In this document: positions 1 through 64,000 of the stretch, piece by piece
Position numbering within the stretch: the first letter of the stretch is position 1
How the letters are laid out: every line of letters begins with the position of its first letter
IMG/VR virus record: IMGVR_UViG_3300047409_000266
Span: 1-64,000 of that record
DNA from: a virus
DNA: 64,000 nt
Strand: one strand, 5' to 3'
Program-made: the position numbers and the translations under genes
The notes under the pieces: generated by a model
Told to the model about the DNA's origin: nothing
The model's database searches: none
Seen by the model: the letters and a program-made list of their open reading frames with translations, nothing else

Positions 1-1
1 T

Positions 2-35
2 GTGGGGCGGCCGTAGGGCCTCCCCACTTCCTCTT
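2..35 (+). terminator. Terminator of an upstream virion gene
   Basis: A hairpin with outer stem GTGGGG/CCCCAC and inner stem GGC/GCC is followed by the pyrimidine-rich TTCCTCTTT. It lies just before the ribosome-binding site of the first gene, so it probably ends the transcript of a virion gene that lies outside the window. Confidence 0.55.
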
Positions 36-50
36 TCAAGGAGAATTCAG

Positions 51-284
51 ATGCGTGGTTTAGGTTTGTTCTTCGGCAGCAACCGCCGCAACGATCCGAT
101 CAAAATGGAAAACCCGCATCCGGTGACGGACTACGGGACTAAGGATGAGCAAAGCGGCAACGCTGGACTCGATGGGTTTACCTGTTTATCCCGCGCCGAT
201 CCGAACGCGCAGGGTAATCCACCGTCGGTTAAGGGGGTGATTGGGCCTGTGTACCGCGGTCCAGATCAGAGTTTCGAGCAATAA
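51..284 (+). CDS. Small head-region protein, unknown function
   Basis: Hypothetical protein of 77 residues. The ATG is preceded by AAGGAG at a normal distance. The protein is polar, Gly/Asn/Pro-rich, with no membrane segment and no recognised domain. It lies between a terminator-like hairpin and another small gene at the left edge of the virion block, so a decoration or completion role is possible, but this rests on position only. Confidence 0.7.
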   Translation: MRGLGLFFGSNRRNDPIKMENPHPVTDYGTKDEQSGNAGLDGFTCLSRADPNAQGNPPSVKGVIGPVYRGPDQSFEQ

Positions 285-338
285 TACCAAGGAGGGCGGC
301 CGCCTTCCTTGCATTTCACCATACTGAAAGGAAATACC

Positions 339-662
339 ATGGCACTTCCGAAAATGCCCTTTGGCAAAGACAAGGTCGCTCGTTCGAGCGAAGGTTTTAT
401 TTCTGAGGCTCTCACAGGCGGGCACGGCCCGTCCGAGGGAATGAGCAGCAAAAAGATTGATCGACCCGATCAGTCAATCCTGACTGCGGTAGCGATGGAC
501 AACGTCGATCTCGCTATGCCGATCGAGACGTCGATCCTCGATACGACTGGCATCGCTGGTGGCGTCGATAATCTCAAGCACAGCCTGACAGGTGCTAGCG
601 TGGTCAATGAGGAAGTCGGGGCGGCTGGAAAAATCAAACACATTATTATCCCATCGCACTAA
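339..662 (+). CDS. Small structural-region protein, unknown function
   Basis: Hypothetical protein of 107 residues. The start is the ATG at 339 (MALPKMPFGKD) because GAAAGGAAAT sits directly upstream; an earlier in-frame ATG at 309 has no such site. The N-terminus is basic and the rest is rich in small residues (Gly, Ala, Ser). No domain was recognised. A strong hairpin follows within 20 bases of the stop, so this gene appears to end a transcription unit. Confidence 0.7.
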   Translation: MALPKMPFGKDKVARSSEGFISEALTGGHGPSEGMSSKKIDRPDQSILTAVAMDNVDLAMPIETSILDTTGIAGGVDNLKHSLTGASVVNEEVGAAGKIKHIIIPSH

Positions 663-679
663 ATAGTTGCATTATAAGA

Positions 680-717
680 ACCGCCCTCGTCTAAGTTGTA
701 GTCGGGGGCGGTCTCTT
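680..717 (+). terminator. Hairpin terminator, probably bidirectional
   Basis: Stem ACCGCCCTCG/CGGGGGCGGT (10 pairs, one G-U) is followed by CTCTTA. The loop holds the stop codon of the minus-strand gene at 691-1245, and the minus-strand copy is followed by TTCTTATAA, so it may end transcription from both sides. Confidence 0.65.
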
Positions 718-1245
718 ATGCCATCTCTCTGGTCGTCGATTAAATGCCTGTTCGCTCCAAGTCGCCCATCTACAATTCTCTGGGCAATAGTCCCCGTCTT
801 TATCTGGATATCTGTCGATCGTCAGATGATCGGCATATCCGTTGGCTAGTGCCCATTCGCGGAATTTGTGTACGTCGTGCCATTCTTCGCACACGCGGAC
901 GCCGCGCGCGCCGTAGTATTCAAATCTAAAGTTTTTGGGGTTCTCACAGCGGCGCAGCATCGCTCCCCAGATTCTGTAAATCCTTGTGCCTTCAAGTCCG
1001 TGCCTGACGTTGGCGCGTCCGTTTGCTGCGGAGGTTTCTAGCTTTAGGCAGCCGCAGCTTTTTGTGCCGCCGCTTCTGACGCTTTCAGATCGAATGATTA
1101 CTTCGGTCCCACAGTCACACCGAAACTTCCAAAGAAGCTTTCGGCCTGCCCCTGTTTCGTGGCCAGCAAATTCAACTGCGGTGAGTCTGTTAAACCGCTG
1201 TCCAGCGGTAAGTTTTCTGGTATATCCAGAAACAGCCTTTGTCAT
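691..1245 (-). CDS. HNH/homing-type endonuclease-like protein
   Basis: A 184-residue protein on the strand opposite to the surrounding virion genes. The N-terminal part has a Cys-rich zinc-ribbon pattern (RCDCG at about 45, SCGCL at about 67). The C-terminal part has YYGARGV, then IDRYPDKDGDYCPENCRWAT, a pattern typical of phage homing-endonuclease-like proteins (AP2/HNH type). The start at 1245 is chosen because GGAG lies 7 bases upstream; an in-frame ATG at 1257 lacks a site. It is enclosed by two terminator-like hairpins, which fits an inserted mobile gene. Endonuclease activity is inferred from family resemblance; it could also act only as a DNA-binding protein. Confidence 0.65.
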   Translation of the reverse strand: MTKAVSGYTRKLTAGQRFNRLTAVEFAGHETGAGRKLLWKFRCDCGTEVIIRSESVRSGGTKSCGCLKLETSAANGRANVRHGLEGTRIYRIWGAMLRRCENPKNFRFEYYGARGVRVCEEWHDVHKFREWALANGYADHLTIDRYPDKDGDYCPENCRWATWSEQAFNRRPERWHKRPPPTTT

Positions 1246-1269
1246 GGGGTGCTCCATCGACTGAGGTTA

Positions 1270-1312
1270 GGCCCCCAAACGGCGCATCAACGCCTTGGGG
1301 GCCGTTCTTTTA
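1270..1312 (+). terminator. Strong hairpin terminator
   Basis: A two-part stem, GGCCCCCAA/TTGGGGGCC (9 pairs) and GGCG/CGCC (4 pairs), closes on a CATCAA loop and is followed by GTTCTTTTAT. It lies between the start of the minus-strand HNH-like gene and the + gene at 1353, so it forms the right boundary of the inserted segment. Confidence 0.75.
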
Positions 1313-1352
1313 TACGCATCACCACAACCAACAGCAATAGGAGCAGAACCAC

Positions 1353-1919
1353 ATGACTACCAACGTCGTAATCCGAATGGATCGTTCGAGGCCATTTTCA
1401 GAGTGCAGAGGTGATCGCCAGCCTGAAGATCCTCTCTATCGCGTAAGTTACTGGCAGGGCCGCAAAGTTGGCGGCAACATGGTTCTTCTGCCGTTCGATG
1501 CAAACGAGATTCTTGTTCCGGATGATGGTGCGACGGAGCCTCGTCCTGGTGTTGTCGACAACAAGAACATCACATATTTTCCGCTTTACAACCAGCCAAT
1601 GCGCGATCTCGTCGCGACTATGCAGAATCGCGCAGCCAGCGGCGCTACCAAGGTAACCGAGATTGAAGAACCGGCTGACAGCGAGACGAATGACGATGAC
1701 AATCACGATCCGATCGACGATGTTAATCTTGCATCGTGGCTACGCGGTGAGGCCAAATATGAATGGCTGATGCTGCAAAAGGCGGCCAAGAAAAACTTCT
1801 CCATCATGTTCACCAGCAAAAAGCAGATGGTTGAGGATCTGGTTCTTGATCACAAGATGGTACCGGAGGATCAGGTCTGCGAGGAATTGGCGAAACACCT
1901 TCCTAAGCGGGCGGCTTAA
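1353..1919 (+). CDS. Virion-region protein, unknown function
   Basis: Hypothetical protein of 188 residues, with AGGAG upstream of the ATG. It has a strongly acidic stretch in the middle (about 110-125, NDDDNHDPIDD) and an amphipathic C-terminal third ending in KRAA. It sits between the head-region genes and the tail adaptor, where podophages often carry small head-completion proteins, but no family was recognised. Its 3' end overlaps the convergent gene at 1903-2226 by 17 bases. Confidence 0.75.
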   Translation: MTTNVVIRMDRSRPFSECRGDRQPEDPLYRVSYWQGRKVGGNMVLLPFDANEILVPDDGATEPRPGVVDNKNITYFPLYNQPMRDLVATMQNRAASGATKVTEIEEPADSETNDDDNHDPIDDVNLASWLRGEAKYEWLMLQKAAKKNFSIMFTSKKQMVEDLVLDHKMVPEDQVCEELAKHLPKRAA

Positions 1920-2226
1920 CGTCTTTCGGCATCAATCCACTAACGATCTCCTGGCGTTTATCGTGACGGCGCCAGGAGATTAAAATGGTGTCAAACAGCT
2001 TCTGGGCGAAGTCAGTTAGTAGCATTCCTTTATATTTCTTGTCGTTTGACTCACAAATACCGAGCATTTCACCAACGGCCATCCCGATTATGCATTTTAA
2101 TATTGAGCAGTGTTGATTTGGGTTATTTGCGTAGGTTTTACGGATTTCGTCGAGGACTGGCTCCATCTTCTTGACCCAGCGTGTGTTGAATTCAGAGAGA
2201 AGTTTTTCGTTGCTCTCCACACTCAT
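1903..2226 (-). CDS. Minus-strand protein inside the virion block
   Basis: Hypothetical protein of 107 residues with CAGGAGGGCAAG directly before the ATG, the best ribosome-binding site in the area. The sequence looks helical and soluble (MSVESNEKLLSEFNTRW at the N-terminus). It is convergent with the preceding + gene and divergent from the tail adaptor at 2254. Two minus-strand genes in an otherwise + virion block suggest insertions or morons. No function is assigned. Confidence 0.65.
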   Translation of the reverse strand: MSVESNEKLLSEFNTRWVKKMEPVLDEIRKTYANNPNQHCSILKCIIGMAVGEMLGICESNDKKYKGMLLTDFAQKLFDTILISWRRHDKRQEIVSGLMPKDVKPPA

Positions 2227-2253
2227 CTTGCCCTCCTGCTCCGGTAGAATCTC

Positions 2254-3150
2254 ATGGCAATGACATATACCAGTTTATCAGCCGCGAAAGGAGTCGCGGG
2301 AAGTTTGAAAAACTGGGTTTCGTATAGTCTTTTAGACGTCACAACAATCATCGACGAAGCTCAGGCGCTGGTGTACTCCGCACTCCGCTGTCGCGAAATG
2401 CTCACCTCCATGCAGTTCACCATGTCGGTCGGCGGAGCGAGCTTCGCGCTTCCGGCGCGGTTTCTCGATCCAATCGGGCGCATGAGGTTTACGGGTTTCA
2501 ATCTGCCGGTACGGCATAAGGATAGTTCGTTCGTCGAGACAAACCGCAACTACACGGAACTTTCTGGAACATTAGGGACCAATCCGTTCACGACAGTCAG
2601 TGGCTCAAATGTTGTAACTGTGAATTTGACTGGACACGGGTTCAGTCAGGATTCGATCATCAACACCAGCGGGGCTACTATTTTCAACGGTGTAATAATC
2701 AACGGGACGTTTCAGGTTACATCGATAGTCGACGCCAACAACTTCACGATCGATATCACGGTTCTTGGTACGACACCGAGCGCTGGCGGCGCTGGCGGCG
2801 GGTCGGCGGTCGCATACATCATCGATAATCTGGTCCAAGGTATGCCTGTCTGTTGGGGTATCTGGGATGAAGCCATTCACTTCGATACGGCATTTACGCA
2901 GGTTTCTCTTGGGCGTCTGCAATATTATCAAAGCCTTCCGCTTCTGTCGGTCACAAATCAAAGCAACTTTCTCACCAACCGATACCCGCAGCTTATGCGC
3001 AGAGCATGCGTGGCAGCAGCGGCTGACTTTATGAAAGACGACCAGGAATATCAAAAAGACTTCACGGCACTGCAAGGCATCGTCCAGCAGATCAATATCG
3101 AGAACGATATGGGTATGCGGGGGATGGAGCTTGACACGGAGACGCCGTAA
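2254..3150 (+). CDS. Tail adaptor-like protein with inserted FCCH-type domain
   Basis: A 298-residue protein. The two ends (about 1-95 and 190-298) are alpha-helical and resemble podovirus head-to-tail adaptors of the tail-tubular-A type (MLTSMQFTMSVGGASFALPARF; C-terminal RRACVAAAADFMKDD). Between them, about 105-180, lies a beta-rich insert with NPFTT, GHGF, NGTFQVTSIVD and NNFTI, the pattern of the FCCH-like domain that recurs in phage tail proteins; the nozzle gene at 4500 carries a second copy. The start is not preceded by a clear ribosome-binding site; a second ATG lies 6 bases in. It abuts the fibre gene at 3151 without a gap. The adaptor call rests on position and partial motifs. Confidence 0.65.
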   Translation: MAMTYTSLSAAKGVAGSLKNWVSYSLLDVTTIIDEAQALVYSALRCREMLTSMQFTMSVGGASFALPARFLDPIGRMRFTGFNLPVRHKDSSFVETNRNYTELSGTLGTNPFTTVSGSNVVTVNLTGHGFSQDSIINTSGATIFNGVIINGTFQVTSIVDANNFTIDITVLGTTPSAGGAGGGSAVAYIIDNLVQGMPVCWGIWDEAIHFDTAFTQVSLGRLQYYQSLPLLSVTNQSNFLTNRYPQLMRRACVAAAADFMKDDQEYQKDFTALQGIVQQINIENDMGMRGMELDTETP

Positions 3151-4500
3151 ATGCCAGCAGACACTTTTTCCACCGGCCTCGGCTACCTCATCATGGGGAC
3201 CGGCAATGACAATAATTCGTGGGGCAACAACGCGAATACATTTGTCTTTCAGATATTCGAAGATGCAATTTCTGGTCAGTTGACGTCGACGGTTACGGGT
3301 GGGACTCTTGATCTATCAGGATCGCCGCCTCCTGCCGCCCCATCTCAGGTCAGATACAATGAACTTATTTTCAATGGTGTTCTGACTTCTAACCAAATCG
3401 TCATAGTTCCAAACCTGCCCAAATTCTGGCGGGTCAATAATGCGACAAGCGGTGCATTTACACTTTCATTTAAGACGACGAGTGGGTCTGCTGTCGTAAT
3501 CCCGCAAGGTGGCCATCAGACTGTCGAGTGCGAAGGAAATAACGTAATCGACGTGTTCCCGTTCAATTCCAGGCAAGTTCAAATGCCTGACGGTTCGGCT
3601 TCTGCACCAGTCTTGTCTAACATCAACGAGACAAATTCAGGGTGGTATCGCAACAGCACACAAGACTGGCGTTTGTCCATCGCTGGGATTGATGTTCTGC
3701 AAGTGACAGGGGCTGGGGCCGCTTCTCCGAACATCTTTAACATTTTAGCGCCAAACATTCTGCAACTAAGCGGCGCTCAAGTAATACCACCAGGAATTGA
3801 ACAAGCTTATGCCGGGATTGAATTGCCATCGCCGTCAGGAGCTTGGCTATGGACAGACGGCGCTCCATATAGTCGAGTGACATTTGCCCCGCTGTTCAAC
3901 GCAATTACCAAGACTGCAACCGGGAACTCTCACTCAAACACAACGATAGACAATCTATCGGCTGATTTGCGCGGCAAGGGCCTAGAGGGCGGGTTGGTAG
4001 AAGGGATTGGAATCCCGACCGCTACAACGATTGTCAGTATTGCGGCAACATCGTTGGTCATATCGCAAGCGGCGACCAGTACGAATCCCGGAATTACGAT
4101 TCGCGCGCTCCCATTCGGTCAAGGAGACGCCTCAACTACATTCAACGTGCCAGACCGGCGTTATCGCACACTTGTCGGCCGCGATAACATGAACAACAAT
4201 CCAGCCGGTCGTTCGTCTGCCTTCGCCGGAACGCATTTAAGCACAGCAGGTGGTGAGGAAAGCCACACGATTACGATTTCGGAAATGCCATCTCACTCAC
4301 ACGACATACCCACAATAAACACAGCTAGCACCGGAGGCACCGGTGGCCTCGTTTATCTCTTGCAAGGTGACACCATAGGATCACCAGTAAATGCCAACAA
4401 CTTTTTCGGCAATGGAGGTGCAGTAATTGCAATCGGAGGGGGCGCGGCGCATAACAACATGCAAGATTTTGGCGTCACTAATATAATTATAAAGACATAA
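3151..4500 (+). CDS. Tail fibre with tail-collar domain
   Basis: A 449-residue structural protein. The N-terminal third (GTGNDNNSWGNNANTFVFQIFEDA) resembles fibre attachment regions. The middle and C-terminal part matches the phage tail-collar pattern: YAGIELPSPSGAWLWTDGAPYSR near 225-247, then DASTTFNVPDRRYRTLVGRD near 320-340 and SHTITISEMPSHSHD near 370-385. Such proteins form the distal fibre that contacts the host receptor. The His-rich SHSHD segment is typical of metal-stabilised fibre tips. It lies between adaptor and nozzle genes; its stop overlaps the next start as TAATG. Confidence 0.85.
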   Translation: MPADTFSTGLGYLIMGTGNDNNSWGNNANTFVFQIFEDAISGQLTSTVTGGTLDLSGSPPPAAPSQVRYNELIFNGVLTSNQIVIVPNLPKFWRVNNATSGAFTLSFKTTSGSAVVIPQGGHQTVECEGNNVIDVFPFNSRQVQMPDGSASAPVLSNINETNSGWYRNSTQDWRLSIAGIDVLQVTGAGAASPNIFNILAPNILQLSGAQVIPPGIEQAYAGIELPSPSGAWLWTDGAPYSRVTFAPLFNAITKTATGNSHSNTTIDNLSADLRGKGLEGGLVEGIGIPTATTIVSIAATSLVISQAATSTNPGITIRALPFGQGDASTTFNVPDRRYRTLVGRDNMNNNPAGRSSAFAGTHLSTAGGEESHTITISEMPSHSHDIPTINTASTGGTGGLVYLLQGDTIGSPVNANNFFGNGGAVIAIGGGAAHNNMQDFGVTNIIIKT

Positions 4501-6341
4501 TGTCCGCCCTTGTTCCACTCCCGATTACTCCCCCTCCCGGTGTTGTGGTAACGGAAACAAGTCGCGTTGCAGAGGGGCGATGGATTCTGCCATTTGACAA
4601 GATCAGGTTTGTCAATGGACGCCCACAGAAAATCGGCGGGAATATCCGTCTCACCAGCACGCCGATGTCTGGGACGCCGCGCACCAGTCTTGCGTGGCGA
4701 GATTTTCTGCAAAACCAATACTATGCTGCCGGCACCTACCGAAAGCTATACGCTTTCGATTCAAGTTGGACGTTGAATGACATAACGCCATTTAGTTCAA
4801 CCGGCGCACTTGGGGCAAACCCGTTCACGACATCGAATGGTTCTGCCGGCGTTGTTGTCGCGCAGACAACTCATGGGCGGTCAGTAGGTGACACCGCAAT
4901 ATTTTCTGGCGCATCGACATTCAACAATGTGACAATGAATGGCACATTTATTGTCACATCTGTCGTCGACGGTAACAACTTTACCGTGGTGGCCACCACG
5001 ACTGCCAATAATAGTGGAGCAGGCGGCGGGGCGGCAGTCACATTCCAATACGAAATACCTATCGGCACTGAACTAGGTGCCTTCGGTCAGGGTTGGGGTG
5101 TTGGCCCATGGGGGCTAGGCACATGGGGTACACCTCGCGGCTCATCGACAATCTTCTTTGAACCTCGCGTTTGGGCTCTGGATCACTTCGGTGTTGTGCT
5201 GCTCGCCACATATAACGGCGGAACACTTTGGGCCTTTGATCCAACGCAGAACCAGCCTTGGCCACGGGCGGTAAGCACATTCAACGGTATACCGATGAAT
5301 GCGCCGACCGACTTTCGGTCGATGTTCATTACACCAGAGCGATTTGTCGTCGGTCTTTGCGACAAGATGGTCGTGAAGGTCTGCAGCCAGAATGACCCAA
5401 CGACGTGGACGCCGGCTACTGATAACACTGCATTCCAGCGCACGCTGCAGGAGGGCACAAAGCTTATCGCTGGCCGCGTTCTTGCGCCGTACATTTCACT
5501 GATCTGGACTGATGCCGCGCTTTACATATTCCAATATACTGGATCGCAATTTGTCTACAATTCATCGATGGCGGGCAAAGATTGTGGCCTGCTCGGGCCA
5601 AATGCTGCGGTCACTGTCGATGGCGTGGCTTATTGGATGGGGGCGGATCATAATTTCTATATGTTCAATGGGTCCGTGCAAAGAATGCCGCGGCAAGACG
5701 ACGTCCGAAAATATATTTTTGATGCCATCCCTGATACGTTAGGATTTCAGTGTTGCGCAATTCTCGTTCCAAACTTCCGCGAAATCTGGTTTTTCTATCC
5801 GACGATTGGCGCGAACAACCCGACCAACTACGTGATCTACAGCATTATAAACCAGTGCTTTGCACCAGGGGTTGGTGACTTTTATTCCAGCCTTGGAGTT
5901 GTTGCTGCTAGGGCGTCAGGGACACATTTTACGCAAGGCGATACATCGACGCTGATGGCCGGAACGGACGGGTACGTGTACGAGCACGACGGCCCGAATG
6001 ACGCAAACAACGACAATGGAAACCCTCTGACCTGGACAATGACGCTCGCGCCATACGCAATGCAAGAAGGAATGCAGAGCATGCACTTGGCGCACATGCT
6101 GTTTGATTTCAAAGATCAGGTTGGAAATATCTCCGCTACCGTCAACACATTCGACCGTTTGACCGATGCGGCACCGATGGATTCGGAGACGGAGACAATC
6201 CCGGATACAAACGCTGGTTTGACGGATTTTCGCGTTGAGGGCAGATATCTTGGGCTAACACTCAGTTCATCAGATCTTGGAAACTACATGAGGTCCGGGA
6301 AACATTGTGCGTTTGTTCGGCCGACAGGAAAGCGAAACTAA
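4500..6341 (+). CDS. Nozzle / tail-tube-B-like protein
   Basis: A 613-residue protein starting inside the stop codon of the fibre gene (TAATG). The N-terminus (DKIRFVNGRPQKIGG) and the repeated beta-rich blocks (WALDHFGVVLLATYNGGTLW; FNGIPMNAPTDFRSMF; DAALYIFQYTG) resemble the tail-tube-B/nozzle or P22 gp10-like stabilisation proteins that form the end of the short tail with a propeller fold. An FCCH-like insert at about 103-180 (NPFTTSNGSAG, NGTFIVTSVVDGNNFTVV) parallels the one in the adaptor at 2254. Expected role: closing the tail after DNA packaging. The stop overlaps the next start (TAATG). Confidence 0.75.
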   Translation: MSALVPLPITPPPGVVVTETSRVAEGRWILPFDKIRFVNGRPQKIGGNIRLTSTPMSGTPRTSLAWRDFLQNQYYAAGTYRKLYAFDSSWTLNDITPFSSTGALGANPFTTSNGSAGVVVAQTTHGRSVGDTAIFSGASTFNNVTMNGTFIVTSVVDGNNFTVVATTTANNSGAGGGAAVTFQYEIPIGTELGAFGQGWGVGPWGLGTWGTPRGSSTIFFEPRVWALDHFGVVLLATYNGGTLWAFDPTQNQPWPRAVSTFNGIPMNAPTDFRSMFITPERFVVGLCDKMVVKVCSQNDPTTWTPATDNTAFQRTLQEGTKLIAGRVLAPYISLIWTDAALYIFQYTGSQFVYNSSMAGKDCGLLGPNAAVTVDGVAYWMGADHNFYMFNGSVQRMPRQDDVRKYIFDAIPDTLGFQCCAILVPNFREIWFFYPTIGANNPTNYVIYSIINQCFAPGVGDFYSSLGVVAARASGTHFTQGDTSTLMAGTDGYVYEHDGPNDANNDNGNPLTWTMTLAPYAMQEGMQSMHLAHMLFDFKDQVGNISATVNTFDRLTDAAPMDSETETIPDTNAGLTDFRVEGRYLGLTLSSSDLGNYMRSGKHCAFVRPTGKRN

Positions 6342-6571
6342 TGCGACCTGTTACTCTCAATCAGAACGATTTGCGGTCGTCATTAGCGGAGATAGAGCGC
6401 GCATCTCACGAAAACGACGTCCTTGAGGTCTCGAAAAACTTTACGTTCGATGCGGCGTTTACACAGCAAATGCAGTTGCTAGTCAGCGCGCCGACGTTGG
6501 CAAATACGAATGCAGTGTTGGCAACGCTATTGCAAATCTTGCAGTCCGGCGGGACAACTCGTACGACTTAG
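6341..6571 (+). CDS. Small protein between nozzle and GNAT genes
   Basis: Hypothetical protein of 76 residues, translationally coupled to the nozzle gene through TAATG at 6339-6343. An earlier in-frame ATG at 6305 lies deep in the nozzle gene and is less likely. The protein is helical, with a C-terminal half rich in Ala, Leu and Gln. No domain was recognised. Confidence 0.65.
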   Translation: MRPVTLNQNDLRSSLAEIERASHENDVLEVSKNFTFDAAFTQQMQLLVSAPTLANTNAVLATLLQILQSGGTTRTT

Positions 6572-6574
6572 GGT

Positions 6575-7030
6575 ATGGATTCTGGCATAGAGCAAAGCCA
6601 AAACATCGTCATTCGATATGCCGCGACCGACGAAGATGTCGTCGCGATCCATCAGTTTCTTTGCGTAGTAGCTGGGCCGACGCTCCCAGGCCCAATAGAC
6701 CCCAAGGATTCCTCAATTGAGGTGTGGCGCGTGGTTAACCACGACGTAGCGCTGATGGCGATGCGCGGCGATTTACTCGTCGGTACGCTCGGCTTAATAC
6801 GTCCTAAATTCTGGTGGGGTAAGGTCTGGTTCTTGGCGAACCGGTGGTTTTTCGTGCTGACGCCAAAAACTGGCATCGGGAAGCCACTGCTCAAAGAAGG
6901 GATCGCGATCGCGAAAGCGTCCGATCTCGAGTTGCACATCTACGACGAAAACGGCGGCCGCCTTAAAGTGTTCAACAAGAGTGAGAAGCGTCATGTGCCT
7001 GGGCAACGATACAAAACAATCACAGACTGA
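6575..7030 (+). CDS. GNAT-like acetyltransferase
   Basis: A 151-residue protein. The pattern fits a short GNAT fold: an N-terminal strand and helix (NIVIRYAATDEDVVAIHQFL), a central strand (GDLLVGTLGLIRPKFWWG), and a helix with TGIGKPLLKEGIAIAKASD, which resembles the acetyl-CoA pyrophosphate-binding loop (Q/RxxGxG/A). Similar proteins appear beside tail genes of other podophages. The substrate is unknown; acetylation of a virion or host protein is possible. The 3' end overlaps the next gene by 38 bases. Confidence 0.6.
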   Translation: MDSGIEQSQNIVIRYAATDEDVVAIHQFLCVVAGPTLPGPIDPKDSSIEVWRVVNHDVALMAMRGDLLVGTLGLIRPKFWWGKVWFLANRWFFVLTPKTGIGKPLLKEGIAIAKASDLELHIYDENGGRLKVFNKSEKRHVPGQRYKTITD

Positions 7031-8093
7031 CACCTCAAGCACACAGACACCGCCCGCTTGGCTGTCAGGTGCAGCCCAGCAAAACGTGGGGTTCGCTCAA
7101 AACCTACAGAATACCGGATTTACGCCCTACACCGGGTCACAAGTTGCGAGCTTTAGCCCACAGCAACAGCAGTCATTTGGGCTCGGCTCCGATATTGCTG
7201 GTGGAATCCAGCCGTACGTCGGGCAGGCTGGCGGGCTGATATCGAACTACGCCAATGCTGGCCCAGGCTCTGTGTCACCACAGACCATTGCCTCGCAGAT
7301 GTCTCCATACATGAATAATTATGTCAACCTCGCGCTGCAGCCGCAGCTTGAGCAGCTCAACCAGCAGTTTGCCGGTCAGAACAAGTCGTTCGACTCTGCG
7401 GCGACTGGAGCGGGGGCATTCGGCGATTCATCATGGAACCTCGGCCGCACCAATCTCACGCAGCAGCAGGACACCGCGCGCACCGGTCTGATCGGTAATG
7501 CCTACAACAACGCGTTCAATACGGCGATCGGCGCTGGCGCGCAGGATGTAGCGAGCAATCTGCAAGGGCAAACTACCAACGCGAACTTGCGGGAGACTGC
7601 ACTCAATCGCCAACTTGGCGGCGCAAACGCTCTCACAAGCGCTGGCACTAATGCAACAAATCTCATCAACACGCTCGGTGGCCAACAGACCGCGCAGCAA
7701 CAAGCTCAATTGAATGCCGCCTACAATCAATGGCTGATGGCACAGCAATATCCGTTCCAGACGACGCAGCTTCTTAATCAAACGGTTCAGGCGGGCCGTG
7801 CCGGTGCACCGATCTCGACGACTGGGACGAGCACCACGACGGCTCCGGATAATTCAGGATTTGGCATTCTCGGATCTGCGCTTGGTGCCATGCTGCCGGG
7901 CAGGAAAGCCGATGGCGGCCCTGTTGCGCCCGGTCAGCCTACCGTTGTAGGCGAGCGTGGGCCTGAATTGATCGTACCGAACACGCAGAGCGTGGTGATC
8001 CCGTACGAAGTGTTGCTCGCTGCGATCAAACAACGCGACGGCGCGAAAGCCCCAGCCACCGCCACTGGGCCATCGTTCGGAATCGCGGCTTAA
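6993..8093 (+). CDS. Internal virion protein with tape-measure-type C-terminus
   Basis: A 366-residue protein rich in Gln, Asn, Gly and Ala. The N-terminus (QTPPAWLSGAAQQNVGFA) is like that of ejection or DNA-transfer proteins. The C-terminus carries ADGGPVAPGQPTVVGERGP then ELIVPNTQSVVIP, the GERGPEL signature usually found at the ends of tape-measure and other internal phage proteins. The ATG at 6993 is chosen because GAGAAG lies just upstream; a GTG at 6981 is the alternative. It comes directly before another low-complexity virion protein and the giant ejection protein, consistent with an inner-core role. Confidence 0.7.
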   Translation: MCLGNDTKQSQTDTSSTQTPPAWLSGAAQQNVGFAQNLQNTGFTPYTGSQVASFSPQQQQSFGLGSDIAGGIQPYVGQAGGLISNYANAGPGSVSPQTIASQMSPYMNNYVNLALQPQLEQLNQQFAGQNKSFDSAATGAGAFGDSSWNLGRTNLTQQQDTARTGLIGNAYNNAFNTAIGAGAQDVASNLQGQTTNANLRETALNRQLGGANALTSAGTNATNLINTLGGQQTAQQQAQLNAAYNQWLMAQQYPFQTTQLLNQTVQAGRAGAPISTTGTSTTTAPDNSGFGILGSALGAMLPGRKADGGPVAPGQPTVVGERGPELIVPNTQSVVIPYEVLLAAIKQRDGAKAPATATGPSFGIAA

Positions 8094-8108
8094 AGAAAGA
8101 TCACTGCC

Positions 8109-9377
8109 ATGGGCATGCTCGATGACATGTTCGGGGACAACAGCACATTCGTGCAGAACATCCTCGGGATAAACCCGGCTGCGGCAAAACCAGCACCGCA
8201 AGGCACGCTGATGCCGCAGCCGCAGCAACCACCTGGGCCATCGCCGCAAACGCTAGCGATGACCAATGCACCGATGGACACCGCGCAGGCTCCGCCGTCT
8301 GCGAACACGATGGGCATGTCGAACGCAGGCGGTAGTCCGGTCTCTCCTAATCTCGCGTTCCAAGCGCAACTCAATCCGCAGATCGCAACGCCGCAAAACC
8401 CTATCCCACCGAACGGCGGTCAGGGTCCGGCGCCGCCGAGCGGGTTCCCGCCTTCAGCCCCGCCACCAGTACAGTTAAATCAAGGGCCGCCTGGATCGAA
8501 TATCTCTGGCGGCCTTATCGGCGGGCTTCCACCGCCAAATGGCGCTATCCCGCCGCCTCCGCCGTCGACTGGTCAAGGTCCGGTGACGAGCACGACCGGA
8601 AACGGTCTCGCTGGGGCGCTTGGTCTAAACAATGACCAGTGGCGCGCGAAAATGGCTGGGCTCGGACGTGGCCTCAGCGCTGTCGGCAATATCCGACCAG
8701 GAACACCCGCAGTCGCGGCGTTAGCCGCTGGCGCTGGCGGTACGCTCACCGGCCAAAATCAGGCGCAGGACACGCAGATCGCGCAGGCGAGGGCGAAGCA
8801 AAACGATGCGTTCAGCCAAGATTTGCAAACCAAAAACTACGATATCTCTAAACTTAAAGCAGCCATCAGCACTAAAATGATGAACGAGAAAATACCATTC
8901 TGGCAGACTCGCACTGATGTGTTAAAAACAAAGGCAGCGCAGGATGCCTCGTCGAAGGCATGGCAGATGAGCGAGCCTGGGAAGTACCACACTGCCGAGA
9001 CTGAAATTCAGCAGCATGAAAAGGGCCTCCTTGCGTTGTACCGCGATGAAATCAAGGATGCCACCTTGTCGGGAGACAAGGAGCGCCTGGATAAAGTGAG
9101 AAAAGTCGTCCAAGATGGTGTCGAAGATTTTCGGCAGAAAACTTATAAAAAATATAGCCTTGATCCGAAGAAGGCCGAAGATGCTGCGAAGAAAGGGTTT
9201 GTTGGGACTGAGGACCAGATCAAGCATCTGCCTCCTGGCACGCCGTTCTGGGATCCAAAATCTGGCACCACTCTAAAACGCAAGAAAGATCAGTTCAGCG
9301 AGCCAGTCACTGGCGAGCAGAATGCTCTTGCCATGCCAGGGCAAAATGAACAAGTTGGTGCTGGAGCCGAACAATAA
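8109..9377 (+). CDS. Pro/Gly-rich internal virion protein
   Basis: A 422-residue protein in two parts. Residues 1-160 are dominated by Pro, Gln, Gly and Asn and look disordered. From about 160 to 400 the sequence is helical and charged, ending in an acidic tail. No enzymatic motif was seen. The position between the two other internal virion candidates suggests it is packaged and ejected with them. ATG with GAAAGATCACTGCC upstream. Confidence 0.65.
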   Translation: MGMLDDMFGDNSTFVQNILGINPAAAKPAPQGTLMPQPQQPPGPSPQTLAMTNAPMDTAQAPPSANTMGMSNAGGSPVSPNLAFQAQLNPQIATPQNPIPPNGGQGPAPPSGFPPSAPPPVQLNQGPPGSNISGGLIGGLPPPNGAIPPPPPSTGQGPVTSTTGNGLAGALGLNNDQWRAKMAGLGRGLSAVGNIRPGTPAVAALAAGAGGTLTGQNQAQDTQIAQARAKQNDAFSQDLQTKNYDISKLKAAISTKMMNEKIPFWQTRTDVLKTKAAQDASSKAWQMSEPGKYHTAETEIQQHEKGLLALYRDEIKDATLSGDKERLDKVRKVVQDGVEDFRQKTYKKYSLDPKKAEDAAKKGFVGTEDQIKHLPPGTPFWDPKSGTTLKRKKDQFSEPVTGEQNALAMPGQNEQVGAGAEQ

Positions 9378-9380
9378 ACC

Positions 9381-9515
9381 ATGAATGAATTCTACCGAGT
9401 GCTTTCAGGTGCCCCTATCACGCCGCGCGAGGTTCGCGCCGCTGGCATGTTTGCTCTCGCATGGTTTTTTATGGATGCGTTCTGGTTCTTTGGAACCGTG
9501 ATGAAGTGGTTTTAG
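9381..9515 (+). CDS. Single-pass membrane peptide
   Basis: A 44-residue gene that starts 3 bases after the previous stop: MNEFYRVLSGAPITPREVRA followed by one hydrophobic segment (MFALAWFFMDAFWFFGTVM) and a short basic-aromatic end. The hydrophobic stretch is rich in Phe, Trp and Met. It could be a small holin-like or membrane-pore peptide of the ejection apparatus; nothing in the sequence decides this. Confidence 0.5.
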   Translation: MNEFYRVLSGAPITPREVRAAGMFALAWFFMDAFWFFGTVMKWF

Positions 9516-9529
9516 GCAAGGAGCATATC

Positions 9530-9961
9530 ATGCCAGATGGTATCGTCATGTCCGATGAAAGAGCCATTGGGCACAGAATAAAACTAGAGAGCATTGCTCG
9601 CGCGTATCGTAAGCCAAGTCCGTGTGATCCAGTTGTGGAAGCCGTGCACTGTTATTGCTCTGATCGTTATGGTGGCCCAAAAAATACACAACAGGTCGAG
9701 CTATTCATCGCGGCAAATATCACGCATGATTTGATTGCTGCATCTGATCTTCTCCCATCACGCGAAGTCACGGTTCTTATTCTAAAGCGTTTGGGTTACG
9801 AAACAGACGGTTGCTACTGGTACAGAAAATCCAACAAAATGCGTTCTGTATATCGGTATCTAAGATCATTTCTGCCGCATCGAAAGGAGAAACTTGATGT
9901 TGGCGAGTGGGGTTCGCTTGATGTGCCGCGTAAATGGAACGCAGCGGTAGAGGAAGATTGA
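9530..9961 (+). CDS. Soluble protein upstream of the giant gene
   Basis: Hypothetical protein of 143 residues. The ATG at 9530 is preceded by AAGGAG at 7 bases; in-frame codons further upstream overlap the membrane-peptide gene and have no site. The sequence shows a helical half with VEAVHCYCSDRYGGP and a half with LKRLGYETDGCYWYRKSN. No family was recognised. It ends 6 bases before the giant gene, so the two are probably co-translated. Confidence 0.6.
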   Translation: MPDGIVMSDERAIGHRIKLESIARAYRKPSPCDPVVEAVHCYCSDRYGGPKNTQQVELFIAANITHDLIAASDLLPSREVTVLILKRLGYETDGCYWYRKSNKMRSVYRYLRSFLPHRKEKLDVGEWGSLDVPRKWNAAVEED

Positions 9962-9967
9962 TAGTCA

Positions 9968-12900
9968 ATGTCCCTAGAAGATCAGTTGGGTGCGGTCGAT
10001 CCGCAAAGTGTCGACATAAATCCTCCTGTTCAACAAGCGCCGACGTATGCCCAAAATGTGGAGATAGATCCGCAGACATTTCGCAATAGGCACATTCGTA
10101 AAGGCATCGTCAAAGATCAACCAGTAGACCCGGCCGATGTAGCTGACAGCACTTTCCGTAGCGGCATGCCGGATTTGCCTCCTGGCCGCGTCAATCCGGG
10201 CGAGGTTGCGGATCGCATATTTCGTGATGCGCAAGAGCAGGAACGACGTCGCGCGCAGAAGCCGGCTAAACAACCAGCCGCAGACCTCTCACAGTACGGC
10301 GATCCAATAGTCGATTTGAGTCAGTACGGCGAGGCGGAAGCGCCAGAAGAAAAACCAGAGGAAAAGAAAAAGCCAGACTGGGGTGGCTATGGATCGGTAA
10401 TTGGAAAGTCGGCGGCGCAAGTCCCTACCGATATTGCTGGCGGCCTGTTGCAGGGGGCTGGCCTTATAGGCACCAAGGCTCTCCAAGGAGCAGCCAAATT
10501 CTCGCAAGCCCAACTCGATGTGATGGACCGCATTGATAAGGGCGAAAAAGTTCGCCCTGTAGACGACGCGATTGGCTACGGCGATATGACGCCAGAACAG
10601 CGCAAGGAGTTCCGTACTCAGACCCAGCCGAGACTTGAGAAGGACGCTAAAGCCAAATATCTGGCAGAAGATAATCCGGTCTACCAAGCTGGAAAATCAG
10701 TCAAGGAATTTGGCGAGAAGCAGTTCCCGCTCACTGATACCGAGAAGGGGAGTCTCACTAGCAAAATCACGAAGGGAACGCTGCTTGTAGCGCCACTTGT
10801 CGCGGCTGGCATCGTAGCGCCAGAGGCGGCTATCCCGATCGGCGGCGCTATGTTTGGGCTGACAGGCGCGGCCGATACCTACGAAGATGCTCGCAAAAAA
10901 GGTGCGAGTCCAGAAGATGCGATGACGTCCGCCGGATTATCAGGTGCCGTGAACGCTGCTCTTGGAACGGTTAATCTTGGATTTGTGCTGAAACCGATCC
11001 AGAAGTTTATGCCAGAAACCGAAAGTCTGGCGATAAAATTACTCGCGCGCGCGGGCCAGAGCGGAGTCACGTTTACTGGCATTGGCGAGGCACAAGAATT
11101 TCTTGGTCAACAGATCGGGAAAATCTACAATCCGCAGTACGTTGCAAAACTCAAGGGAGAGGAAGAAGAACTAAAGCTTAAAATAGCTGATGTTGAATCT
11201 GACCCGGCGAAAGCAGCGGCCAATGGCGGGTGGCTTAAGCAGGCTAAGGCCGGTGTTAAGTCCTACGAAGAAGCGATCGATGCGGCCTCTGGTTATTCGC
11301 TAGACGCCCAACGCATGATTGCTAGCTTCGCGACTGGGGCGATCTTGGGCACAGCGCACGGATTGATCGATGCGCGTACAGCGAAGAAACCAGTAACGAC
11401 CCCCGGCGAGGAGGGTACGAACACTGGCGACGAGCGTAAGACGCCTCCACCTCCTCCGCCGCCTGTCACACCAGATGAGACTGGGAATGAGCGTATTACT
11501 CCGCCTCCGCCTCCACAAAATCCAGAGCGCGCAGCACGGGAAGAACGAGCGCGAGAGCATGGACGCGCACGCGAGGCAGCGCGCGAGCAGCAACGTCAGG
11601 AAGAAGCGCGGGCGGCTAACGCTAGCCCAGAAGCTAAGGCAGCCGCACGGCAAGCCAAATACGAGACTTCTTTACGAGAACATTTCAACCTGACGGATGA
11701 GGATATCGCAGCGATCGGCCCAGACGGGCTGGAGGAAGCCCTCCGCGTTCGGAATTTCTTGGAAGATTATGGCATCCCAACAAAAGAGCTTCGCAGCAAG
11801 GAGCAATTCGACAAGGCATTGAAGGAGGCCAGTGATGCCGGCGCAGAGATTCCAGGCAAGGAAACGCCACCTCGCGGATCAACGAAAGAGGACACGGTCC
11901 CTCAGTCATCTGGGAAGTGGGAGGGTCTCAATTACACGCTTGAAACGGACAAGAATAATGTTCGAACAGGAGTAGACCCAGAGACCAGCAAACCATGGCA
12001 ACAAAAGATGGGATCGCCCCACGGATATTGGAATGTGGGGATGGGGGCCGATGGCGGGAAACTCGATGTCTATGTCGGACCTGATCGCACCGAAGGCCCG
12101 AATCAAAGCGTCATCGTCATTGACGAGAAGGATAAAAACACAGGAGCCTTCCGGCAGCACAAGACATTTATTGGTTTCAGCGGGCTAGACGCCATTCAGA
12201 AAGCGATTGTTGCCTACAAGTCTACCGAAGGCAAAAGCCACGGGATGATTGGCGGGATTAGGATTTTCAAGGCCGATGACTTCAAAAAATGGGTTAAGGA
12301 AGGCGACCTCAAGGCCCCAGTCTCTGATGCCATGAAGGCGGCTGAGAAGGCCCCTGGCAACGCAGCCGAGGCCGCCCAAGAGGTTGGGCCTGAAGCAGGC
12401 CACGAACACCACGCAGCCGTCGAAAACGTCCTGCGCGCCGCTGGCGTTGATCCTGCCACCGTGCGGCCGGCGGATGTGGCCAGAGCTAGTGAAATCCACG
12501 CCGAGGAAGGCGCTCCGCCAGATGAGGCTTTCCCAGTCGCCGTAGTGCGCAGTCTGGTGGAAGATGGGCATATCAGCCGAGAGACTGTCGAAAAGGAACT
12601 AGGCCATGCCGAAGCCTCCCAGTTATTGGACGCCATCGCACGCGCTCGGGGCGAGCCACCTATTAAAACGGATGGCGCCACAGCTCGTCGGGAGGCTACC
12701 GCGGTCGCGGGTGGCGAGCCTGCACGCGGCGCTGCGCCTGTCAAAGAAACAGCCACAGGGGGTGAAAAGCCATCTGTCGGTGAAGCCACAGCAGCCGGCC
12801 GTCCCGAGGGTGGGCGGGGCACTGTCGAGCCAGCCACCAGCGGGGAGCGCGTTGCCGAAGCAGGGACTACCGAAGGCAAGCCCGCTCGCGCAGGCCGTAC

Positions 12901-15900
12901 CGCCGCAGCAACTGCAGAGCAAGTTGCCAAGCCTACCAAAGCCACTGTAAGGCCATCAGAAAAGCAGTCCTTGCTGGAATTTATTGCGGCGCGCGGCGGC
13001 ATCGATTCGAGCGATCCGCTCGTCAAGGACATTCAGCAAAGCATCGGACACACCAACAAATTCATTCCAGGCTACGGCACCTTGATTCGCCAAGGCGGCA
13101 AGCGGCTGGACAGTATCCGCGAGGCCGCAGTAGAGGCAGGCTATCTGCATGATCCGGCCGAGCAGCATGGCGGCGTTACCGAGAGCACCATTGTCCATCT
13201 TCTGGATGCGGTCGACAAAGAGCTTAGGGGCGAGAAGCAGTACCGCGCTGGCTACACCCCAGAGACAAAAGAGCCCAGCGTAAGCCAGTTAAAACGTGAT
13301 CGCGATGCTCTCCATGAGGCTATGGCCAAGGAGAAGATTCCGCTTGATTCAAGCACGAAAGAGCATGAGGATTTGGCAGTTGCCATCTTCCATGAGCGCG
13401 GCGGTGATCCGCTCGATGCACTTGAGGCGGCAGCCTTTGAGCTTGAGCGTAATCATGAGGTTCTAACCGCCGAGGCGAAGCAAGACGCCGAAATAACTGA
13501 GGATCTAATCGATGATCTTGACAGGTACGCAGCACCGAAAGCTAGCGAAGCATTACCGGCAGAAGGCGGCAAAACTGCCGAAGGGCCAAAAGGCGCAGAA
13601 GTCCTTCCTGCACAAGAGCGCGGGGTTGCACCTGGGGCTAGCGAGAGCGCAGGGGTCGAAGTCAAGCCTAGCGCCGAAGTCAAAGGCGAGCAGCGACCCG
13701 GAGAGCGAGAACCTGCTAAGTCCACAACCGAGCGAACAAGCGCAGGAGAGCAAGCCGTCCTTCCAGGCGCAGAACGAATCTCCGACCGAGAGCACGCCCA
13801 GCGCGGAGCCGATGAGCGCCTAAAGCCGAAGGCAGAGCAGAAGGCCGCGGACGAAGGCTTGTTCGGAGATGAGAGCAAGCAGACCGACCTGCTCGATGCT
13901 GCGAAGAAGCCAGCCGCCGAACACCCCGGCCTCGTCATCAAGTCTCTTGAGACCGGCAAGGAAACTCACGTCAAGGTAAGGACGCCACAGGTCGAGGCGA
14001 TGCCCGGCACGGCACCGCTGGGTGCGAAGGCCAAGAGCGATTGGACAGAAATCGGGAGAAACGAAACCGGCCACACACTCTATGAAGATCAGCGCGGGGT
14101 GCGATCGTACATTGTTGCTGGCGTGCGTCGTACTGAGCCAGTGCCGATCGTGCCATCGCGTGGTGGTGTCACGCCCTACAAGCCAACGACCAGTGAGCGC
14201 GCGAAACACGGCAATGAATGGCTACTCACATCAGAGGTGAAGGCCGAAGAATCTCCGGATTATCAGCGTGGATGGAATAATGCCAAGGCGGATGGCCCAG
14301 AGAGCGCGCGCCGGCGTGGAGGTTCAGATCAAGAGAAGGCCGGGTATGACGCTTATGTTGATCAAGCGAAAACCACAAAATCTGGAGTAGCCGCCGAAGA
14401 ACCAGACATTAAACTCGCGCGCGCGCTGGCAAACCGCATCAAGAATGGCGAGTCAATCACGAACAAGGTGCTGCAAGATGAAGGCACCGCGGCCTTTGGC
14501 GGCACGCTGGCCGAGGGAAAATTCGATCGCAAGGACGCACACGATGCGCTCGAGCTCGCCGTCAATATGGCAGTACGCGAAGATCCCAAGTTGCGCATAC
14601 CGCCGTATCGTACCGACAATGCACCTTGGAAAGAGACCGTCGATCGTCTTATAAAGATATTGGACAAATTGCCGACCCAGCGCGTCCGCTCCGAGGAACA
14701 ACAGAGCTTCCAACAATTCTCAACACCGCCGCACTATTCGGCCGCTGTGGTCTATGCCGCTAGTCTACGCAAAGGTGACGTGGTCCTCGAACCGTCTGCC
14801 GGGACTGGCAGCTTAGTTGCGGCTGCATCAGCGCCGGGCGTGAAGATCATAGCCAACGAACTAGCACCGCGCCGCGCCGAATTGTTGCGCGCATTAGTGG
14901 GGGATGACGGTCGTGTTTTCACGGAGAACGCCGAGCAACTCGACAATATCCTGCCGGCCGACGTGAAGCCATCAGTGGTGGTGATGAACCCGCCATTCAG
15001 CCAGACCGCAGGCAGGATGGGCGATAAGCGCGACATTACCGTAGGTGCCACGCACATCAAACAGGCTCTTGGGCGGCTGGAGCCGGGCGGGCGCCTTGTG
15101 GCGATCGTCGGCCGCGGCATGTCCATGGAGGCTCCTGCCTTCAAACCATGGTGGAAATTGATTGAGGATGAGTACGCCGTTCGTGCTAATATCGGAGTCG
15201 ACGGCGACGTATACGGCAAATACGGGACCAATTTCGGCACCCGTCTCCTGGTGATCGACAAAGTCGCACCTACATCAGGAGAGAAGCCGATCACCGCCGA
15301 AGCGCACACGGTCGATGACCTGATGCGCGCATTGGAGCCGATCCGCGATGCCAGACCACAAGCCATTGGAGGTAAGCCAGAATTCCAACCTGCTCAACCG
15401 AGCGGCGTGGAAATGGCTCAAGGAGGCGAGGGACGAAGCCCCGCCGCAGCACCTGTACGTCCTGAGCCTAGCGTTCTGGGGGCTGGAGAACGGGGCGGGC
15501 GGGGAGTGGCCACCGAGGGACAAGCCGGCGTTGGAGGAACAGGTGGGGCAACTCCTGGGCTGGAAGCCGGAAAACGCCCTGGCGTGGCTGCTGTCGAACC
15601 CGAACGGGCCGGAACAGAACGAGCAGGGGCAAAGCTTGTTGAGGGCACTGCAAAGGGCGAGCAGCCCAAAGGGGGCGGCGGCGTTGGTCCTCAACCAGAT
15701 TTACAGCAGACAGCAAAGCCAGAATCCGGCACTGCAACCAGCAGCGAGCGAATTGAGCTAGAGCACGCCGAGCCGGGCACGCAGACAGCGTCCGAGATCA
15801 GCGAAAGTCTGTACGAGGAATATCAACCACAGCGCGTCAAGGTTCCTGGTGCCAAGAAGCATCCTGGTCCGCTTGTGCAATCTGCAGCTATGGCGTCGGT

Positions 15901-18900
15901 CGAACCGCCGCTTCCGAAGTACAAGCCAGCACTACCGCGCGAGGTGATCGACAAGGGTTTGCTTTCGAACGCCCAGCTTGAGCCGGTCATCTATGCCGGC
16001 GAAGCACATTCCGCGATGCTCCCGGCCGCCGAGAACGAGACACCGAAACGCCGCGGCTACTTCATTGGCGACGGTACTGGCGTCGGCAAAGGCCGCGAGG
16101 TTGCCGGCATCATCCTCGACAACTGGCAGCAAGGACGTACGAAGGCGGTATGGGTTTCCGAGAAGCGCAAACTGCTCAACGACGCCAAACGCGACTGGTC
16201 GGGCCTAAAGCAAAATCCGAACGTCTTGTTCGACATTGGCAAGGTCAAGTCTGGTGAACCGATCGGCGCGGAGCGTGGTATCGGCTTTGTCACCTACGAT
16301 ACGCTCAAAGGTGGCATGTCAGATCAAGCATCGCTCGCGCGTGGCGGGTTTGTGCGCAAGCAGCCGGTTTCCGTTAATGGGCAACCGGGAACTGTGCAAA
16401 AGATTGAGCCTGGGCGCCGCGGGCAACCGCCACAAGTTACGGTCGCTCTCGACAACAAAACGACAGTGACGGTGCCAGGAAACGAGGTAACAGTTAGCGA
16501 AGCGATGACGGTTAAATCCCGCGTCGACCAGCTTGCCGATTGGCTTGGAAAAGACTTCGACGGTGTGATCGCGTTCGATGAAGCCCACAACATGGGCAAT
16601 GCGATAACGACAAAGGGTGAGCGCGGCACGAAGGACGCGGCGCAAAAGGCGCTCGCTGGACTTGCGCTACAAGATCGCTTGCCGAATGCCCGCGTCGTCT
16701 ATGTCTCAGCGACAGGTGCGACGGAGGTTTCCAATCTGTCTTATGCCGATCGCTTGGGATTGTGGGGACGCGGGACGCCGTTTGCTTCTCGCGACAAGTT
16801 CATCACGGAAGTTGAGAAGGGTGGTATCGCGGCGATGGAGCTCATCGCTCGCGACATGAAACAGCTTGGCATCTACATCGCGCGCAATCTGTCCTACGAC
16901 GGTGTCGAATACAATCGCCTCGAACACAAGCTCGATCCAAACCAGCGTGAGATTTACGACACCGTTGCCGAGGCATGGCAGATCGTTCTGAGAAACATCC
17001 ATGCTGCCTTAGAGGAAACAGGCGGCAACAAGGACGCACGCGCCAAGTCTGCGGCAATGTCGGCGTTCTGGGGTGGGCACCAGCGGTTCTTTAATCAGAT
17101 TGTCACCTCGCTACAGATGCCATCCGTCATCAAGGCGGCAGAAAAGGATTTGAAGGAGGGGCGCCAAGTCGTCCTGCAACTGACTAACACGAATGAAGCA
17201 TCGCAAGAGCGCGCCGCCGCGAAGGCCGAGACAGCCGAGGATATCGAGGATCTCGATATCACGCCGCGCGATCAGATTATTCAACTGGTCGAGAAGTCGT
17301 TCCCAACGCAGGAATATGAACAATATCGCGACGAGAACGGCAATGAGCGCTCGCGACCAGTAGCCGATGCAAATGGCAACGCCGTACAGAACAAAAAAGC
17401 CGTAGCGATGAAAGAGGCGCTGATCGATCGGCTTGCCTCAGTGCGCGTGCCGCAGGGCCCGCTCGATATGATCCTAGATCACTTTGGCACCGATGTTGTG
17501 GCCGAAGTGACAGGCCGCAAGCGCCGCTTTGTGATGAAGGAGGACGAAAAGACCGGCCAGAAAAAGCGCATGGAGGAAAGCCGGCCAGGATCGTCCAACC
17601 AGTCCGAGACCGATACATTTCAGGCTGGCAAGAAACAGGTGCTAGTGTTTTCAGAGGCTGGCGGCACTGGTGCCTCGTACCATGCCGACAATAGTTCAGG
17701 TTCAAAAGACGCGCGCCGCTCGCACTATCTGGTGCAAGCAGGTTGGCGAGCCGACAAGGCCGTGCAGGGTTTTGGCCGTACACACCGTACCAATCAGGCA
17801 TCGGCGCCGATCTTTCACCTCGTTACCACTGACCTCGATGGGCAGAAGCGTTTCATATCATCGATCGCGCGGCGCCTCGGGCAACTTGGGGCACTGACGA
17901 AGGGCGAACGCAAGGCCGGCGATCAGGGCATCTTCTCGGCGCGCGACAATCTGGAAAGCAAGGAAGCACATCAGGCAATATCCCAGTTCTACAATGATCT
18001 CCTGCATGACAACATCGAGGGTGTCCGCATCGATGATTTTGAGGCGCAGACTGGCCTCTCTTTGCGGATCAAGGACGACGAAGGCCGTGTTACTGGGGCC
18101 AAGCAGGAACTGCCGCCGATAACGCAATTCCTCAACCGTCTGCTGTCGCTCAAGATTGATCTGCAGAACAAGGTGTTCCGCGCGTTCTCGGATAGGCTCG
18201 ATCACGTTATCGAGGTACGCCAACAGGCCGGGCTGCTCGATGTTGGCCTTGAGACTGTGAAGGCTGACAAGATCGCGAAAGAGACCGAGGAAGTAGTCCA
18301 TACCGCCAAGGAGAGCGGCGCCGAGACCAAATACGTCAAACTTGCGGTCTCGGACAAGTTTCACCCAACGCCGTTCAAATTCGTTGCCGACAATCCGAAC
18401 CGCAAAATAGTGTCGTGGGCGAAAAGCCCACACGGCAAGGTGTACGGAATTGCGGAAGCGCCAGACATTACCCAGGCCGATACTGGACGCATCATCCCGC
18501 AATACCGCATCATCAGCCCTGTTTCTCCGTCGCGTCTCATCGCACGAGACAACGTAGATCGCCGCGATACCGAATGGAAGAAGATCGAGAAACAGGACGC
18601 CAAGGATCTGTGGCAGGTTGAGACCGAGAAAGCTCCTGAATTTGTCACTCGCGATCTGCATCTCATCACGGGCGCAATCCTACCGGTGTGGGATCGCCTC
18701 AAAGGTAGTCCGCGGGTGGTGCGGCTGCAGACAGACAAGGGCGAGCGTTTTCTTGGGCGCGTCATTCCGGAATCGCACATTTCAGATACACTGCAGGCGC
18801 TTGGCGCGGAGACCAAGGCTAAGGTTGTCGAGCCTACTGCGCTGCTTTCGCAACTCATGGCCGGTGCACAAGCGAAGCTCGCAAATGGCTGGAGGTTCAA

Positions 18901-21900
18901 GCGATCGCTGGTGGCTGGCGAGCACCGTATCGAATTGACGGGCCCAACGTCGTTCTCGGAAGGCCAACAAGTTAAAGCGGACGGCGTATTCACCGAGCGT
19001 ATCAACTACACCGTACGATACTTTGTGCCGACCGATCCAGAGGCTGGCGCGCGCGTGCTGGCGCGGCTGATTGAGCACAGACCGGTGATTGAACTTGGCA
19101 AGGCCGGCGGCGAGGAAGATGACATTACCGCTGCGATGGCTCTGCCCGCAAAGCCAAAAAGTGAATGGTATTATTCCGCTGTCGCAAACGCGATCGATAC
19201 AGCGAAGCATGAGAAAGCCGCGCCTAATCAATGGCTTGGAATGTTGCGCAACACCCCAGGTGTGAAGCCGGAAGAAATGAAATGGCTCGGGCTTGAGGAA
19301 TGGCTGCGCGATCATAAGGGCCCCGTCAGTAAGCAGGAACTCTCCGACTACGTCCGCGCCAATCAGATTGAGTTGAAGGAGGTAGAGAAGGGCATAAAAC
19401 AGGATTCTCCTAGGCTTGAAGAATTGCGCGAAAACCCACGCCGCACACCGACTGAGGAAGATGAATTTTCGCGGCTCCTCGCGGAGGCCGACCCAGAACG
19501 TGAAATAGCCAGGATTGATGCTGGTATTCGAGTTTTGTCAAACTGGCCAGATGATCCATCTACCGCACGCAATCCAGTCAATCAGGCGGAATTGGATATA
19601 CTGTCGGCACGCTGGGAGGAATTGCAATCCTCAACCGTGCAAGCACGCGGCCCGACCAAATTCGGCACCTACACTCTCCCCGGAGGCGAGAACTACCGCG
19701 AATTGCTGCTGACGCTGCCGGAGAAGAAGAATCCAGCGCGCACTGCGGTCGAGGATATCAACAAGAAACTCATCGACAAATACGGTGGCCTTCAAGATGC
19801 GTTCAATAGATGGACGCCAGAGGAAAACGCTGAGTTTGATCGCATCCACAATGATGCCTATGGCATCGAGAGAGATTCAAATCCGCCGAACTATCACTCC
19901 TCCCACTGGGACGAGCCCAACGTCCTCGCGCATGTTCGCTTCAATGACCGTGTGATCGACGGCAAGAAAACGCTGTTCGTTGAGGAAGTGCAAAGCGACT
20001 GGCACCAGCAAGGCAAGCGCCGCGGTTATGGTGAGCAGCGACCAGATACGTCCAAGTGGGTTGCAGAACGAGTTACGACATCAAATGAGCGAGCTATCCG
20101 GCAATTTGCTGACAAAAATCCTCCATATTGGAAAGTCTTAGATGAGGATGGCAAAACTCTAAAATATATCTTCGCGGCAGACGAAGCCGAAGCCATCAAG
20201 AGCGTCGCAGATCAACTTACAGAGCGCGGTGTCCCCGACGCTCCATTCAAAACCACATGGCCAGAACTCGCAATGAAGCGGATGATCCGCTACGCGGTGG
20301 AGAATGGCTACGACAAGATCGCGTGGACACCAGGCGATGTGCAGGCCGAGAGATACGATCTGAGCAAGCAGATCGACGGCGTTACATATTTTACAAAGAC
20401 CGGCAATCTCTATGCGACCAAGGGTATTGACACGATTTTTAGCAAGCATGGCGTCAAGCCAGAACAATTGAGCGATTATATCGGTAAGGATGCAGCCGAC
20501 AAAGTTTTGAATCAACCAGATCGAAAGTACCAACATTCGGAAACGGAAGGGCCAGCACACGAGATTAGCGGTGCATCTCTCAAAGTCGGCGGCGAGGGGA
20601 TGCGCGGTTTCTACGACCAAATCCTTCCTGCCGCAGTCAATAAGTTGGTCAAGAAATACGGCGGGAAGGTTGGGCAAGGACAATTGCCTGAACGCGGAGC
20701 TTGGGAAGTGTATGCCAGCGAAGGCGGACCTTTCCTCGGCAATGCTCGTACATTCGGCGAAATGCGAGACGCGCGTAGAGAAGGCAAGTTCATCAAGGAA
20801 AATCCGGACGCCGAAGGCCGCAGGGTTCACTCCCTCGACATTACCCCGCAACTCCGTGATGCCGCACTTGCCCAAGGATTTCCTGTATTCCAGGCTAAAC
20901 CAGCCGCAGTACAACGTTCGCAGCCCAGCCGTGGTCTGACTGAGGCGGCGGAAACAAACCGTTTGAAGGCCGCCGAGCAGCGCCGCGAACTGCAATTCAC
21001 CGATTTTGCGAAACGCGCGGAGGTCGAGAAGGCCGTCTTGGCCATGCTCGATCACATGACCGGTGGTCGGTTCTCGCGCGGGCAGGCCCATGTGTTGCTG
21101 CCTGATACGATCCCAGGCTCGGCCGAATCTGGCTATGGCAACCTCAATCTCGCCCCGAATCGTGGCGGCACCTACAGCCCGGTCTACGAAGTCATTAGGG
21201 TAGCGCTTTCCGATCCTGACTACCCCAACCCGTTCCGCGGTGTGGCGCACGAAGCCACCCACATGATTCTAGACCACTTTGCGACCGATCAGGAGCGCGC
21301 GTTGCTCCAGCATCAGCGCCCAAGGATGGTCGAGCGCGTTGCCAAGGACCGCAATCTCACATTCGATCAGGCCAATTCGCTGTCCCAGTACGAGATCGAG
21401 GCACACTACGGCGAAGCCTATATCGATGATCGCGCCAAGGGCGGTAACGGTGCCGGGGTGCATATCGGTCTGCGTCGATTGTTCGAGCGCATCATGGATT
21501 TCTTCCGCCGCGTGCGCGCGTGGTTGAACGGCCACGGCTTCCGAACCATCGACGACATCTATTCAGACATCTACGAAGGCAAGATGGGCCAGCGGGAATC
21601 GCGCCGCGACAAGGGCGAAGAATCAAAACTGATAAAGGACATCAGGGCAGAGCAGGCGGCGGAGAAGGCGAAGGCTGAGAGGGCGAGGCCAACGGCATCA
21701 GCCGAGCCACCGATTGAGGCCGCCATGGCGCGGCCATCCAGGCGCCCAGCGGGAGCCGTAAGCCGATATCCAGTAGCGGAGACTATCTCCGATATATTGG
21801 AAGCGAAAAATTGGCCGAAGCTTGCCAAAATCTCGCAATCTATCAGAATAGGTGGCCTCAACCCCATCGAGCTTCGCGTAAAGGTGCAAGATAAATTCTT

Positions 21901-24463
21901 GCGCTGGAAACGGATTGAAGAAGCAGTTGGGCGCGAAACTGGGCAGCCAATCCCGGAGGATATGCAGACTTATCTCCGTGAAAGCCTTTACTATGGGCGC
22001 ACTGGCGAGCAGCTCGAGCGCCTCGACCAGAATCATATCGATCCACTGATTGATGACATCAAGAAACGCGGCCTTACGCTCGAAAAGGTCGATCAGTTTC
22101 TGATGGCGCGGCACGCCGAAGAACGAAATGAGAAACTGCGCAAGATTAATCCATCGATCGCTGATCCATCCGGTATGTCGGATGCCGAAGCACGGCGCAT
22201 CATGAAGGAGATATATGATAGTCCGAAGCGCAGCGACTACGCTGCAATCGGTAAGCGGGTTCGGGCGCTGACGACGCAAACGCTAGAAACTTTGGTCAAA
22301 GGTGGCCTTATCAGCAATGAGACTGCGGCGAGATGGGCAGAAGCATACAAATTCTATGTCCCGCTGCGTGGTTGGGCGGAAGGGCCAGACGATCCTAACT
22401 TCGGCACCGGTCGGGGCTTCGACGTGCGAGGCGAAGAAAGTAAACAGGCGCTCGGGCGCAGTTCTGTTGCCGACAGTCCGCTTAGCTATGTGCTTCTGCA
22501 AGCGCAGAACGCGATAATCAGGGCGGAGAAAAACCGCGTTGGACAGACAGCACTCAACTTCGTGCGCAACCATCCAGATCCAGGGCTTTGGAAGGTCGAT
22601 AAGGGAAACACATCGCGCAAAATCGACACACAGACTGGATTGGTGAAAGACATCACCGAGCCCATGTGGCACATGCAGGACAACGTCTTTGCCGTCAAAG
22701 AGGACGGCAAGGTGCATTACATCAATTTCCAAGGAGACTACGGCGAGGCACTGGCGCGTGGGCTCAACAATCTCGGCACCGCGAACATGGGTCCGATCAT
22801 GCGGTTTGTGTCGACGCTGACGCGCACGATGGCGCGGCTCTCCACCTCATGGAATCCGGATTTTATGATCCCGAATTTCGTGCGTGACGCAGGCGAAGCC
22901 TTTATCAATCTGCAAGCTCAAGATCAAAAGAAGTTTGTCAAACAGTTTTCAAAGCATCTGATTCCGTCCATCGGCGGAGCGTTCAATGCGTTGAAAGGTG
23001 GCACTACGGGCAAATACACAGAGGCATTCCACGAATTTGATAAGGCCGGCGGGCGCATCCGATTCTTCGGCATGGAGAACGTGGAGGATATCAAGACCAA
23101 TATCGAGCGCAAGATGAAGCGGCTTGAGGGCGGCGTCATGAACAGCGCCGCGGTTGCTGGCAGCAAGCTCATGTCAGCGATTGAAATCGCCAACGGTGGT
23201 ATTGAGAATGCAACACGTCTGGCGGCGTTCATGGCCGGACGCGATGTTGGTTTAACCAAAGAGAAGTCGGCCTCGATCGCGCGAGAGTTGACGGTCAATT
23301 TTAACCGTAAGGGCGAATACGGGCAGATTCTCTCTGGCCTCTATATGTTTGCTAACGCCTCTCTGCAGGGATCTACGCGCATGGCGCAGGCGCTATCGTC
23401 ATCGCCGAAAGCGCGGCGTATGGCTTATGCGCTGGCAGCAGCAGCAGCAGCAATGGCGCTGTATAATCTCAGTTGGGGCGGAGATGATGAGGACGGTGTC
23501 CCGTTCTATCTCAAAATTCCTCCCTGGGAGCGAGATACCAATCTAATCCTGATGTGGCCCAAGGGCATGGGTATGGACGGCAAGTACGTCAAACTGCCTT
23601 TGCCATACGGCTATTCGTTCTTTGCTACGATTGGTGCGCGGTCAATGACGATGCTGAGCGGCAAAGAGAAGGCTTCGAAGGCTGTTCCAGCGATGGCCAA
23701 GTCGGTATTCGATGCGTTCGATCCGCTCGGGCGCGACGAAAATTCGCTCGCGCAGTTCGCACCGACTATCGTTAAGCCGGCCATCCACATTTACACCAAC
23801 GAGAATTGGACCGGCCGGCCGATCAATCCATCGCAGGAGCCGTGGAACAAGCACGAGCCGCGCTCATCACGTTCGTTTAGGTCGGCATCGGAAGGCTCAA
23901 AGACTGTGGCCGAGGGATTGAATGCGTTGACTGGGGGCACCAAGCGCGAGCCTGGATGGGCAGATATTTCTCCCGGCAGTCTCGATTACCTATTCGGAAC
24001 CATAACCGGCGGCCTCGGGCGCTTTGTCGCGAACACCGCTGGAACCGTTGGCCGAGCCTACGAGGGGCAGGAGTGGAAGATCAACAAGACACCAATCGTG
24101 CATCGCTTCTTCGGTGAGATAGATCCTGCCGCGAGTCGTGCGATCTATTTTGAGGAACGCGAGAAGGTGAATGCGGCAAGCGAGCGCCTTCAAGGATATA
24201 GGAAGGACCACGACCCACAGGCCGTCCAGCGTTTCCGCAAGGAAAACCAAGCCGAGATTTCGAGCCACGAGATATTTAAGCGAACCGACGAGCAGCGGAA
24301 GAAAATTAATGAACAAGTCGACCGCATAAAGGCAAACAAGGATCTGTCTGCCGCCGATCGAGAAACGCAGCTTAAAGTGCAGGAAAAGCGCGAGTTGGAC
24401 CTGATGATGCGTGCACGCAAACAGATCGAGACTCGCAGAAACGCGCCAACGGCACTGCCTTAA
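9968..24463 (+). CDS. Giant polyvalent ejection protein (DarB-like MTase/helicase, peptidase, LPD38)
   Basis: A single uninterrupted frame of 4831 residues. Domains in order: disordered N-terminus with DLSQYGDPIVDLSQYGEAE near 106-124; hydrophobic Gly/Ala segments near 153-175 and 267-300; Pro-rich linker near 493-518; inorganic-pyrophosphatase-like domain near 653-778 (GGKLDVYVGPDR); SLLEFIAARGGI domain near 997-1100; DNA adenine methyltransferase with LEPSAGTG at 1607-1614 and NPPF at 1674-1677; strawberry-notch-type SF2 helicase with GDGTGVGKG at 2034-2042, DEAH at 2204-2207 and FGRTHRTNQ at 2602-2610; an EVQSDWHQ-bearing module near 3230-3640; a zincin-like peptidase with HEATH at 3761-3765; and an LPD38-type C-terminus with WNPDF at 4295. 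Methyltransferase followed by SNO helicase is the architecture of phage P1 DarB. Polyvalent proteins of this kind are packaged and injected to protect incoming DNA. Individual activities are inferred from motifs. Confidence 0.9.
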   Translation: MSLEDQLGAVDPQSVDINPPVQQAPTYAQNVEIDPQTFRNRHIRKGIVKDQPVDPADVADSTFRSGMPDLPPGRVNPGEVADRIFRDAQEQERRRAQKPAKQPAADLSQYGDPIVDLSQYGEAEAPEEKPEEKKKPDWGGYGSVIGKSAAQVPTDIAGGLLQGAGLIGTKALQGAAKFSQAQLDVMDRIDKGEKVRPVDDAIGYGDMTPEQRKEFRTQTQPRLEKDAKAKYLAEDNPVYQAGKSVKEFGEKQFPLTDTEKGSLTSKITKGTLLVAPLVAAGIVAPEAAIPIGGAMFGLTGAADTYEDARKKGASPEDAMTSAGLSGAVNAALGTVNLGFVLKPIQKFMPETESLAIKLLARAGQSGVTFTGIGEAQEFLGQQIGKIYNPQYVAKLKGEEEELKLKIADVESDPAKAAANGGWLKQAKAGVKSYEEAIDAASGYSLDAQRMIASFATGAILGTAHGLIDARTAKKPVTTPGEEGTNTGDERKTPPPPPPPVTPDETGNERITPPPPPQNPERAAREERAREHGRAREAAREQQRQEEARAANASPEAKAAARQAKYETSLREHFNLTDEDIAAIGPDGLEEALRVRNFLEDYGIPTKELRSKEQFDKALKEASDAGAEIPGKETPPRGSTKEDTVPQSSGKWEGLNYTLETDKNNVRTGVDPETSKPWQQKMGSPHGYWNVGMGADGGKLDVYVGPDRTEGPNQSVIVIDEKDKNTGAFRQHKTFIGFSGLDAIQKAIVAYKSTEGKSHGMIGGIRIFKADDFKKWVKEGDLKAPVSDAMKAAEKAPGNAAEAAQEVGPEAGHEHHAAVENVLRAAGVDPATVRPADVARASEIHAEEGAPPDEAFPVAVVRSLVEDGHISRETVEKELGHAEASQLLDAIARARGEPPIKTDGATARREATAVAGGEPARGAAPVKETATGGEKPSVGEATAAGRPEGGRGTVEPATSGERVAEAGTTEGKPARAGRTAAATAEQVAKPTKATVRPSEKQSLLEFIAARGGIDSSDPLVKDIQQSIGHTNKFIPGYGTLIRQGGKRLDSIREAAVEAGYLHDPAEQHGGVTESTIVHLLDAVDKELRGEKQYRAGYTPETKEPSVSQLKRDRDALHEAMAKEKIPLDSSTKEHEDLAVAIFHERGGDPLDALEAAAFELERNHEVLTAEAKQDAEITEDLIDDLDRYAAPKASEALPAEGGKTAEGPKGAEVLPAQERGVAPGASESAGVEVKPSAEVKGEQRPGEREPAKSTTERTSAGEQAVLPGAERISDREHAQRGADERLKPKAEQKAADEGLFGDESKQTDLLDAAKKPAAEHPGLVIKSLETGKETHVKVRTPQVEAMPGTAPLGAKAKSDWTEIGRNETGHTLYEDQRGVRSYIVAGVRRTEPVPIVPSRGGVTPYKPTTSERAKHGNEWLLTSEVKAEESPDYQRGWNNAKADGPESARRRGGSDQEKAGYDAYVDQAKTTKSGVAAEEPDIKLARALANRIKNGESITNKVLQDEGTAAFGGTLAEGKFDRKDAHDALELAVNMAVREDPKLRIPPYRTDNAPWKETVDRLIKILDKLPTQRVRSEEQQSFQQFSTPPHYSAAVVYAASLRKGDVVLEPSAGTGSLVAAASAPGVKIIANELAPRRAELLRALVGDDGRVFTENAEQLDNILPADVKPSVVVMNPPFSQTAGRMGDKRDITVGATHIKQALGRLEPGGRLVAIVGRGMSMEAPAFKPWWKLIEDEYAVRANIGVDGDVYGKYGTNFGTRLLVIDKVAPTSGEKPITAEAHTVDDLMRALEPIRDARPQAIGGKPEFQPAQPSGVEMAQGGEGRSPAAAPVRPEPSVLGAGERGGRGVATEGQAGVGGTGGATPGLEAGKRPGVAAVEPERAGTERAGAKLVEGTAKGEQPKGGGGVGPQPDLQQTAKPESGTATSSERIELEHAEPGTQTASEISESLYEEYQPQRVKVPGAKKHPGPLVQSAAMASVEPPLPKYKPALPREVIDKGLLSNAQLEPVIYAGEAHSAMLPAAENETPKRRGYFIGDGTGVGKGREVAGIILDNWQQGRTKAVWVSEKRKLLNDAKRDWSGLKQNPNVLFDIGKVKSGEPIGAERGIGFVTYDTLKGGMSDQASLARGGFVRKQPVSVNGQPGTVQKIEPGRRGQPPQVTVALDNKTTVTVPGNEVTVSEAMTVKSRVDQLADWLGKDFDGVIAFDEAHNMGNAITTKGERGTKDAAQKALAGLALQDRLPNARVVYVSATGATEVSNLSYADRLGLWGRGTPFASRDKFITEVEKGGIAAMELIARDMKQLGIYIARNLSYDGVEYNRLEHKLDPNQREIYDTVAEAWQIVLRNIHAALEETGGNKDARAKSAAMSAFWGGHQRFFNQIVTSLQMPSVIKAAEKDLKEGRQVVLQLTNTNEASQERAAAKAETAEDIEDLDITPRDQIIQLVEKSFPTQEYEQYRDENGNERSRPVADANGNAVQNKKAVAMKEALIDRLASVRVPQGPLDMILDHFGTDVVAEVTGRKRRFVMKEDEKTGQKKRMEESRPGSSNQSETDTFQAGKKQVLVFSEAGGTGASYHADNSSGSKDARRSHYLVQAGWRADKAVQGFGRTHRTNQASAPIFHLVTTDLDGQKRFISSIARRLGQLGALTKGERKAGDQGIFSARDNLESKEAHQAISQFYNDLLHDNIEGVRIDDFEAQTGLSLRIKDDEGRVTGAKQELPPITQFLNRLLSLKIDLQNKVFRAFSDRLDHVIEVRQQAGLLDVGLETVKADKIAKETEEVVHTAKESGAETKYVKLAVSDKFHPTPFKFVADNPNRKIVSWAKSPHGKVYGIAEAPDITQADTGRIIPQYRIISPVSPSRLIARDNVDRRDTEWKKIEKQDAKDLWQVETEKAPEFVTRDLHLITGAILPVWDRLKGSPRVVRLQTDKGERFLGRVIPESHISDTLQALGAETKAKVVEPTALLSQLMAGAQAKLANGWRFKRSLVAGEHRIELTGPTSFSEGQQVKADGVFTERINYTVRYFVPTDPEAGARVLARLIEHRPVIELGKAGGEEDDITAAMALPAKPKSEWYYSAVANAIDTAKHEKAAPNQWLGMLRNTPGVKPEEMKWLGLEEWLRDHKGPVSKQELSDYVRANQIELKEVEKGIKQDSPRLEELRENPRRTPTEEDEFSRLLAEADPEREIARIDAGIRVLSNWPDDPSTARNPVNQAELDILSARWEELQSSTVQARGPTKFGTYTLPGGENYRELLLTLPEKKNPARTAVEDINKKLIDKYGGLQDAFNRWTPEENAEFDRIHNDAYGIERDSNPPNYHSSHWDEPNVLAHVRFNDRVIDGKKTLFVEEVQSDWHQQGKRRGYGEQRPDTSKWVAERVTTSNERAIRQFADKNPPYWKVLDEDGKTLKYIFAADEAEAIKSVADQLTERGVPDAPFKTTWPELAMKRMIRYAVENGYDKIAWTPGDVQAERYDLSKQIDGVTYFTKTGNLYATKGIDTIFSKHGVKPEQLSDYIGKDAADKVLNQPDRKYQHSETEGPAHEISGASLKVGGEGMRGFYDQILPAAVNKLVKKYGGKVGQGQLPERGAWEVYASEGGPFLGNARTFGEMRDARREGKFIKENPDAEGRRVHSLDITPQLRDAALAQGFPVFQAKPAAVQRSQPSRGLTEAAETNRLKAAEQRRELQFTDFAKRAEVEKAVLAMLDHMTGGRFSRGQAHVLLPDTIPGSAESGYGNLNLAPNRGGTYSPVYEVIRVALSDPDYPNPFRGVAHEATHMILDHFATDQERALLQHQRPRMVERVAKDRNLTFDQANSLSQYEIEAHYGEAYIDDRAKGGNGAGVHIGLRRLFERIMDFFRRVRAWLNGHGFRTIDDIYSDIYEGKMGQRESRRDKGEESKLIKDIRAEQAAEKAKAERARPTASAEPPIEAAMARPSRRPAGAVSRYPVAETISDILEAKNWPKLAKISQSIRIGGLNPIELRVKVQDKFLRWKRIEEAVGRETGQPIPEDMQTYLRESLYYGRTGEQLERLDQNHIDPLIDDIKKRGLTLEKVDQFLMARHAEERNEKLRKINPSIADPSGMSDAEARRIMKEIYDSPKRSDYAAIGKRVRALTTQTLETLVKGGLISNETAARWAEAYKFYVPLRGWAEGPDDPNFGTGRGFDVRGEESKQALGRSSVADSPLSYVLLQAQNAIIRAEKNRVGQTALNFVRNHPDPGLWKVDKGNTSRKIDTQTGLVKDITEPMWHMQDNVFAVKEDGKVHYINFQGDYGEALARGLNNLGTANMGPIMRFVSTLTRTMARLSTSWNPDFMIPNFVRDAGEAFINLQAQDQKKFVKQFSKHLIPSIGGAFNALKGGTTGKYTEAFHEFDKAGGRIRFFGMENVEDIKTNIERKMKRLEGGVMNSAAVAGSKLMSAIEIANGGIENATRLAAFMAGRDVGLTKEKSASIARELTVNFNRKGEYGQILSGLYMFANASLQGSTRMAQALSSSPKARRMAYALAAAAAAMALYNLSWGGDDEDGVPFYLKIPPWERDTNLILMWPKGMGMDGKYVKLPLPYGYSFFATIGARSMTMLSGKEKASKAVPAMAKSVFDAFDPLGRDENSLAQFAPTIVKPAIHIYTNENWTGRPINPSQEPWNKHEPRSSRSFRSASEGSKTVAEGLNALTGGTKREPGWADISPGSLDYLFGTITGGLGRFVANTAGTVGRAYEGQEWKINKTPIVHRFFGEIDPAASRAIYFEEREKVNAASERLQGYRKDHDPQAVQRFRKENQAEISSHEIFKRTDEQRKKINEQVDRIKANKDLSAADRETQLKVQEKRELDLMMRARKQIETRRNAPTALP

Positions 24464-24497
24464 CCACTCAGTTACCATCCGCCTGTAGGAGATCACC

Positions 24498-24761
24498 ATG
24501 GCTCGCATGAACGAAGCTGACTATCGGCCGGCGTACCCAATGACCGGCTCAATCACGATTACCAAGAGCGACTCAACCGTGCTCGGGACGATCTGCCGTG
24601 GGCTTTGGGTCGGTGGAGTGGGCGACGTCGCAGTTCGGATGCTGGACGGCTCGACACCAACTTTTACAGCCGTACCGGCCGGAACACTGCTCAATATCCA
24701 ATTCGATAAAGTGCTATCAACCGGCACAAGCGCATCTTTGATGGTGGGACTCTATGGCTGA
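24498..24761 (+). CDS. Spike base protein, RCAP_rcc01079-like
   Basis: An 87-residue beta-rich protein. The pattern ITKSDSTVLGTICRGLWVGG, DVAVRMLDGS, FTAVPAGTLLNIQFDKVL and GTSASLMVGLYG matches the small spike base protein family named after RCAP_rcc01079 of the Rhodobacter gene transfer agent, also found in many alphaproteobacterial phages. It is a head or spike component. GTAGGAG precedes the ATG. Its end overlaps the endolysin start by 8 bases. Confidence 0.75.
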   Translation: MARMNEADYRPAYPMTGSITITKSDSTVLGTICRGLWVGGVGDVAVRMLDGSTPTFTAVPAGTLLNIQFDKVLSTGTSASLMVGLYG

Positions 24762-25413
24762 TCTCAATATCTCCCAGGCGGGAATCGATCTGATCGTAAA
24801 TGAGGAAACCGGTGGACAAGCATACTTTTATCATTCGGGAGAGAACCATCCGGATTGGCCGGGTGGACAGTCCGGTGTCACAATCGGCATAGGTTACGAT
24901 CTGGGCTATTCAACGCCGAGCACTATCGCAGCAGATTGGGCAGCATTGCCAGAGGATGAGATTGTAGCGTTGCAGTCAGTCGCAGGTATCCACGGTGCTG
25001 CTGCGAGCTCGCACGCCCACGAACTCCACTGGGTTACAGTGTCGTGGGAAGTTGCGATGGACGTATTTGCCAATCGCGATCTGCCCAAGTGGGTTGATAT
25101 CTGCGACCGTGATTTGCCGAATTTTGGCGATCTCCACGGAGACTGTCGCGGCGCATTAGTAAGCTTGGCCTTTAACAGAGGCGAGTCATGGAACACCTCG
25201 GCAGCGAATGACGCGACCGGGCGCTACCGCGAAATGCGCGCCATCAAATCTCTGATGATGCAAAAGCGTTTTGACGATATTCCAGCTCAGTTTCTCGCGA
25301 TGCGGCGCCTGTGGCCGGTCGACGGCGATCTCTGGAAACGGCGCGGCCATGAGGCCGATTTATTCAAGCAAGGTCTTATCGCGATGAAGGCTGGAGAGCT
25401 TGTGAGAAATTAG
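24754..25413 (+). CDS. Endolysin, lysozyme-fold
   Basis: A 219-residue cytosolic peptidoglycan hydrolase without signal peptide. The N-terminal part has the lysozyme-like arrangement ISQAGIDLIVNEETGGQAYF, with a Glu at the expected catalytic place, then GGQSGVTIGIGYDLGY, the signature of GH24/pesticin-like phage muramidases. RGALVSLAFNRG near 130-142 matches the conserved helix of that fold. It overlaps the spike base gene and precedes a holin-like gene by 11 bases, giving a standard lysis order. The precise subfamily is uncertain. Confidence 0.85.
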   Translation: MADLNISQAGIDLIVNEETGGQAYFYHSGENHPDWPGGQSGVTIGIGYDLGYSTPSTIAADWAALPEDEIVALQSVAGIHGAAASSHAHELHWVTVSWEVAMDVFANRDLPKWVDICDRDLPNFGDLHGDCRGALVSLAFNRGESWNTSAANDATGRYREMRAIKSLMMQKRFDDIPAQFLAMRRLWPVDGDLWKRRGHEADLFKQGLIAMKAGELVRN

Positions 25414-25424
25414 GGAGAATTGGA

Positions 25425-25790
25425 ATGAACCTGACAATTGTACAGAAGATCGCTTTGTCGATTGCTGCGCTGGGCTTTCTTGCGGCATCTGGCACACAGC
25501 TAACGGACATCTTTGCCCCGTTTGGTTCAGCGGCCCCGCTAATTGTGAAGGAGATTGTATCTGTCTCTACCTTTGTAAGCGGAGCCTTGGGGGTGGTTTT
25601 GACCTTCATCACAGGGCAGGCTTCCCAGATCAAGGCTGTGCAGGCGATGCCGGGTATTGAGAAAATCACGGTGAACGAGAAGGCAAACGCTACGCTTGCT
25701 ACAATGGCAGTCGCTCCACAGGAAAATAAGATCGAGGCCACACCACAGGCTCAAAAGGCAGTTGAGGCAACAGCAAAGGCAGCATCGTAA
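25425..25790 (+). CDS. Holin-like membrane protein
   Basis: A 121-residue protein with two hydrophobic segments (about 8-25 and 38-62) and a long, soluble, Ala/Lys-rich C-terminal tail. Two-TM topology, small size and position directly after the endolysin are those of a holin. GGGAGAATTGGA precedes the ATG. There is no diagnostic holin signature, so another small membrane protein is possible. Confidence 0.6.
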   Translation: MNLTIVQKIALSIAALGFLAASGTQLTDIFAPFGSAAPLIVKEIVSVSTFVSGALGVVLTFITGQASQIKAVQAMPGIEKITVNEKANATLATMAVAPQENKIEATPQAQKAVEATAKAAS

Positions 25791-26612
25791 ATGACCGGCG
25801 TAACGCAGAGCGGACGCTATCTCGGACGGAAAAAGGACGAGCGGCCGCAAGACGATCCGCGCTTTGGCGTGTCTCACCCCAAAGCTATGGCGTTGTCGCT
25901 GCCGCCAAAGATCGACCTGAACCCTGAAATGCCTAGCAAAGTATCCGATCAATTGGATATGCAGAGTTGTGTAGCTCATGTCGGGGCCAACATTGAGGCA
26001 TTTTTGTTTCCAGCCATCCGAGAGACCGGTGTTAGCCGACTGCAAATCTACTACGGTGGCCGGGCGATCGAGGATACGGTCGATGAAGATACAGGGTTGC
26101 AAACCGGTAATATGTTTCGGGTTTTGCAGTCGACTGGTGCGGCGCCTGAGAACCTTTGGCCATACGATAAGCTTAAAATAGCGGACGAACCCACAGAGGG
26201 CGTCTACGCGATGGCGGCGCAGTACCGCATTGGCCCGTTCTCGCGCCTCACGACAGAAGCCGAATACCTCGCGTGTTTGGCTCAGCGGTATCCATTCGCG
26301 CTTGGGATGGAGGTCTACGAATCCTTCGATAGTGTAGAGTTAGCGCGCACTGGGGTGATGGCGATGCCAGATGTGGCGCGCGAACAAGTGATTGGTGGAC
26401 ACGCGGTCACTGTTGTGGGATTTGACCTCAATTTCAAACAATCAAACACCTTCAAAAATTCTGGCGTTGATCCGGCGCGCATGTCAGATGTTGTGCTCAA
26501 GGCAAGAAATTCTTACGGTCCCTTATGGGGGGATTCAGGAAATCTATATATACCGATGCCGTACGCATTGAGTACAACAACTGGCGCCGATGCCCTGACG
26601 GCTAGGCTGTAA
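25791..26612 (+). CDS. Papain-like cysteine protease
   Basis: A 273-residue protein with the C1A layout: Gln then catalytic Cys in VSDQLDMQSCVAHVGANIEAF (Cys near 62), His in IGGHAVTVVGFD (near 203), and Asn in ARNSYGPLWGDSGNLYIPMP (near 243). All three catalytic positions and the oxyanion Gln are present. There is no signal peptide or evident propeptide. It starts immediately after the holin stop and precedes a lipoprotein gene. Papain-like proteases are uncommon in lysis regions; it might mature virion proteins, attack host proteins or help lysis. The fold assignment is firm, the target is unknown. Confidence 0.8.
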   Translation: MTGVTQSGRYLGRKKDERPQDDPRFGVSHPKAMALSLPPKIDLNPEMPSKVSDQLDMQSCVAHVGANIEAFLFPAIRETGVSRLQIYYGGRAIEDTVDEDTGLQTGNMFRVLQSTGAAPENLWPYDKLKIADEPTEGVYAMAAQYRIGPFSRLTTEAEYLACLAQRYPFALGMEVYESFDSVELARTGVMAMPDVAREQVIGGHAVTVVGFDLNFKQSNTFKNSGVDPARMSDVVLKARNSYGPLWGDSGNLYIPMPYALSTTTGADALTARL

Positions 26613-26636
26613 CAAGGCAACCAAGGAGCTACTACT

Positions 26637-26963
26637 ATGAATAAAATCTTTGCAGCCGCCGTCCTGGCGTCTGCGCTTTTGCTGGCAGGATGTGGAGCAG
26701 GAAAGCTTGTCCCACCGACGACATCGGATGCTGTCGCGTCTGATATTGCACTGGTGCAACGGTACACGACGCAAATCTGCGGCTATGTCGCTGACGCCGA
26801 TGTCATTCTGCAGATTGCCGCAGCGGGCGATGGGGTCGTATCGACGGCGGTATCTGTAGCCAAGGCTATCTGTTCGGCCGTTACGTCCAAGAGCGCCATG
26901 CGTGGTGCTGTGCCGAGAGTTAAAGGCGTGCGTATCACCGGGCATTTTGTCCCGCGTCGGTAA
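26637..26963 (+). CDS. Small lipoprotein, possible outer spanin
   Basis: A 108-residue protein with a lipoprotein signal: hydrophobic VLASALLLAGC with Cys at about 19, then Gly. AAGGAG precedes the ATG. The mature part is short, Ala/Val-rich and ends in a basic RR. It is followed by a gene for a membrane-anchored coiled coil, and this lipoprotein plus anchored-helix pair is the layout of o-spanin/i-spanin. The mature part is not Pro-rich as in Rz1, so the spanin role is a suggestion. Confidence 0.65.
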   Translation: MNKIFAAAVLASALLLAGCGAGKLVPPTTSDAVASDIALVQRYTTQICGYVADADVILQIAAAGDGVVSTAVSVAKAICSAVTSKSAMRGAVPRVKGVRITGHFVPRR

Positions 26964-26988
26964 CGATTGCTGCACGCTGAGAATGGTA

Positions 26989-27019
26989 ATGAGGGCTGCG
27001 CCAAAAGCGTGGCCCTCAT
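26989..27019 (+). terminator. Hairpin between the lysis genes
   Basis: Stem ATGAGGGC/GCCCTCAT with an inner CGC/GCG pair around CAAAA. No clear T-tract follows (CTATTTG). It could be a weak terminator or a processing hairpin; the next ribosome-binding site begins 8 bases later. Confidence 0.45.
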
Positions 27020-27039
27020 CTATTTGTGGAGTATGTCGA

Positions 27040-27606
27040 ATGGAAACTGCAGCAGCTTCAATGAACCCGGTTTGGATCGCGCTGATTGTTGCAATCCCAG
27101 CGATGCTTTCTCCGGTTTTAATGGCGTGGATGACGAACCGTAATCGCCGCCAAGAGAAGCAGGAAGATTACACCCGACAGGATCAGGTTGCGGCAACTGC
27201 GGCCGAAAGTGCGCGGCGCCTTGATGATAATCAGGCGAAAGCCCAGGAAGCCTTACGTATTGTTGCCGCTAAGGCAGAAGAAACCGCGCGACTGCTCAAG
27301 GAAAACAACAAGGCACAGGCAGATGCCGCAGTGGTTACGCAAGGCCAGCTAAAACAAATTCATACGTTGGTGAACAGCAACATGACCGCCGCTATGCAGG
27401 GACAGTACGACGCCACTGAGCGCGAATTGACAATGATGCTCGAGGTGATTGCGCTGAAAAAAGCAGCAGGTCATGAGCCTAACATCGAAACTCTTGCATT
27501 AGTTGAGGCAACCAAAGGCAAGATTTCACAATTGAGCGCCGCCATTACCGATCGAGCTACACAAGCGGCGATTGTCGCAAATGAGCAAAAACCGGAGCAG
27601 AAATAA
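27040..27606 (+). CDS. Membrane-anchored coiled-coil protein, possible inner spanin
   Basis: A 188-residue protein starting at METAAASMNPVW, with GTGGAGT upstream; in-frame codons further upstream overlap the lipoprotein gene. One N-terminal membrane segment (about 9-28), then a basic stop-transfer region (TNRNRRQEKQED) and a long Ala/Glu/Gln-rich helical region (about 35-180) with coiled-coil character. This is the topology of an inner spanin or of a membrane-tethered scaffold. Overlaps the next gene by one base (TAATG). Confidence 0.65.
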   Translation: METAAASMNPVWIALIVAIPAMLSPVLMAWMTNRNRRQEKQEDYTRQDQVAATAAESARRLDDNQAKAQEALRIVAAKAEETARLLKENNKAQADAAVVTQGQLKQIHTLVNSNMTAAMQGQYDATERELTMMLEVIALKKAAGHEPNIETLALVEATKGKISQLSAAITDRATQAAIVANEQKPEQK

Positions 27607-27881
27607 TGGGCATGCTCGGAAGAATTCTCCTGGCAATCTTTGGCGATCCGGCGTCCGATGCTGCAGCGGCGCGGGCGCGCATGTCCGATCTCGCAGCGCA
27701 CAACAGCGAACATTTGGACTGGCAACATTCGATTGTCGATCTGATGAAACTTCTCGGGATGGATTCAAGTTTGATTGCGAGACAGGCGCTAGCCCGTGAA
27801 TTGGGCTATCCGGGCGACGTTAACGATACCGCGCCCATGAACGAATGGTTGATTGCTCAGGTGATGGCTAAATTTGCCTGA
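27606..27881 (+). CDS. DUF3597-family protein
   Basis: A 91-residue protein whose C-terminal two thirds match the DUF3597 pattern: HLDWQHSIVDLMKLLGMDSS, then ARQALARELGYPGD and APMNEWLIAQVMAKFA. DUF3597 proteins are common in Proteobacteria and their function is unknown. The family is usually chromosomal, so its presence next to lysis genes suggests capture from a host. It starts inside the stop codon of the previous gene. Confidence 0.75.
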   Translation: MGMLGRILLAIFGDPASDAAAARARMSDLAAHNSEHLDWQHSIVDLMKLLGMDSSLIARQALARELGYPGDVNDTAPMNEWLIAQVMAKFA

Positions 27882-27887
27882 CACTAA

Positions 27888-27923
27888 ATGGTCAAAAGTG
27901 ACCATACGGCCTCACTTCCGAGG
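27888..27923 (+). promoter_or_regulatory. Two tandem hairpins in a leader
   Basis: The first hairpin is perfect: ATGGTCA, loop AAAG, TGACCAT (27888-27905). The second is CCTC/GAGG (27910-27923). Neither is followed by a T-tract. They lie upstream of the AGGAGG site of the 4-TM protein and could be an operator or mRNA-stabilising elements. Confidence 0.4.
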
Positions 27924-27955
27924 TGATAATCTGAGAAACCAAATAGGAGGACACT

Positions 27956-28408
27956 ATGAGTGGATCGGCGCTGATGGATTTTCTAATCGTTGTTTTCGGA
28001 ATTTGCATAATCTACGCCATTTTCTCCGCTGGCATCGATCTCGTTAAGCCGATCGATGAAGGTCTCAAGAAAATTGGCAAGATTGCTGTTGGCGGCGTTC
28101 TGGTGATCGCATTTCTGATTGCCATCAAGAATGTTCTATTTGGCGGTGGTGCTAGCGGTCTTGCGGTTACGCCGAACGGCATCATCAACTTTGCTATCGG
28201 CATGCTGGTTCTGATTGCCGTGCTCTACGTCATCGTCGGAGGTATTGCTTACCTGGGCGAAGCTGTGCCGTTCAAGGAACAGATTATGTTCATCGTGGCT
28301 GTCGTCGCCCTGATCGCCATCCTACTGCTCGCCGCGGCGGTTCTATTCGGTGGCGCCGGCTTCAACATCATCGGGCACACAAGCGGTGGGTCGCTGTTGT
28401 CGCGCTAA
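27956..28408 (+). CDS. Four-TM membrane protein
   Basis: A 150-residue, strongly hydrophobic protein with about four membrane segments (near 8-27, 42-62, 74-98 and 107-130). The ATG follows AGGAGG. Loops are short; a Gly-rich segment separates helices 2 and 3. No family was recognised. The position after the lysis genes could indicate an accessory holin or a superinfection-exclusion protein. Confidence 0.65.
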   Translation: MSGSALMDFLIVVFGICIIYAIFSAGIDLVKPIDEGLKKIGKIAVGGVLVIAFLIAIKNVLFGGGASGLAVTPNGIINFAIGMLVLIAVLYVIVGGIAYLGEAVPFKEQIMFIVAVVALIAILLLAAAVLFGGAGFNIIGHTSGGSLLSR

Positions 28409-28481
28409 TTGACACACCGCTGACATACGGAGGCTGTGTCTTGAGACATCATCATAGTTACTACCAACGGCTGGTGTGGGA

Positions 28482-28592
28482 ATGGCTACGAAATCGCCAT
28501 CACCATCTCCACCACAGACGTCACCATCATCGTCACGTCATTTTATTCGTCAATGGCGTCGGCGTCGTCCTCGACGAACAGAAGGAGAATAA
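28482..28592 (+). CDS. Small Ser/Pro- and Arg-rich ORF, doubtful
   Basis: A possible 36-residue peptide starting MATKSPSPSPPQTSP and ending in an Arg-rich segment (QWRRRRPRRTEGE). Its stop overlaps the AAGGAG site of the next gene, which would allow coupling. In another frame the same DNA encodes a His-rich extension of the next protein beginning at a TTG (28441) that has GGAGG 7 bases upstream. Only one of these frames is likely to be used. Confidence 0.3.
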   Translation: MATKSPSPSPPQTSPSSSRHFIRQWRRRRPRRTEGE

Positions 28593-28596
28593 ACTC

Positions 28597-28914
28597 ATGC
28601 TCGAACTCACGTTAGGACACGGCATCGCAGCTACGCTCACCGTGCTCGATGCTGACCTCAATCCCATGCTGAAGCCAGTTGCGTTTGCGTCACCTCCGGT
28701 TTGGACGCAGACAACCCCAGCGACGGATACGATGATTGTTTCGGCCGATGGCTTGTCTGACAACGGCACAACGGTCGCTGTCGGGACTGACTCGTGGACC
28801 GTGACGGCAACATTGCCGGGACAAACGACCCCGGTGACAGCATCGCTCGCAATCACAGTCGATGCGAAGGAACAGGTGCCCACAAGCATCCGAATCGACG
28901 CAGTCGCGGTGTAA
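28597..28914 (+). CDS. Ig-like beta-sandwich protein
   Basis: A 105-residue protein with alternating Thr/Val-rich strands (ATLTVLDADLNPMLKPVAFA, GTDSWTVTATLPGQ, ASLAITVDAKE) typical of bacterial Ig-like domains attached to phage particles. The ATG at 28597 follows AAGGAG. An alternative TTG at 28441 has a strong GGAGG and would add 52 residues with a His-rich run. A Rho-independent terminator follows. Confidence 0.65.
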   Translation: MLELTLGHGIAATLTVLDADLNPMLKPVAFASPPVWTQTTPATDTMIVSADGLSDNGTTVAVGTDSWTVTATLPGQTTPVTASLAITVDAKEQVPTSIRIDAVAV

Positions 28915-28940
28915 TCTTTAGTACCACCTGTCAGACTTGA

Positions 28941-28975
28941 ACCCGCCTTAGCCTCGCGCTCGGGCGGGCTTTTTT
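28941..28975 (+). terminator. Rho-independent terminator
   Basis: Stem CCCGCC/GGGCGGG followed by a run of six T. It closes the lysis/structural transcription unit just before the outer-membrane protein moron. Confidence 0.85.
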
Positions 28976-28983
28976 GTGTGTCC

Positions 28984-29007
28984 GGATAGTCACACCGTTC
29001 ACTATCC
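28984..29007 (+). promoter_or_regulatory. Inverted repeat upstream of the outer-membrane protein gene
   Basis: Perfect 7-base arms GGATAGT and ACTATCC separated by 10 bases, between two terminator-like hairpins. This is where the promoter of the moron must lie, so it is a candidate operator. No confident -35/-10 pair was found around it. Confidence 0.45.
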
Positions 29008-29072
29008 TGTAAGTTATCCCGCGTAGCATCTTCACAATTACGACGAACTAGGGCAAGCAGAACACGCATGCG

Positions 29073-29097
29073 GCGGAACCTGGGCGTTCCGCTTTTT
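29073..29097 (+). terminator. Hairpin with T-tract in the moron leader
   Basis: Stem GCGGAAC/GTTCCGC with a short loop, followed by TTTTT. It lies only 22 bases before the outer-membrane protein start. If the promoter is upstream of it, it would act as an attenuator; otherwise it is a second terminator. Confidence 0.7.
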
Positions 29098-29118
29098 CCA
29101 AACCACGGAGATTGAAAA

Positions 29119-29940
29119 ATGAAGAAGCTTCTAATGGGACTGGGAGCCTTGCTCATGTTGAGCATCGGCGCGCAGGCTGCTGATCTAGGCAGCAGGCAAC
29201 GTGGCGTTGAAGCTCCCATTGTAACGGCACAGCCGGTCGCATTCACCGGTGTCTACATCGGCGCCTTCTGGGGCTACGGAACATCAAACGACAACAGCGC
29301 GTTATCGCAATATCTGTGTCCGGACTGCAGTTCCGGAAAACTGGACTATCTGAACAAATACTACACTGGAAATCTCGGCACGCTTCATCGTGACGGAATG
29401 CTCGTCGGTGCTCAACTTGGCTATGATTGGGCCATGTCGGAGCGCTGGCGCCTTGGCGTCCTCATTGATGGTGCATGGTCAAACATCCAAGGCTCCGGTG
29501 GTTGGACTGGTGAAAATACCCAGCTAACATCGAAGCTCACTTGGCTAGCTAACTTCGATGCGAAGATCGGCTATCTCATTACATCAGGGGCGCAAATCTA
29601 TGCGCTCGGCGGAATGAGCGTCGGCCAAGTCAAGGATAGTATCAGCACCTTCGGTGGAATTAACAACTTGGGCGGCTGCGTTGGCGTGGTTTGCACCGAT
29701 CAAGCCAATCAAAGTGCATCCAGCACCAAGGTTGGTTGGAACCTCGGCGCCGGCTTTGAAGCCGCTCTCGATGCGCGTCGGGCATGGTCGGTGTTCATCG
29801 ACTATCGCCACACATGGCTGCCAGACAGTGGCATCAACTTCGCTGGATACATCTGCGACAATCCTGCTACGGCGGTGTTGAAGCAGAAGAATGAATTCGA
29901 CGTTGTGAGAGTCGGTCTTAATTTCCATCCGTACAACTAA
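29119..29940 (+). CDS. Outer-membrane beta-barrel, RopB/Omp25-like moron
   Basis: A 273-residue exported protein. Residues 1-20 form a signal peptide ending AQA|ADL, as in Rhizobiales porins. The rest shows the small-barrel pattern of the Omp25/RopB family: FTGVYIGAFWGYG near 40-53, LVGAQLGYDWAM, LTWLANFDAKIGYLI, AQIYALGGMSVGQV, and a terminal strand FDVVRVGLNFHPYN. It would sit in the host outer membrane. Phages use such genes to alter the host surface or block superinfection. It has GGAGATTGAAAA upstream and its own flanking terminators, so it is likely a moron. The stop overlaps the start of a TM peptide gene. Confidence 0.85.
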   Translation: MKKLLMGLGALLMLSIGAQAADLGSRQRGVEAPIVTAQPVAFTGVYIGAFWGYGTSNDNSALSQYLCPDCSSGKLDYLNKYYTGNLGTLHRDGMLVGAQLGYDWAMSERWRLGVLIDGAWSNIQGSGGWTGENTQLTSKLTWLANFDAKIGYLITSGAQIYALGGMSVGQVKDSISTFGGINNLGGCVGVVCTDQANQSASSTKVGWNLGAGFEAALDARRAWSVFIDYRHTWLPDSGINFAGYICDNPATAVLKQKNEFDVVRVGLNFHPYN

Positions 29941-30035
29941 TGGACGGGACCACGATCGCGATCATTCTTGTGGTCGCGTTTAGCCTTTGGTCAGCGTTCT
30001 TTGGTTGGCTGTTGGCTACTAAGATCGACGACTAA
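29940..30035 (+). CDS. 31-residue membrane peptide
   Basis: MDGTTIAIILVVAFSLWSAF followed by FGWLLATKIDD: one membrane segment with a short charged tail. It starts within the TAATG at the end of the outer-membrane protein gene, so the two are coupled and end at the same terminator. A role as partner or regulator of the barrel protein is possible but unproven. Confidence 0.5.
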   Translation: MDGTTIAIILVVAFSLWSAFFGWLLATKIDD

Positions 30036-30061
30036 TCGTAATCGTCGGAAGATATTGGGAG

Positions 30062-30093
30062 GAACCCTCGGCTTTGGCCGGGGGTTCTTTTTT
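30062..30093 (+). terminator. Rho-independent terminator of the moron
   Basis: Stem GAACCCTCGG/CCGGGGGTTC (10 pairs, one G-U) with CTTTGG loop, followed by six T. It also separates the + unit from the convergent minus-strand array that ends at 30100. Confidence 0.9.
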
Positions 30094-30099
30094 GTGGCC

Positions 30100-30288
30100 T
30101 TATTCCTCGTTGAGAATTTCACATAAAATGCGATACGCAGTTAGGTTGTCACTGTTATCCATTGCATTCACCGCAGCCAACATTGCCGCGCGCAGCCGAT
30201 CAATTTCCTTACTGCGCTCCATCGTCATTTCGAAGCCTACTTCGGCCATCACCTGATCTATGTTCACCTTATCGAGCGGGTCTGACAC
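30100..30288 (-). CDS. Small helical protein, last gene of the minus array
   Basis: Hypothetical protein of 62 residues with a GTG start. Upstream reads TAAAGGTCCATC before the GTG, a variant of the junction element shared by this array. The sequence is amphipathic and helical (VNIDQVMAEVGFEMTMERSK), with no metal-binding residues. Confidence 0.65.
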   Translation of the reverse strand: MSDPLDKVNIDQVMAEVGFEMTMERSKEIDRLRAAMLAAVNAMDNSDNLTAYRILCEILNEE

Positions 30289-30297
30289 GATGGACCT

Positions 30298-30534
30298 TTA
30301 ACGCTTGTGTTCAGTTATCGTCGTTTTGCCGTATTGCGTGCTGGCAAGCCAATCTCTCCCGCACGACCCGCAAACATAGCTATGCGAGGTAATATTTGGG
30401 TCACCATTGTCCGTCCGGTTTCCCTTTTTGTCGTAAGTTGGCGTCCAGCCCATGCACGTTGAAGCGCCGCCGCGTGAGGAAATAGAGCAATCCTCGCGGG
30501 GGCAATCCTTCGTGATTTGCTGGATCGTGTTCAC
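30298..30534 (-). CDS. Zinc-ribbon-like small protein
   Basis: A 78-residue protein. The GTG at 30534 is chosen because it follows ATAGGCCCGAA, the array junction, and the upstream gene stops at 30542; a TTG at 30573 overlaps that gene. CPREDC near 11-16, a further Cys near 26 and VCGSCGRDW near 53-61 suggest a zinc-binding fold. No specific family was recognised. Confidence 0.6.
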   Translation of the reverse strand: MNTIQQITKDCPREDCSISSRGGASTCMGWTPTYDKKGNRTDNGDPNITSHSYVCGSCGRDWLASTQYGKTTITEHKR

Positions 30535-30541
30535 TTCGGGC

Positions 30542-30724
30542 CTATTCTTCTGTTTCAGATAGCGCGCGATCAATGGCTTCGCGGCTTATAGCTTTTAAAA
30601 GCGCCATGTTCACGACGCTCATCTTGGCAGCCATCCGTTTTGCAGCTTCATACGTTTTGTAGCGCCGATTAATTCTCTTACCTTCCGGCGTGTATCCTGA
30701 CAAATGGATTAGATCGTCAGACAT
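30542..30724 (-). CDS. Small basic helical protein
   Basis: A 60-residue protein whose ATG follows AAAGGCCCGC. It is rich in Lys, Arg and Ala with an amphipathic helix (TYEAAKRMAAKMSVVNMALL). It may bind nucleic acid or a host protein; no family was recognised. Confidence 0.65.
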   Translation of the reverse strand: MSDDLIHLSGYTPEGKRINRRYKTYEAAKRMAAKMSVVNMALLKAISREAIDRALSETEE

Positions 30725-30732
30725 GCGGGCCT

Positions 30733-31050
30733 TTATCGTGGACTAGAGGTTGTACGATTTCTACCAGCCGCAAATGTCGCATCAATCACACATTTTGATT
30801 GAGCGCGGAATTTCATAAAGTGTGGCTCTCCGAGTGTGAATTTTTTGCGCAAATCTTTCCCATCGTGCAGATGTTCCAGTTCGTCGGGATCAAGGCCAGC
30901 CATCCGCGCTAAGGCTTTGGCACCAAAATCAACAAGGTAGTCATAGAAAGATTGCTCACAGCCCGCCACGGCGGCTTGCGAAGAACCTACGGCTAACGTG
31001 GACGGAGAGCGTAGACCGTCGAGGGTTCCTGCTGTGAGCTTCGGCATCAT
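30733..31050 (-). CDS. Small protein of the minus array
   Basis: Hypothetical protein of 105 residues with ATG after TAAAGGCCCGCTGCA. The N-terminal 35 residues are low-complexity; the remainder (SFYDYLVDFGAKALARMAGL, then DPDELEHLHDGKDLRK) is helical. Its own stop TAA forms part of the junction element of the next gene. No domain was recognised. Confidence 0.65.
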   Translation of the reverse strand: MMPKLTAGTLDGLRSPSTLAVGSSQAAVAGCEQSFYDYLVDFGAKALARMAGLDPDELEHLHDGKDLRKKFTLGEPHFMKFRAQSKCVIDATFAAGRNRTTSSPR

Positions 31051-31062
31051 TGCAGCGGGCCT

Positions 31063-31263
31063 TTATCGTTTGCGTTTGCGAATGGGTTTTTCGGGTTCGA
31101 TTTGGTCGTGCCCGACAAGTGCATTCCAGACTTGTTCGATGACAGCATCGGCGTTGCCATTTTCAATATCCATTCCAATCTCACGCCGCAGCGCCGCCCG
31201 TGCTTTGGCTCGCAGCCTGTTGGGCATTTCGCTGTAGAACGGAAGTGCGCTTGTGCGTGGCAT
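31063..31263 (-). CDS. Small Arg-rich protein
   Basis: A 66-residue protein with ATG after GAAAGGCCCGA. Basic termini (RLRAKARAALRREIG; IRKRKR at the end) flank an acidic helix (DIENGNADAVIEQVWNALVG). It could bind nucleic acid. Function unknown. Confidence 0.65.
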   Translation of the reverse strand: MPRTSALPFYSEMPNRLRAKARAALRREIGMDIENGNADAVIEQVWNALVGHDQIEPEKPIRKRKR

Positions 31264-31274
31264 TCGGGCCTTTC

Positions 31275-31589
31275 TCAGTCTCGTTTGTTAACGTCCATTT
31301 CATTGATCGTAGCGTAGTCGGCCAAATGCCAATCCCAGCACTCAAGCGGCTCCATCAGATGCGCGTTTGCCGCAAGAAATCCAGACTCGTTGAACTTATA
31401 ATCTCCGGCTTGCTCTGGGTTTTTGCGCAGCCATTCCTCTCGCAACGCTTCACAGTCGATTTCGGCCAGCGCTCGAAACACGCCGCACACCGAGTAATCG
31501 CTGTAGCATCCTGTCGTCACGGTAAAGAGCGCGCCCTTTGGAATTGGCACCAGCTTCTTTTCGGACGCTAGATTTGCAATGTTCACCAC
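31275..31589 (-). CDS. Small protein of the minus array
   Basis: Hypothetical protein of 104 residues. Start is one of two tandem GTG codons (31589 or 31586) after TTAAGGCCCGAACC. The C-terminal half contains several Trp residues (LECWDWHLADY). A central segment, GVFRALAEIDCEALREEWL, is helical. No family was recognised. Confidence 0.6.
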   Translation of the reverse strand: MVNIANLASEKKLVPIPKGALFTVTTGCYSDYSVCGVFRALAEIDCEALREEWLRKNPEQAGDYKFNESGFLAANAHLMEPLECWDWHLADYATINEMDVNKRD

Positions 31590-31599
31590 GGTTCGGGCC

Positions 31600-31779
31600 T
31601 TAATCCTGGTTGAGAGCTTGCTGAATTTCAGTCTGTGAATGTCCTGCGCTCATCATGGCTACTAGCGCCACGCTGCGCAGCCTGTCGATCTCGTCGGCCG
31701 CTTCCTCCAATAGTTCCCAAATGCCGTCATCGTTGGCCTTTCGTGCCTTAGCTTCGGTGCGCAGGAACGTGTGATCCAC
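31600..31779 (-). CDS. Small helical protein with GTG start
   Basis: A 59-residue protein, MDHTFLRTEAKARKANDDGI then an acidic helix (WELLEEAADEIDRLRSVAL) and a Gln-rich end. The GTG follows TTAAAGGCCCGATC, the full array junction, and the stop TAA is part of the junction of the next gene. It resembles the first part of the gene at 30100 in helix pattern (DEIDRLRS versus KEIDRLRA), so the two may be distant paralogues. Confidence 0.6.
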   Translation of the reverse strand: MDHTFLRTEAKARKANDDGIWELLEEAADEIDRLRSVALVAMMSAGHSQTEIQQALNQD

Positions 31780-31797
31780 GATCGGGCCTTTAACGGG

Positions 31798-31959
31798 CTA
31801 GGGTTCTGATTTGGGTTTTTCGGGTGGCTCTTTCTCAAGCCACTTGATGCCTTGTTGTAGCGATCCGATCTGCACCTGATTGGGATGGCGCTTCATAAGT
31901 TCCTGCAAAAAACCGGGTCCGGTTCGCTTGTCTTCTGGCCAGTCATCGGGGAATGACAT
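31798..31959 (-). CDS. Small protein MSFPDDWPEDK
   Basis: A 53-residue protein. The ATG at 31959 follows GAGGAAACCACAG, lying inside the 3' end of the upstream gene; a TTG at 31986 is an alternative. It is charged, Pro-rich at the end (KEPPEKPKSEP) and probably partly disordered. Function unknown. Confidence 0.6.
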   Translation of the reverse strand: MSFPDDWPEDKRTGPGFLQELMKRHPNQVQIGSLQQGIKWLEKEPPEKPKSEP

Positions 31960-32170
31960 CTGTGGTTTCCTCAAAAATAATGGCAAAGTCTGTCACGTTT
32001 GGATTATGTGGGTTACCACGTGCTCTTGCTGCCGTATTGTGATGTTGAACAACATTCCTTACCGCTCGTCGCGCCATTCGTTCGCTATTTTCAAAACTAT
32101 GTTCGTGCCATTGTCCGTCTCTTTCAAGGCGCTCTACGAGAAAATGGCTAGTGGTTGTCCTTTTACTCAT
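31943..32170 (-). CDS. Small basic protein of the minus array
   Basis: A 75-residue protein whose ATG follows TAAAAGCTCGA, a variant of the array junction. The sequence is rich in His, Arg and Asn (MARRAVRNVVQHHNTAARA). It overlaps the next gene by 17 bases. A nucleic-acid-binding role is possible; no family was recognised. Confidence 0.6.
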   Translation of the reverse strand: MSKRTTTSHFLVERLERDGQWHEHSFENSERMARRAVRNVVQHHNTAARARGNPHNPNVTDFAIIFEETTDVIPR

Positions 32171-32178
32171 TCGAGCTT

Positions 32179-32379
32179 TTATTTCGTGTTTTCGAAGGCG
32201 CGATGCGCCATTTGTTCAATTGCACACAGCGAATTTCGCAGAGATAGTTCGATTGCATTACGTGATGTTAGGTCGTTCTCCAACTCACCAATTCTTGCAC
32301 ATAAGGCACGCAATAATGGGCGACCTACCGCCTTGGTATTAAGTAGCTTTTGCGCGGCAAAAAGTGGGTCGTTCTTCAC
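32179..32379 (-). CDS. Small helical protein with GTG start
   Basis: A 66-residue protein; the GTG follows GAAAGGCCCGTA. Two amphipathic helices (LFAAQKLLNTKAVGRPLLRA and RIGELENDLTSRNAIELSLR) suggest a helical hairpin. No catalytic motif was seen. Confidence 0.6.
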   Translation of the reverse strand: MKNDPLFAAQKLLNTKAVGRPLLRALCARIGELENDLTSRNAIELSLRNSLCAIEQMAHRAFENTK

Positions 32380-32390
32380 TACGGGCCTTT

Positions 32391-32696
32391 CTACTGCCTA
32401 CTCGTTTGCATGAATTTCTCAAGACGCTCACGCTTGCGGTCGCGCCCTTCACGTATGGCTGTGGCCTGCACAAGGTAGGCATCCTGCGTCATCGAAATGA
32501 CTTGAGATACGTCACCAATTTCTAGGCCGAGACAGTAGGTGTTCGACATACCATCGTTTGGCCGGTTCTCTTTTCCGAACCGGATCAGCTTGCTCGCTGC
32601 CTGGATAACCTCGGCGCATTCCTCCATCAGGATCACAAGCAATTCGCGCTCGTAGTCCGTGAGCGTCACACCGTTGGGCTGGTAGCGTTCAGACAT
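32391..32696 (-). CDS. MazG-like NTP pyrophosphohydrolase
   Basis: A 101-residue protein with the all-alpha NTP-PPase signature: LLVILMEECAEVIQAASKLI near 20-39, with the EExxE metal-binding motif, followed by LGLEIGDVSQV near 57-67 giving the E..D pair. These enzymes hydrolyse (d)NTPs to NMP and pyrophosphate and in phages adjust nucleotide pools or alarmones. The ATG follows TGAAAGGCCCGC, with the preceding stop TGA inside the junction. Confidence 0.7.
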   Translation of the reverse strand: MSERYQPNGVTLTDYERELLVILMEECAEVIQAASKLIRFGKENRPNDGMSNTYCLGLEIGDVSQVISMTQDAYLVQATAIREGRDRKRERLEKFMQTSRQ

Positions 32697-32705
32697 GCGG
32701 GCCTT

Positions 32706-32927
32706 TCAGGCAGCGTGGTCGAGTAGGATTTGCGTGGCCTTGTTCTCAGCGTCGGCGCGAGACATGACGCGCTGGCCACCATCGCGGCCTGGGTAGCCCC
32801 AGGTTACATAGAACTCGCCCTTGCGGCCGACCGGGTAGAAAGCCGCGTAGGCTTCACCAGCTACGGCACGCCACATTTTACGGCCTTTGGCGGTTCCATC
32901 CGGCATTACGACTTGCTGAAATTGCAT
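32706..32927 (-). CDS. First gene of the minus array, small beta-rich protein
   Basis: A 73-residue protein. The ATG at 32927 follows AAAGGAGAACCGCC and, further upstream, a copy of the GAAAGGCCC junction; an ATG at 32999 would overlap the promoter dyad. The sequence (FQQVVMPDGTAKGRKMWRAV; EFYVTWGYPGRDGGQ) looks like a small beta-rich fold. It would be the first gene transcribed from the divergent control region. Confidence 0.65.
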   Translation of the reverse strand: MQFQQVVMPDGTAKGRKMWRAVAGEAYAAFYPVGRKGEFYVTWGYPGRDGGQRVMSRADAENKATQILLDHAA

Positions 32928-32976
32928 GGCGGTTCTCCTTTGGGCCTTTCGAATTAATCCCACCAGTTCAGGCGGG

Positions 32977-33038
32977 TTTGTTCCAACGACTATTGACATA
33001 CGCCTCGGGTGAGTTTATGTCAATGCCTGTGGAACAAA
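32977..33038. promoter_or_regulatory. Nested dyad control region between divergent arms
   Basis: Two nested perfect inverted repeats share one centre: TTTGTTCCA (32977-32985) with TGGAACAAA (33030-33038), and ATTGACATA (32992-33000) with TATGTCAAT (33016-33024). TTGACA followed 17 bases later by TATGTC reads the same on both strands, so the dyad may be a symmetric bidirectional promoter with operators. It lies between the minus array (first gene ends at 32927) and the + array (first gene at 33062). Confidence 0.65.
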
Positions 33039-33061
33039 TTATTTTGGCATAGGCGCTGGGA

Positions 33062-33673
33062 ATGATTCGAACTTACATAAACGCCGCTTGCGGGGTTCCA
33101 GCCGCAGAACAGACGGCAATATGCCAAGGTAAGGGCATGGATCGGAATGTTGTTTACACGGATAGTCGGACCAGTTTTCCCAAGGAACGGGCGGCGCTAA
33201 TTAGTTCGCTGCGGGTCAATGGGAAGGGCGACACAGTACTGGTGTCTGATTTGGAAGCGCTGGCAATCAATAAAAAGGACTTGCGCGCGATCAGGGCAGC
33301 CTTGAAGGCCAAGGGGGCGACAATCCTTGAGGGCCGGACAAAACGGCGCTCCACGAACGCCGAACAGCTTGCAGACATGATCCAGGACGCCTTGGATCGA
33401 TGGTCCCACAAGGGGCGACGATGGTCCAATGAGAAGGTACAGGCCGAGGATGCCAGCAAAGGCGGCAAAGCGTTGGCTGAGACCCGTGCCGGGCGGAAGG
33501 TGCCCGATCGCAGGGCGCTCCAAATCTGGCTGGATGGTCGGCTAACCGCTGATGAGGCCGTGGACCGCATCAACGGTATTCCAGGCTACGAACTGAACTG
33601 GACTCGATCGACGGCCTACCGCGATCTTGGCAGGCGCAAGCTTAAGACTGGCCCGATCTCGGGCAGAAAATAG
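33062..33673 (+). CDS. Degenerate serine-recombinase-like protein
   Basis: A 203-residue protein. Residues 1-92 follow the resolvase N-terminal pattern: start MIRTYINAA where active enzymes have YxRVS, VVYTDSRTSFPKERAALISS, then GKGDTVLVSDLEALAINKKD near 55-74 and KAKGATILEG near 83-92. The catalytic Ser and its following Arg are absent (INAA), so strand exchange is unlikely. The C-terminal part is basic and helical and could hold an HTH. It is the first + gene beside the divergent dyad and may have become its regulator. An alternative ATG at 33137 has AAGGTAAGG upstream but would remove the start of the fold. Confidence 0.6.
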   Translation: MIRTYINAACGVPAAEQTAICQGKGMDRNVVYTDSRTSFPKERAALISSLRVNGKGDTVLVSDLEALAINKKDLRAIRAALKAKGATILEGRTKRRSTNAEQLADMIQDALDRWSHKGRRWSNEKVQAEDASKGGKALAETRAGRKVPDRRALQIWLDGRLTADEAVDRINGIPGYELNWTRSTAYRDLGRRKLKTGPISGRK

Positions 33674-33683
33674 GAGCCGAGCC

Positions 33684-33851
33684 GTGGGTTACGAACACCG
33701 CGAAGATTCACAGCAAATGGATTTCCGCAATGATCCAAAATCATGCGGGCATTGTTGGCGGTGCGGTGAGTTTCGTAGTTTGCGCTGTATCGAGCAGCAT
33801 GGGTGGCTATGCCGTCCTTGTATAAAAATTGACGAAGCCGAAAGCCGATAG
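33684..33851 (+). CDS. Small zinc-finger-like protein
   Basis: A 55-residue protein with GTG start after TAGGAGCCGAGCC. It carries CGHCWRCGEF near 20-29 and LCRPCIK near 43-49, a two-pair Cys arrangement fitting a zinc ribbon. It is preceded directly by the recombinase-like gene. Function unknown. Confidence 0.6.
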   Translation: MGYEHREDSQQMDFRNDPKSCGHCWRCGEFRSLRCIEQHGWLCRPCIKIDEAESR

Positions 33852-33861
33852 GGGCCGTTCT

Positions 33862-34104
33862 GTGAATGCCAAAACACCTTCATGCGTCATTGCAGATTGG
33901 CTCGCGCTCACCCGCGCCGGTCAGTGGACCCCAATGGAGGCTGCGCGGGAGGTCGTCGGTAGGTTGAAGTTAGAGGGCTACGCTATCGTTCCGAAGGAGC
34001 CGACCGAAGAAATGATTGACGCTGGCGAAATGGCCGTTGCTGACAATATCATCGAAGACACAGCACTCGAAACATATCGTGCAATGATCGGCACGATTAA
34101 ATAA
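33862..34104 (+). CDS. Small protein with TPMEAAREVV helix
   Basis: An 80-residue protein; GTG at 33862 after GATAGGGGCCGTTCT. The segments ADWLALTRAGQWTPMEAARE and EPTEEMIDAGEMAVADN are common in short phage early proteins of unknown function. The fold is predicted helical. Confidence 0.6.
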   Translation: MNAKTPSCVIADWLALTRAGQWTPMEAAREVVGRLKLEGYAIVPKEPTEEMIDAGEMAVADNIIEDTALETYRAMIGTIK

Positions 34105-34116
34105 AAGGAGCCGCGC

Positions 34117-34230
34117 ATGACTGACACGACCTGCCTAGATGAAATCATGCGCGTCTGGGATGACCTCATGGATTTGATTTTACCGTGCCGATGGAAACGA
34201 TTAGGAAATGGAAGAAGGCCGTGGCAGTAG
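34117..34230 (+). CDS. Small ORF, possibly the 5' part of a frameshifted gene
   Basis: A 37-residue reading frame (MTDTTCLDEIMRVWDDLMDL then a basic end) with AAAAGGAGCCGCGC directly before its ATG. Its last 40 bases overlap the next ORF, which has no good ribosome-binding site. Switching frame near 34170-34180 would join this start to that ORF into one protein. Either two overlapping genes or one gene with a shift is possible. Confidence 0.45.
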   Translation: MTDTTCLDEIMRVWDDLMDLILPCRWKRLGNGRRPWQ

Positions 34231-34421
34231 AGCGTCTATTTGACTTGATGAATTTAATCTCTTGGGCCGAAGCTGAACTAGCGCGGGTAAAGAATCGAAC
34301 GCCGCTAAGGAACGCTGACGTGAACCGTGAACCAAAGAGTTGGTATTGCGATCAGTGCCACGTCGAAGTTTACGAACGGCGCTGTCCTCACTGTGGGAAG
34401 CTGGAAAAAGACAAGTCCTAG
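34191..34421 (+). CDS. Small zinc-ribbon protein
   Basis: A 76-residue protein. The C-terminus carries WYCDQCHVEVYERRCPHCGK, a classical CxxC...CxxC zinc ribbon; the N-terminal part is helical. The start is unsure: ATG at 34191, or GTG at 34185, neither with a good site. It may be reached by coupling or frameshifting from the preceding ORF. Confidence 0.55.
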   Translation: METIRKWKKAVAVERLFDLMNLISWAEAELARVKNRTPLRNADVNREPKSWYCDQCHVEVYERRCPHCGKLEKDKS

Positions 34422-34435
34422 AAAGGAGTCGACCC

Positions 34436-34519
34436 GTGATTGAGTTGACTCTTGTTCTCATCGCGCTGGCGCTCACAGTCTATTGCGGCTGGCATAAAAT
34501 GTTCGGGATGTGGAAGTAA
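34436..34519 (+). CDS. 27-residue membrane peptide
   Basis: MIELTLVLIALALTVYCGWH followed by a short basic tail. GTG start after GAAAGGAGTCGACCC. A single membrane segment covers most of the peptide. One of several one-TM peptides in this array. Confidence 0.5.
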   Translation: MIELTLVLIALALTVYCGWHKMFGMWK

Positions 34520-34530
34520 GAGGACTCACT

Positions 34531-34569
34531 ATGCCAAAATCGAAATGTTGTGAAGAAGCCGAGCGATGA
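34531..34569 (+). CDS. 12-residue ORF upstream of a TM peptide
   Basis: MPKSKCCEEAER, ATG after AAGAGGACTCACT, with its stop overlapping the next start as ATGA. It may serve only to bring ribosomes to the following membrane-peptide gene. Confidence 0.3.
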   Translation: MPKSKCCEEAER

Positions 34570-34670
34570 ATTTTACGGGTTGGATACCGCCGGAGTTTTA
34601 CGTGATCGTCAGTCTCGCGGTATTGGTGCTGTTCTTCGGTGGCTATTTCGTTTGGTCTATAGTCCATTAA
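34566..34670 (+). CDS. 34-residue membrane peptide
   Basis: MNFTGWIPPEFYVIVSLAVL, then a continuing hydrophobic run and the tail FVWSIVH. It starts in the ATGA of the preceding 12-residue ORF and its stop TAA is the first part of the next AAAGGAGCCG element. One membrane segment. Confidence 0.5.
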   Translation: MNFTGWIPPEFYVIVSLAVLVLFFGGYFVWSIVH

Positions 34671-34682
34671 AGGAGCCGAGTC

Positions 34683-34823
34683 ATGATCAAATATGAAAAT
34701 CAGTACGGCGCGGAAATGGCATGGGCTAATTTTCACAAGCTGGTGTTTTACGGCACGGCTCGCTGGCCGTCTTACTGCTACTGGATTGTCCCCGGCACGA
34801 TCACTGATTTAGAACGAATGTGA
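34683..34823 (+). CDS. Small aromatic-rich protein
   Basis: A 46-residue protein with ATG after TAAAGGAGCCGAGTC. It contains many Tyr and Trp residues (WPSYCYWIVPG). It looks soluble rather than membrane-bound. No family was recognised. Confidence 0.5.
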   Translation: MIKYENQYGAEMAWANFHKLVFYGTARWPSYCYWIVPGTITDLERM

Positions 34824-34835
34824 AGGGAGCCCGTG

Positions 34836-34988
34836 ATGGAGAAGGACATGCTGGAATTTTTGACGATCCAGGCCATCATGAATAATTACCGATGGACAAC
34901 TGCTCCTGAACGACAGGATAAGTTGGAACAGCGCGGGCTTCAGTTAGCTGAACTGCTCGCGCTCAGCATCGCCAACCGTGGCAGATAA
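34836..34988 (+). CDS. Small helical protein
   Basis: A 50-residue helical protein (MEKDMLEFLTIQAIMNNYRW). ATG at 34836, or GTG directly before it, after GAAGGGAGCCC. Its stop TAA opens the following AAAGGAGG site. Function unknown. Confidence 0.55.
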   Translation: MEKDMLEFLTIQAIMNNYRWTTAPERQDKLEQRGLQLAELLALSIANRGR

Positions 34989-35000
34989 AGGAGGCTTGGC

Positions 35001-35342
35001 GTGAGAATGTTCACGATCATGGTCGCGACGTATCGCATGGACAATGAGATTGTGGACGCGCGTACATTTGGCACGCCATATCTATGCGTCTGTATGCCGT
35101 GGGACATGATCGCATCACACGAAAGACAGGCGCACAAAAATCATAGTCAGACACTTGAGAGGCTTAATGAGCGCGGCGGACTTTCCGCGTGTGAGGCGCT
35201 GGCGGTTCTTGAGGATCGCGAATATCGGCGGATGCCGAAGGGTGCAGCCAACCACGAACTGTGTCGCAAGATTGCCGATTGGATAGACGAACAATGCGTT
35301 CCTGATCCTGCGAACGCTAATTCATCTCAGGCCCTTGCCTGA
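35001..35342 (+). CDS. Small protein of the + array
   Basis: Hypothetical protein of 113 residues, one of the longer members of the array. GTG start after AAAGGAGGCTTGGC. The N-terminal half is mixed beta (MFTIMVATYRMDNEIVDART); the second half is charged and helical. No domain was recognised. Confidence 0.65.
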   Translation: MRMFTIMVATYRMDNEIVDARTFGTPYLCVCMPWDMIASHERQAHKNHSQTLERLNERGGLSACEALAVLEDREYRRMPKGAANHELCRKIADWIDEQCVPDPANANSSQALA

Positions 35343-35355
35343 CGAAAGGAGCCCG

Positions 35356-35493
35356 ATGCGCAAAAAGCCGAAAACAAAGAAGCGGCGAAAGGAAAAGCGA
35401 TTGACCTGCTTTTGTACCGCCATCTGTTTTGGAAATGCAAAGCGCGGGCAAATCTGCAAGATGTATGATCCTAGAATTAAGTTGAACCATTAA
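35356..35493 (+). CDS. Lys/Arg-rich Cys peptide
   Basis: A 45-residue protein with a strongly basic N-terminus (MRKKPKTKKRRKEKR) followed by CFCTAICFG and a further Cys. ATG after GAAAGGAGCCCG. The basic end suggests nucleic-acid binding; the Cys residues may bind metal. Confidence 0.5.
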   Translation: MRKKPKTKKRRKEKRLTCFCTAICFGNAKRGQICKMYDPRIKLNH

Positions 35494-35503
35494 AGGAGCG
35501 AGT

Positions 35504-35641
35504 TTGTGGCGGGGTAGTTCAAGTCTCTATAAGAACGGCTCATGCAACGACAAGGTAGCTAGCATACTACGTCGCCAAGATGAGCAGATCGCGGGTATGG
35601 AATCCCGCACCCGCAGCCAAATGAAAGGAGCCGCGTTGTGA
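35504..35641 (+). CDS. Small ORF with TTG start
   Basis: A 45-residue frame (MWRGSSSLYKNGSCNDKVAS) with TTG after TAAAGGAGCGAGT. Spacing and junction fit the array pattern, but the start codon is weak and no homologous feature was recognised. Its stop TGA overlaps the next GTG start. Confidence 0.4.
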   Translation: MWRGSSSLYKNGSCNDKVASILRRQDEQIAGMESRTRSQMKGAAL

Positions 35642-35832
35642 CCATCAGATGCGCCGACTGCGGCAAGTTCATTCCGACAACTCAGCTTGTGGACGACAGC
35701 GCGCGTTTCTTTTATCAACCCGATAGTGAATACGGCCATGAGATTTCGGAATGGACCTGTGCCGGTTGTGTTCAAAAAGAAAAACGACAGGCAGAAACCG
35801 AAGAACGTAAGCATCAGAATGAATTAGGATAG
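35638..35832 (+). CDS. Small zinc-ribbon protein
   Basis: A 64-residue protein with GTG after AAAGGAGCCGCGTT. MTIRCADCGKFIP at the start and WTCAGCVQKEK near 40-50 give two CxxC pairs. The end is highly charged. Probably a metal-stabilised adaptor or nucleic-acid-binding protein. Confidence 0.6.
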   Translation: MTIRCADCGKFIPTTQLVDDSARFFYQPDSEYGHEISEWTCAGCVQKEKRQAETEERKHQNELG

Positions 35833-35841
35833 GAGGCCAAA

Positions 35842-35871
35842 ATGTTTGGTGACGGTGGAACAGAATTCTGA
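35842..35871 (+). CDS. 9-residue leader ORF, doubtful
   Basis: MFGDGGTEF, with AGGAGGCCAAA directly before the ATG and its stop TGA merging with the AAAGGGACGC element of the next gene. It may be a leader peptide or a remnant. Confidence 0.25.
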   Translation: MFGDGGTEF

Positions 35872-35881
35872 AAGGGACGCT

Positions 35882-36067
35882 GTGACCGAGATTGAACGCT
35901 TGCGCCGCGCCCTGCAAAAGATTGCAGACTTGCCGGTGGAGAAATTTCCGGGGGCTAAGTTCGATCCGAACTTGCGCGCCAGACGTATTGCTATTGCAGC
36001 GCTAGGTGGCGACCCGGAAAGTGCAGACCATGAGAAGTTTTATTTGGTAAAAGGGACGCCATCATGA
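35882..36067 (+). CDS. Small helical protein
   Basis: A 61-residue protein. GTG at 35882 follows TGAAAGGGACGCT. The sequence starts with a helix (MTEIERLRRALQKIADL) resembling short phage early proteins. The stop lies in the ATGA of the next small ORF. Confidence 0.6.
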   Translation: MTEIERLRRALQKIADLPVEKFPGAKFDPNLRARRIAIAALGGDPESADHEKFYLVKGTPS

Positions 36068-36156
36068 ACTTGATTAAGCCCGAAGTCTGGTCGCGATGTG
36101 ACGCTCAGTGTTATGGGCTATCGCGGCTTACTGGCTGGCGAGCCATTCAGAATTAA
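36064..36156 (+). CDS. 30-residue ORF
   Basis: MNLIKPEVWSRCDAQCYGLS followed by a short basic end. The start overlaps the previous stop (ATGA), after AAAGGGACGCCATC. Its own stop TAA begins the next AAAGGGACGC element. Little can be said about function. Confidence 0.4.
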   Translation: MNLIKPEVWSRCDAQCYGLSRLTGWRAIQN

Positions 36157-36165
36157 AGGGACGCT

Positions 36166-36246
36166 GTGACGCCATTTGAGGCAACTTTTGTTATGGTGGT
36201 GGGAACAGTTATTTTTCTCATCATTCTACACACAGGCAGAAGGTAG
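36166..36246 (+). CDS. 26-residue membrane peptide
   Basis: GTG start after TAAAGGGACGCT. The peptide is one hydrophobic segment (ATFVMVVGTVIFLIILH) with a basic TGRR tail. A further single-TM micropeptide of the array. Confidence 0.5.
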   Translation: MTPFEATFVMVVGTVIFLIILHTGRR

Positions 36247-36255
36247 GAGCGAAAA

Positions 36256-36471
36256 ATGTATGACCTCTTAATGAGCAATGGAATCATGTTTGGTTTTGGC
36301 GGCATCGTGGGCTTTCTGATTGGTCAGAAAGTTACGAAGTGGCCAAGCGAGCAAGCAATGATGGACCGGTTAGTCATTGAAGCTACGCAACGCAGAATGC
36401 TCGGCGTCACTCAAAAAGACATTGAGCATAATATCGAAACCCGCGTTGAGGCTAATCTGAACAAAATCTGA
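36256..36471 (+). CDS. Small membrane-anchored protein
   Basis: A 71-residue protein with ATG after TAGGAGCGAAAA. One N-terminal membrane segment (GIMFGFGGIVGFLIG, near 9-23), then a soluble helix (EATQRRMLGVTQKDIEHNIE). Its layout is like small phage inner-membrane regulators. Confidence 0.6.
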   Translation: MYDLLMSNGIMFGFGGIVGFLIGQKVTKWPSEQAMMDRLVIEATQRRMLGVTQKDIEHNIETRVEANLNKI

Positions 36472-36482
36472 AAGGGACGCAA

Positions 36483-36653
36483 ATGGCTGCCGCCGTAGCA
36501 ATCAGGCATATTGCGCAAGGTATCTGCCGAGTAGTTAGCAGAGGTTGCGTCATGGACGAAAAGCCGAAGCGTCCTGTATGCACGGCGAAGAATTGTCGAA
36601 TGGTTCGGATCGCGCACATGGCCGTTAAATCGGCGCTGGAACAGACCAAGTAA
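36483..36653 (+). CDS. Small basic Cys-containing protein
   Basis: A 56-residue protein with ATG after TGAAAGGGACGCAA. Basic throughout, with Cys residues spaced at about 15, 22, 33 and 38. It could bind metal or nucleic acid. The stop TAA begins a TAAGGGACCGCG element. Confidence 0.5.
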   Translation: MAAAVAIRHIAQGICRVVSRGCVMDEKPKRPVCTAKNCRMVRIAHMAVKSALEQTK

Positions 36654-36666
36654 GGGACCGCGATCC

Positions 36667-36798
36667 GTGAAGCAATTCGGAATATCAGGCGAATGTTTAG
36701 ACCATGTCGCTGAAATGCGAGAGCGAGAGAGAGACAAATATCTCCGGTCGTACTCAACTTGGTTTCGGAGACTTTTGCACTGGCTAGGATTGGAGTGA
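36667..36798 (+). CDS. Small charged protein
   Basis: A 43-residue protein; GTG after TAAGGGACCGCGATCC. Contains the highly charged segment MRERERDKYLRSY and an amphipathic Trp-rich end (WFRRLLHWLGLE) that may touch membranes. Confidence 0.45.
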   Translation: MKQFGISGECLDHVAEMRERERDKYLRSYSTWFRRLLHWLGLE

Positions 36799-36808
36799 AA
36801 GGGACGCC

Positions 36809-37042
36809 ATGACGCGCACAGAGGCAGAAGCCGAAATGGTTCAGGGGTTCATGGACGGCTATGACGTGGATTGTCCGGTGCCAAGTCTCAATCGCAGCTA
36901 TAGTTATCGGCACGGGTTTTTGAACGGTCGCGATGACAAAGTTCTCAAGCGTCCGCGAGACACCGCAGAGCGATTACGCGAGATAGCCGAGGACTGTATC
37001 GCACTCGATTGCGGTGAAGTCGTTTTGGCGCAGATGGCATAG
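36809..37042 (+). CDS. Small protein of the + array
   Basis: A 77-residue protein with ATG after GAAAGGGACGCC. The pattern EMVQGFMDGYDVDCPVPSLN followed by YRHGFLNGRDD resembles the Gx(5)GR-type repeats of short Rmf/CrpP-like folds, but no firm family assignment is possible. The second half is helical and acidic. Confidence 0.6.
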   Translation: MTRTEAEAEMVQGFMDGYDVDCPVPSLNRSYSYRHGFLNGRDDKVLKRPRDTAERLREIAEDCIALDCGEVVLAQMA

Positions 37043-37058
37043 AGCCGAAAGGGACGCC

Positions 37059-37376
37059 GTGCTGATCCCCTGTGATATGGGCTCCGAATGTTACTGGCCA
37101 GCGTGCAATCTAGATTGCCGTGGGCGGATCATGGAGGCCAAAACGCTTAGCGTGGCTGTGCCAATTGCCGATAAGGTAAACCGCTGCGAAACCTGTGGCG
37201 TCGATACCGACTTTATTCACGACCACAAGTCGGACAACTCCGGTTTAGATGACGGCCCTTACTTACCTGGGTGTAGGCCACGGAAGCGGCCAGTTCGCAG
37301 GGACGATCTTGGCGAGGTGCGCAAGCGGGCGTGGCAAACGCGGCGCACTAAATACGGCAGCAGGGGGCACAGATAG
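37059..37376 (+). CDS. Small Cys-rich protein
   Basis: A 105-residue protein with GTG after AAAGGGACGCC. Cys residues cluster in CYWPACNLDC near 10-19 and CETCGVDTDF near 44-53, fitting two metal sites. The C-terminus is strongly basic (KRAWQTRRTKYGSRGHR). It may bind nucleic acid. Confidence 0.55.
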   Translation: MLIPCDMGSECYWPACNLDCRGRIMEAKTLSVAVPIADKVNRCETCGVDTDFIHDHKSDNSGLDDGPYLPGCRPRKRPVRRDDLGEVRKRAWQTRRTKYGSRGHR

Positions 37377-37378
37377 CA

Positions 37379-37549
37379 ATGAAAACACTTGGCCAGCTTT
37401 CCTATGAACGCGATCTTGAGTTGCGCCCGCTCTATCACGATGGCGAGCGACGTAAGCCATGGGAGAAACTTAGCGAGATTTGCAGGTGGAGTTGGAATCG
37501 ACCGATACCTATTCCAGCGCGGGAGGACGGCGATGGCGCGCGGGTTTGA
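37379..37549 (+). CDS. Small protein MKTLGQLSYERD
   Basis: A 56-residue protein starting 2 bases after the previous stop. The N-terminal segment is common among phage hypothetical proteins (LGQLSYERDLELRPLYHDG). The last 17 bases overlap the next gene. Function unknown. Confidence 0.55.
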   Translation: MKTLGQLSYERDLELRPLYHDGERRKPWEKLSEICRWSWNRPIPIPAREDGDGARV

Positions 37550-37694
37550 TCGTTTTGAGGAAGGCGAGCGACTGATCAATATGCTGCTCAAATCTAGCGA
37601 ATGTGGCGGCATGGGAATGAACGAGACGCCATGTGAATATTTGCGGCGACTACTCGATGTACTTAAAAACGCAACAATCATGCTTGAGGAATGA
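37533..37694 (+). CDS. Small helical protein
   Basis: A 53-residue protein with ATG after GGGAGGACGGCG, inside the end of the previous gene. Amphipathic helices (FEEGERLINMLLKSSE; EYLRRLLDVLKNATIM) suggest a small dimerising protein. Confidence 0.55.
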   Translation: MARGFDRFEEGERLINMLLKSSECGGMGMNETPCEYLRRLLDVLKNATIMLEE

Positions 37695-37697
37695 GCC

Positions 37698-37892
37698 ATG
37701 ACTATGAAGGTTGAATGTTATTTCTGCGGCGACGATTGCTCAACCGCACACGCGACCTGGCATGGCTACCCGTGTCACATCATGTGCATTCCAGCAAAGC
37801 CAAAGAAAACCGTGAGTGAAGTTGCTACACCGCAACCAATGCGGACTGGCGGCGTGCCAGTCTTTGCCCGTGTCAATGGCACAGAAATATAA
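37698..37892 (+). CDS. Small zinc-finger protein
   Basis: A 64-residue protein with CYFCGDDCSTAHATWHGYP near 7-25 and CHIMC near 26-30, a Cys/His pattern like a small treble-clef or LIM-type finger. ATG at 37698; a second ATG lies 6 bases on. It may act as a protein or DNA adaptor. Confidence 0.6.
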   Translation: MTMKVECYFCGDDCSTAHATWHGYPCHIMCIPAKPKKTVSEVATPQPMRTGGVPVFARVNGTEI

Positions 37893-37902
37893 AGGGACCG
37901 CG

Positions 37903-38094
37903 ATGGCACGCAAAAAGAAGAAAGACGGCAAGCACATTTGCAAATGCGAATGTGGCGGCGAGGTTCGCGGCGTTGAAAGCCTGGGGCGCATGTTTACATG
38001 GTGCGAGAAATGCACGCCCATCACTAAGATCGCGCCCGATGCAATTGCGTCATGGTATCACGGCGACATCGACGGTGATGGATCGCTGGCATAG
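37903..38094 (+). CDS. Small zinc-ribbon protein with basic start
   Basis: A 63-residue protein with ATG after AAAGGGACCGCG. MARKKKKDGKHICKCECGGE at the N-terminus and WCEKCTPITK near 33-42 give a four-Cys ribbon plus a basic tail. A nucleic-acid-binding role is likely. Confidence 0.6.
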   Translation: MARKKKKDGKHICKCECGGEVRGVESLGRMFTWCEKCTPITKIAPDAIASWYHGDIDGDGSLA

Positions 38095-38113
38095 AGCCGA
38101 AAGGGACCGCGAC

Positions 38114-38674
38114 GTGTGGCCTACGGAATATCGATTGATTAAAACTCTGCGAGAGCGCGCAGACTTAAAGCAACGCAACGTCTGCTATTGGTGTGCCATG
38201 CCAATGTTGAATGATGTGACGGCTGAACATTTGATCCCTCGACACGCGGGCGGCAAAACTGTTGCGGGAAACATCGTGGCGGCACATCGCAAATGCAATA
38301 GCGGACGGCAACACCAAGACCCATTAAGACGACAAGAACAGTTGCAAAATGCGTTGCGAAATTCTTTGCAACGAACGTGCATGGAGGTCGTGGTGCCAGT
38401 CAACAAATTTTATAATGATAATTTTACGGCGGCAGAGTTGGCCGACGCGATTGAACTCGGTTCTGCAATTTCTATACGGCGAGATCAGAAGTGGGTAACG
38501 TATCGAATGCGCCCGCTGTTCTCAAAGATGGTGGCTAGAGCAATTCGACTTGGTTGTCCTAGCGAATGCTGGCACGCGAAGATAGATGACGGGGCGATGT
38601 TAAAATGTAGCTTGAAGGGTGGCCATGGCGGTCAACATAAAATGGCTGTCATTGCTACGCAGGACGAATTTTGA
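38114..38674 (+). CDS. HNH endonuclease
   Basis: A 186-residue protein. The GTG at 38114 follows AAAGGGACCGCGAC. HNH core near 23-63: CYWCAMPM, then TAEHLIPRHAGGKTVAGNIV with the H..N pair, then AAHRKCNSGR. The remaining residues are basic and helical, with a Cys/His pair near the end. HNH nucleases of phages cut DNA in packaging, recombination or homing; here, alone within a small-gene array, a homing or mobile role is most likely. Confidence 0.8.
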   Translation: MWPTEYRLIKTLRERADLKQRNVCYWCAMPMLNDVTAEHLIPRHAGGKTVAGNIVAAHRKCNSGRQHQDPLRRQEQLQNALRNSLQRTCMEVVVPVNKFYNDNFTAAELADAIELGSAISIRRDQKWVTYRMRPLFSKMVARAIRLGCPSECWHAKIDDGAMLKCSLKGGHGGQHKMAVIATQDEF

Positions 38675-38686
38675 AAGGGACGCAGC

Positions 38687-38866
38687 GTGTGGGGCGAAGT
38701 ATACTCGACTGGATGGGGAATGCCGCTCATGTTTTGCCGGGTTTGCGGTGGGCGCGTAGGTGACGGCGCGTGCCCGCGTCACCCGCAAGCGCCAGAAGGA
38801 ATGCAAATGCTGATCGACAAATATCTTGGCTTGCTAGTTGGCAGGCACGTAGAACAGACAACTTAA
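38687..38866 (+). CDS. Small zinc-finger-like protein
   Basis: A 59-residue protein with GTG after GAAAGGGACGCAGC. CRVCGGRVGDGACPRHP near 17-33 forms one possible metal site. The C-terminus is helical. The stop TAA is followed by TAAAGGCACGAGCC for the next gene. Confidence 0.5.
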   Translation: MWGEVYSTGWGMPLMFCRVCGGRVGDGACPRHPQAPEGMQMLIDKYLGLLVGRHVEQTT

Positions 38867-38877
38867 AGGCACGAGCC

Positions 38878-39054
38878 ATGAGCATTCGGATTGCTGGAAG
38901 CATGACGAGGCTAGCGGAGCGCAATGCGTTCGAGCGAGTTGCGCGTTGGCATTCTCGAATGTCTAAGCTGGCCAAAAACAGTGAAGAAAAATATTGGCAC
39001 TTGAACGCAGCCAAGGTGTTCCGATCATGGAAGCGCCGTGGGATTCAAACTTAG
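38878..39054 (+). CDS. Small basic helical protein
   Basis: A 58-residue protein with ATG after TAAAGGCACGAGCC. Rich in Arg, Lys and Trp (RLAERNAFERVARWHSRMSK; FRSWKRRGIQT). A nucleic-acid-binding role is plausible. Confidence 0.55.
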   Translation: MSIRIAGSMTRLAERNAFERVARWHSRMSKLAKNSEEKYWHLNAAKVFRSWKRRGIQT

Positions 39055-39064
39055 AGGACCACGC

Positions 39065-39220
39065 TTGGCCTTAGAGCTAAAATATAGTCCGCGCTTTATA
39101 AACCGCCTGCAACGATTGGCGCGCGGCGCGACTTATCCGATTTGGTCAATGACAAGTTTCAAGGCTTCAGTAAGTAAACCGAAGCCGATACGGCAAGACA
39201 AACTGAAACGCAGGAAATAG
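39065..39220 (+). CDS. Small basic protein, start uncertain
   Basis: A 51-residue protein if the TTG at 39065 after AGAGGACCACGC is used; a GTG at 39038 inside the preceding gene would add 9 residues. Very basic, ending KPIRQDKLKRRK. Likely nucleic-acid-binding. Confidence 0.45.
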   Translation: MALELKYSPRFINRLQRLARGATYPIWSMTSFKASVSKPKPIRQDKLKRRK

Positions 39221-39230
39221 GGACCGCGCA

Positions 39231-39353
39231 GTGAACTTGATTGATGTTCTACGAGAAGGCGGCGAACCTGCAATGCAGATGATTAGTGGATTTATTTTTA
39301 TTTTCGGACTGCTCATTGAGTTGATTTGGATTGCTGACGAGATTCAAAAATAG
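39231..39353 (+). CDS. 40-residue membrane peptide, last gene of the + array
   Basis: GTG start after TAGGGACCGCGCA. A short charged N-terminus is followed by one hydrophobic segment (ISGFIFIFGLLIELIWI). It ends 7 bases before the stop of the convergent SNase gene. Confidence 0.5.
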   Translation: MNLIDVLREGGEPAMQMISGFIFIFGLLIELIWIADEIQK

Positions 39354-39360
39354 GGGAGAT

Positions 39361-39834
39361 TTATCGCCGCTGTGCCTTCATCCGCCTAAAACTTTCTGGC
39401 TGGTCCCAAAGTCCTTGCCAAATACCGCGCAGATTCTCACGCGCCTCCGCCTCCGCAGCGGCATAAACTCCCTTGGAATATCTGGCGTAATCTATCGCCA
39501 TTCCAGCGCGGACCATTTGCTCACCCAGGTCTTTGCCATCGACTGAACACGTCGCAATGATTCGATTATAAATATCGATGGTGCCTGTCAAACATTCAAC
39601 GCGCTTGTTCAGGATCAAACTCAGAAGATACGTCCTGGCGGCCACGCCGCAGCGGTATGGCGTATGATTGGCATCAAGGCATGTCTGATCGAGCTCTGGC
39701 GCGTCCACGCCATAGAGCCGGACGCGCTTACCACCAACAATCAAAGAATCGCCATCCGTGACCTTCACATCGTTGTCGACCAGCGTGAAAGCTGCGACCA
39801 GGATGCCAATGGCAAGTGCTGCAATGCGAATCAT
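39361..39834 (-). CDS. Secreted staphylococcal-nuclease-like protein
   Basis: A 157-residue protein with an N-terminal hydrophobic signal or anchor (IAALAIGILVAAFTLV). The SNase fold is evident: VKVTDGDSLIVGGKRVRLYGVDAPE near 23-47 with catalytic Asp/Arg and the APE motif, YNRIIATCSVDGKDLGEQMV near 89-108 with the second catalytic Arg and Glu. It would act in the periplasm or outside the cell, or as an anchored nuclease. Translationally coupled to the upstream gene through ATGA. Periplasmic degradation of competing phage DNA or host DNA turnover are possible uses. Confidence 0.8.
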   Translation of the reverse strand: MIRIAALAIGILVAAFTLVDNDVKVTDGDSLIVGGKRVRLYGVDAPELDQTCLDANHTPYRCGVAARTYLLSLILNKRVECLTGTIDIYNRIIATCSVDGKDLGEQMVRAGMAIDYARYSKGVYAAAEAEARENLRGIWQGLWDQPESFRRMKAQRR

Positions 39835-40067
39835 TTTAACCTCTTAAAGCCAAGATGCTCGGCAAGAGACCTTGAGATCTCGCACTGTGGCATTGGGATA
39901 AAATCGACGTTGTCGTTGTTCTTCAAAGCGGTGCGCATATTTATGATGATATCACGCTGCGCATCAAGGTATCCGCACGAATATGCCAGACTTGCGCGAT
40001 TTGCCAAAAACACGATAGCCACGAACGCAACAGCCAAAGTGCAACTTCCAATAATTCTCCAGATCAT
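39831..40067 (-). CDS. Small membrane-anchored protein
   Basis: A 78-residue protein with one N-terminal membrane segment (IIGSCTLAVAFVAIVFLA) and a soluble tail. GGGAGG precedes the ATG. Coupled on both sides by overlapping stop/start codons. Function unknown; the anchor suggests it works with the secreted SNase. Confidence 0.65.
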   Translation of the reverse strand: MIWRIIGSCTLAVAFVAIVFLANRASLAYSCGYLDAQRDIIINMRTALKNNDNVDFIPMPQCEISRSLAEHLGFKRLK

Positions 40068-40285
40068 TTCCAGCCTCCCTTAAGAATACGGTCGGCACGT
40101 CGCAGATTGCCGATGTTGAATTTTGCTCTGAACATCACTCTACGTTGTCGCGGTGCGGTAAGTCCTGGATGAAACCGTGGAGGTGCGGCATCCCATTCGC
40201 CGGCTTCGAGTGCGAACGGTTCAAGTGCTCGCTTGAGCGCTCTGATGCGGCGGCGCAGGCGGCCGTATTTGGTTGGCTTCCTCAC
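40064..40285 (-). CDS. Small Arg-rich protein
   Basis: A 73-residue protein with GTG start in a GTGA overlap. The N-terminus is very basic (MRKPTKYGRLRRRIRALKRA). The remainder is Pro/Arg-rich. It resembles nucleic-acid-binding phage accessory proteins. Confidence 0.6.
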   Translation of the reverse strand: MRKPTKYGRLRRRIRALKRALEPFALEAGEWDAAPPRFHPGLTAPRQRRVMFRAKFNIGNLRRADRILKGGWK

Positions 40286-40707
40286 CGGCTGAACCCCCGT
40301 GATTGCAGTTTCCGGCCGCTGTTCCAGGGGTGTTTCCTCCCTGGGATCGATCCTGTGCGTTTTCGAGGCTTCCCAGGTTGTCGGGTAGCGACCGTCTGCC
40401 GAGACGCAACCAGTGCCTTCGCCAAGCGGTCGGCCTTGCGCATTTCGGGAATGTCCTTTTTGGCGGTCTTATCTTTGTGGGCTTTCCGGAATCGCCACGT
40501 CACGTTCCACGGCTGGTGAGGGTTGACGCCTTGCTTGATCGCGTCGTCGTACCGGATCGGGTAATGGTCTCGAGCGAACAAAGAAATCACCATATCTGCG
40601 GTCATCTGCTTCGCATGCTCATACGGAATCGCAGGTTTGCCGTCTGGACCAGGGATCTGCAATAGCGCGGCGGCAAGCTGCACCTTCATTGGGATATGTC
40701 TACTCAT
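40282..40707 (-). CDS. Hypothetical protein next to the HNH gene
   Basis: A 141-residue protein. The start is ATG 40707 in an ATGA overlap with the HNH gene; an earlier in-frame start lies inside that gene. The N-terminal region (VQLAAALLQIPGPDGKPAI) is typical of phage proteins paired with HNH genes, and the C-terminal half is Lys/Arg-rich and disordered. No enzymatic motif was seen. Confidence 0.65.
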   Translation of the reverse strand: MSRHIPMKVQLAAALLQIPGPDGKPAIPYEHAKQMTADMVISLFARDHYPIRYDDAIKQGVNPHQPWNVTWRFRKAHKDKTAKKDIPEMRKADRLAKALVASRQTVATRQPGKPRKRTGSIPGRKHPWNSGRKLQSRGFSR

Positions 40708-41120
40708 GGCAGTAGATCGCCTATAGCTCGTTCGGCGCGGCGCCGAGCCTTGAGGTTTTTTGCTTTCTCCTTCGCGTCGTAGCGCAGATGGCACATTTGA
40801 CAGAGCACGCGAAGATTTGAAATTTTATTATCTTCTGGCTTATGATTGAGGTGTGCTGTGGTGAGAACGATCCTGATAATCTTGAGTTTGAGATCGCCAG
40901 CACACCATGCGTGTTCGCCAGGGCGCGGCCAAGTAAGGCGCATGCCATTGGTTCCGGTTGGATGTGCATCATGCCACTTGCCTACCTTGTCACGGCCACC
41001 GAGAGCACCGTTTGGCAACCCGCATTCCTGACAGCGGTTGCCAGCGCGAAAGCGGCGAAGCGCCGAGATCGAGTCCCAGTCTTTCGCGTATCTTGACCGT
41101 TCTGATTCTCTGATTGGCAT
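40704..41120 (-). CDS. HNH endonuclease-like protein
   Basis: A 138-residue protein. The ATG at 41120 is chosen because GGAGG lies 7 bases upstream; a GTG 3 bases earlier is too close. The fold is HNH: CQECGLPNG near 29-37, VLTTAHLNHKPEDNKISNLR near 83-102 and LCQMCHLRYD near 104-113, with both zinc Cys pairs and the H/N catalytic residues. It sits in the recombination operon and may act in recombination or DNA processing. Confidence 0.8.
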   Translation of the reverse strand: MPIRESERSRYAKDWDSISALRRFRAGNRCQECGLPNGALGGRDKVGKWHDAHPTGTNGMRLTWPRPGEHAWCAGDLKLKIIRIVLTTAHLNHKPEDNKISNLRVLCQMCHLRYDAKEKAKNLKARRRAERAIGDLLP

Positions 41121-41449
41121 CACACAACCTCCTTCTCTACGGCCTCGGTACCGATCTCGCGTACGGATGGCCCGACGTCTTTCAGTGATCGATCGATATC
41201 GGCCAGGACGAAGTCGCGCGGTTCGCTGGGCGGGAAACCATCGATGAGTATTCTCAGGCGCGTTAGCATTTCTCTCATGCGCTCGATCTTCTCGCCAGCG
41301 TTCGACGGATTGAGCCTGTCTTTTATGCGGTAGACGTGGAATTGCTTTCCTGGGTGTTCTGCTCGGAGTCGATCGCGCTCGCTGAGAGCGCCAGATATGT
41401 TTTTGTGCTGCATGAATTTGTAGCCCGAGACAATGAATCGGTCAGACAT
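41120..41449 (-). CDS. Hypothetical protein of the recombination operon
   Basis: A 109-residue protein with GGGAGTC before the ATG. The first 45 residues look alpha/beta (FIVSGYKFMQHKN, then KQFHVYRIKDRL); the rest is helical with many charges. Linked to the HNH gene by overlap. Function unknown. Confidence 0.65.
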   Translation of the reverse strand: MSDRFIVSGYKFMQHKNISGALSERDRLRAEHPGKQFHVYRIKDRLNPSNAGEKIERMREMLTRLRILIDGFPPSEPRDFVLADIDRSLKDVGPSVREIGTEAVEKEVV

Positions 41450-41990
41450 GACTCCCTCTCTCGTTTGGCTTGGTTGATTCAGTTGCTTCTTTCTTGAGCG
41501 CGGCGACGTCGATGCCGGTTAGGATCGAGCATAGTTCGAGCACGTCGGCCTTGGATTTTTCGAAAGCCTGCTTGCCCATTGCTTTCGTTGACTGCGATTT
41601 TGGCTCACGCCGCACGATCGTATCGTCGTTGACGAAAAATCGGCAGTAGATGTTTTGCGGATCGCGCATCAAACGAGATACCCACCGCATGGCCTCGTCT
41701 TTCGTCGCACATTTGATTGGGTGATCGGTGTAGTTTCCAGTCTCAATGAGCGCATAGTGCCGCAGATCCTCGGGGTCGGTGAACAGATGGCTGATGGTTT
41801 CCGGCAGGTTGTCGAAGGCATTTTTGAGGCATGCAAAATAGAACCGATGAGAAGCCTGCGACCGCGGTTCATCCACGATCATCGTGTGGTATTCACCTAC
41901 GCAAAACTGCGAATTGCAGAGGTCTCGATGCCGAGGATGGGGAACCATGTGCTCCCCATCCCACATCATGTTCACCGGCCTCTGGCGCAC
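41442..41990 (-). CDS. Hypothetical protein downstream of Bet
   Basis: A 182-residue protein starting 3 bases after the Bet stop. The start is GTG 41990; an ATG at 41969 is also possible. The sequence has MVPHPRHRDLCNSQFCVGE near 15-33, a His/Cys cluster that could bind metal, and a helical C-terminal part. Proteins of this type are found next to phage annealases, but the role is unknown. Confidence 0.65.
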   Translation of the reverse strand: MRQRPVNMMWDGEHMVPHPRHRDLCNSQFCVGEYHTMIVDEPRSQASHRFYFACLKNAFDNLPETISHLFTDPEDLRHYALIETGNYTDHPIKCATKDEAMRWVSRLMRDPQNIYCRFFVNDDTIVRREPKSQSTKAMGKQAFEKSKADVLELCSILTGIDVAALKKEATESTKPNERGSHV

Positions 41991-41993
41991 GGG

Positions 41994-43253
41994 CTATGCC
42001 GGGTATGCCGGGACGGCTGATTGTTTTGCAGTATAGGCCAGCCGCACCTCGGTCCGCTCGGCCTCAGATAGCGCCTGGATCGCCTCGTCATTGTCTTTGG
42101 CCCAGCGCAACGCACCCAGTTTGCTTTCGATCTTTTCCATGCTGGATATCAGGGCATCCTTTTTTGACGCACTGGCGGCCTTCTCTGTGGCTTGCTCTTT
42201 CGGCTGCTCTGGCTCCTTGGCGGCTGCGGGCTTCGCCGGGGTATGTTTTGCGCCTCTGGCCTTCTCAATCTCAGCTTTCAGCGCCAAGGCGTCGTTCTTA
42301 CTGTGCCCCCAGAATTCTTGGAGTGTGGCGCGGTTCTGATCTTCAAACAGCTTGATCTGCTCCGGTGTTTTGCCACTGAGCCACGCGATCACAGTGTCGG
42401 CAAACTTTCCGAATGGGATTTTCTCCTGCGCGGTGGTGTCGTGGAAGTAGACCATGAGGCCGGGAGGTCCGAGACGCGCGAGGCGATTCTCAGTCTCGGC
42501 CTTTGTCACCATCTCGCTCGGCGTGAGGTCTTGATATTCGACATCCTCGAGCACGGCGGAGCGATCGGTTTCTTCCTGCACATAGAGACGTGACAGATCC
42601 TCGGGCCAGCCTTTCCGCAGAGCGCCCATCTCGGAGCATTTGGCGATCTGATTGCGGCCTGACTTGATCCAAGCGTCTTTTTTAGGATCGAGACGAGCGG
42701 TGACTTTCGCGCCGGCCTTCAATTTCTTTCGCTTTTTCGGATTGCCATCCGGCCATGTCTCGCCTGTTTCTACCATGTCGTAATCGTCATCATCGCCAGC
42801 ACGAATAAGAGGCGCAAACTCGTCCCAGTAGACCGTGTGCACGATGCGCTGGAATGGATCGTTGGCGGTCGGTCGATGATAGACACCGACAGTGCATGTC
42901 TCGATGCCGTGCGGGTTGCTAAGAGGGTCTTTCAATTCCTCTTTGAAAACCCATACTGGCGGGTGATCGTCAGGACGATAATTGCATGTGCGCGCTGCGA
43001 TTGACCGGCTACCGTCGATGCCGGTGACGAGGACCATGTTTCGTTTCTTCGGATCATTCTTTGAAAAAACAAAAGCGTAGAGTTGTTTGCGAAGCGGCGA
43101 GAGGTTCAATTCTCGCGCCACCGCAACCGCCTCGTCGAATTCGTCGGCGTTGCAATCCTTGAAAGCCGTGCGCCTGACTAGCGAGACCATCTTCGGATCT
43201 TGCCACCAGGAAGTTGCTGGCAGTGTGTTGGTGGGCTTTGTGAGGGCGTTCAT
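41994..43253 (-). CDS. bet: Bet/RecT-type single-strand annealing protein
   Basis: A 419-residue recombinase of the phage Bet family. The core is at about 1-230: DEFDEAVAVARELNLSPLRK near 37-56, QLYAFVFSKND, VLVTGIDGSRSIAARTC near 74-90, and the RSGRNQIAKCSEMGALRKG-like region near 197-215. Residues 330-390 form an Ala/Lys/Glu-rich linker. Such proteins anneal complementary strands during phage recombination and replication. TAAGGAG before the ATG includes the stop codon of the Gp157 gene. No partner exonuclease was recognised nearby; the RuvC-like resolvase at 51261 may process junctions. Confidence 0.85.
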   Translation of the reverse strand: MNALTKPTNTLPATSWWQDPKMVSLVRRTAFKDCNADEFDEAVAVARELNLSPLRKQLYAFVFSKNDPKKRNMVLVTGIDGSRSIAARTCNYRPDDHPPVWVFKEELKDPLSNPHGIETCTVGVYHRPTANDPFQRIVHTVYWDEFAPLIRAGDDDDYDMVETGETWPDGNPKKRKKLKAGAKVTARLDPKKDAWIKSGRNQIAKCSEMGALRKGWPEDLSRLYVQEETDRSAVLEDVEYQDLTPSEMVTKAETENRLARLGPPGLMVYFHDTTAQEKIPFGKFADTVIAWLSGKTPEQIKLFEDQNRATLQEFWGHSKNDALALKAEIEKARGAKHTPAKPAAAKEPEQPKEQATEKAASASKKDALISSMEKIESKLGALRWAKDNDEAIQALSEAERTEVRLAYTAKQSAVPAYPA

Positions 43254-43264
43254 TGGTGTGCTCC

Positions 43265-43909
43265 TTAGATAAATCTGATGGCGACAGAAAAACTCCCGTT
43301 GCCGAGCTCGGCACCTGGGATCGGCGGGTTTGCCGCGACGATGGCCTGCAACGCCGCGGAGTACGCTGGCGTGCCTTCCTCAAGCTCGCCCTTCTTAACG
43401 CGCGATTCGAGGTCATCGATCGCCTTAGAGCGCGCTCTCAATGCGGTGGTGAGATCGGCGCGACTAAGTGCTGGCTCTGGCACCTTGAAGAAGCTTGCCG
43501 GCACCATCGCCTCATCGGTAACGACAAGCTTGGGCTGGACAAAGCGCCTGCTGATTGTTGCGATGTCTAGTTCAAACTTATCCTGGCCGAGAACTTCAAG
43601 TGCGCTGACCAGCATGGTTCGCATGAAATCAATGCGGTTCTCCAGCCTGCTCTTGCGGGCCTGCTTGCGTTCGATCGACTTCTTGATGCCAAGCACGCGC
43701 GTATCGTCATCATCGATTTGGATAACGATCCGCTTCATCAATTCCAGAAGGTTGGTCTCGCCCTCGATGGTGTCCTGTAGGGTCTGCTCGTCCAGTTCCT
43801 GATCTTCTTCGGCCAGGATGGTTTTCAGTTGCTCCTTGAGCGCCGCGGCTGCGGCCGTCTCCTTGGCCAAGTCGCGCCGTGCGTCGGTGTTCTGTTTGGT
43901 ACGTGCCAT
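43265..43909 (-). CDS. Siphovirus Gp157-family protein
   Basis: A 214-residue protein matching the Gp157 family: TIEGETNLLELMKRIVIQID near 47-66, GIKKSIERKQARKSRLENRI near 74-93, and LDIATISRRFVQPKLVVTDE near 115-134. Gp157 proteins are linked with phage resistance in streptococcal systems and commonly lie beside annealases. The N-terminal half is coiled coil. GGAGCAACGACA precedes the ATG. The role is probably structural in recombination. Confidence 0.8.
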   Translation of the reverse strand: MARTKQNTDARRDLAKETAAAAALKEQLKTILAEEDQELDEQTLQDTIEGETNLLELMKRIVIQIDDDDTRVLGIKKSIERKQARKSRLENRIDFMRTMLVSALEVLGQDKFELDIATISRRFVQPKLVVTDEAMVPASFFKVPEPALSRADLTTALRARSKAIDDLESRVKKGELEEGTPAYSAALQAIVAANPPIPGAELGNGSFSVAIRFI

Positions 43910-43942
43910 TGTCGTTGCTCCTGTTATCGTGTTGACGTCAGA

Positions 43943-45181
43943 TTAAAGCGGCGAACCCTGCTTTTCTTCTCCGAGACTGACGAGGCGATCGATCAAGAAG
44001 TCCTCGAATTCGCGCGTCTCGTCGAGAAGCCCGTGTTTGATGTGGAGGAATTCCTCCACCAGCGTTGCGGCAACCCGCTTAGTGCCCTGCATGAAGGCGC
44101 GTCGAGCGATGTAGATATTTCCGCCTTCAACCATACCCATAACGCTGGCCCCAAGCGTATCCGTGAGGATCAGCGGGTATTCGGTGACGTCGAAATGCAG
44201 AACCATCTTGCAAAACTTAACGGCCTTCTCGAGCATTTCCTTTTCAACGCCCTCTAGCGCTGTCGTGTTGGTGGAAAGCTCGACCCGCTTTGCATCCTTG
44301 TAGCGGCGGATTGCCGATATGTTGGTGCGCGCCACGCGGTCCTTCATCAGGTCATCGACCACCTTGAGGAACGTCGGCGACGGCTTGCCTGGACCCCAAA
44401 TGCCTTCCTCGCGAAAGTTGAGATCGTGCTCAAAATAGCTGTTCTGGGCGCCGAGCAATTCGCGGAGAAAGTTCTCATCGGTTGTGTCGAGGACATCGGC
44501 CGCGATTTGCATCGGTAGCCATGTCGGATATTTCGCGGTGCGATCTTCCGTGAGGTCGACAGAGCGCGTCATGTTGTAGGTGAATTTAGAAACCTTTGCC
44601 TTGGGGAATCGGTGGACCAAGATGCCGCGATAGAAGATACCGCTGCTCTCGCCTTCGTGCACCTCGCAGCCTTCCAGTTTTAGAAATGGACCATTCCCCA
44701 TCAGAATGAACATCGAACGGTTGCGATGCTGGGTGAGGAATTCAGGCCCTTCTACGAAGATGCGCGTCACGCCGGCAGTCGGCGCCGGTAGGGCACCATA
44801 GGCCATATCGTATTCGTAGAACGAACCGCCCTCATCCTTGTTGTTTTGATAAAGCTCGCGGTGGGCCATCGCCATGTCCCAAGTTTTCCCGAGCTCGTCA
44901 GTGAAGCCAAGCGGCTCGCCATCCATGGTGATGAAGCGAAACACCTTCTCGCGGATTATCTTTTCCACCAAACCAAATGCGTGAACGCGCTCGCCGGATT
45001 GGATTGTGATCTTGTGCCCTGGCGTGCGGGTGATAATCGCCAGCGCGTATTTCAGGCCGGTGCCGAAGATGCCAATCGGGCTATCGCCAACTTTCACATG
45101 CGCGCCGAATGTGCGAATCAGCAATGGGTCGATCTCGCCTGGGTTTTCAAAGATCACGCATGGGAATTTATCGTCGGTCAT
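43943..45181 (-). CDS. GHKL-like ATP-binding protein with metallopeptidase-like motif
   Basis: A 412-residue protein. ENPGEIDPLLIRTFGAHVK near 9-27 and SPIGIFGTGLKYALAIITRT near 31-50 resemble the N-box and G2 box of the GHKL ATPase fold (gyrase B/MutL/Hsp90 type). The C-terminal region contains VAATLVEEFLHIKHGLLDET with EExxH, like a reduced zincin helix. No clear third metal ligand was found. It starts at ATG 45181 after CGGAGCAAACCT and overlaps the downstream end of a membrane-protein gene. Both activities are inferred; its target is unknown. Confidence 0.6.
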   Translation of the reverse strand: MTDDKFPCVIFENPGEIDPLLIRTFGAHVKVGDSPIGIFGTGLKYALAIITRTPGHKITIQSGERVHAFGLVEKIIREKVFRFITMDGEPLGFTDELGKTWDMAMAHRELYQNNKDEGGSFYEYDMAYGALPAPTAGVTRIFVEGPEFLTQHRNRSMFILMGNGPFLKLEGCEVHEGESSGIFYRGILVHRFPKAKVSKFTYNMTRSVDLTEDRTAKYPTWLPMQIAADVLDTTDENFLRELLGAQNSYFEHDLNFREEGIWGPGKPSPTFLKVVDDLMKDRVARTNISAIRRYKDAKRVELSTNTTALEGVEKEMLEKAVKFCKMVLHFDVTEYPLILTDTLGASVMGMVEGGNIYIARRAFMQGTKRVAATLVEEFLHIKHGLLDETREFEDFLIDRLVSLGEEKQGSPL

Positions 45182-45381
45182 AGGTTTGCTCCGTGTATGA
45201 TGGTTACATATTTGAGGACGCACACGATGGTGAACAGAAACGAGATAAGTGCTGTGATAACTGGGGACCACGGGAAGTGGAATTCCGAAATTCCAAACAG
45301 CCACGCAAGGAAAAGTCCGAAGTTAATTCCTCCAAGGAGGGCTGAAAAAATTGCGAACACTAGAAGCGTTTCATTTGTCAT
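45178..45381 (-). CDS. Two-TM membrane protein
   Basis: A 67-residue protein with two hydrophobic segments (about 5-30 and 40-60) and short polar ends. ATGA overlap with the GHKL-like gene, and an 11-base overlap with the XRE gene upstream. It could anchor or regulate the adjacent ATPase. No family was recognised. Confidence 0.65.
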   Translation of the reverse strand: MTNETLLVFAIFSALLGGINFGLFLAWLFGISEFHFPWSPVITALISFLFTIVCVLKYVTIIHGANL

Positions 45382-45757
45382 CGGTCACATCTCCTGGAGC
45401 CAAAGCACGCGCGATGTTCACGACACTGACGCGATTCGCCGCGCTTGGAATTTTTAGGTACGCCTCGACAAGTTCTAGCCCATGTGGAGCTTTAAGCATC
45501 CGTTCGACAAGATCAGGGGCGGCTTCTGTCGTCTTGTCACTGATGAAAAACCACTCGATAGGCTTCCCTACTGCATCGGCGGCAAGCTTAAGTCTGCCGG
45601 CGCTCATGCGATTTTGGCCGCTAACATACTTGCCAACCTGTTGGAATCTCACACCCAAAAAAGTGGCAAGCTTTACTTGGCTCATTCCGGTGCGGCGCAA
45701 TGCAAGGTCAAGCCTAGACGCTACAAGCTTATCAATTTCATTCTGGGTTCTTGGCAT
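45371..45757 (-). CDS. XRE-family regulator
   Basis: A 128-residue protein with a helix-turn-helix domain at about 15-70: GMSQVKLATFLGVRFQQVGK gives helices 2 and 3, and GQNRMSAGRLKLAADAVGKP completes the five-helix XRE fold. The C-terminal part is helical and may dimerise. AAAGGAAAAACTCA precedes the ATG. It lies inside the recombination operon, so its level follows that of the operon; it could be a late repressor or a second switch component beside the XRE gene at 47701. Confidence 0.8.
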   Translation of the reverse strand: MPRTQNEIDKLVASRLDLALRRTGMSQVKLATFLGVRFQQVGKYVSGQNRMSAGRLKLAADAVGKPIEWFFISDKTTEAAPDLVERMLKAPHGLELVEAYLKIPSAANRVSVVNIARALAPGDVTDDK

Positions 45758-46031
45758 TGAGTTTTTCCTTTGCCGGGTATCGTTGCTGCTCGATCTTGGT
45801 GATGCGTTGCTGCAGACCAGTCAGAGTCAGCGTGAAATCTGCGCCTGTGATTGGATTAGGATCATTGCTGAGATCAAGAGTCCCGTCCTGTGCCAAGTTT
45901 TGAAAGCGCAGAAAGCTTTGCTCCCACCCGTTGAATTGTTCGGTGAGAAACAAAAGGCGATCCGAGTCGTCGGCGAGGCTCTCCAAATAATTATCCACCC
46001 GAGTGAGATAGCGCGCTGCGCGGTCAGACAT
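45738..46031 (-). CDS. Small helical protein
   Basis: A 97-residue protein; ATG 46031 overlaps the upstream gene and an earlier in-frame start was rejected. Coiled-coil-like (YLTRVDNYLESLADDSDRLL). Ends with a basic KNPE tail overlapping the XRE start. Function unknown. Confidence 0.6.
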   Translation of the reverse strand: MSDRAARYLTRVDNYLESLADDSDRLLFLTEQFNGWEQSFLRFQNLAQDGTLDLSNDPNPITGADFTLTLTGLQQRITKIEQQRYPAKEKLNAKNPE

Positions 46032-46284
46032 TGGGCACCTGTTCTCGAATTGCTTTGGCAATCATTTCAGCAGCAATATCTTCGCCGCGTTCTTCGGCTA
46101 CGATCTCAGCGGCTGCTTCCTCAGACATAAACTTGAATGTTTGACCGCGATCACGGCGCGTCTTGGCGGCTTTGCCTTTGTGCGCCTCCGCAATTTTGGC
46201 ACAGCGCTCCTGTTCGGCGGCGACAGCCGAGGCGATCTCGGCTTGCAAGATGGCCATGTCCACGTCATCAAGCCCTTTGCTCAT
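46024..46284 (-). CDS. Small helical protein
   Basis: An 86-residue protein; ATG 46284 follows AAAGGAAGCCAA. Ala/Glu/Lys-rich helices (AILQAEIASAVAAEQERCAK) suggest a coiled coil. An in-frame extension to 46371 lacks a site. Confidence 0.6.
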   Translation of the reverse strand: MSKGLDDVDMAILQAEIASAVAAEQERCAKIAEAHKGKAAKTRRDRGQTFKFMSEEAAAEIVAEERGEDIAAEMIAKAIREQVPNV

Positions 46285-46538
46285 TTGGCTTCCTTTGCCG
46301 CCTGATGCTTGTCGCGGATATGATCGCACCGCGCGGCTTCCGAACTGAAACGACGATTGCAATCCGTGCATTTGAAGCGCTTGTCTTTTGGCTTCGATAC
46401 GCGGCCTATTTGCTCAGCTTGGCATCCAGCGCACAGTCCCGGAAAGCCTTGGCCTTCTCCGGTTTCAATGTCGCCGATGATCTCGCCGCACTGCTCGCAC
46501 ATAAAACCATCGAGCATCATTTCCGCAATTTCACCCAT
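46281..46538 (-). CDS. C2H2 and CxxC zinc-finger protein
   Basis: An 85-residue protein with two metal sites: CEQCGEIIGD and LCAGCQAEQ (near 14-42), then FKCTDCNRRFSSEAARCDHI followed by RDKH, a classical C2H2 finger rare in bacteria. ATG 46538 follows AAGGAGGACGATC. C2H2 fingers of this type occur in Ros/MucR regulators of Rhizobiales, although this one is shorter. Likely DNA-binding. Confidence 0.7.
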   Translation of the reverse strand: MGEIAEMMLDGFMCEQCGEIIGDIETGEGQGFPGLCAGCQAEQIGRVSKPKDKRFKCTDCNRRFSSEAARCDHIRDKHQAAKEAK

Positions 46539-46746
46539 GATCGTCCTCCTTGCTCTGCTTCGCCAATCTTTCCGCAAGCGCCAGCGTTTCGGCGTGCGCA
46601 CGATTGTAGGCATCCTGCGGATTGATCTTCACGCCAGCATCGGCGTATCCAAGCATTTCCTGCCGCCATTTCGCGATGGCCACACGGGCCACCGCGATCT
46701 TGTCAACCTCACCAGATGACGTGAGAACTACGCGGGTATCGGTCAT
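46531..46746 (-). CDS. Small helical protein
   Basis: A 71-residue protein with ATG 46746 in an ATGA overlap and GAGG upstream. Predicted helical, with an Ala-rich centre (IAVARVAIAKWRQEML). Function unknown. Confidence 0.6.
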   Translation of the reverse strand: MTDTRVVLTSSGEVDKIAVARVAIAKWRQEMLGYADAGVKINPQDAYNRAHAETLALAERLAKQSKEDDHG

Positions 46747-47039
46747 CGCGCGACCTCGACTGGCGATGGCTCTTGCCAAGCTGGATCTTCTGGATCGCCC
46801 GAGTCGGCTTCCGGCATCAAATAAATGATACCGTCCCACTGTTTGAGCGCTGTGCGGATGGACTCGTCGTCAGGTTGCAGAAATAGCCCCGGCTGCATTT
46901 CGTTGAGGCTGTTTTCTACGATAGTTGCAACGGTGCCAGCGGGCACCACGCATTCTGGGAAGATGTCGTAATCTTCCGAAAATACGACGCGGGCACCGTC
47001 AGGAAGTTCGGCAAGCTTGATCCAGGATAACTGTGTCAT
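46743..47039 (-). CDS. Acidic beta-rich protein
   Basis: A 98-residue acidic protein (WIKLAELPDGARVVFSEDYD near 6-25; MPEADSGDPEDPAWQEPSP near 75-93). AAAGGAAACTTCC precedes the ATG. The alternation of strands and acidic loops resembles DNA mimics, but this is speculative. Confidence 0.6.
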   Translation of the reverse strand: MTQLSWIKLAELPDGARVVFSEDYDIFPECVVPAGTVATIVENSLNEMQPGLFLQPDDESIRTALKQWDGIIYLMPEADSGDPEDPAWQEPSPVEVAR

Positions 47040-47215
47040 GGAAGTTTCCTTTCCAACAATTCTTCACAGCGTTTCTGTTGGAAGCCCAGCAGGCATTGTG
47101 CGTCGTGCAGTGCGTCGACTGGGTCCATCCGTTCAAATTGTTCAAGCATGCCGAGCAGCGCATATCGTGTTGCTGGATTGCGGCGGATCATTTCGAGGTC
47201 TGACTTGTAGGACAT
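47036..47215 (-). CDS. Small helical protein
   Basis: A 59-residue protein with ATG after TAGGAGGATCAG. Starts MSYKSDLEMIRRNPATRYAL and continues as two amphipathic helices ending in a basic LERKLP. It is coupled to the next gene by ATGA. Function unknown. Confidence 0.6.
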   Translation of the reverse strand: MSYKSDLEMIRRNPATRYALLGMLEQFERMDPVDALHDAQCLLGFQQKRCEELLERKLP

Positions 47216-47224
47216 CTGATCCTC

Positions 47225-47545
47225 CTACCGCTGCATGAATTGTGAGACATCGAGGCTCTCAGTGTCCTCGAGATCGGATGGAATGAATTCACCGAGCGCG
47301 CGCCTCACGCGATCATCGTCACCATCGTACGGATCGCAACATTCAATACGATGCTCTGCGACGAATTCGCGGTCCTCACCGTAGATGCCTTTCGACACAT
47401 AGCCGCGCCAGATTTGGTAGGCTGAAAGCTTTGCGAGACGTATGAAGCCGCGGGCGTCAGAAAGTTTGGCGAAGGTGCCGGCGCTTTCGTCGGTGGTGAG
47501 GTCGACTACCTCGTATTTGTCATCGTCGTATGGGATATGGGTCAT
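47225..47545 (-). CDS. First gene of the recombination operon
   Basis: A 106-residue acidic protein (YDDDKYEVVDLTTDESAGTF near 6-25; CCDPYDGDDDRVRRALGEFI near 69-88). CGGGAGCATCAGC precedes the ATG. As the first gene behind the divergent promoter it would be produced early and in quantity, a position where phages place anti-restriction, anti-repressor or host-takeover proteins. No family was recognised. Confidence 0.6.
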   Translation of the reverse strand: MTHIPYDDDKYEVVDLTTDESAGTFAKLSDARGFIRLAKLSAYQIWRGYVSKGIYGEDREFVAEHRIECCDPYDGDDDRVRRALGEFIPSDLEDTESLDVSQFMQR

Positions 47546-47581
47546 GCTGATGCTCCCGTTTGGGTTGCGTTTACGGAGCCT

Positions 47582-47694
47582 ATTATGCAGATCGCATTTG
47601 ATGCGTCAATGCAAATCGCATATCCAATGAAAATAGGTATATAAATACCATTTATGCAATATAGATTGACAGTCTCTATGCGTTCTGCATACTA
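47582..47694. promoter_or_regulatory. Divergent promoters with three ATGC-N5-GCAT operators
   Basis: Three dyad sites: ATGCAGATCGCAT (47585-47597), ATGCAAATCGCAT (47609-47621), ATGCGTTCTGCAT (47678-47690). Minus promoter: -35 TTGACG (complement 47604-47609), 16-base spacer, -10 CATAAT (complement 47582-47587); the first two operators overlap its -10 and -35. Plus promoter: -35 TTGACA (47666-47671), -10 CATACT (47688-47693), with the third operator between them. Transcription would begin at about the ATG of the + gene. Confidence 0.75.
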
Positions 47695-47700
47695 ACTGCC

Positions 47701-47910
47701 ATGTCAGAGGCTAACCCAATCCAGCCAGCAGACATCAAGGCAGCGCGCGAGCGGCTTGGGGAAACCCAAGAAGCGTTTGGGCGTCGGTTTGGTGTAGATC
47801 AGAGCACCGTCCATCGGTGGGAAACGGATGCTGCCCCTACGCGCGGCCCAGCTCGCATGGCTGTTGAGCACGTCTTGGCAGAGATCAAAGCGCAAGACAC
47901 GGCCGCCTGA
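47701..47910 (+). CDS. XRE-family regulator, apparently leaderless
   Basis: A 69-residue protein with a compact XRE HTH: IKAARERLGETQEAFGRRFG near 11-30 and VDQSTVHRWETDAAPTRGPA near 31-50 (recognition helix). It is short like Cro/CopG-size regulators. There is no Shine-Dalgarno; the -10 box lies 8 bases before the ATG, so the mRNA should start at or next to the start codon, as for the lambda cI transcript from PRM. Three operator dyads cover this promoter and the divergent one. Probably a Cro- or repressor-type switch protein. Confidence 0.8.
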   Translation: MSEANPIQPADIKAARERLGETQEAFGRRFGVDQSTVHRWETDAAPTRGPARMAVEHVLAEIKAQDTAA

Positions 47911-48071
47911 TGCCAAAATCCACGCACCAACCAGAGTGCCCACGCTGTCACGTTGAACACGAAGGCAATAGACGCGGATACTGTAAGCTTTGCAGGGCCT
48001 TATACGAGGCGGCGCGACGGGCTAAGCTTCGGGCTGCGGCGGCATGTGATTATTTAAGTTTTGGCACCTAG
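47910..48071 (+). CDS. Small zinc-ribbon protein
   Basis: A 53-residue protein coupled to the XRE gene (TGATG). CPRCHVEHEGNRRGYCKLCR near 10-29 gives a CxxC...CxxC ribbon; the rest is basic and Ala-rich. Probably DNA- or RNA-binding. Confidence 0.6.
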   Translation: MPKSTHQPECPRCHVEHEGNRRGYCKLCRALYEAARRAKLRAAAACDYLSFGT

Positions 48072-48108
48072 TTTGCGGCAGTTTGAGCGTCTTTTGGGGG
48101 AGGCAATC

Positions 48109-48504
48109 GTGACAAAACGCTTCTACGTGTCTGCAGCGTGGATCTCTGTGCTTTTCATGCTGGCGATCGTGCTCACGTCGAAGCCGGCACTACCGGCAGA
48201 ACTTAACGGTCGCCCGTACTCGTGCCCGCGGCGGGCATGGTGCGGATGCTGGCTCGATGACTATCTTGGCACACACAACAAATCCCTTTGGGTTGCGCGT
48301 AACTGGTTGCGAATCGGTCGGCCTGTTTCGCGTCCGGCTCCCGGCGTGGTCGCCGTTTACGCTCGCGGACATGGCGGCCACGTCGGCATTGTTACAGCGG
48401 TTCCAAGGCAGGGCGTGATTGTGATGAAGTCAGGAAACGACGACGGCATGGTGCGCGAGCGCGAGCGCAGTACGGCTGGCGTCATTGGATATCGGAGACT
48501 TTGA
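48109..48504 (+). CDS. Secreted NlpC/P60- or CHAP-like hydrolase
   Basis: A 131-residue protein with GTG start after GGGGGAGGCAATC. An N-terminal signal (VSAAWISVLFMLAIVLTS) precedes a small cysteine-hydrolase fold: Cys in CPRRAWCGCWLDDYL near 34-48, His in GHGGHVGIVTA near 84-94. The Pro-Gly-Val-Val-Ala-Val motif between them matches the TIGR02594-like family. It would act on peptidoglycan in the periplasm. Placed early and far from the lysis cassette, it may serve remodelling or exclusion. Confidence 0.7.
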   Translation: MTKRFYVSAAWISVLFMLAIVLTSKPALPAELNGRPYSCPRRAWCGCWLDDYLGTHNKSLWVARNWLRIGRPVSRPAPGVVAVYARGHGGHVGIVTAVPRQGVIVMKSGNDDGMVRERERSTAGVIGYRRL

Positions 48505-48506
48505 AA

Positions 48507-48851
48507 ATGGGCAGTCTTAAAGATTTGTTTGGCGACACACCTTATCAGCTTTCGCCATTCGTCAAACTGGATCGCACGCCACTATCCTCGATGACGCTGC
48601 CAGAAGATATTCCGGTCAGTGTCGCAAATCTGTTCGAGGAAATCTCGTTGATGCTCTACAGGCAAGGACACAAACGGTTTTCGTCTGATGCTGTGGCGCA
48701 CAGGATGCGGTGGTTCCACAACGTCGAGCGTAATGATTCAAGCTTCAAGATCAATAATAATCACACGAGCGTTCTCGCGCGCTGGTTTCTCGCCAACCAT
48801 CCCGAGATGGCAGGGTTCTTCGAACTGAGACAATCACCGAGTAGAAATTAG
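48507..48851 (+). CDS. Hypothetical protein, winged-helix-like
   Basis: A 114-residue protein; ATG 48507 after CGGAGACTTTGAAA. The central part (SSDAVAHRMRWFHNVERNDS, then FKINNNHTSVLARWFLANHP) resembles phage proteins annotated as small winged-helix DNA-binding. Function unknown. Confidence 0.6.
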   Translation: MGSLKDLFGDTPYQLSPFVKLDRTPLSSMTLPEDIPVSVANLFEEISLMLYRQGHKRFSSDAVAHRMRWFHNVERNDSSFKINNNHTSVLARWFLANHPEMAGFFELRQSPSRN

Positions 48852-48860
48852 GAGTGTGTG

Positions 48861-49085
48861 ATGACCGAGAGCTTTGGCGAGACTGCTTTACCGTTTTGGA
48901 CGCAACACCAGTATGACGAAATGAATAGCAGATTTGCTCTCGCGATGGTCGAAGCGCCAGAAGGGAAATATCCTGGGCGACAAATGCGGAATGTTCTTGC
49001 CGCTGATGGCCCATTCGATACTGTGCCGAAGCGTTTTGCGGGGTACACTATCATCGCAACCGGATCATCAGCACTGGATTGGTAG
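48861..49085 (+). CDS. Small protein of the replication region
   Basis: A 74-residue protein; ATG 48861 after AGGAGTGTGTG. Contains FALAMVEAPEGKYPGRQMRN and a hydrophobic end. No domain was recognised. Confidence 0.6.
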   Translation: MTESFGETALPFWTQHQYDEMNSRFALAMVEAPEGKYPGRQMRNVLAADGPFDTVPKRFAGYTIIATGSSALDW

Positions 49086-49086
49086 C

Positions 49087-49455
49087 ATGTCATTCGCCGT
49101 CAAAGCCGAAACACACGAAGGCAACATCTTCATGCTGCGCGGAGGCTTTGCAACAGAGTCCGACGCGGAAGATTATCCGGTGACACTCAAGCAGTGGAAA
49201 CGTGTTTGGGTCGAACCGGTCATTGAGGCACTGCCGCCAGAGGCTGAAGGATTTCCGCCCTTCCCGTGGGACTGGACCTCAAGCTCCGCGCCAACGGCCA
49301 ACGGCCAATTTCAAGCCTATCTTGTCGATGCAAACGGCAAGAAGATTGCCGCGATCTGGGGTGGCAAGCACAAGGCTGCGATTGCCGATCACATCTTGCG
49401 CTGCTGCAATCCTCAAGATGAGAAACAGCTAAACACCATTATTGGAGCGGGATGA
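49087..49455 (+). CDS. Hypothetical protein
   Basis: A 122-residue protein starting one base after the previous stop. It has a beta-rich N-terminal half (SFAVKAETHEGNIFMLRGGF), a Pro/Trp-rich centre (EGFPPFPWDWTSSSAP) and a helical end. The end overlaps the next start by 4 bases. No family was recognised. Confidence 0.65.
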   Translation: MSFAVKAETHEGNIFMLRGGFATESDAEDYPVTLKQWKRVWVEPVIEALPPEAEGFPPFPWDWTSSSAPTANGQFQAYLVDANGKKIAAIWGGKHKAAIADHILRCCNPQDEKQLNTIIGAG

Positions 49456-49808
49456 TGGTCGATCTGCCTAATCTCAAGGACGACGAGAAGGCCACGTTCG
49501 AGCGATTGGTGAACACAGCATTACAGCGTCAGCGATGCCCTATGAACGATAGCGGAACCGGGAAGCGTTTCAAAAACCTCCCGCGGCTTGCGCGCGCCGG
49601 CTTCATACGCATTGAGATTTTCGCGCACAACTTTCGCCGCGTGACAATCTTAGTAGGGCCACACACCGGGCTCTCCACGTTGAGCCCGCGCGGCAATCAG
49701 AAGCCGTGGAAAATCATCGATATTTATGGTACGACGAACAACGGGAAGCCGGTTGCGGACGCCAGAGGTAGGCAGCAGCCGTGGGCGCCGAAGCTTTCGA
49801 GCAGATAA
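49452..49808 (+). CDS. Hypothetical protein with Arg-rich core
   Basis: A 118-residue protein (ATGATG at 49452). The first half is helical (LPNLKDDEKATFERLVNTAL), the second contains strands (FIRIEIFAHNFRRVTILVGP) typical of a small nucleic-acid-binding fold. The end is Pro/Arg-rich. Function unknown. Confidence 0.65.
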   Translation: MMVDLPNLKDDEKATFERLVNTALQRQRCPMNDSGTGKRFKNLPRLARAGFIRIEIFAHNFRRVTILVGPHTGLSTLSPRGNQKPWKIIDIYGTTNNGKPVADARGRQQPWAPKLSSR

Positions 49809-49809
49809 A

Positions 49810-50382
49810 ATGCTTAGCCATTCCAGCCAAGCGCAACGGCATGTCTTATCTGATCGAAAGGACGATCTTTATGAGACGCCATCTGCGGCGGTTTTTGCCC
49901 TGTTGAAGGCCGAGAATCTCCCACACCATATTTGGGAACCGGCTTGTGGACCTGGAAGTATTGTCTCCGCTCTGCGCGGGCGTGGCCATACCGTTTGGGC
50001 GACTGATCTTGTCGATTACGGGCTTGAGGATAGCGAAAGCGGCGTAGATTTCTTGATGGAACGACAGTCTCGAATTGACGTCGAGGCAATCGTGACAAAC
50101 CCTCCGTACAAATTAGGTGGAGAATTTGTCGAACATGCACTGGCACTGTGCCCGCGCGTCTACATGCTTTTGCGCCTAGCATTTCTCGAAAGCGAGCGCC
50201 GGTCAAATATTCTCGACGGTGGCCAGCTTGCGCGCGTCCATGTGTTCAAAAAAAGACTGCCGATGATGCACAGGCACGGGTGGCTTGGGCCACAGTCCAG
50301 CAGCAGCATAGCATTCGCGTGGTATTGCTGGGATCGCTCTCACACTGGGCCCACAGAGCTTCGACGCATTGGATGGGAATAA
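49810..50382 (+). CDS. DNA N6-adenine methyltransferase
   Basis: A 190-residue protein, shorter than most enzymes of the class. Motif I (SAM binding) is IWEPACGPGSI near 41-51; motif IV is VTNPPYKLGG near 94-103, the NPPY form of adenine-N6 or N4-cytosine methyltransferases. No target-recognition domain is evident, so specificity is unknown. DLYETP near 19-24 is common in phage methyltransferases of this type. It may protect phage DNA together with the methyltransferase domain in the giant protein. Confidence 0.85.
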   Translation: MLSHSSQAQRHVLSDRKDDLYETPSAAVFALLKAENLPHHIWEPACGPGSIVSALRGRGHTVWATDLVDYGLEDSESGVDFLMERQSRIDVEAIVTNPPYKLGGEFVEHALALCPRVYMLLRLAFLESERRSNILDGGQLARVHVFKKRLPMMHRHGWLGPQSSSSIAFAWYCWDRSHTGPTELRRIGWE

Positions 50383-50384
50383 CT

Positions 50385-50687
50385 GTGCTCACCCCCGCCC
50401 AGCGCATCATTTTGAACGCTGTGAATCGCTTCCGTGACCGTTGCAAGATTGAGTTGACCATCGCCGATTACAGGCTCATCGTGACCCAGATCAGAGTTGG
50501 GCGCGCGCCGATCATTGGTTTCAACATGAACCAGCAAAACACCTACCGCGTGCAGATCAGGCCAAAACTGTTTGTCGACGCAGTCTGGGATTCCGAGATC
50601 GGCTGTGTCTGCCACCTGTTTGGGCCGGCGCCGATCGCGCGTCCTAGAAGCACGGTGCATCAGATATTTCAGCTTAACCCCCGCTAG
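50385..50687 (+). CDS. Hypothetical protein
   Basis: A 100-residue protein, starting at GTG 50385; an ATG at 50373 overlaps the methyltransferase gene. GGATGGGAA is the nearest ribosome-binding site. Beta-rich, with RVQIRPKLFVDAVWDSEIG. No function is assigned. Confidence 0.6.
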   Translation: MLTPAQRIILNAVNRFRDRCKIELTIADYRLIVTQIRVGRAPIIGFNMNQQNTYRVQIRPKLFVDAVWDSEIGCVCHLFGPAPIARPRSTVHQIFQLNPR

Positions 50688-50699
50688 AGGCCATTACCC

Positions 50700-51260
50700 A
50701 TGAGAAAATCCAGAACCGTCTCAAAATCTACCAGCAAGCCAGCCGCGAAGGTGCCACCGACTGACGCCGAGCTCGAGGCATTGCATTGGAAGCATGTTTC
50801 GGTGTTCGAGAAGATCCTCGTAAAGAAGGATGATCTCAAGCTCGAAATCAAAGCCTTCAAGGAACTGCTCAAAAACGACGGCGATACCATGTCGGCCGTC
50901 AAATTGAGCGTGGAACTCAAGACGCCGGAAGGCCAAGCCATATTCCAGGCCCGCATTGCCGAGCACCATCGCATTGCCGAGTGGAATGGCGTGGGGATTC
51001 AGATCGACATGCCGCTTGGGGCTGGCGAGCCCAAGGATGCGGTTTTTGAGGAAGGCCGCCGTGCTGCCCTCCAGGACTTGCCGGCGCGCGCGCCAGAGCA
51101 CCACAGGCAGAAAGCGGCCGCGCGGTGGCTGGACGGATTCCACGCAGGCCGCATGAGCCTCAACACCGAGCGCCTGGGCAACGTCAAGAAGCTTGAACCG
51201 CCCAAAAAGGGCGAGGGGCTCAAGCAGCGGCTGCCCACGTTTCGGGAAGCTGCCGAATAG
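50700..51260 (+). CDS. Protein with C-terminal Rmf-like motif
   Basis: A 186-residue protein. The N-terminal half is Lys-rich and helical (FEKILVKKDDLKLEIKAFKE). Near 112-155, AVFEEGRRAALQDLPAR followed by RWLDGFHAGRMSLN resembles the Rmf/CrpP-type pattern (AFxEGrxAAxxg...W..Gw..g). Rmf dimerises ribosomes and CrpP is related to antibiotic modification; such domains are frequent in phage proteins near RuvC-like genes. It ends directly before the resolvase gene. The Rmf relation is tentative. Confidence 0.6.
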   Translation: MRKSRTVSKSTSKPAAKVPPTDAELEALHWKHVSVFEKILVKKDDLKLEIKAFKELLKNDGDTMSAVKLSVELKTPEGQAIFQARIAEHHRIAEWNGVGIQIDMPLGAGEPKDAVFEEGRRAALQDLPARAPEHHRQKAAARWLDGFHAGRMSLNTERLGNVKKLEPPKKGEGLKQRLPTFREAAE

Positions 51261-51794
51261 GTGATTATCCTAGCGCTTGATCTCGCGACCGCTACTGGAT
51301 TTGCTTTCGGCGGGGACGGCGCATGCCCAGTTTCAGGGACTGTCATCCTCAAGAAGCCGCCCGAGCCACAAGATGTAGCGTTCGGGAACATGCAGGCTTG
51401 GTTGACCGAAAAGCTAGAATCGGTGCGGCCGGTGCTGATCGTCAAAGAGGCCCACCTCCCCCTGCAGGGCTTCCGGGATCGGTTTAATTCGCAAAAGTCA
51501 GTTGAGATGGCGCTGGGCCTGAACGGCGTTGTCAGGGGCATCGCACACCGGTTTGGTGTACCTGTTGAGGACATACACCCCGCCACAGTACGCAAGCATT
51601 TTCTCGGTGTCGGCCGCGTCGGCAACCGCGAGGAAACCAAGGCTGCAGTGGTGAAGCGCTGCCACATGCTCAAACTGATGCCGGCGACGTGCTTTTCGCA
51701 TGACCGCGCCGATGCCTTGGCTATATTCTCGTGGGCGGCCGCTACATACGGTAGGCGCGCGCCGCGGGAACTCGTGATGTTCGGAGAGTCCTGA
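51261..51794 (+). CDS. RuvC-like Holliday-junction resolvase
   Basis: A 177-residue protein with RNase H fold and the four acidic residues expected: LALDLATATGFAF near 4-16 (Asp), LIVKEAHLP near 59-67 (Glu), and HDRADALAIF near 147-156 (two Asp). A GTG start follows the previous stop directly. Phage RuvC-like enzymes resolve branched DNA before packaging. It ends the first half of the replication block and is followed by a 430-bp palindrome-rich gap. Confidence 0.8.
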   Translation: MIILALDLATATGFAFGGDGACPVSGTVILKKPPEPQDVAFGNMQAWLTEKLESVRPVLIVKEAHLPLQGFRDRFNSQKSVEMALGLNGVVRGIAHRFGVPVEDIHPATVRKHFLGVGRVGNREETKAAVVKRCHMLKLMPATCFSHDRADALAIFSWAAATYGRRAPRELVMFGES

Positions 51795-52228
51795 TCGTTT
51801 CGGGGCCGAAACGAATCTCAACATCTAGTATGTTCTGATATCCACACCACTAGATATAGATGTTCGTTTCGCACCCGAAACGAACTGCGATTCGCTACAC
51901 CCACTACATCTAGTAGTCGCCCACCGATTAGAGACACAAGATATAGATCGATCGTTTCGCTACCGAAACAAGTAAATATGGCAATTAATACATTGCCTTA
52001 CTGTTGTTAGAAATTCGTTTGCAGTATCAGTTGGGATTGACAGGCTTCTGCAAATCAGTTTTACGCGCGCGCGGCCCCGGTGACGAATCGATAGGAACAG
52101 GCCACCTCACAAGAAAGTGGCCTTCAGGGAAGCAAGGGTAAGAAGTAAGGAACGACGTTTCGGTATGCTCATTTATTGCGGATTGCCGATACGGATTTTG
52201 GTTTTTTGAGCATACGGAGGGGGAACAG
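51795..52228. promoter_or_regulatory. Palindrome-rich intergenic region, origin or operator candidate
   Basis: No gene was seen. Three dyads of one family: TCGTTTCGGGGCCGAAACGA (51795-51814), GTTCGTTTCG-CACC-CGAAACGAAC (51862-51885) and CGTTTCG-CTAC-CGAAACA (51953-51970), plus a half-site CGTTTCGG (52155-52162). Three ATCTAGT/ACTAGAT elements (51823-51829, 51849-51855, 51908-51914) alternate with them. Also a hairpin AGGCCAC/GTGGCCT (52099-52123) and GTATGCTC/GAGCATAC (52163-52170, 52208-52215) just before the helicase start. Parts are AT-rich. The pattern fits an origin with iterons or an operator array. Confidence 0.65.
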
Positions 52229-53737
52229 ATGGAATTGTGGCCACACCAAACTGAGGCTTTAGAGGCGCTGCGCCAGACGGTAGCGCAAGGGGTGAAGCGA
52301 ATCGTTTTGCAGGCGCCAACGGGTAGCGGAAAGACGAGGCTCGCCGCGGCGATCGTTGAGGGAGCGCAGAAGAAGGGCAACAAATTAGCGTTCGTAGTAA
52401 GTTCGATCAGCCTCATCGATCAAACCATAGAGGCGTTCGGAGAACAGGGAATCACCGGCATGGGGGTGATTCAGGCCGATCACATCATGACGGATTGGGC
52501 GCAGCCGGTGCAGATTTGCTCGGTTCAGACGCTGCATGCGCGAGAAAAGTTTCCGGATGCTCAGATCGTGGTGTTCGACGAATGCCATGTGCTGCATGAA
52601 TTTCACAAGAAGTGGCTGACAGATCCAGCGTGGCAAAGCGTGCCGTTTATCGGATTGAGTGCCACGCCATGGAGCAAGGGATTAGGCAAGTATTTTGAGA
52701 CGCTCTTGATTGCTGAAACGACGCAGGGGCTGATCGAGAAGGGATTGCTATCGAAATTCAGGGTGTTCGCCACAGGCCATCCGAATCTCTCAAAGGTGAA
52801 GATCGTTGCTGGCGATTACCACGAAGGCCAGCTTTCTGCGGCGATGCAGGAAGGCACGCTAACGGCCGATATCATCGAGACATGGAAGAAGCGTTGGGGC
52901 AAAGGCAAGACGTTCGTTTTCGGTGTCGACTGTGCCCATGCGCAAGCCCTGCAGGCGCGGTTTCAGGCCGAGGGTGTGTCTTGTGCCTACCAGGATGCGC
53001 GAACGTCCATCCTCGATCGCGCGGCCATCAAACGCCAGTTCCACAATGGTGAGGTCGACGTCATCTGCAATGTGGCAACGCTGACGGTGGGGGTGGACTA
53101 CGATGTGCGCTGCATTGTGCTGGCGCGGCCGACGCGCTCGGAGATGCTCTTTGTCCAGATTATTGGTCGAGGGCTGCGCACTGCAGAGGGGAAAAACGAG
53201 TGCATTATCCTTGATCACAGCGACACAACGGCGCGCCTGGGGTTTGTGACTGACATTCACCACGATCATCTTCACGACGGCAAGCCAGTCGAACGCGCTG
53301 AGCGCAAGCCATCGTTGCCAAAGCCTTGCCCCGTGTGCTCATGCCTAGCACCAAAGGTGAACCTGACATGCCCAAACTGCGGATACGTCTACAGGATCAT
53401 TAGCTCGTATGTTGAGGAAGATGGCGAGCTCGCGGAGATCACGGCTGGCGAGCGCTTCAAACACGGCAAGAAGCGTCACTACACGATGGCCGAGAAGGAG
53501 CGGTTCTATGCGATGCTGCTCGGGTATGTGGCTGAAAAGTCATATAAAATCGGCTGGGCAGCAATGAAATACAAGGACAAGTTTGCCGTTTTTCCCAATC
53601 ACATGAACCATGTGAGCGCGATGACGCCAGACATGGCCATGCGATCTTGGATCAAGCACAAAAATATTCAGTGGGCCAAGAGCAAGAGACGTTTAGCGGA
53701 TGAGACTGAGAAAACGCTAGGAACGCACCCACGATGA
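52229..53737 (+). CDS. SF2 DEAD-type helicase with zinc ribbon
   Basis: A 502-residue helicase. Motif I is LQAPTGSGKTRL near 26-37; motif II is VVFDECHVLHEF near 114-125; motif III is GLSATPW near 141-147; QIIGRGLRTAEG near 311-322 is motif VI. A Cys-rich segment near 366-386 (CPVCSC...CPNCGY) gives a zinc ribbon after the helicase core. It resembles the UvsW/type III restriction-like helicases of phages that act in replication or recombination-dependent branch migration. GGAGGGGGAACAG precedes the ATG. Located immediately after the palindrome-rich gap, so it may act at that site. Confidence 0.9.
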   Translation: MELWPHQTEALEALRQTVAQGVKRIVLQAPTGSGKTRLAAAIVEGAQKKGNKLAFVVSSISLIDQTIEAFGEQGITGMGVIQADHIMTDWAQPVQICSVQTLHAREKFPDAQIVVFDECHVLHEFHKKWLTDPAWQSVPFIGLSATPWSKGLGKYFETLLIAETTQGLIEKGLLSKFRVFATGHPNLSKVKIVAGDYHEGQLSAAMQEGTLTADIIETWKKRWGKGKTFVFGVDCAHAQALQARFQAEGVSCAYQDARTSILDRAAIKRQFHNGEVDVICNVATLTVGVDYDVRCIVLARPTRSEMLFVQIIGRGLRTAEGKNECIILDHSDTTARLGFVTDIHHDHLHDGKPVERAERKPSLPKPCPVCSCLAPKVNLTCPNCGYVYRIISSYVEEDGELAEITAGERFKHGKKRHYTMAEKERFYAMLLGYVAEKSYKIGWAAMKYKDKFAVFPNHMNHVSAMTPDMAMRSWIKHKNIQWAKSKRRLADETEKTLGTHPR

Positions 53738-54030
53738 CCGATGGCCAGCGCGATAGTCTGCTGGTTGGCTTGCGCGCCGCGCGGCGCCGGCTGCGCTATC
53801 TGGCTGATGAGATCGATGCGATCGGCCTCATGCTGTCGGCCAGCGGCCTCACGATGCAGGAGGTGCTGCAATGGATGGATTCCCTCGGCATCACGAACTA
53901 CGTTGCTGAGCTTGCCTTGCGCGCGGCCGTCGACGCGGAGGTGGAAGGTGAGGCTACATACGATCCCCACGGCTTTGCGCTTAACGGTCATCAGCACGAA
54001 CAAATCAACAGCGACGATACCGAGAACTAG
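53734..54030 (+). CDS. Small helical protein coupled to the helicase
   Basis: A 98-residue protein starting in the ATGA at the end of the helicase gene. Predicted helical (LLVGLRAARRRLRYLADEID), with an acidic C-terminus. It may be a helicase cofactor; no family was recognised. Confidence 0.65.
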   Translation: MTDGQRDSLLVGLRAARRRLRYLADEIDAIGLMLSASGLTMQEVLQWMDSLGITNYVAELALRAAVDAEVEGEATYDPHGFALNGHQHEQINSDDTEN

Positions 54031-54065
54031 CTTTTCAGCACGAACCAGTTTAATCATTCCTCCCT

Positions 54066-54245
54066 ATGTCGGAATCGTGCGGAGACGAACCGGTGTACCG
54101 GACACTAGATATTCGTGTTGAGGTGCGGCGGGTTTACGATGACGGCTCTCTGCTCATTCGCATTCCGATGCCATCAGGTGCGTGGTCGTACGTGGTGATT
54201 GACCCCAAGAATCCAGCGCACGTCTGCCTTGGCCTTCATAAGTGA
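54066..54245 (+). CDS. Small beta-rich protein
   Basis: A 59-residue protein: MSESCGDEPVYRTLDIRVEV continues with strands and ends in CLGLHK. The ribosome-binding site before ATG 54066 is weak (CCTCCCT region). Identified by its position between two clear genes and its regular strand pattern. Function unknown. Confidence 0.5.
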   Translation: MSESCGDEPVYRTLDIRVEVRRVYDDGSLLIRIPMPSGAWSYVVIDPKNPAHVCLGLHK

Positions 54246-54275
54246 AAGAATGCGTTAAGGTTTATGGCTTACCGT

Positions 54276-54292
54276 CAAATCTCTCAGATTTG
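54276..54292 (+). other. Perfect small hairpin
   Basis: CAAATCT, loop CTC, AGATTTG, in the 88-base gap before the GRPP-protein gene. Nearby are three GGTTTA/TAAACC elements. There is no T-tract; it may be an operator or an mRNA hairpin. Confidence 0.35.
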
Positions 54293-54333
54293 TCTGGCCT
54301 TAAACCTCACCGCGTAAACCTCACAGGTTGTCG

Positions 54334-55206
54334 ATGCTGGCTACAGCTAGGCGCGGCCGTCCACCTCAAAATGGCGATCGCTACGACTGTGGGAAACTCA
54401 AGCCGCGCAAGGCGGCAAAGCCAACAGCAGAGCCCATGTCAGGGGCGCTATGGCAGCGCATCAGACAGCACGGGCGCAAAGTCACCATGGACCCCAGGCT
54501 GGCCACCGAACTAGGCCGCCTCAATTGCTTCGCAGAACTAACAAATCTCCAGACCGCGGCAGGCTTTCGAGTAGCCGAGATTTACGGGCGTTTCGAGGGT
54601 CTACGCAAGTTGCGCCGGGTGCCCAAGGGCCAATCGATAGATGGTGGGTTCGGGGAGGCTGGGCTAGCTGAAGAACTGATGGCGCCAGCGACATTGAGTG
54701 ATCTTGAGGAAAGCATACGATCAGCGAGTGAAGCATTCGACAAGCTGCAAGAGCTCATAGACGATGAGGCCACACTGGTGCACCTCGAACCTCGATCGTT
54801 ACGCGCAACGCTTGAGCAACTTTGCGTCGAGGACAAGAGCATAAACCCGACATTGTATGATGCCATTCGTCAGTGCCTAGAGGCTGTAGCCCTCAAGTTT
54901 GGGGTCACGAACGAGGACCGCACACAGGATACCAACCGCCGCGCCGGCACACCGCTGCACTTCAACACCCATCTCGACAGCCCATCAGACACTAAGCCAC
55001 AGGCCCCTCGTCCAGCCAATCTCGGCCGTGAGAGCTTCATCAAAGTGGTTTGCGCACTCAACCAGACGCTCACCGTCCATGACGCCGCGATCGCCTGGGA
55101 GACGCAGCAGACGCTAGAGCAGCGCGCGCGTTTTATCCGTGACAAGGCCAAAATCCGCTCTGGTGCTACCGTTGACGAGCGCGCCGCTGCATTGCGAGTG
55201 AGATAA
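54334..55206 (+). CDS. GRPP-bearing DNA-binding-like protein
   Basis: A 290-residue protein. The N-terminus (MLATARRGRPPQNGDRYDCG) holds an AT-hook-like RGRPP and a basic stretch. Middle part about 30-200 is helical; the region near 225-265 is also helical (RESFIKVVCALNQTLTVHDA). ATG 54334 is taken; TTG 54328 is 2 codons upstream. It ends the replication block before a gene-poor gap. It might be a packaging small subunit or a chromatin-like protein, but neither can be decided from the sequence. Confidence 0.55.
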   Translation: MLATARRGRPPQNGDRYDCGKLKPRKAAKPTAEPMSGALWQRIRQHGRKVTMDPRLATELGRLNCFAELTNLQTAAGFRVAEIYGRFEGLRKLRRVPKGQSIDGGFGEAGLAEELMAPATLSDLEESIRSASEAFDKLQELIDDEATLVHLEPRSLRATLEQLCVEDKSINPTLYDAIRQCLEAVALKFGVTNEDRTQDTNRRAGTPLHFNTHLDSPSDTKPQAPRPANLGRESFIKVVCALNQTLTVHDAAIAWETQQTLEQRARFIRDKAKIRSGATVDERAAALRVR

Positions 55207-55688
55207 TTTCGGAAATTGTTCACTACGTTGATAGTTTCGATGGCATCAGCATTGACGAATCACTTGAAATGAATTACGGAAATAATTGCAAGCGTGAAGT
55301 CCCACGCTCGCGAATACGCAACCTCCAAGGTCCCCACCGAGAGACCAGCGCCGTCGATAGTCCCCCGACACCACGGCGTTGGTCTTTTCGTTTCTTGAGA
55401 TGACGAGCGGTTCGGCTTGGAATTGGGAGAGTGACCCTGCACAGGCCCAAGCCGTAAAGGGTGACGCGCTAAGAAATACGTGCGGTGGAACCCGATTGCA
55501 TAATTTGGCTCTGATTTGCATAAATCACCCCTGACGGCGAATATCCGACCCACAAGGAAGCCCACCAGTTCGATATTTCATGCTTCTAGGTAGTTCAGCC
55601 TGGAGGTAAAATCTCAGATTGCGGCAATCGAATACCTATCGCATACGAGATTTTGTTGCTGAGATTTGAGCTTTTCACAGGAGCTACC
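55207..55688. other. Gene-free gap with hairpins
   Basis: About 480 bases without a convincing gene. It holds a terminator-like hairpin at 55342-55388 and, close to the next gene, AAAATCTC (55608-55615) which can pair either with GAGATTTT (55647-55654) or, shifted by one base, with TGAGATTT (55660-55667), so two alternative structures are possible in the leader. A TTGCATAA/TTTGCATAAAT pair near 55495-55525 could be promoter or operator half-sites. A packaging site could lie here. Confidence 0.5.
55342..55388 (+). terminator. Hairpin terminator candidate
   Basis: Stem AGACCAGCGCCG/CGGCGTTGGTCT (12 pairs, one G-U) with a 20-base loop, followed by TTTTCGTTTC. It would end the transcript of the replication block. 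Confidence 0.6.
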
Positions 55689-56150
55689 ATGCCATCCGCC
55701 GCTGCTAAACGATCCCAAAAGATCACACCAAAGCTAACTCCAAAGCCACCGCAGATTATGCTCAAAGCCGATAATATCAGCATCACGGCAACCGCCGATA
55801 ATGACGGCCACATAAGGGTTATCGCAAACTCCTGGGACGACGCGCGTGTGTTGTTAGTTGGTGAGCGCCTCGTGATTTCTCAGGTCGATGGCCAGATCAA
55901 TTTGGTTCGGCATTATCGATCACCACCGGGCGATTTGGTACAGGGCTGGGCGGCAGAGAAGTTCACGGAAATCAAGCTGCGCGCTAGTGTTTTGAAGGAC
56001 GTCGGCAATCGCGTTAGCTACAGCGGCCGCGGTACTTCCGCTGGAAAGCCCAGTTATTATGAGGAATGGACGGATTCGTTTGCGCCCAAGAATTGGCTCG
56101 AGATGTCGTGGGTTCGCGGCAGAATTCACATGATCGAGCGATCGCGTTAG
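55689..56150 (+). CDS. Hypothetical protein, start of second structural block
   Basis: A 153-residue protein. ATG 55689 follows ACAGGAGCTACC; in-frame codons upstream lie in the leader hairpin. A basic Pro/Lys-rich N-terminus (about 1-30) precedes beta-rich sequence (ISITATADNDGHIRVIANSW). A conserved-looking C-terminal part has Tyr and Trp clusters. No family was recognised. Confidence 0.65.
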   Translation: MPSAAAKRSQKITPKLTPKPPQIMLKADNISITATADNDGHIRVIANSWDDARVLLVGERLVISQVDGQINLVRHYRSPPGDLVQGWAAEKFTEIKLRASVLKDVGNRVSYSGRGTSAGKPSYYEEWTDSFAPKNWLEMSWVRGRIHMIERSR

Positions 56151-56186
56151 ACTAACGCCGATTAGCCGCGCGAAAGAGACAACCTG

Positions 56187-56525
56187 ATGCGCCTCTCCAT
56201 CACCAACGACGGCAAAAACGATCTGCCATACATGGTTGTCGACGGCCACGGCTTTCTGCTTGATCTCAGCGCCGTACACGGCACGATGGTTGACAAGACC
56301 ATCTATGCCGTTGAATGGGGCTTGGGCGTATTCAGCGGTGAGGCTCGAGAGTTTGGCGTCATCACGCGCCAGGACGGCACCAAGCAGACGTTTTTTGATT
56401 TCAATCTGCTCAAACCGTACATCGACGCATGGCGCGCCAAGAAGGCCGATCTCGCGGCCGAGCAGGTTGCGTTTGAGGCCAAGGCGCGCGCCGATGCTGA
56501 ACTGGCGCGGCAGGCAGCGTCGTGA
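56187..56525 (+). CDS. Hypothetical phage protein
   Basis: A 112-residue protein with GAAAGAGACAACCTG before the ATG. The N-terminal 75 residues are beta-rich and compact (LPYMVVDGHGFLLDLSAVHG); the C-terminal 35 are an Ala/Glu/Lys-rich helix. The stop overlaps the next GTG start. Found beside membrane and structural genes; function unknown. Confidence 0.65.
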   Translation: MRLSITNDGKNDLPYMVVDGHGFLLDLSAVHGTMVDKTIYAVEWGLGVFSGEAREFGVITRQDGTKQTFFDFNLLKPYIDAWRAKKADLAAEQVAFEAKARADAELARQAAS

Positions 56526-56701
56526 ACATCCTTCAGATCATAACTGCGCTTTGGCTTATTCCGCTAGGCGTAGTGGTTCTGATTTTTTCATTTCGAATAT
56601 TGTATTTGGCGCTTGTTGAAGGAGGCTGGCCATTCGGCGCGGCGTGTGTTCTGGCGCTGCTGATGGCTATTTTCTACGTGGCCTCCTACGACGAAACTTG
56701 A
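56522..56701 (+). CDS. Two-TM holin-like protein
   Basis: A 59-residue protein in a GTGA overlap. Starts MNILQIITALWLIPLGVVVL and has a second hydrophobic segment (GAACVLALLMAIFYVASY). Short loops and a small acidic tail resemble class II holins. It is the second holin-like gene of the window; either it or the one at 25425 might be an antiholin. Confidence 0.55.
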   Translation: MNILQIITALWLIPLGVVVLIFSFRILYLALVEGGWPFGAACVLALLMAIFYVASYDET

Positions 56702-56710
56702 TGAGGCAAC

Positions 56711-56920
56711 ATGAGTGCGGCGTCTACGATCCGCAAGCTAGATCAAGATAATCGAGAGCAAGCGGTCAAGGTACAGAAGCTTTATTGGACGATGCGGCCA
56801 GACCAGCTTGAGATTGCCATGCACCTACTCCGCTCATGGCATGCGATGTCATCGATTACAGACTTCAATCACCCAACGACGCGGCGCGCCATCAAGAGGG
56901 CGTTAGAACAGCGGCCCTAA
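56711..56920 (+). CDS. Small helical protein
   Basis: A 69-residue protein with GATGAGGCAAC before the ATG. Helical and basic at the end (TTRRAIKRALEQRP). Function unknown. Confidence 0.6.
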   Translation: MSAASTIRKLDQDNREQAVKVQKLYWTMRPDQLEIAMHLLRSWHAMSSITDFNHPTTRRAIKRALEQRP

Positions 56921-56935
56921 CGCAATGGATGACGC

Positions 56936-57934
56936 ATGAGCGCAGGCCATCCACACGTTCGCGGAAACAAACAAACCAAGGCCGAGCTCGACGAAATAAC
57001 CAAGACTGACGACTTCAAGAGGCTATGGCAGCGCTGGAAAAGCTTTGACGTTACCCACGATATCCACGATCTCGCTGGCTACAACGTCGACGGCACAATC
57101 CGTTACCTCGACAAGGACTTCTTTCACGCTTTATTCGATCCAGAGGTAGCCAAGAAGCTTGGGATTGGCGCGATCGACACTGGCCTGTCTCCGATGGACA
57201 CCATCGCGTGCCTCATGCAGCACGAGGGCATCGAGAAAACAGCCATCGACGCAGACAACAAATTTGACACCTACGATCCGGCGCATGGATTGGCTACCAT
57301 TGCCGAGCATCAGGAGGTCCGCGCCAAGGGCGGGACACCGGCCAAATACGAGCGCGGGCTCGCGGCGGCTATCAAGTTTTGCGAGAGCAAAGAGCTCAAG
57401 AATCCGCCCAAGGATTTAGCCTGCGCGCCGATGCTCGATGATCCGGACGAGGAACACGATAAGGCAGCACTCAAAACATTGCAGGACTCTGGTGTCGAGG
57501 ACGCTTTCAAGGCATCGCGGCATTCCGTCGACTATTCCAAGTCTGACGGTGAGGATCGCTGCAGCCGCTGCAAATATTGGCTGGCCGATGATCGAACGCA
57601 GGAGCTATCACCCTGCCATGAAGTGGAGGGCCTCGTGCGAACAGATCGTTGGTGCAAGGACTTCGAAAGCGTGCCGGCTGAAAAGATCGCCAAGCAGAAC
57701 GAGGATCTCAAGACCACGGTATCTACGATGGCCGGTCAGATTGAGAAGCTCACCGCCGGTATGTCAGACCTCGAGAAGCGCCTATCTCAGGCGATTGCCA
57801 AGGGCCCCAAGAGCCGCAAGCGCAAGAAAACCGTCACGACGCGCCGCGATGACAAGGGCCAGCTTGTGGCTGATGTGGTCGAGGAAGATGAGCCCGACGC
57901 GCCAGAGATCGAGCCGCAAGAGGCACGCCAGTGA
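56936..57934 (+). CDS. Structural-region protein with HiPIP-like Cys cluster
   Basis: A 332-residue protein. About 30-150 forms a conserved-looking block (FHALFDPEVAKKLGIGAIDT; YDPAHGLATIAEHQEVRAKG). Near 205-245, CSRCKYW...PCHEVEGLV...WCKDF has the four-Cys arrangement of high-potential iron-sulfur-like domains found in phage head proteins. The remainder is a coiled coil and a Lys/Arg-rich tail. The Cys cluster may bind zinc or an Fe-S cluster. It may be a scaffold or head protein; this is position-based. Confidence 0.6.
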   Translation: MSAGHPHVRGNKQTKAELDEITKTDDFKRLWQRWKSFDVTHDIHDLAGYNVDGTIRYLDKDFFHALFDPEVAKKLGIGAIDTGLSPMDTIACLMQHEGIEKTAIDADNKFDTYDPAHGLATIAEHQEVRAKGGTPAKYERGLAAAIKFCESKELKNPPKDLACAPMLDDPDEEHDKAALKTLQDSGVEDAFKASRHSVDYSKSDGEDRCSRCKYWLADDRTQELSPCHEVEGLVRTDRWCKDFESVPAEKIAKQNEDLKTTVSTMAGQIEKLTAGMSDLEKRLSQAIAKGPKSRKRKKTVTTRRDDKGQLVADVVEEDEPDAPEIEPQEARQ

Positions 57935-58320
57935 GCTTCCAGTACTCGGTCACGGTCAGAAATGCGCGCCTTGACGTCGTTGAGAGCACGATCGGCGCCT
58001 CCGCGGTGCTCAAGGTGTTCTCTGGCGCCGAGCCTGCAAACTGCGCGGCGGCTGATCCTGGTGGGCTTCTTGCCACGCTCAACTTACCCGCAGATTGGAT
58101 GGCGGCGGCGGCTAGCGGTTCAAAGGCGAAGCTTGGTACGTGGTCAGCCACGGCGAGCGGGAGTGGTCAGGCCGCGTCCTGGCGCATCTATGAGGCCACG
58201 GCCACGACCTGCCACATGCAGGGGAACTGCACGACTGATCTGATTCCGGATAACTCGAACGTGGTGGTCGGGCAGACGTTTACGGTCGCGACGTTCCAAC
58301 TTAATGCGGGTAATGCGTAG
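57931..58320 (+). CDS. Virion-associated beta protein
   Basis: A 129-residue protein; GTG 57931 overlaps the preceding stop. Beta-rich with many small residues (ARLDVVESTIGASAVLKVFS). It resembles small fibre or decoration proteins carried beside tailspikes. No family was assigned. Confidence 0.65.
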   Translation: MSFQYSVTVRNARLDVVESTIGASAVLKVFSGAEPANCAAADPGGLLATLNLPADWMAAAASGSKAKLGTWSATASGSGQAASWRIYEATATTCHMQGNCTTDLIPDNSNVVVGQTFTVATFQLNAGNA

Positions 58321-58322
58321 TC

Positions 58323-58796
58323 ATGTCCATCGTATCATCCGTCATCGCACGCAACGATGTGCAGGCCGATGGGCGGCGCTGGATTTATGAAATCCACAAA
58401 GATCAGGCTGGAGTAGAGCATTACCGCTCATACCTAGCGGCGGCTGGATTTGATACGGCGGCAGCGTTAGCGGCTTATGCCACGCAATGCTGGGCCGATA
58501 TTCAGGCGAGCGAGATATCACAGAACATTTCTCAGGTGACGACGCTGGGCTCACTGGCCACAACGACGCTGGTTTACACGACTGCAGCGGCAAACTTTGC
58601 GGCGCTTCGGGTGGCATATCAAACAGCCACGCAAGATCAGGCGATAATGATCGGGGATTTTCTGAGTTCGTTGACCAACGGACAGTTGCAGACAGCATTT
58701 GGGATGACAGCGGGGCAAGTGACAACGCTTCGCACTAATAAGTTAACGCCAGCGGCAACGCTTGCGGCTTCAATTCGTGCATCGGTGGGGCAGTAA
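58323..58796 (+). CDS. Virion-associated protein
   Basis: A 157-residue protein starting 2 bases after the previous stop. N-terminal third is alpha/beta (RNDVQADGRRWIYEIHKDQA), then a helical, Thr/Ala-rich part. It abuts the tailspike gene without gap. Probably a tail component. Confidence 0.65.
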   Translation: MSIVSSVIARNDVQADGRRWIYEIHKDQAGVEHYRSYLAAAGFDTAAALAAYATQCWADIQASEISQNISQVTTLGSLATTTLVYTTAAANFAALRVAYQTATQDQAIMIGDFLSSLTNGQLQTAFGMTAGQVTTLRTNKLTPAATLAASIRASVGQ

Positions 58797-60578
58797 ATGG
58801 CCCTCGTCGATAATGCTTGGTACGTCAACTACGGCAATGGCTCATCGACCGGATACTACGGTGTTGCACAATGGGCGGCACTTACGACTTACGACTGCGG
58901 TACATTAATACGTCAACTTGCTGCTCCTGCTGTCGGGAGTGAGCGCGTTTTTGTTGCCATCGCTGGCCACGTTGCATCGAGCGCATCGGAGCCAACGTGG
59001 GTCATCACGAGAGGCGGCAAGACAACTGACACAACTATTACGTGGCAAGAGTGCACAGGCATCGCTGCGCTCAACGGCGATCTCTCTGCAAATACACCGG
59101 CGTGGAACAACGCGAGTATCAAAAATTCAGCGATCACGCTCGGGCAAGTCATTCAGAACGTCGCTGGTACGCTGGTTCTGATCTGCACGGTTGCGGGGAC
59201 TGCAGGTAACGGCGCGGAGCCATCCTGGGCGGCATACACAACGGCGGGCGCAACAACCACAGACAACACCGTCACCTGGGTCACTCTCGGCCCATCGTTC
59301 TCTGCATGGGCTGCGCCACATGCGAGACTGGCGAATGCTCTAACAACAAATTGGGTACAGGCCGGAAATAAAGTATTTGTCGGAGATAATCACGCAGAGA
59401 CGCAAGCATCTGGGACTACATTGACTGGCGCAGGGACTCTTGCCTCTCCGGTTCTTATTTATTGTGTAGACCATACCGCTGCGGTTCCACCTGGCAGTGC
59501 AAATCTTGCAACTACAGCCTCCATAACCAATACCACTAGCGTGAATGCTCCCGTGCTATCTGGTATTTATTATATCTACGGGATCATTTTCGATTCTGGT
59601 GGTGGGGGCGCAACCACTAATATTATTTGGCTAACTGGGAGCCAAATTAAATTAGAAAATTGCGCACTTAGAAAAACTGGGACGGTTTCTTCAAATAATG
59701 CGATACTCCTACAAGGAAATAAAATTGAACTCGTCAATACCACAATGCAGTTTGCAAACACCGGAGACGGTCTTAGGATAGGAGGCGGTACGATTATTTG
59801 GCGAAATACCGCATCCGCCATCACGGGCGCAACTTTGCCGACCTCTTTTTTATCGTATCAGAGCCTTATAACCGGCGGTAGCTTCGTTGTGACTGGAGTG
59901 GATTTATCCGCTTTAGGATCAGGTAAAACCATCGTACCAGCATTAAGTTTGCCTTACCTAGTGTCATTCATTGATTGCAAGCTAGGTGCCTCCGTGACTA
60001 CTGGTGCGACACCGACTGTAGCTGGTGCGACGGCCGATTTTATAGGCACAGATAGTTCCGGCACCAATTATAGACAGGAACGCTATCAATATCAGGGCAC
60101 CCAGACTGTTGAGACAACCATAGTCCGCACCGGTGGGGCGACCGATGGCACAACGCCGATAAGTTGGAAAATCGTTAATACAGCAAATAGCAAATGGGTT
60201 CTCCCATTTGAATGCTTGCCTTCCTCAATCTGGAACAACACCACTGGCTCAAACGTCATTATCACAATCTACGGAACGACTACGGGCGGCGGCACAATCA
60301 ACAACGACGATATTTGGTTTGAGGCCGTGTACTTCGGTGCAAGCGGAAATCCGCAAGGCTCATTCGCCACATCAACCAAAGCAAATAATCTAGCTTCGCC
60401 TTCTGCCTATTCCTCTGATGCCTCGGTATGGGGCGGCAGCGGTGCCGGTAACGGCTTCAAAATGACTGTGACACTCTCAGCTCCGCAGCCACAGCTTAAG
60501 GGGCCGATATACGTTTACATCAAGGCAGCGAAGGCAAGCGCGACGTATTATATAGATCCCAAAATTGTATTGAGTTAA
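58797..60578 (+). CDS. Beta-helix tailspike-like protein
   Basis: A 593-residue protein. About 1-165 holds repeated carbohydrate-binding-like segments (YVNYGNGSSTGYYGVAQW; EPTWVITRGGKTTDTTITWQ; EPSWAAYTTAGATTTDNTVT). From about 190 to 440 the sequence has the right-handed beta-helix character of pectate-lyase-fold tailspikes: regular short strands with stacked Asn and Gly (IYYIYGIIFDSGGGG; IKLENCALRK; IELVNTTMQF). The C-terminal part is a beta-rich trimerisation-type domain. Expected role: binding or cleaving a host surface polysaccharide. Catalytic residues are not identifiable by eye. Confidence 0.75.
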   Translation: MALVDNAWYVNYGNGSSTGYYGVAQWAALTTYDCGTLIRQLAAPAVGSERVFVAIAGHVASSASEPTWVITRGGKTTDTTITWQECTGIAALNGDLSANTPAWNNASIKNSAITLGQVIQNVAGTLVLICTVAGTAGNGAEPSWAAYTTAGATTTDNTVTWVTLGPSFSAWAAPHARLANALTTNWVQAGNKVFVGDNHAETQASGTTLTGAGTLASPVLIYCVDHTAAVPPGSANLATTASITNTTSVNAPVLSGIYYIYGIIFDSGGGGATTNIIWLTGSQIKLENCALRKTGTVSSNNAILLQGNKIELVNTTMQFANTGDGLRIGGGTIIWRNTASAITGATLPTSFLSYQSLITGGSFVVTGVDLSALGSGKTIVPALSLPYLVSFIDCKLGASVTTGATPTVAGATADFIGTDSSGTNYRQERYQYQGTQTVETTIVRTGGATDGTTPISWKIVNTANSKWVLPFECLPSSIWNNTTGSNVIITIYGTTTGGGTINNDDIWFEAVYFGASGNPQGSFATSTKANNLASPSAYSSDASVWGGSGAGNGFKMTVTLSAPQPQLKGPIYVYIKAAKASATYYIDPKIVLS

Positions 60579-60582
60579 CTCC

Positions 60583-61557
60583 ATGGCGCGAACATATATT
60601 GTCGCGCCTGGTGTCTACGTTGAAGAAACGTCGACAAGGAGCTACATTCTTGCTCCTGGCGTCTACGTCAGCGAGCAATGGCTCGATCCGGCACCCGAGT
60701 TTCTCGTCGATCTTGCTATCATTGCGGCGTGGCAGCCAGCCGATCCACCACCGCAGCAACAACGACGGCTAAATCCTGCACTTCTTGCGCCGGCAGTGGT
60801 GGCGGCAAATCCGCCATATTCGATCACGGCATGGCTCTCTGCGGTCATCCAAGCGTGGCAGCCTTCCGATCCCCTGCCACATCAGATCAGAAAGCTCTCC
60901 CCTGGAATACCCGGCCAGAGTGTTGACCAACCTCCATTCGTAAATGAAGGGCGAAATACTACCGCCACACCGATTGTCCAGGCTTGGCAACCAGTAGACC
61001 TGCAACCTACGCTGCCACGGTATCTGGCGCAGGTTTCTGTCACTTACGTCCCATATACGCCGACATGGCTATCTGGTGTTCTGCAAGCTTGGCAGTCCCC
61101 TGAACCACAGCCATTTCTCGGCGGTCAACAGCCTCTAGCCGGCCGCGCGCTTCCGCAGCCGCTTGGTCCAATCACGGCGAATGCTGCGATCACGGAAGCC
61201 GATGATACGCTCTCGGCGACAGCGACCGTCTCGCAGCCCGTCGTTACACAGCTTCCTGGTGGCGGTAAGCGGCGTCGGCATGGTGCTGGCGATCAGCCGC
61301 TACCGCGCGAGCTCACGCGAGGTGATACCAAGCGCGCCAAGATTGCCGGCGATCTCGTTGCCGAGCATCTGGCCGAGGTTGTGTCGATCGCCTCGGCGCG
61401 GCTTGTCGAGCAAGATGACGGTGTAAAAGCTCGAGCCAGCATTTCCAGAAATGCAGGACTCAGAGTAAGAGAGGCCGATGATCGGCTTACGGCTACCGCG
61501 ACAATAGGATGGCCTGACCCGACCGATGAGGAAATGGCTCTTATCTTGGCGGCTTAG
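60583..61557 (+). CDS. Repeat-rich structural protein
   Basis: A 324-residue protein made of short repeats. APGVYV occurs twice at the start (near 8-13 and 24-29); AWQPxDxxP-type units occur four times (near 49, 90, 131, 166); and EADDxLxATATxx occurs at about 204-216 and 297-309. A basic middle (GGGKRRRHGAGDQ) separates the parts. It follows the tailspike and precedes Cys-rich genes. Probably a virion or fibre-chaperone component; no family was recognised. Confidence 0.65.
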   Translation: MARTYIVAPGVYVEETSTRSYILAPGVYVSEQWLDPAPEFLVDLAIIAAWQPADPPPQQQRRLNPALLAPAVVAANPPYSITAWLSAVIQAWQPSDPLPHQIRKLSPGIPGQSVDQPPFVNEGRNTTATPIVQAWQPVDLQPTLPRYLAQVSVTYVPYTPTWLSGVLQAWQSPEPQPFLGGQQPLAGRALPQPLGPITANAAITEADDTLSATATVSQPVVTQLPGGGKRRRHGAGDQPLPRELTRGDTKRAKIAGDLVAEHLAEVVSIASARLVEQDDGVKARASISRNAGLRVREADDRLTATATIGWPDPTDEEMALILAA

Positions 61558-61782
61558 ATGGAAAAATCCTGCCGCACATGCCGGTTCAGCGCCCCGGCGA
61601 ATCCCGATGAGACCAGTGGCGTATGCCGTCTTTCTCCGCCCGAGATGAGGTGGCTTGAGGACGGAAAGATTCAAAGTCAGTTTCCGCCCGTGAACCTCGA
61701 CGCGATGGTGTGTGGGAAGCATGAACCGCATGATCTTCCGCCAGGACCGAAGATTCGCTATTGGTGGTATGGCTGGAAATGA
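61558..61782 (+). CDS. Small Cys-rich protein
   Basis: A 74-residue protein with MEKSCRTCRFSA at the start, further Cys in GVCRLSPPE and VCGKHEPHD. The four Cys could hold zinc or an Fe-S cluster, as in HiPIP-like phage proteins. Its start directly follows the previous stop. Confidence 0.65.
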   Translation: MEKSCRTCRFSAPANPDETSGVCRLSPPEMRWLEDGKIQSQFPPVNLDAMVCGKHEPHDLPPGPKIRYWWYGWK

Positions 61783-62009
61783 GCATCGTGCATGAGGACG
61801 AGGCCAAACAGCACATCTGTCCGATCATGACAGGCGGCTGGCTCAACGATATGCCGAGATGCCAAGGCATCCGCTGCATGGCGTGGCGCAAGGCCGGTAT
61901 ACATTCGAAGCTCGGGTACTGCGGACTTTCTGGGGTGCCATCGTATGGCTGGGAAGATCGTCCACCGACTCAGCTTGAGAACTTGCCTCCGCCCGCGAAA
62001 CGGGTGTAA
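61779..62009 (+). CDS. Small Cys-rich protein
   Basis: A 76-residue protein in an ATGA overlap with its neighbour. Cys spacing HICPIMTGGWLND, RCQGIRCMAWR and YCGLSG again suggests a metal site; together with the preceding gene it looks like a pair of related Cys-rich proteins. Confidence 0.65.
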   Translation: MSIVHEDEAKQHICPIMTGGWLNDMPRCQGIRCMAWRKAGIHSKLGYCGLSGVPSYGWEDRPPTQLENLPPPAKRV

Positions 62010-62018
62010 CTGGATTGC

Positions 62019-62330
62019 ATGCGCTTTAGACCTATCAGAAGCACCATCGGCTGGCTGATCGAGATATTCAGCCTCAACACCACAGTTGATCGCGTTGCTG
62101 CCTTAGAAACTGAAAACTATCACCTACGACAGAGGATACGTGACATGGCTGGCGAAATTGACGCTCTCAAGAGCAATCTCGGAAAACTGCAGACATCGGT
62201 AGCAGCGTTGCAGGTGCGCGTGGCTGGGCTTTCCTCCATCAACCCGGCCGATGTCACTGCGGCATCCGATGCGGTTGGCGCCGCTGCGGCTACGCTTGAT
62301 AGCATCGCGCCGGCAACACCTACTCCGTAA
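62019..62330 (+). CDS. Coiled-coil virion-associated protein
   Basis: A 103-residue protein. A heptad pattern spans about 25-70 (TENYHLRQRIRDMAGEIDAL), followed by an Ala/Thr/Pro-rich tail. Start uncertain: ATG 62019 has a weak site, whereas an internal ATG at 62145 follows AGAGGATACGTGAC. Similar short coiled-coil proteins form head fibres. Confidence 0.6.
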   Translation: MRFRPIRSTIGWLIEIFSLNTTVDRVAALETENYHLRQRIRDMAGEIDALKSNLGKLQTSVAALQVRVAGLSSINPADVTAASDAVGAAAATLDSIAPATPTP

Positions 62331-62339
62331 CAGCGTGTT

Positions 62340-62504
62340 TGGTGGGTCTCGTAATCCAGGTTCCCATCCCCCAACCTTCCTGGACCGAGGAAGCATACCG
62401 CTTATCCGGTGTTTTCGCTCGCCGGGCCCACCATGTAGTTTGGCGTGCTGTCCGAACATGGGGCTTCCCTCCTGCCGTGGGAAGAAATGCAGGGCAGCAC
62501 GCCA
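62340..62504 (+). ncRNA. Candidate structured leader RNA with pseudoknot
   Basis: Two folded domains can be drawn. The first is closed by TGGTGGG/CCCACCA (62340-62346, 62427-62433) around TCCAGG/CCTGGA (62355-62360, 62379-62384) and CCGGTG/CGCCGG (62406-62411, 62420-62425). The second is closed by TGGCGTGCTG/CAGCACGCCA (62441-62450, 62495-62504) around CTTCCC/GGGAAG (62464-62469, 62479-62484), whose loop CCTGC (62471-62475) can pair with GCAGG (62489-62493), an H-type pseudoknot. No known RNA class was recognised. GC-rich DNA gives chance hairpins, so this is a candidate. Confidence 0.45.
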
Positions 62505-62512
62505 GTTAGTTT

Positions 62513-62557
62513 GTGGCGTATCGAGTAGACATTCCCTCGAACAATAGGATACGCCAT
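62513..62557 (+). promoter_or_regulatory. Hairpin hiding the start site of the His-rich gene
   Basis: GGCGTATC (62515-62522) pairs with GATACGCC (62548-62555), which contains the end of the AGGAT ribosome-binding site and abuts the ATG at 62556; TCGAG/CTCGA (62521-62525, 62536-62540) is an inner or alternative stem. Folding would block initiation. Confidence 0.6.
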
Positions 62558-63008
62558 GAAATTGCTCGTCGCCGCCTCTGCAATTCTGTTCGCGCTCGCC
62601 CAATCTGCCGTTGCGGGTGGTCATCACGTCATCGTAGCAAAGACGGTCTATCACGCCGCTCATCATGCCCATCACATCGTCAAAGTGGTGAAGGTGGTCA
62701 AAGTAGTGCATGTCGCTAAGGTGGCGACCGTCGCGCCCAAGGCCGCTACTAGCGCCACGCCAAAGGCGGCATCAGGTGGCGGTGGTGGCGGGGCATGGTG
62801 CACGGGTGGTTGTGTTGGCGTTGTGGTGTTCCAAGGTGTCATTCTGGCAATGATCGTGGGAGACGAGGTGAGGCGCACGATTGATGGCCCAGCCTGCGCT
62901 ACGAACAAGATGACGCGGCAATCGTATTTTGGCGTTGTCAGAGACGAGCCGAAGCTTTGGCGGAAACTCTGCAATTATGACCCGAACATTGTTGTCGCCC
63001 GCGGCTAA
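62556..63008 (+). CDS. Exported His/Val-rich protein
   Basis: A 150-residue protein with a signal peptide (KLLVAASAILFALAQSAVA, cleavage near residue 20). The mature N-terminus is His-rich (GGHHVIVAKTVYHAAHHAHH) and continues with KVVKVVKVVH repeats, a Gly-run and a C-terminal part with a Cys pair and one hydrophobic segment (GVVVFQGVILAMIVG). It could bind metal or contact the envelope. The start is enclosed in a hairpin. Confidence 0.65.
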   Translation: MKLLVAASAILFALAQSAVAGGHHVIVAKTVYHAAHHAHHIVKVVKVVKVVHVAKVATVAPKAATSATPKAASGGGGGGAWCTGGCVGVVVFQGVILAMIVGDEVRRTIDGPACATNKMTRQSYFGVVRDEPKLWRKLCNYDPNIVVARG

Positions 63009-63030
63009 CCGTTTTATGTGAGACATCACC

Positions 63031-63918
63031 ATGGCACGCGAGGACATCCAGGCCACGATAGTCCGCGTTGCCAGAGAGGAAGGAATCGATCCGACATTCG
63101 CGTTGGCCGTGGCCGATCGCGAATCGAGCTTCAATCCAAACGCCCACGCTTCAAAGACAATCCACGGCCTGTTCCAGATGAGCGGCGACCTGCGTGGCAA
63201 GTACGGAATCGGCAACAGCACCGATCCGGAGGTACAGACCCGCGGCTGGACTGCCTTCATGCGTGATCTCAAGGCCAAGATGGGCGAACACCTTGGGCGT
63301 GCGCCGACTGATCGGGAAACCTATTTGGGTCACTTTTGGGGTGGACCGCGCGCCGCGCGCGTCTTATCCGGCCAGCACGCCAACCACGCGCCGGCTGATG
63401 TGTTCAGTCCTTACGAGCTCTCGATCAATCCGGAGCTGGCACGCGGCAAGAACATGGGCGGGCTCGCCTCGAACATCATGGGCGACATCGACCGCAGACA
63501 GGCCAAGTTTGGCGGTACGGGCGGCGCTGGCAACGATTTCTCTCAATACGGTGAAAATCCTCAAGGGGTAGACTTTGCTCAATTCGGTGAGCCTGAGAAC
63601 GTGTCTAAGCGCATTGCAGCCAAAGAAGATGAGGCACCCCAGACACCGCAACCATGGGCGGGCACAACTGCACCATGGAAGCCACCTACCTGGGCCAAAG
63701 CGCCAGCACCGAAAGCACCTACCGCACTTGCTCAAGCTGGCCAAACGGGCGGAGGCACGTCACGTTCAACACCCTCAAATCCTGCAGAGAATGTGGACAT
63801 GACCTCCGCCCCGGCCGCCGCTGCGCCGACAGGTTGGGGTGAGGAAGTCGATCTGTCGAAGTATCCGGATCGACAGGGCATTCCATCACCTGGGCTGCAA
63901 AGCCAGCTTGGAGCGTGA
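63031..63918 (+). CDS. Virion transglycosylase
   Basis: A 295-residue protein. Residues 1-115 match the lytic transglycosylase (SLT) fold: FALAVADRESSFNPNAHA near 24-41 with catalytic Glu, TIHGLFQMSGDLRG near 43-56, and DRETYLGHFWGGPRAARVLS near 93-112. From about 170 the chain is Pro/Ala-rich and disordered, with NDFSQYGENPQGVDFAQFGE and VDLSKYPD, like the DLSQYG repeats in the giant protein. It would open peptidoglycan when ejected with the DNA. ACATCACC precedes the ATG. Confidence 0.8.
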   Translation: MAREDIQATIVRVAREEGIDPTFALAVADRESSFNPNAHASKTIHGLFQMSGDLRGKYGIGNSTDPEVQTRGWTAFMRDLKAKMGEHLGRAPTDRETYLGHFWGGPRAARVLSGQHANHAPADVFSPYELSINPELARGKNMGGLASNIMGDIDRRQAKFGGTGGAGNDFSQYGENPQGVDFAQFGEPENVSKRIAAKEDEAPQTPQPWAGTTAPWKPPTWAKAPAPKAPTALAQAGQTGGGTSRSTPSNPAENVDMTSAPAAAAPTGWGEEVDLSKYPDRQGIPSPGLQSQLGA

Positions 63919-63919
63919 G

Positions 63920-64000
63920 ATGGCGGAAACGATCACCATTCCGCACTTATCGCACGAAGGCAGCGTATGGGAGGAATACCCGGTTAAGGGGAAGCCCGGT
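63920..64000 (+). CDS. Partial gene at window end
   Basis: An open frame starting MAETITIPHLSHEGSVWEEY one base after the transglycosylase stop and running off the window. Too short to identify; its position suggests another virion protein. Confidence 0.5.
   Translation, partial: MAETITIPHLSHEGSVWEEYPVKGKPG

Follow-up and report, generated by a model that had tools for sequence, protein, structure and literature searches.

We analysed a window of 64 kb, which is the first part of a 96,528-base virus record from IMG/VR (IMGVR_UViG_3300047409_000266) consisting of one metagenomic contig. The window contains a giant gene for a polyvalent protein (Table 1). The initial annotation had reported a single uninterrupted frame of 14.5 kb, and translation of 9968-24463 indeed gave 4,831 codons from ATG to the stop codon without an internal stop, whereas each of the other five frames of this interval contains 74-211 stops. 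At the composition of the interval, the natural logarithm of the probability of 4,831 stop-free codons is about -189. The third-position G+C content of the frame is 0.53-0.67 throughout. No Rfam families were found in window positions 6000-28000.

Table 1. Features of the giant gene, its product and its neighbours (window coordinates).
Feature	Position	Strand	Remarks
Virion structural protein	4500..6341	+	phrog_3287, E 1e-43
Small GNAT-like protein	6575-7030		upstream of the giant gene; read by eye
DNA ejection protein-like	6981..8093	+	phrog_4287, E 7e-13
Protein preceding the giant gene	8109..9377	+	one small ORF between; no family match; place of JC1 gp68 / Stx gp52
Giant polyvalent protein gene	9968..24463	+	4,831 aa; ATG start; purine-rich GAGGAAG about 12 nt upstream
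N-terminal Gly/Ala-rich hydrophobic region	10385..11407	+	aa 140-480; most hydrophobic at aa 267-298; kept in 7 relatives
InPase-fold domain	11903..12298	+	aa 646-777; Pfam InPase E 8e-21
Helical segment preceding the methyltransferase	14285..14707	+	aa 1440-1580; FGGTLAEG aa 1510-1517; position of LPD36
Gamma-class DNA adenine methyltransferase	14675..15367	+	aa 1570-1800; TP motif and NPPF
Strawberry-notch-type SF2 helicase/translocase	15905..18367	+	aa 1980-2800; Walker A, DEAH and QxxGRxxR invariant
Helicase C-terminal extension	18365..18967	+	aa 2800-3000; kept in 93 relatives; possibly the Sno C-terminal domain
EVQSDWHQ module	19166..20962	+	helical 'YSA...GVKPEE' sub-domain from aa 3067; conserved alpha/beta domain aa 3225-3665
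Zincin-like metallopeptidase	21185..21862	+	aa 3740-3965; HEATH 3761-3765
C-terminal module with LPD38, mostly helical	21860..24460	+	LPD38 aa 4514-4711, Pfam E 7e-46
Lysozyme-like protein, start of lysis cassette	24754..25413	+	weak Pesticin match, E 0.003

The genes are arranged in the order structural protein, GNAT-like protein, ejection protein, giant protein, and lysozyme/holin-like proteins; the holin-like protein was read by eye. Tail-fibre genes also lie upstream. The giant protein is encoded among late and virion genes on both sides, and the ejection setting assumed in the initial annotation agrees with the structural and ejection-like genes upstream and the lysis-like genes downstream. 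Beside the lysis cassette, 25791-26612 encodes a candidate papain-like (C1) peptidase (phrog_16701, E 4e-10; Pfam Peptidase_C1, 0.007). A RecT-like annealing protein, a Mu Gam-like end protection protein and a phrog_8203 protein are encoded in a row at 41994-45304 on the minus strand. In the second part of the phage record, L003:2435-3277 and L003:7196-8014 match the same function-unknown PHROG and are probably paralogues; the same holds, with another such PHROG, for L003:4978-6435 and L002:11883-13418.

Several unrelated catalytic domains, namely a methyltransferase, an SF2 helicase, a zincin and an InPase fold, are joined with LPD38 in one polypeptide. The domain searches found the methyltransferase and the helicase, on whose detection the initial annotation had made its proposal depend, and also LPD38 at the C-terminus. 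The methyltransferase is marginal in Pfam (MTS, 0.034) and clear in PHROGs, at about aa 1570-1790 (9133, E 2e-20; 6263 'DNA methyltransferase', E 3e-13), and it contains FSTPP (aa 1584-1588), EPSAGTG (aa 1608-1614) and NPPF (aa 1674-1677). A helicase of the SWI2/SNF2 clade is found directly C-terminal to it, in the Strawberry-notch variant only: Pfam identified AAA_34 (E 2e-112) and Helicase_C_4 (aa 2498-2763, E 2e-85), that is, Strawberry notch and not SNF2. Its Walker A motif (GDGTGVGKG, aa 2034-2042), DEAH (aa 2204-2207) and motif VI (aa 2600-2610) are intact. In an alignment with 16 relatives of 44-73% identity, FSTPP, EPSxGxG, NPPF, GDGxGxGKG, FDEAHNM and QGxGRxHRxN were invariant; because of this invariance, both enzymes look active. 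The sequence profile of this methyltransferase-helicase dyad, and that of the helicase alone, gave no PDB match beyond chance. In the DarB-type dyad, LPD36 precedes the methyltransferase as four helices with GXG[GAS]. At this position, a conserved FGGTxAxG segment is present in 86 sequences and did not match the LPD36 model.

We compared the protein with its nearest relatives. The dN/dS ratios, which are rough as the synonymous distances exceed 1, were about 0.11-0.21 for the helicase and 0.16-0.23 for the methyltransferase. The zincin, the InPase domain, the hydrophobic region and the C-terminal module diverge far more from the same relatives. The helicase and methyltransferase are thus under strong purifying selection and form a constrained core within exchangeable surroundings.

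The family was reached via this core. IMG/VR scans gave 18 clear relatives of the core and one weak fragment, and of 264 genome loci 79 were kept; modular relatives are also present in putative prophages. A scan of viral contigs with the C-terminal part found no relative. Local profiles delimited the shared core as the helical leader, methyltransferase, helicase and C-terminal extension. The proteins that bear it range from about 1,500 aa (Rhodobacteraceae, partly plasmid-borne) to 6,160 aa; the longest (L010 with L108) exceeds the window protein, and has the InPase domain, methyltransferase and Strawberry-notch helicase in a single frame. The hydrophobic N-terminus, InPase domain, zincin, EVQSDWHQ module and C-terminal LPD38 module are changing partners of the core, and within the compared set only the window protein combines all five. 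Since no record among 50,697 isolated phages matched the dyad at E 1e-20, none of the phages to which the dyad belongs has been studied.

The methyltransferase matches PADLOC mads_2 (E 7e-16), and similar dyads stand alone on plasmids. These observations could be explained if the dyad acted not at entry but once the phage is established, serving for modification or superinfection exclusion. In the window, however, virion-type modules are joined to the dyad in one protein, whose gene lies in a structural operon beside lysis-like genes, and we consider an action after establishment highly improbable.

The initial annotation had suggested that the pyrophosphatase-like domain and the peptidase attack host defence at entry. 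Such effectors, acting on host defence proteins or alarm nucleotides, would be consistent with proposals that polyvalent zincins could partly be effectors and that InPase domains act on nucleotides (PMC5512222), and the HExxH motif is intact here. Regarding the pyrophosphatase-like domain, the fold was confirmed, but the active site is altered. In the alignment, D45, D50, D66, D76 and E77 (alignment numbering) are invariant in the seven relatives; in the window protein, D76 and E77 are replaced by R and Q (FDE to FRQ, aa 728-730, with the changes at aa 729-730), and the second D of DGD is G, at a position that is also variable in one relative. The conserved acidic metal ligands of type I inorganic pyrophosphatase are thus not fully retained, and four acidic residues have been stated to form the active site of the InPase family (PMC5512222). 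Because two acidic residues that are invariant in the other seven aligned sequences are lost, the activity is doubtful and the domain is probably impaired here, which argues against its part in an attack on host defence.

The HEATH metallopeptidase is present as annotated. HExxH is retained in the relatives that span the motif, and the downstream glutamates in YEIEAHYGEAY (aa 3808-3818) include a candidate third ligand, so that the combination known from polyvalent zincins, HExxH plus a downstream Glu, is found. Among polyvalent domains, the HExxH zincin is the most frequent one, and it is generally interpreted as a peptidase that processes its own chain; self-cleavage by a polyvalent zincin has been proposed (PMC5512222). 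Zincins occur in polyvalent proteins of quite different content, and no host target is indicated. By analogy, the peptidase more likely processes the giant protein itself, an attack by it on host defence being possible, and a role of the two domains together as effectors is unlikely.

The EVQSDWHQ module, which the initial annotation had merely named, is the least known and most interesting part of the giant protein. The motif itself lies at aa 3340-3347. At least 600 stretches in IMG/VR match patterns of the module, at least 563 of which encode a relative, and only three isolated phages have it. Among 46 members, no convincing Pfam match (LPD models included) and no PDB sequence match was found. 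The module is found within giants, and many proteins of 600-800 aa carry it C-terminally; at the five loci examined, such proteins are encoded close to portal or internal-virion/tail genes, and Pelagibacter phage HTVC028P has the module between 'internal protein A' and 'internal virion protein'. The alignment has 24 invariant columns. Since these include H, E, Q, D, W and R, the module is probably an enzyme. We regard it as new as an unnamed family; it may have been described earlier, as subscription literature was mostly outside the search.

The AlphaFold model of the module (pLDDT 82) matched other phage polyvalent proteins in BFVD. In a Foldseek search against the PDB, many of the best matches were GNAT acetyltransferases, at the weak level of E >= 1.7e-3 and a TM of about 0.07. 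HHalign aligned GNAT with the module profile at a non-significant probability of <5%, over the stretch of the expected GNAT helix-strand. The score was 21.0 and the maximum in column-shuffled profiles was 17.9 (0 of 60 reached the score), a comparison weakened by the fact that column shuffling removes helix periodicity. We did not accept the GNAT identity, given this probability and the lost periodicity in the shuffled profiles; the modelled fold hints weakly at a GNAT acetyltransferase. Tentatively, the module may represent a very widespread family of unnamed enzymes, perhaps GNAT-like transferases whose cofactor site is altered. Many tailed phages would have such an enzyme in the virion, by itself or as part of a giant, and would deliver it at entry, where it would modify a host target.

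Some further proteins bear on the distribution of this module. A protein of 2,387 aa from Dolichospermum phage Dfl-JY45 (L194:5409-12572) has two EVQSDWHQ modules, each after a helical sub-domain. In L129:3976-7215, an intein-like insert with Hint-type blocks and LAGLIDADG-like motifs splits the module exactly between LPGG and NYRE, at its best motif; inteins prefer sites of this kind. The giant of a putative Rubrivivax prophage (L032:4280-18265; 4,662 aa) has an ART-like YHGT segment at the place of the module; it shares the leading segment only and was rejected as a carrier. The 'endolysin' annotation of phrog_7348, which covers the EVQ region, was also rejected; it is carried over from a multi-domain family of 2,564 aa and does not denote lytic activity.

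The C-terminal module connects the window protein to a known virion protein. Over the last ~860 residues, it is 26% identical to gp69 of Burkholderia phage JC1 (over 97%, E 3e-56; profile E 7e-99); it is also 31% identical to Stx-phage proteins and 32% identical to giants of Vibrio and Ruegeria phages. PHROGs matched aa 3836-4827 with three function-unknown families of 2.8-3.9 kaa. JC1 gp69, a 'DarB-like antirestriction protein' of 4,515 aa, was detected in CsCl-purified virions by mass spectrometry with 51 unique peptides (PMC9144972). The combination of several catalytic domains, virion-gene context and homology to a protein found in virions bears out the annotation of the window protein as a polyvalent phage-type protein. 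In JC1, the order is head closure, acetyltransferase, virion-associated proteins, giant protein and lysis. The neighbouring structural genes gave no direct similarity to those of JC1 by phmmer, so the shared order is one of position and family only.

The location in an ejection-protein module, the N-terminal hydrophobic region and the mostly helical C-terminal module could also point to a DNA-delivery protein like gp16, in which a translocase held at the inner membrane would be an ATP motor pulling the genome in and methylation would be secondary. Membrane segments and a DNA-binding hub in the cytoplasm have been described for T7 gp16 (PMC8954989), and SWI2/SNF2-type ATPases are seen as duplex translocases (PMC5512222). 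For the C-terminal module, no PDB sequence match beyond chance and, with a moderate model (pLDDT 66), no fold match was found, to T7 gp16 or otherwise; its Foldseek matches were discarded as chance helical matches. Against such a motor, many phages with the same C-terminal module, such as JC1, Stx and Vibrio phages, are without the Strawberry-notch helicase. Moreover, almost every long relative with an uncut frame has the methyltransferase together with the helicase, among them plasmid-type proteins of ~1,500 aa, which enter by other routes. As the methyltransferase is present even there, the marking of DNA seems to be the common task, and a genome-pulling motor is improbable.

The explanation that we favour, and consider likely, is a polyvalent virion protein on the JC1 plan, which is packaged and delivered and whose dyad shields the entering DNA. 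From the homology to JC1 gp69, the giant protein would probably occupy the head together with the ejection proteins and enter the cell along with the DNA. The hydrophobic N-terminus probably has a role in packaging or membrane passage, and the C-terminal LPD38 module may serve packaging and passage together with it. The Strawberry-notch translocase would then travel on the entering duplex, which the N6-adenine methyltransferase fused to it would mark or cover in cis; a coupling of cis methylation to translocation has been proposed for DarB-type dyads (PMC5512222). DNA marked or covered in this way would escape type I-like or other translocating restriction systems. By analogy, the HExxH domain may cleave the chain into functional pieces, whether ahead of delivery, in its course or afterwards, and the EVQSDWHQ module may be a further delivered enzyme.

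The Strawberry-notch methyltransferase dyad is abundant in plasmids, putative prophages and uncultured phages; these findings link it to the plan of the JC1 virion protein. They show which parts stay strongly constrained (helicase and methyltransferase) and which are exchanged. They also expose the EVQSDWHQ module as a common, unnamed and probably enzymatic virion module that is directly testable. A related giant is encoded in putative prophages of hosts that can be cultured; the one in Sporomusa ovata DSM 2662 has 3,915 aa. Virion proteomics and restriction tests are thereby feasible.

The general idea, the domain types and the virion location of a homologue have already been published. Polyvalent proteins with each of the named domain types of the window were described in 2017 by Iyer et al. 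(PMC5512222), who noted the Strawberry-notch ATPase in 'a few instances'. Their Methylomonas protein WP_020485828.1 is described as a polyvalent protein with the same helicase subclass; none of their LPD models matches the EVQSDWHQ module. What is new is the Strawberry-notch version of the JC1 plan, the unnamed EVQSDWHQ module, and the joining in one chain of modules that are scattered among the relatives.

In its proposed way of working, as a large protein of the internal-virion/ejection cluster that would be delivered with DNA, the window protein is comparable to T7 gp16 and the N4 vRNAP, to which it showed neither sequence nor fold similarity. P1 DarB, a capsid-packaged antirestriction factor, likewise has an adenine methyltransferase fused to an SF2 translocase (PMC9024508; PMC5512222). 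The protein resides in the capsid and is believed to reach the cell interior, and the Dar system guards P1 DNA against type I restriction (PMC9024508). P1 DarB differs in its size of about 250 kDa, its N-terminal packaging signal, its five helper Dar proteins and its helicase family. The term 'DarB-like' in the initial annotation holds for the methyltransferase and SF2 translocase but not for the helicase family, as both DarB and JC1 gp69 have the SNF2 type instead of Strawberry notch. Stx-phage gp51 (2,793 aa) and the giants of Vibrio and Ruegeria podophages have a homologous C-terminal module without the Strawberry-notch dyad; gp51 carries LPD5, LPD1 and MuF_C instead, and Ruegeria 45A6 additionally has the hydrophobic region, methyltransferase and zincin in common with the window protein. 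The Bcep22-like JC1 gp69 is alike in size, in its place where the virion module ends, before the lysis genes, in the methyltransferase followed by an SF2 helicase in mid-chain, and in the C-terminal LPD38 module. Its Pfam order is SLT, Eco57I-type methyltransferase, SNF2 helicase, LPD3 and LPD38, and the methyltransferase and helicase profiles of the window did not match it. Where JC1 gp69 has the N-terminal SLT transglycosylase, the SNF2-type helicase and LPD3, the window protein has the InPase domain, the Strawberry-notch helicase, the EVQSDWHQ module and the zincin. Judged from these sequences, the giant protein is the Bcep22/JC1 plan with another helicase and other cargo.
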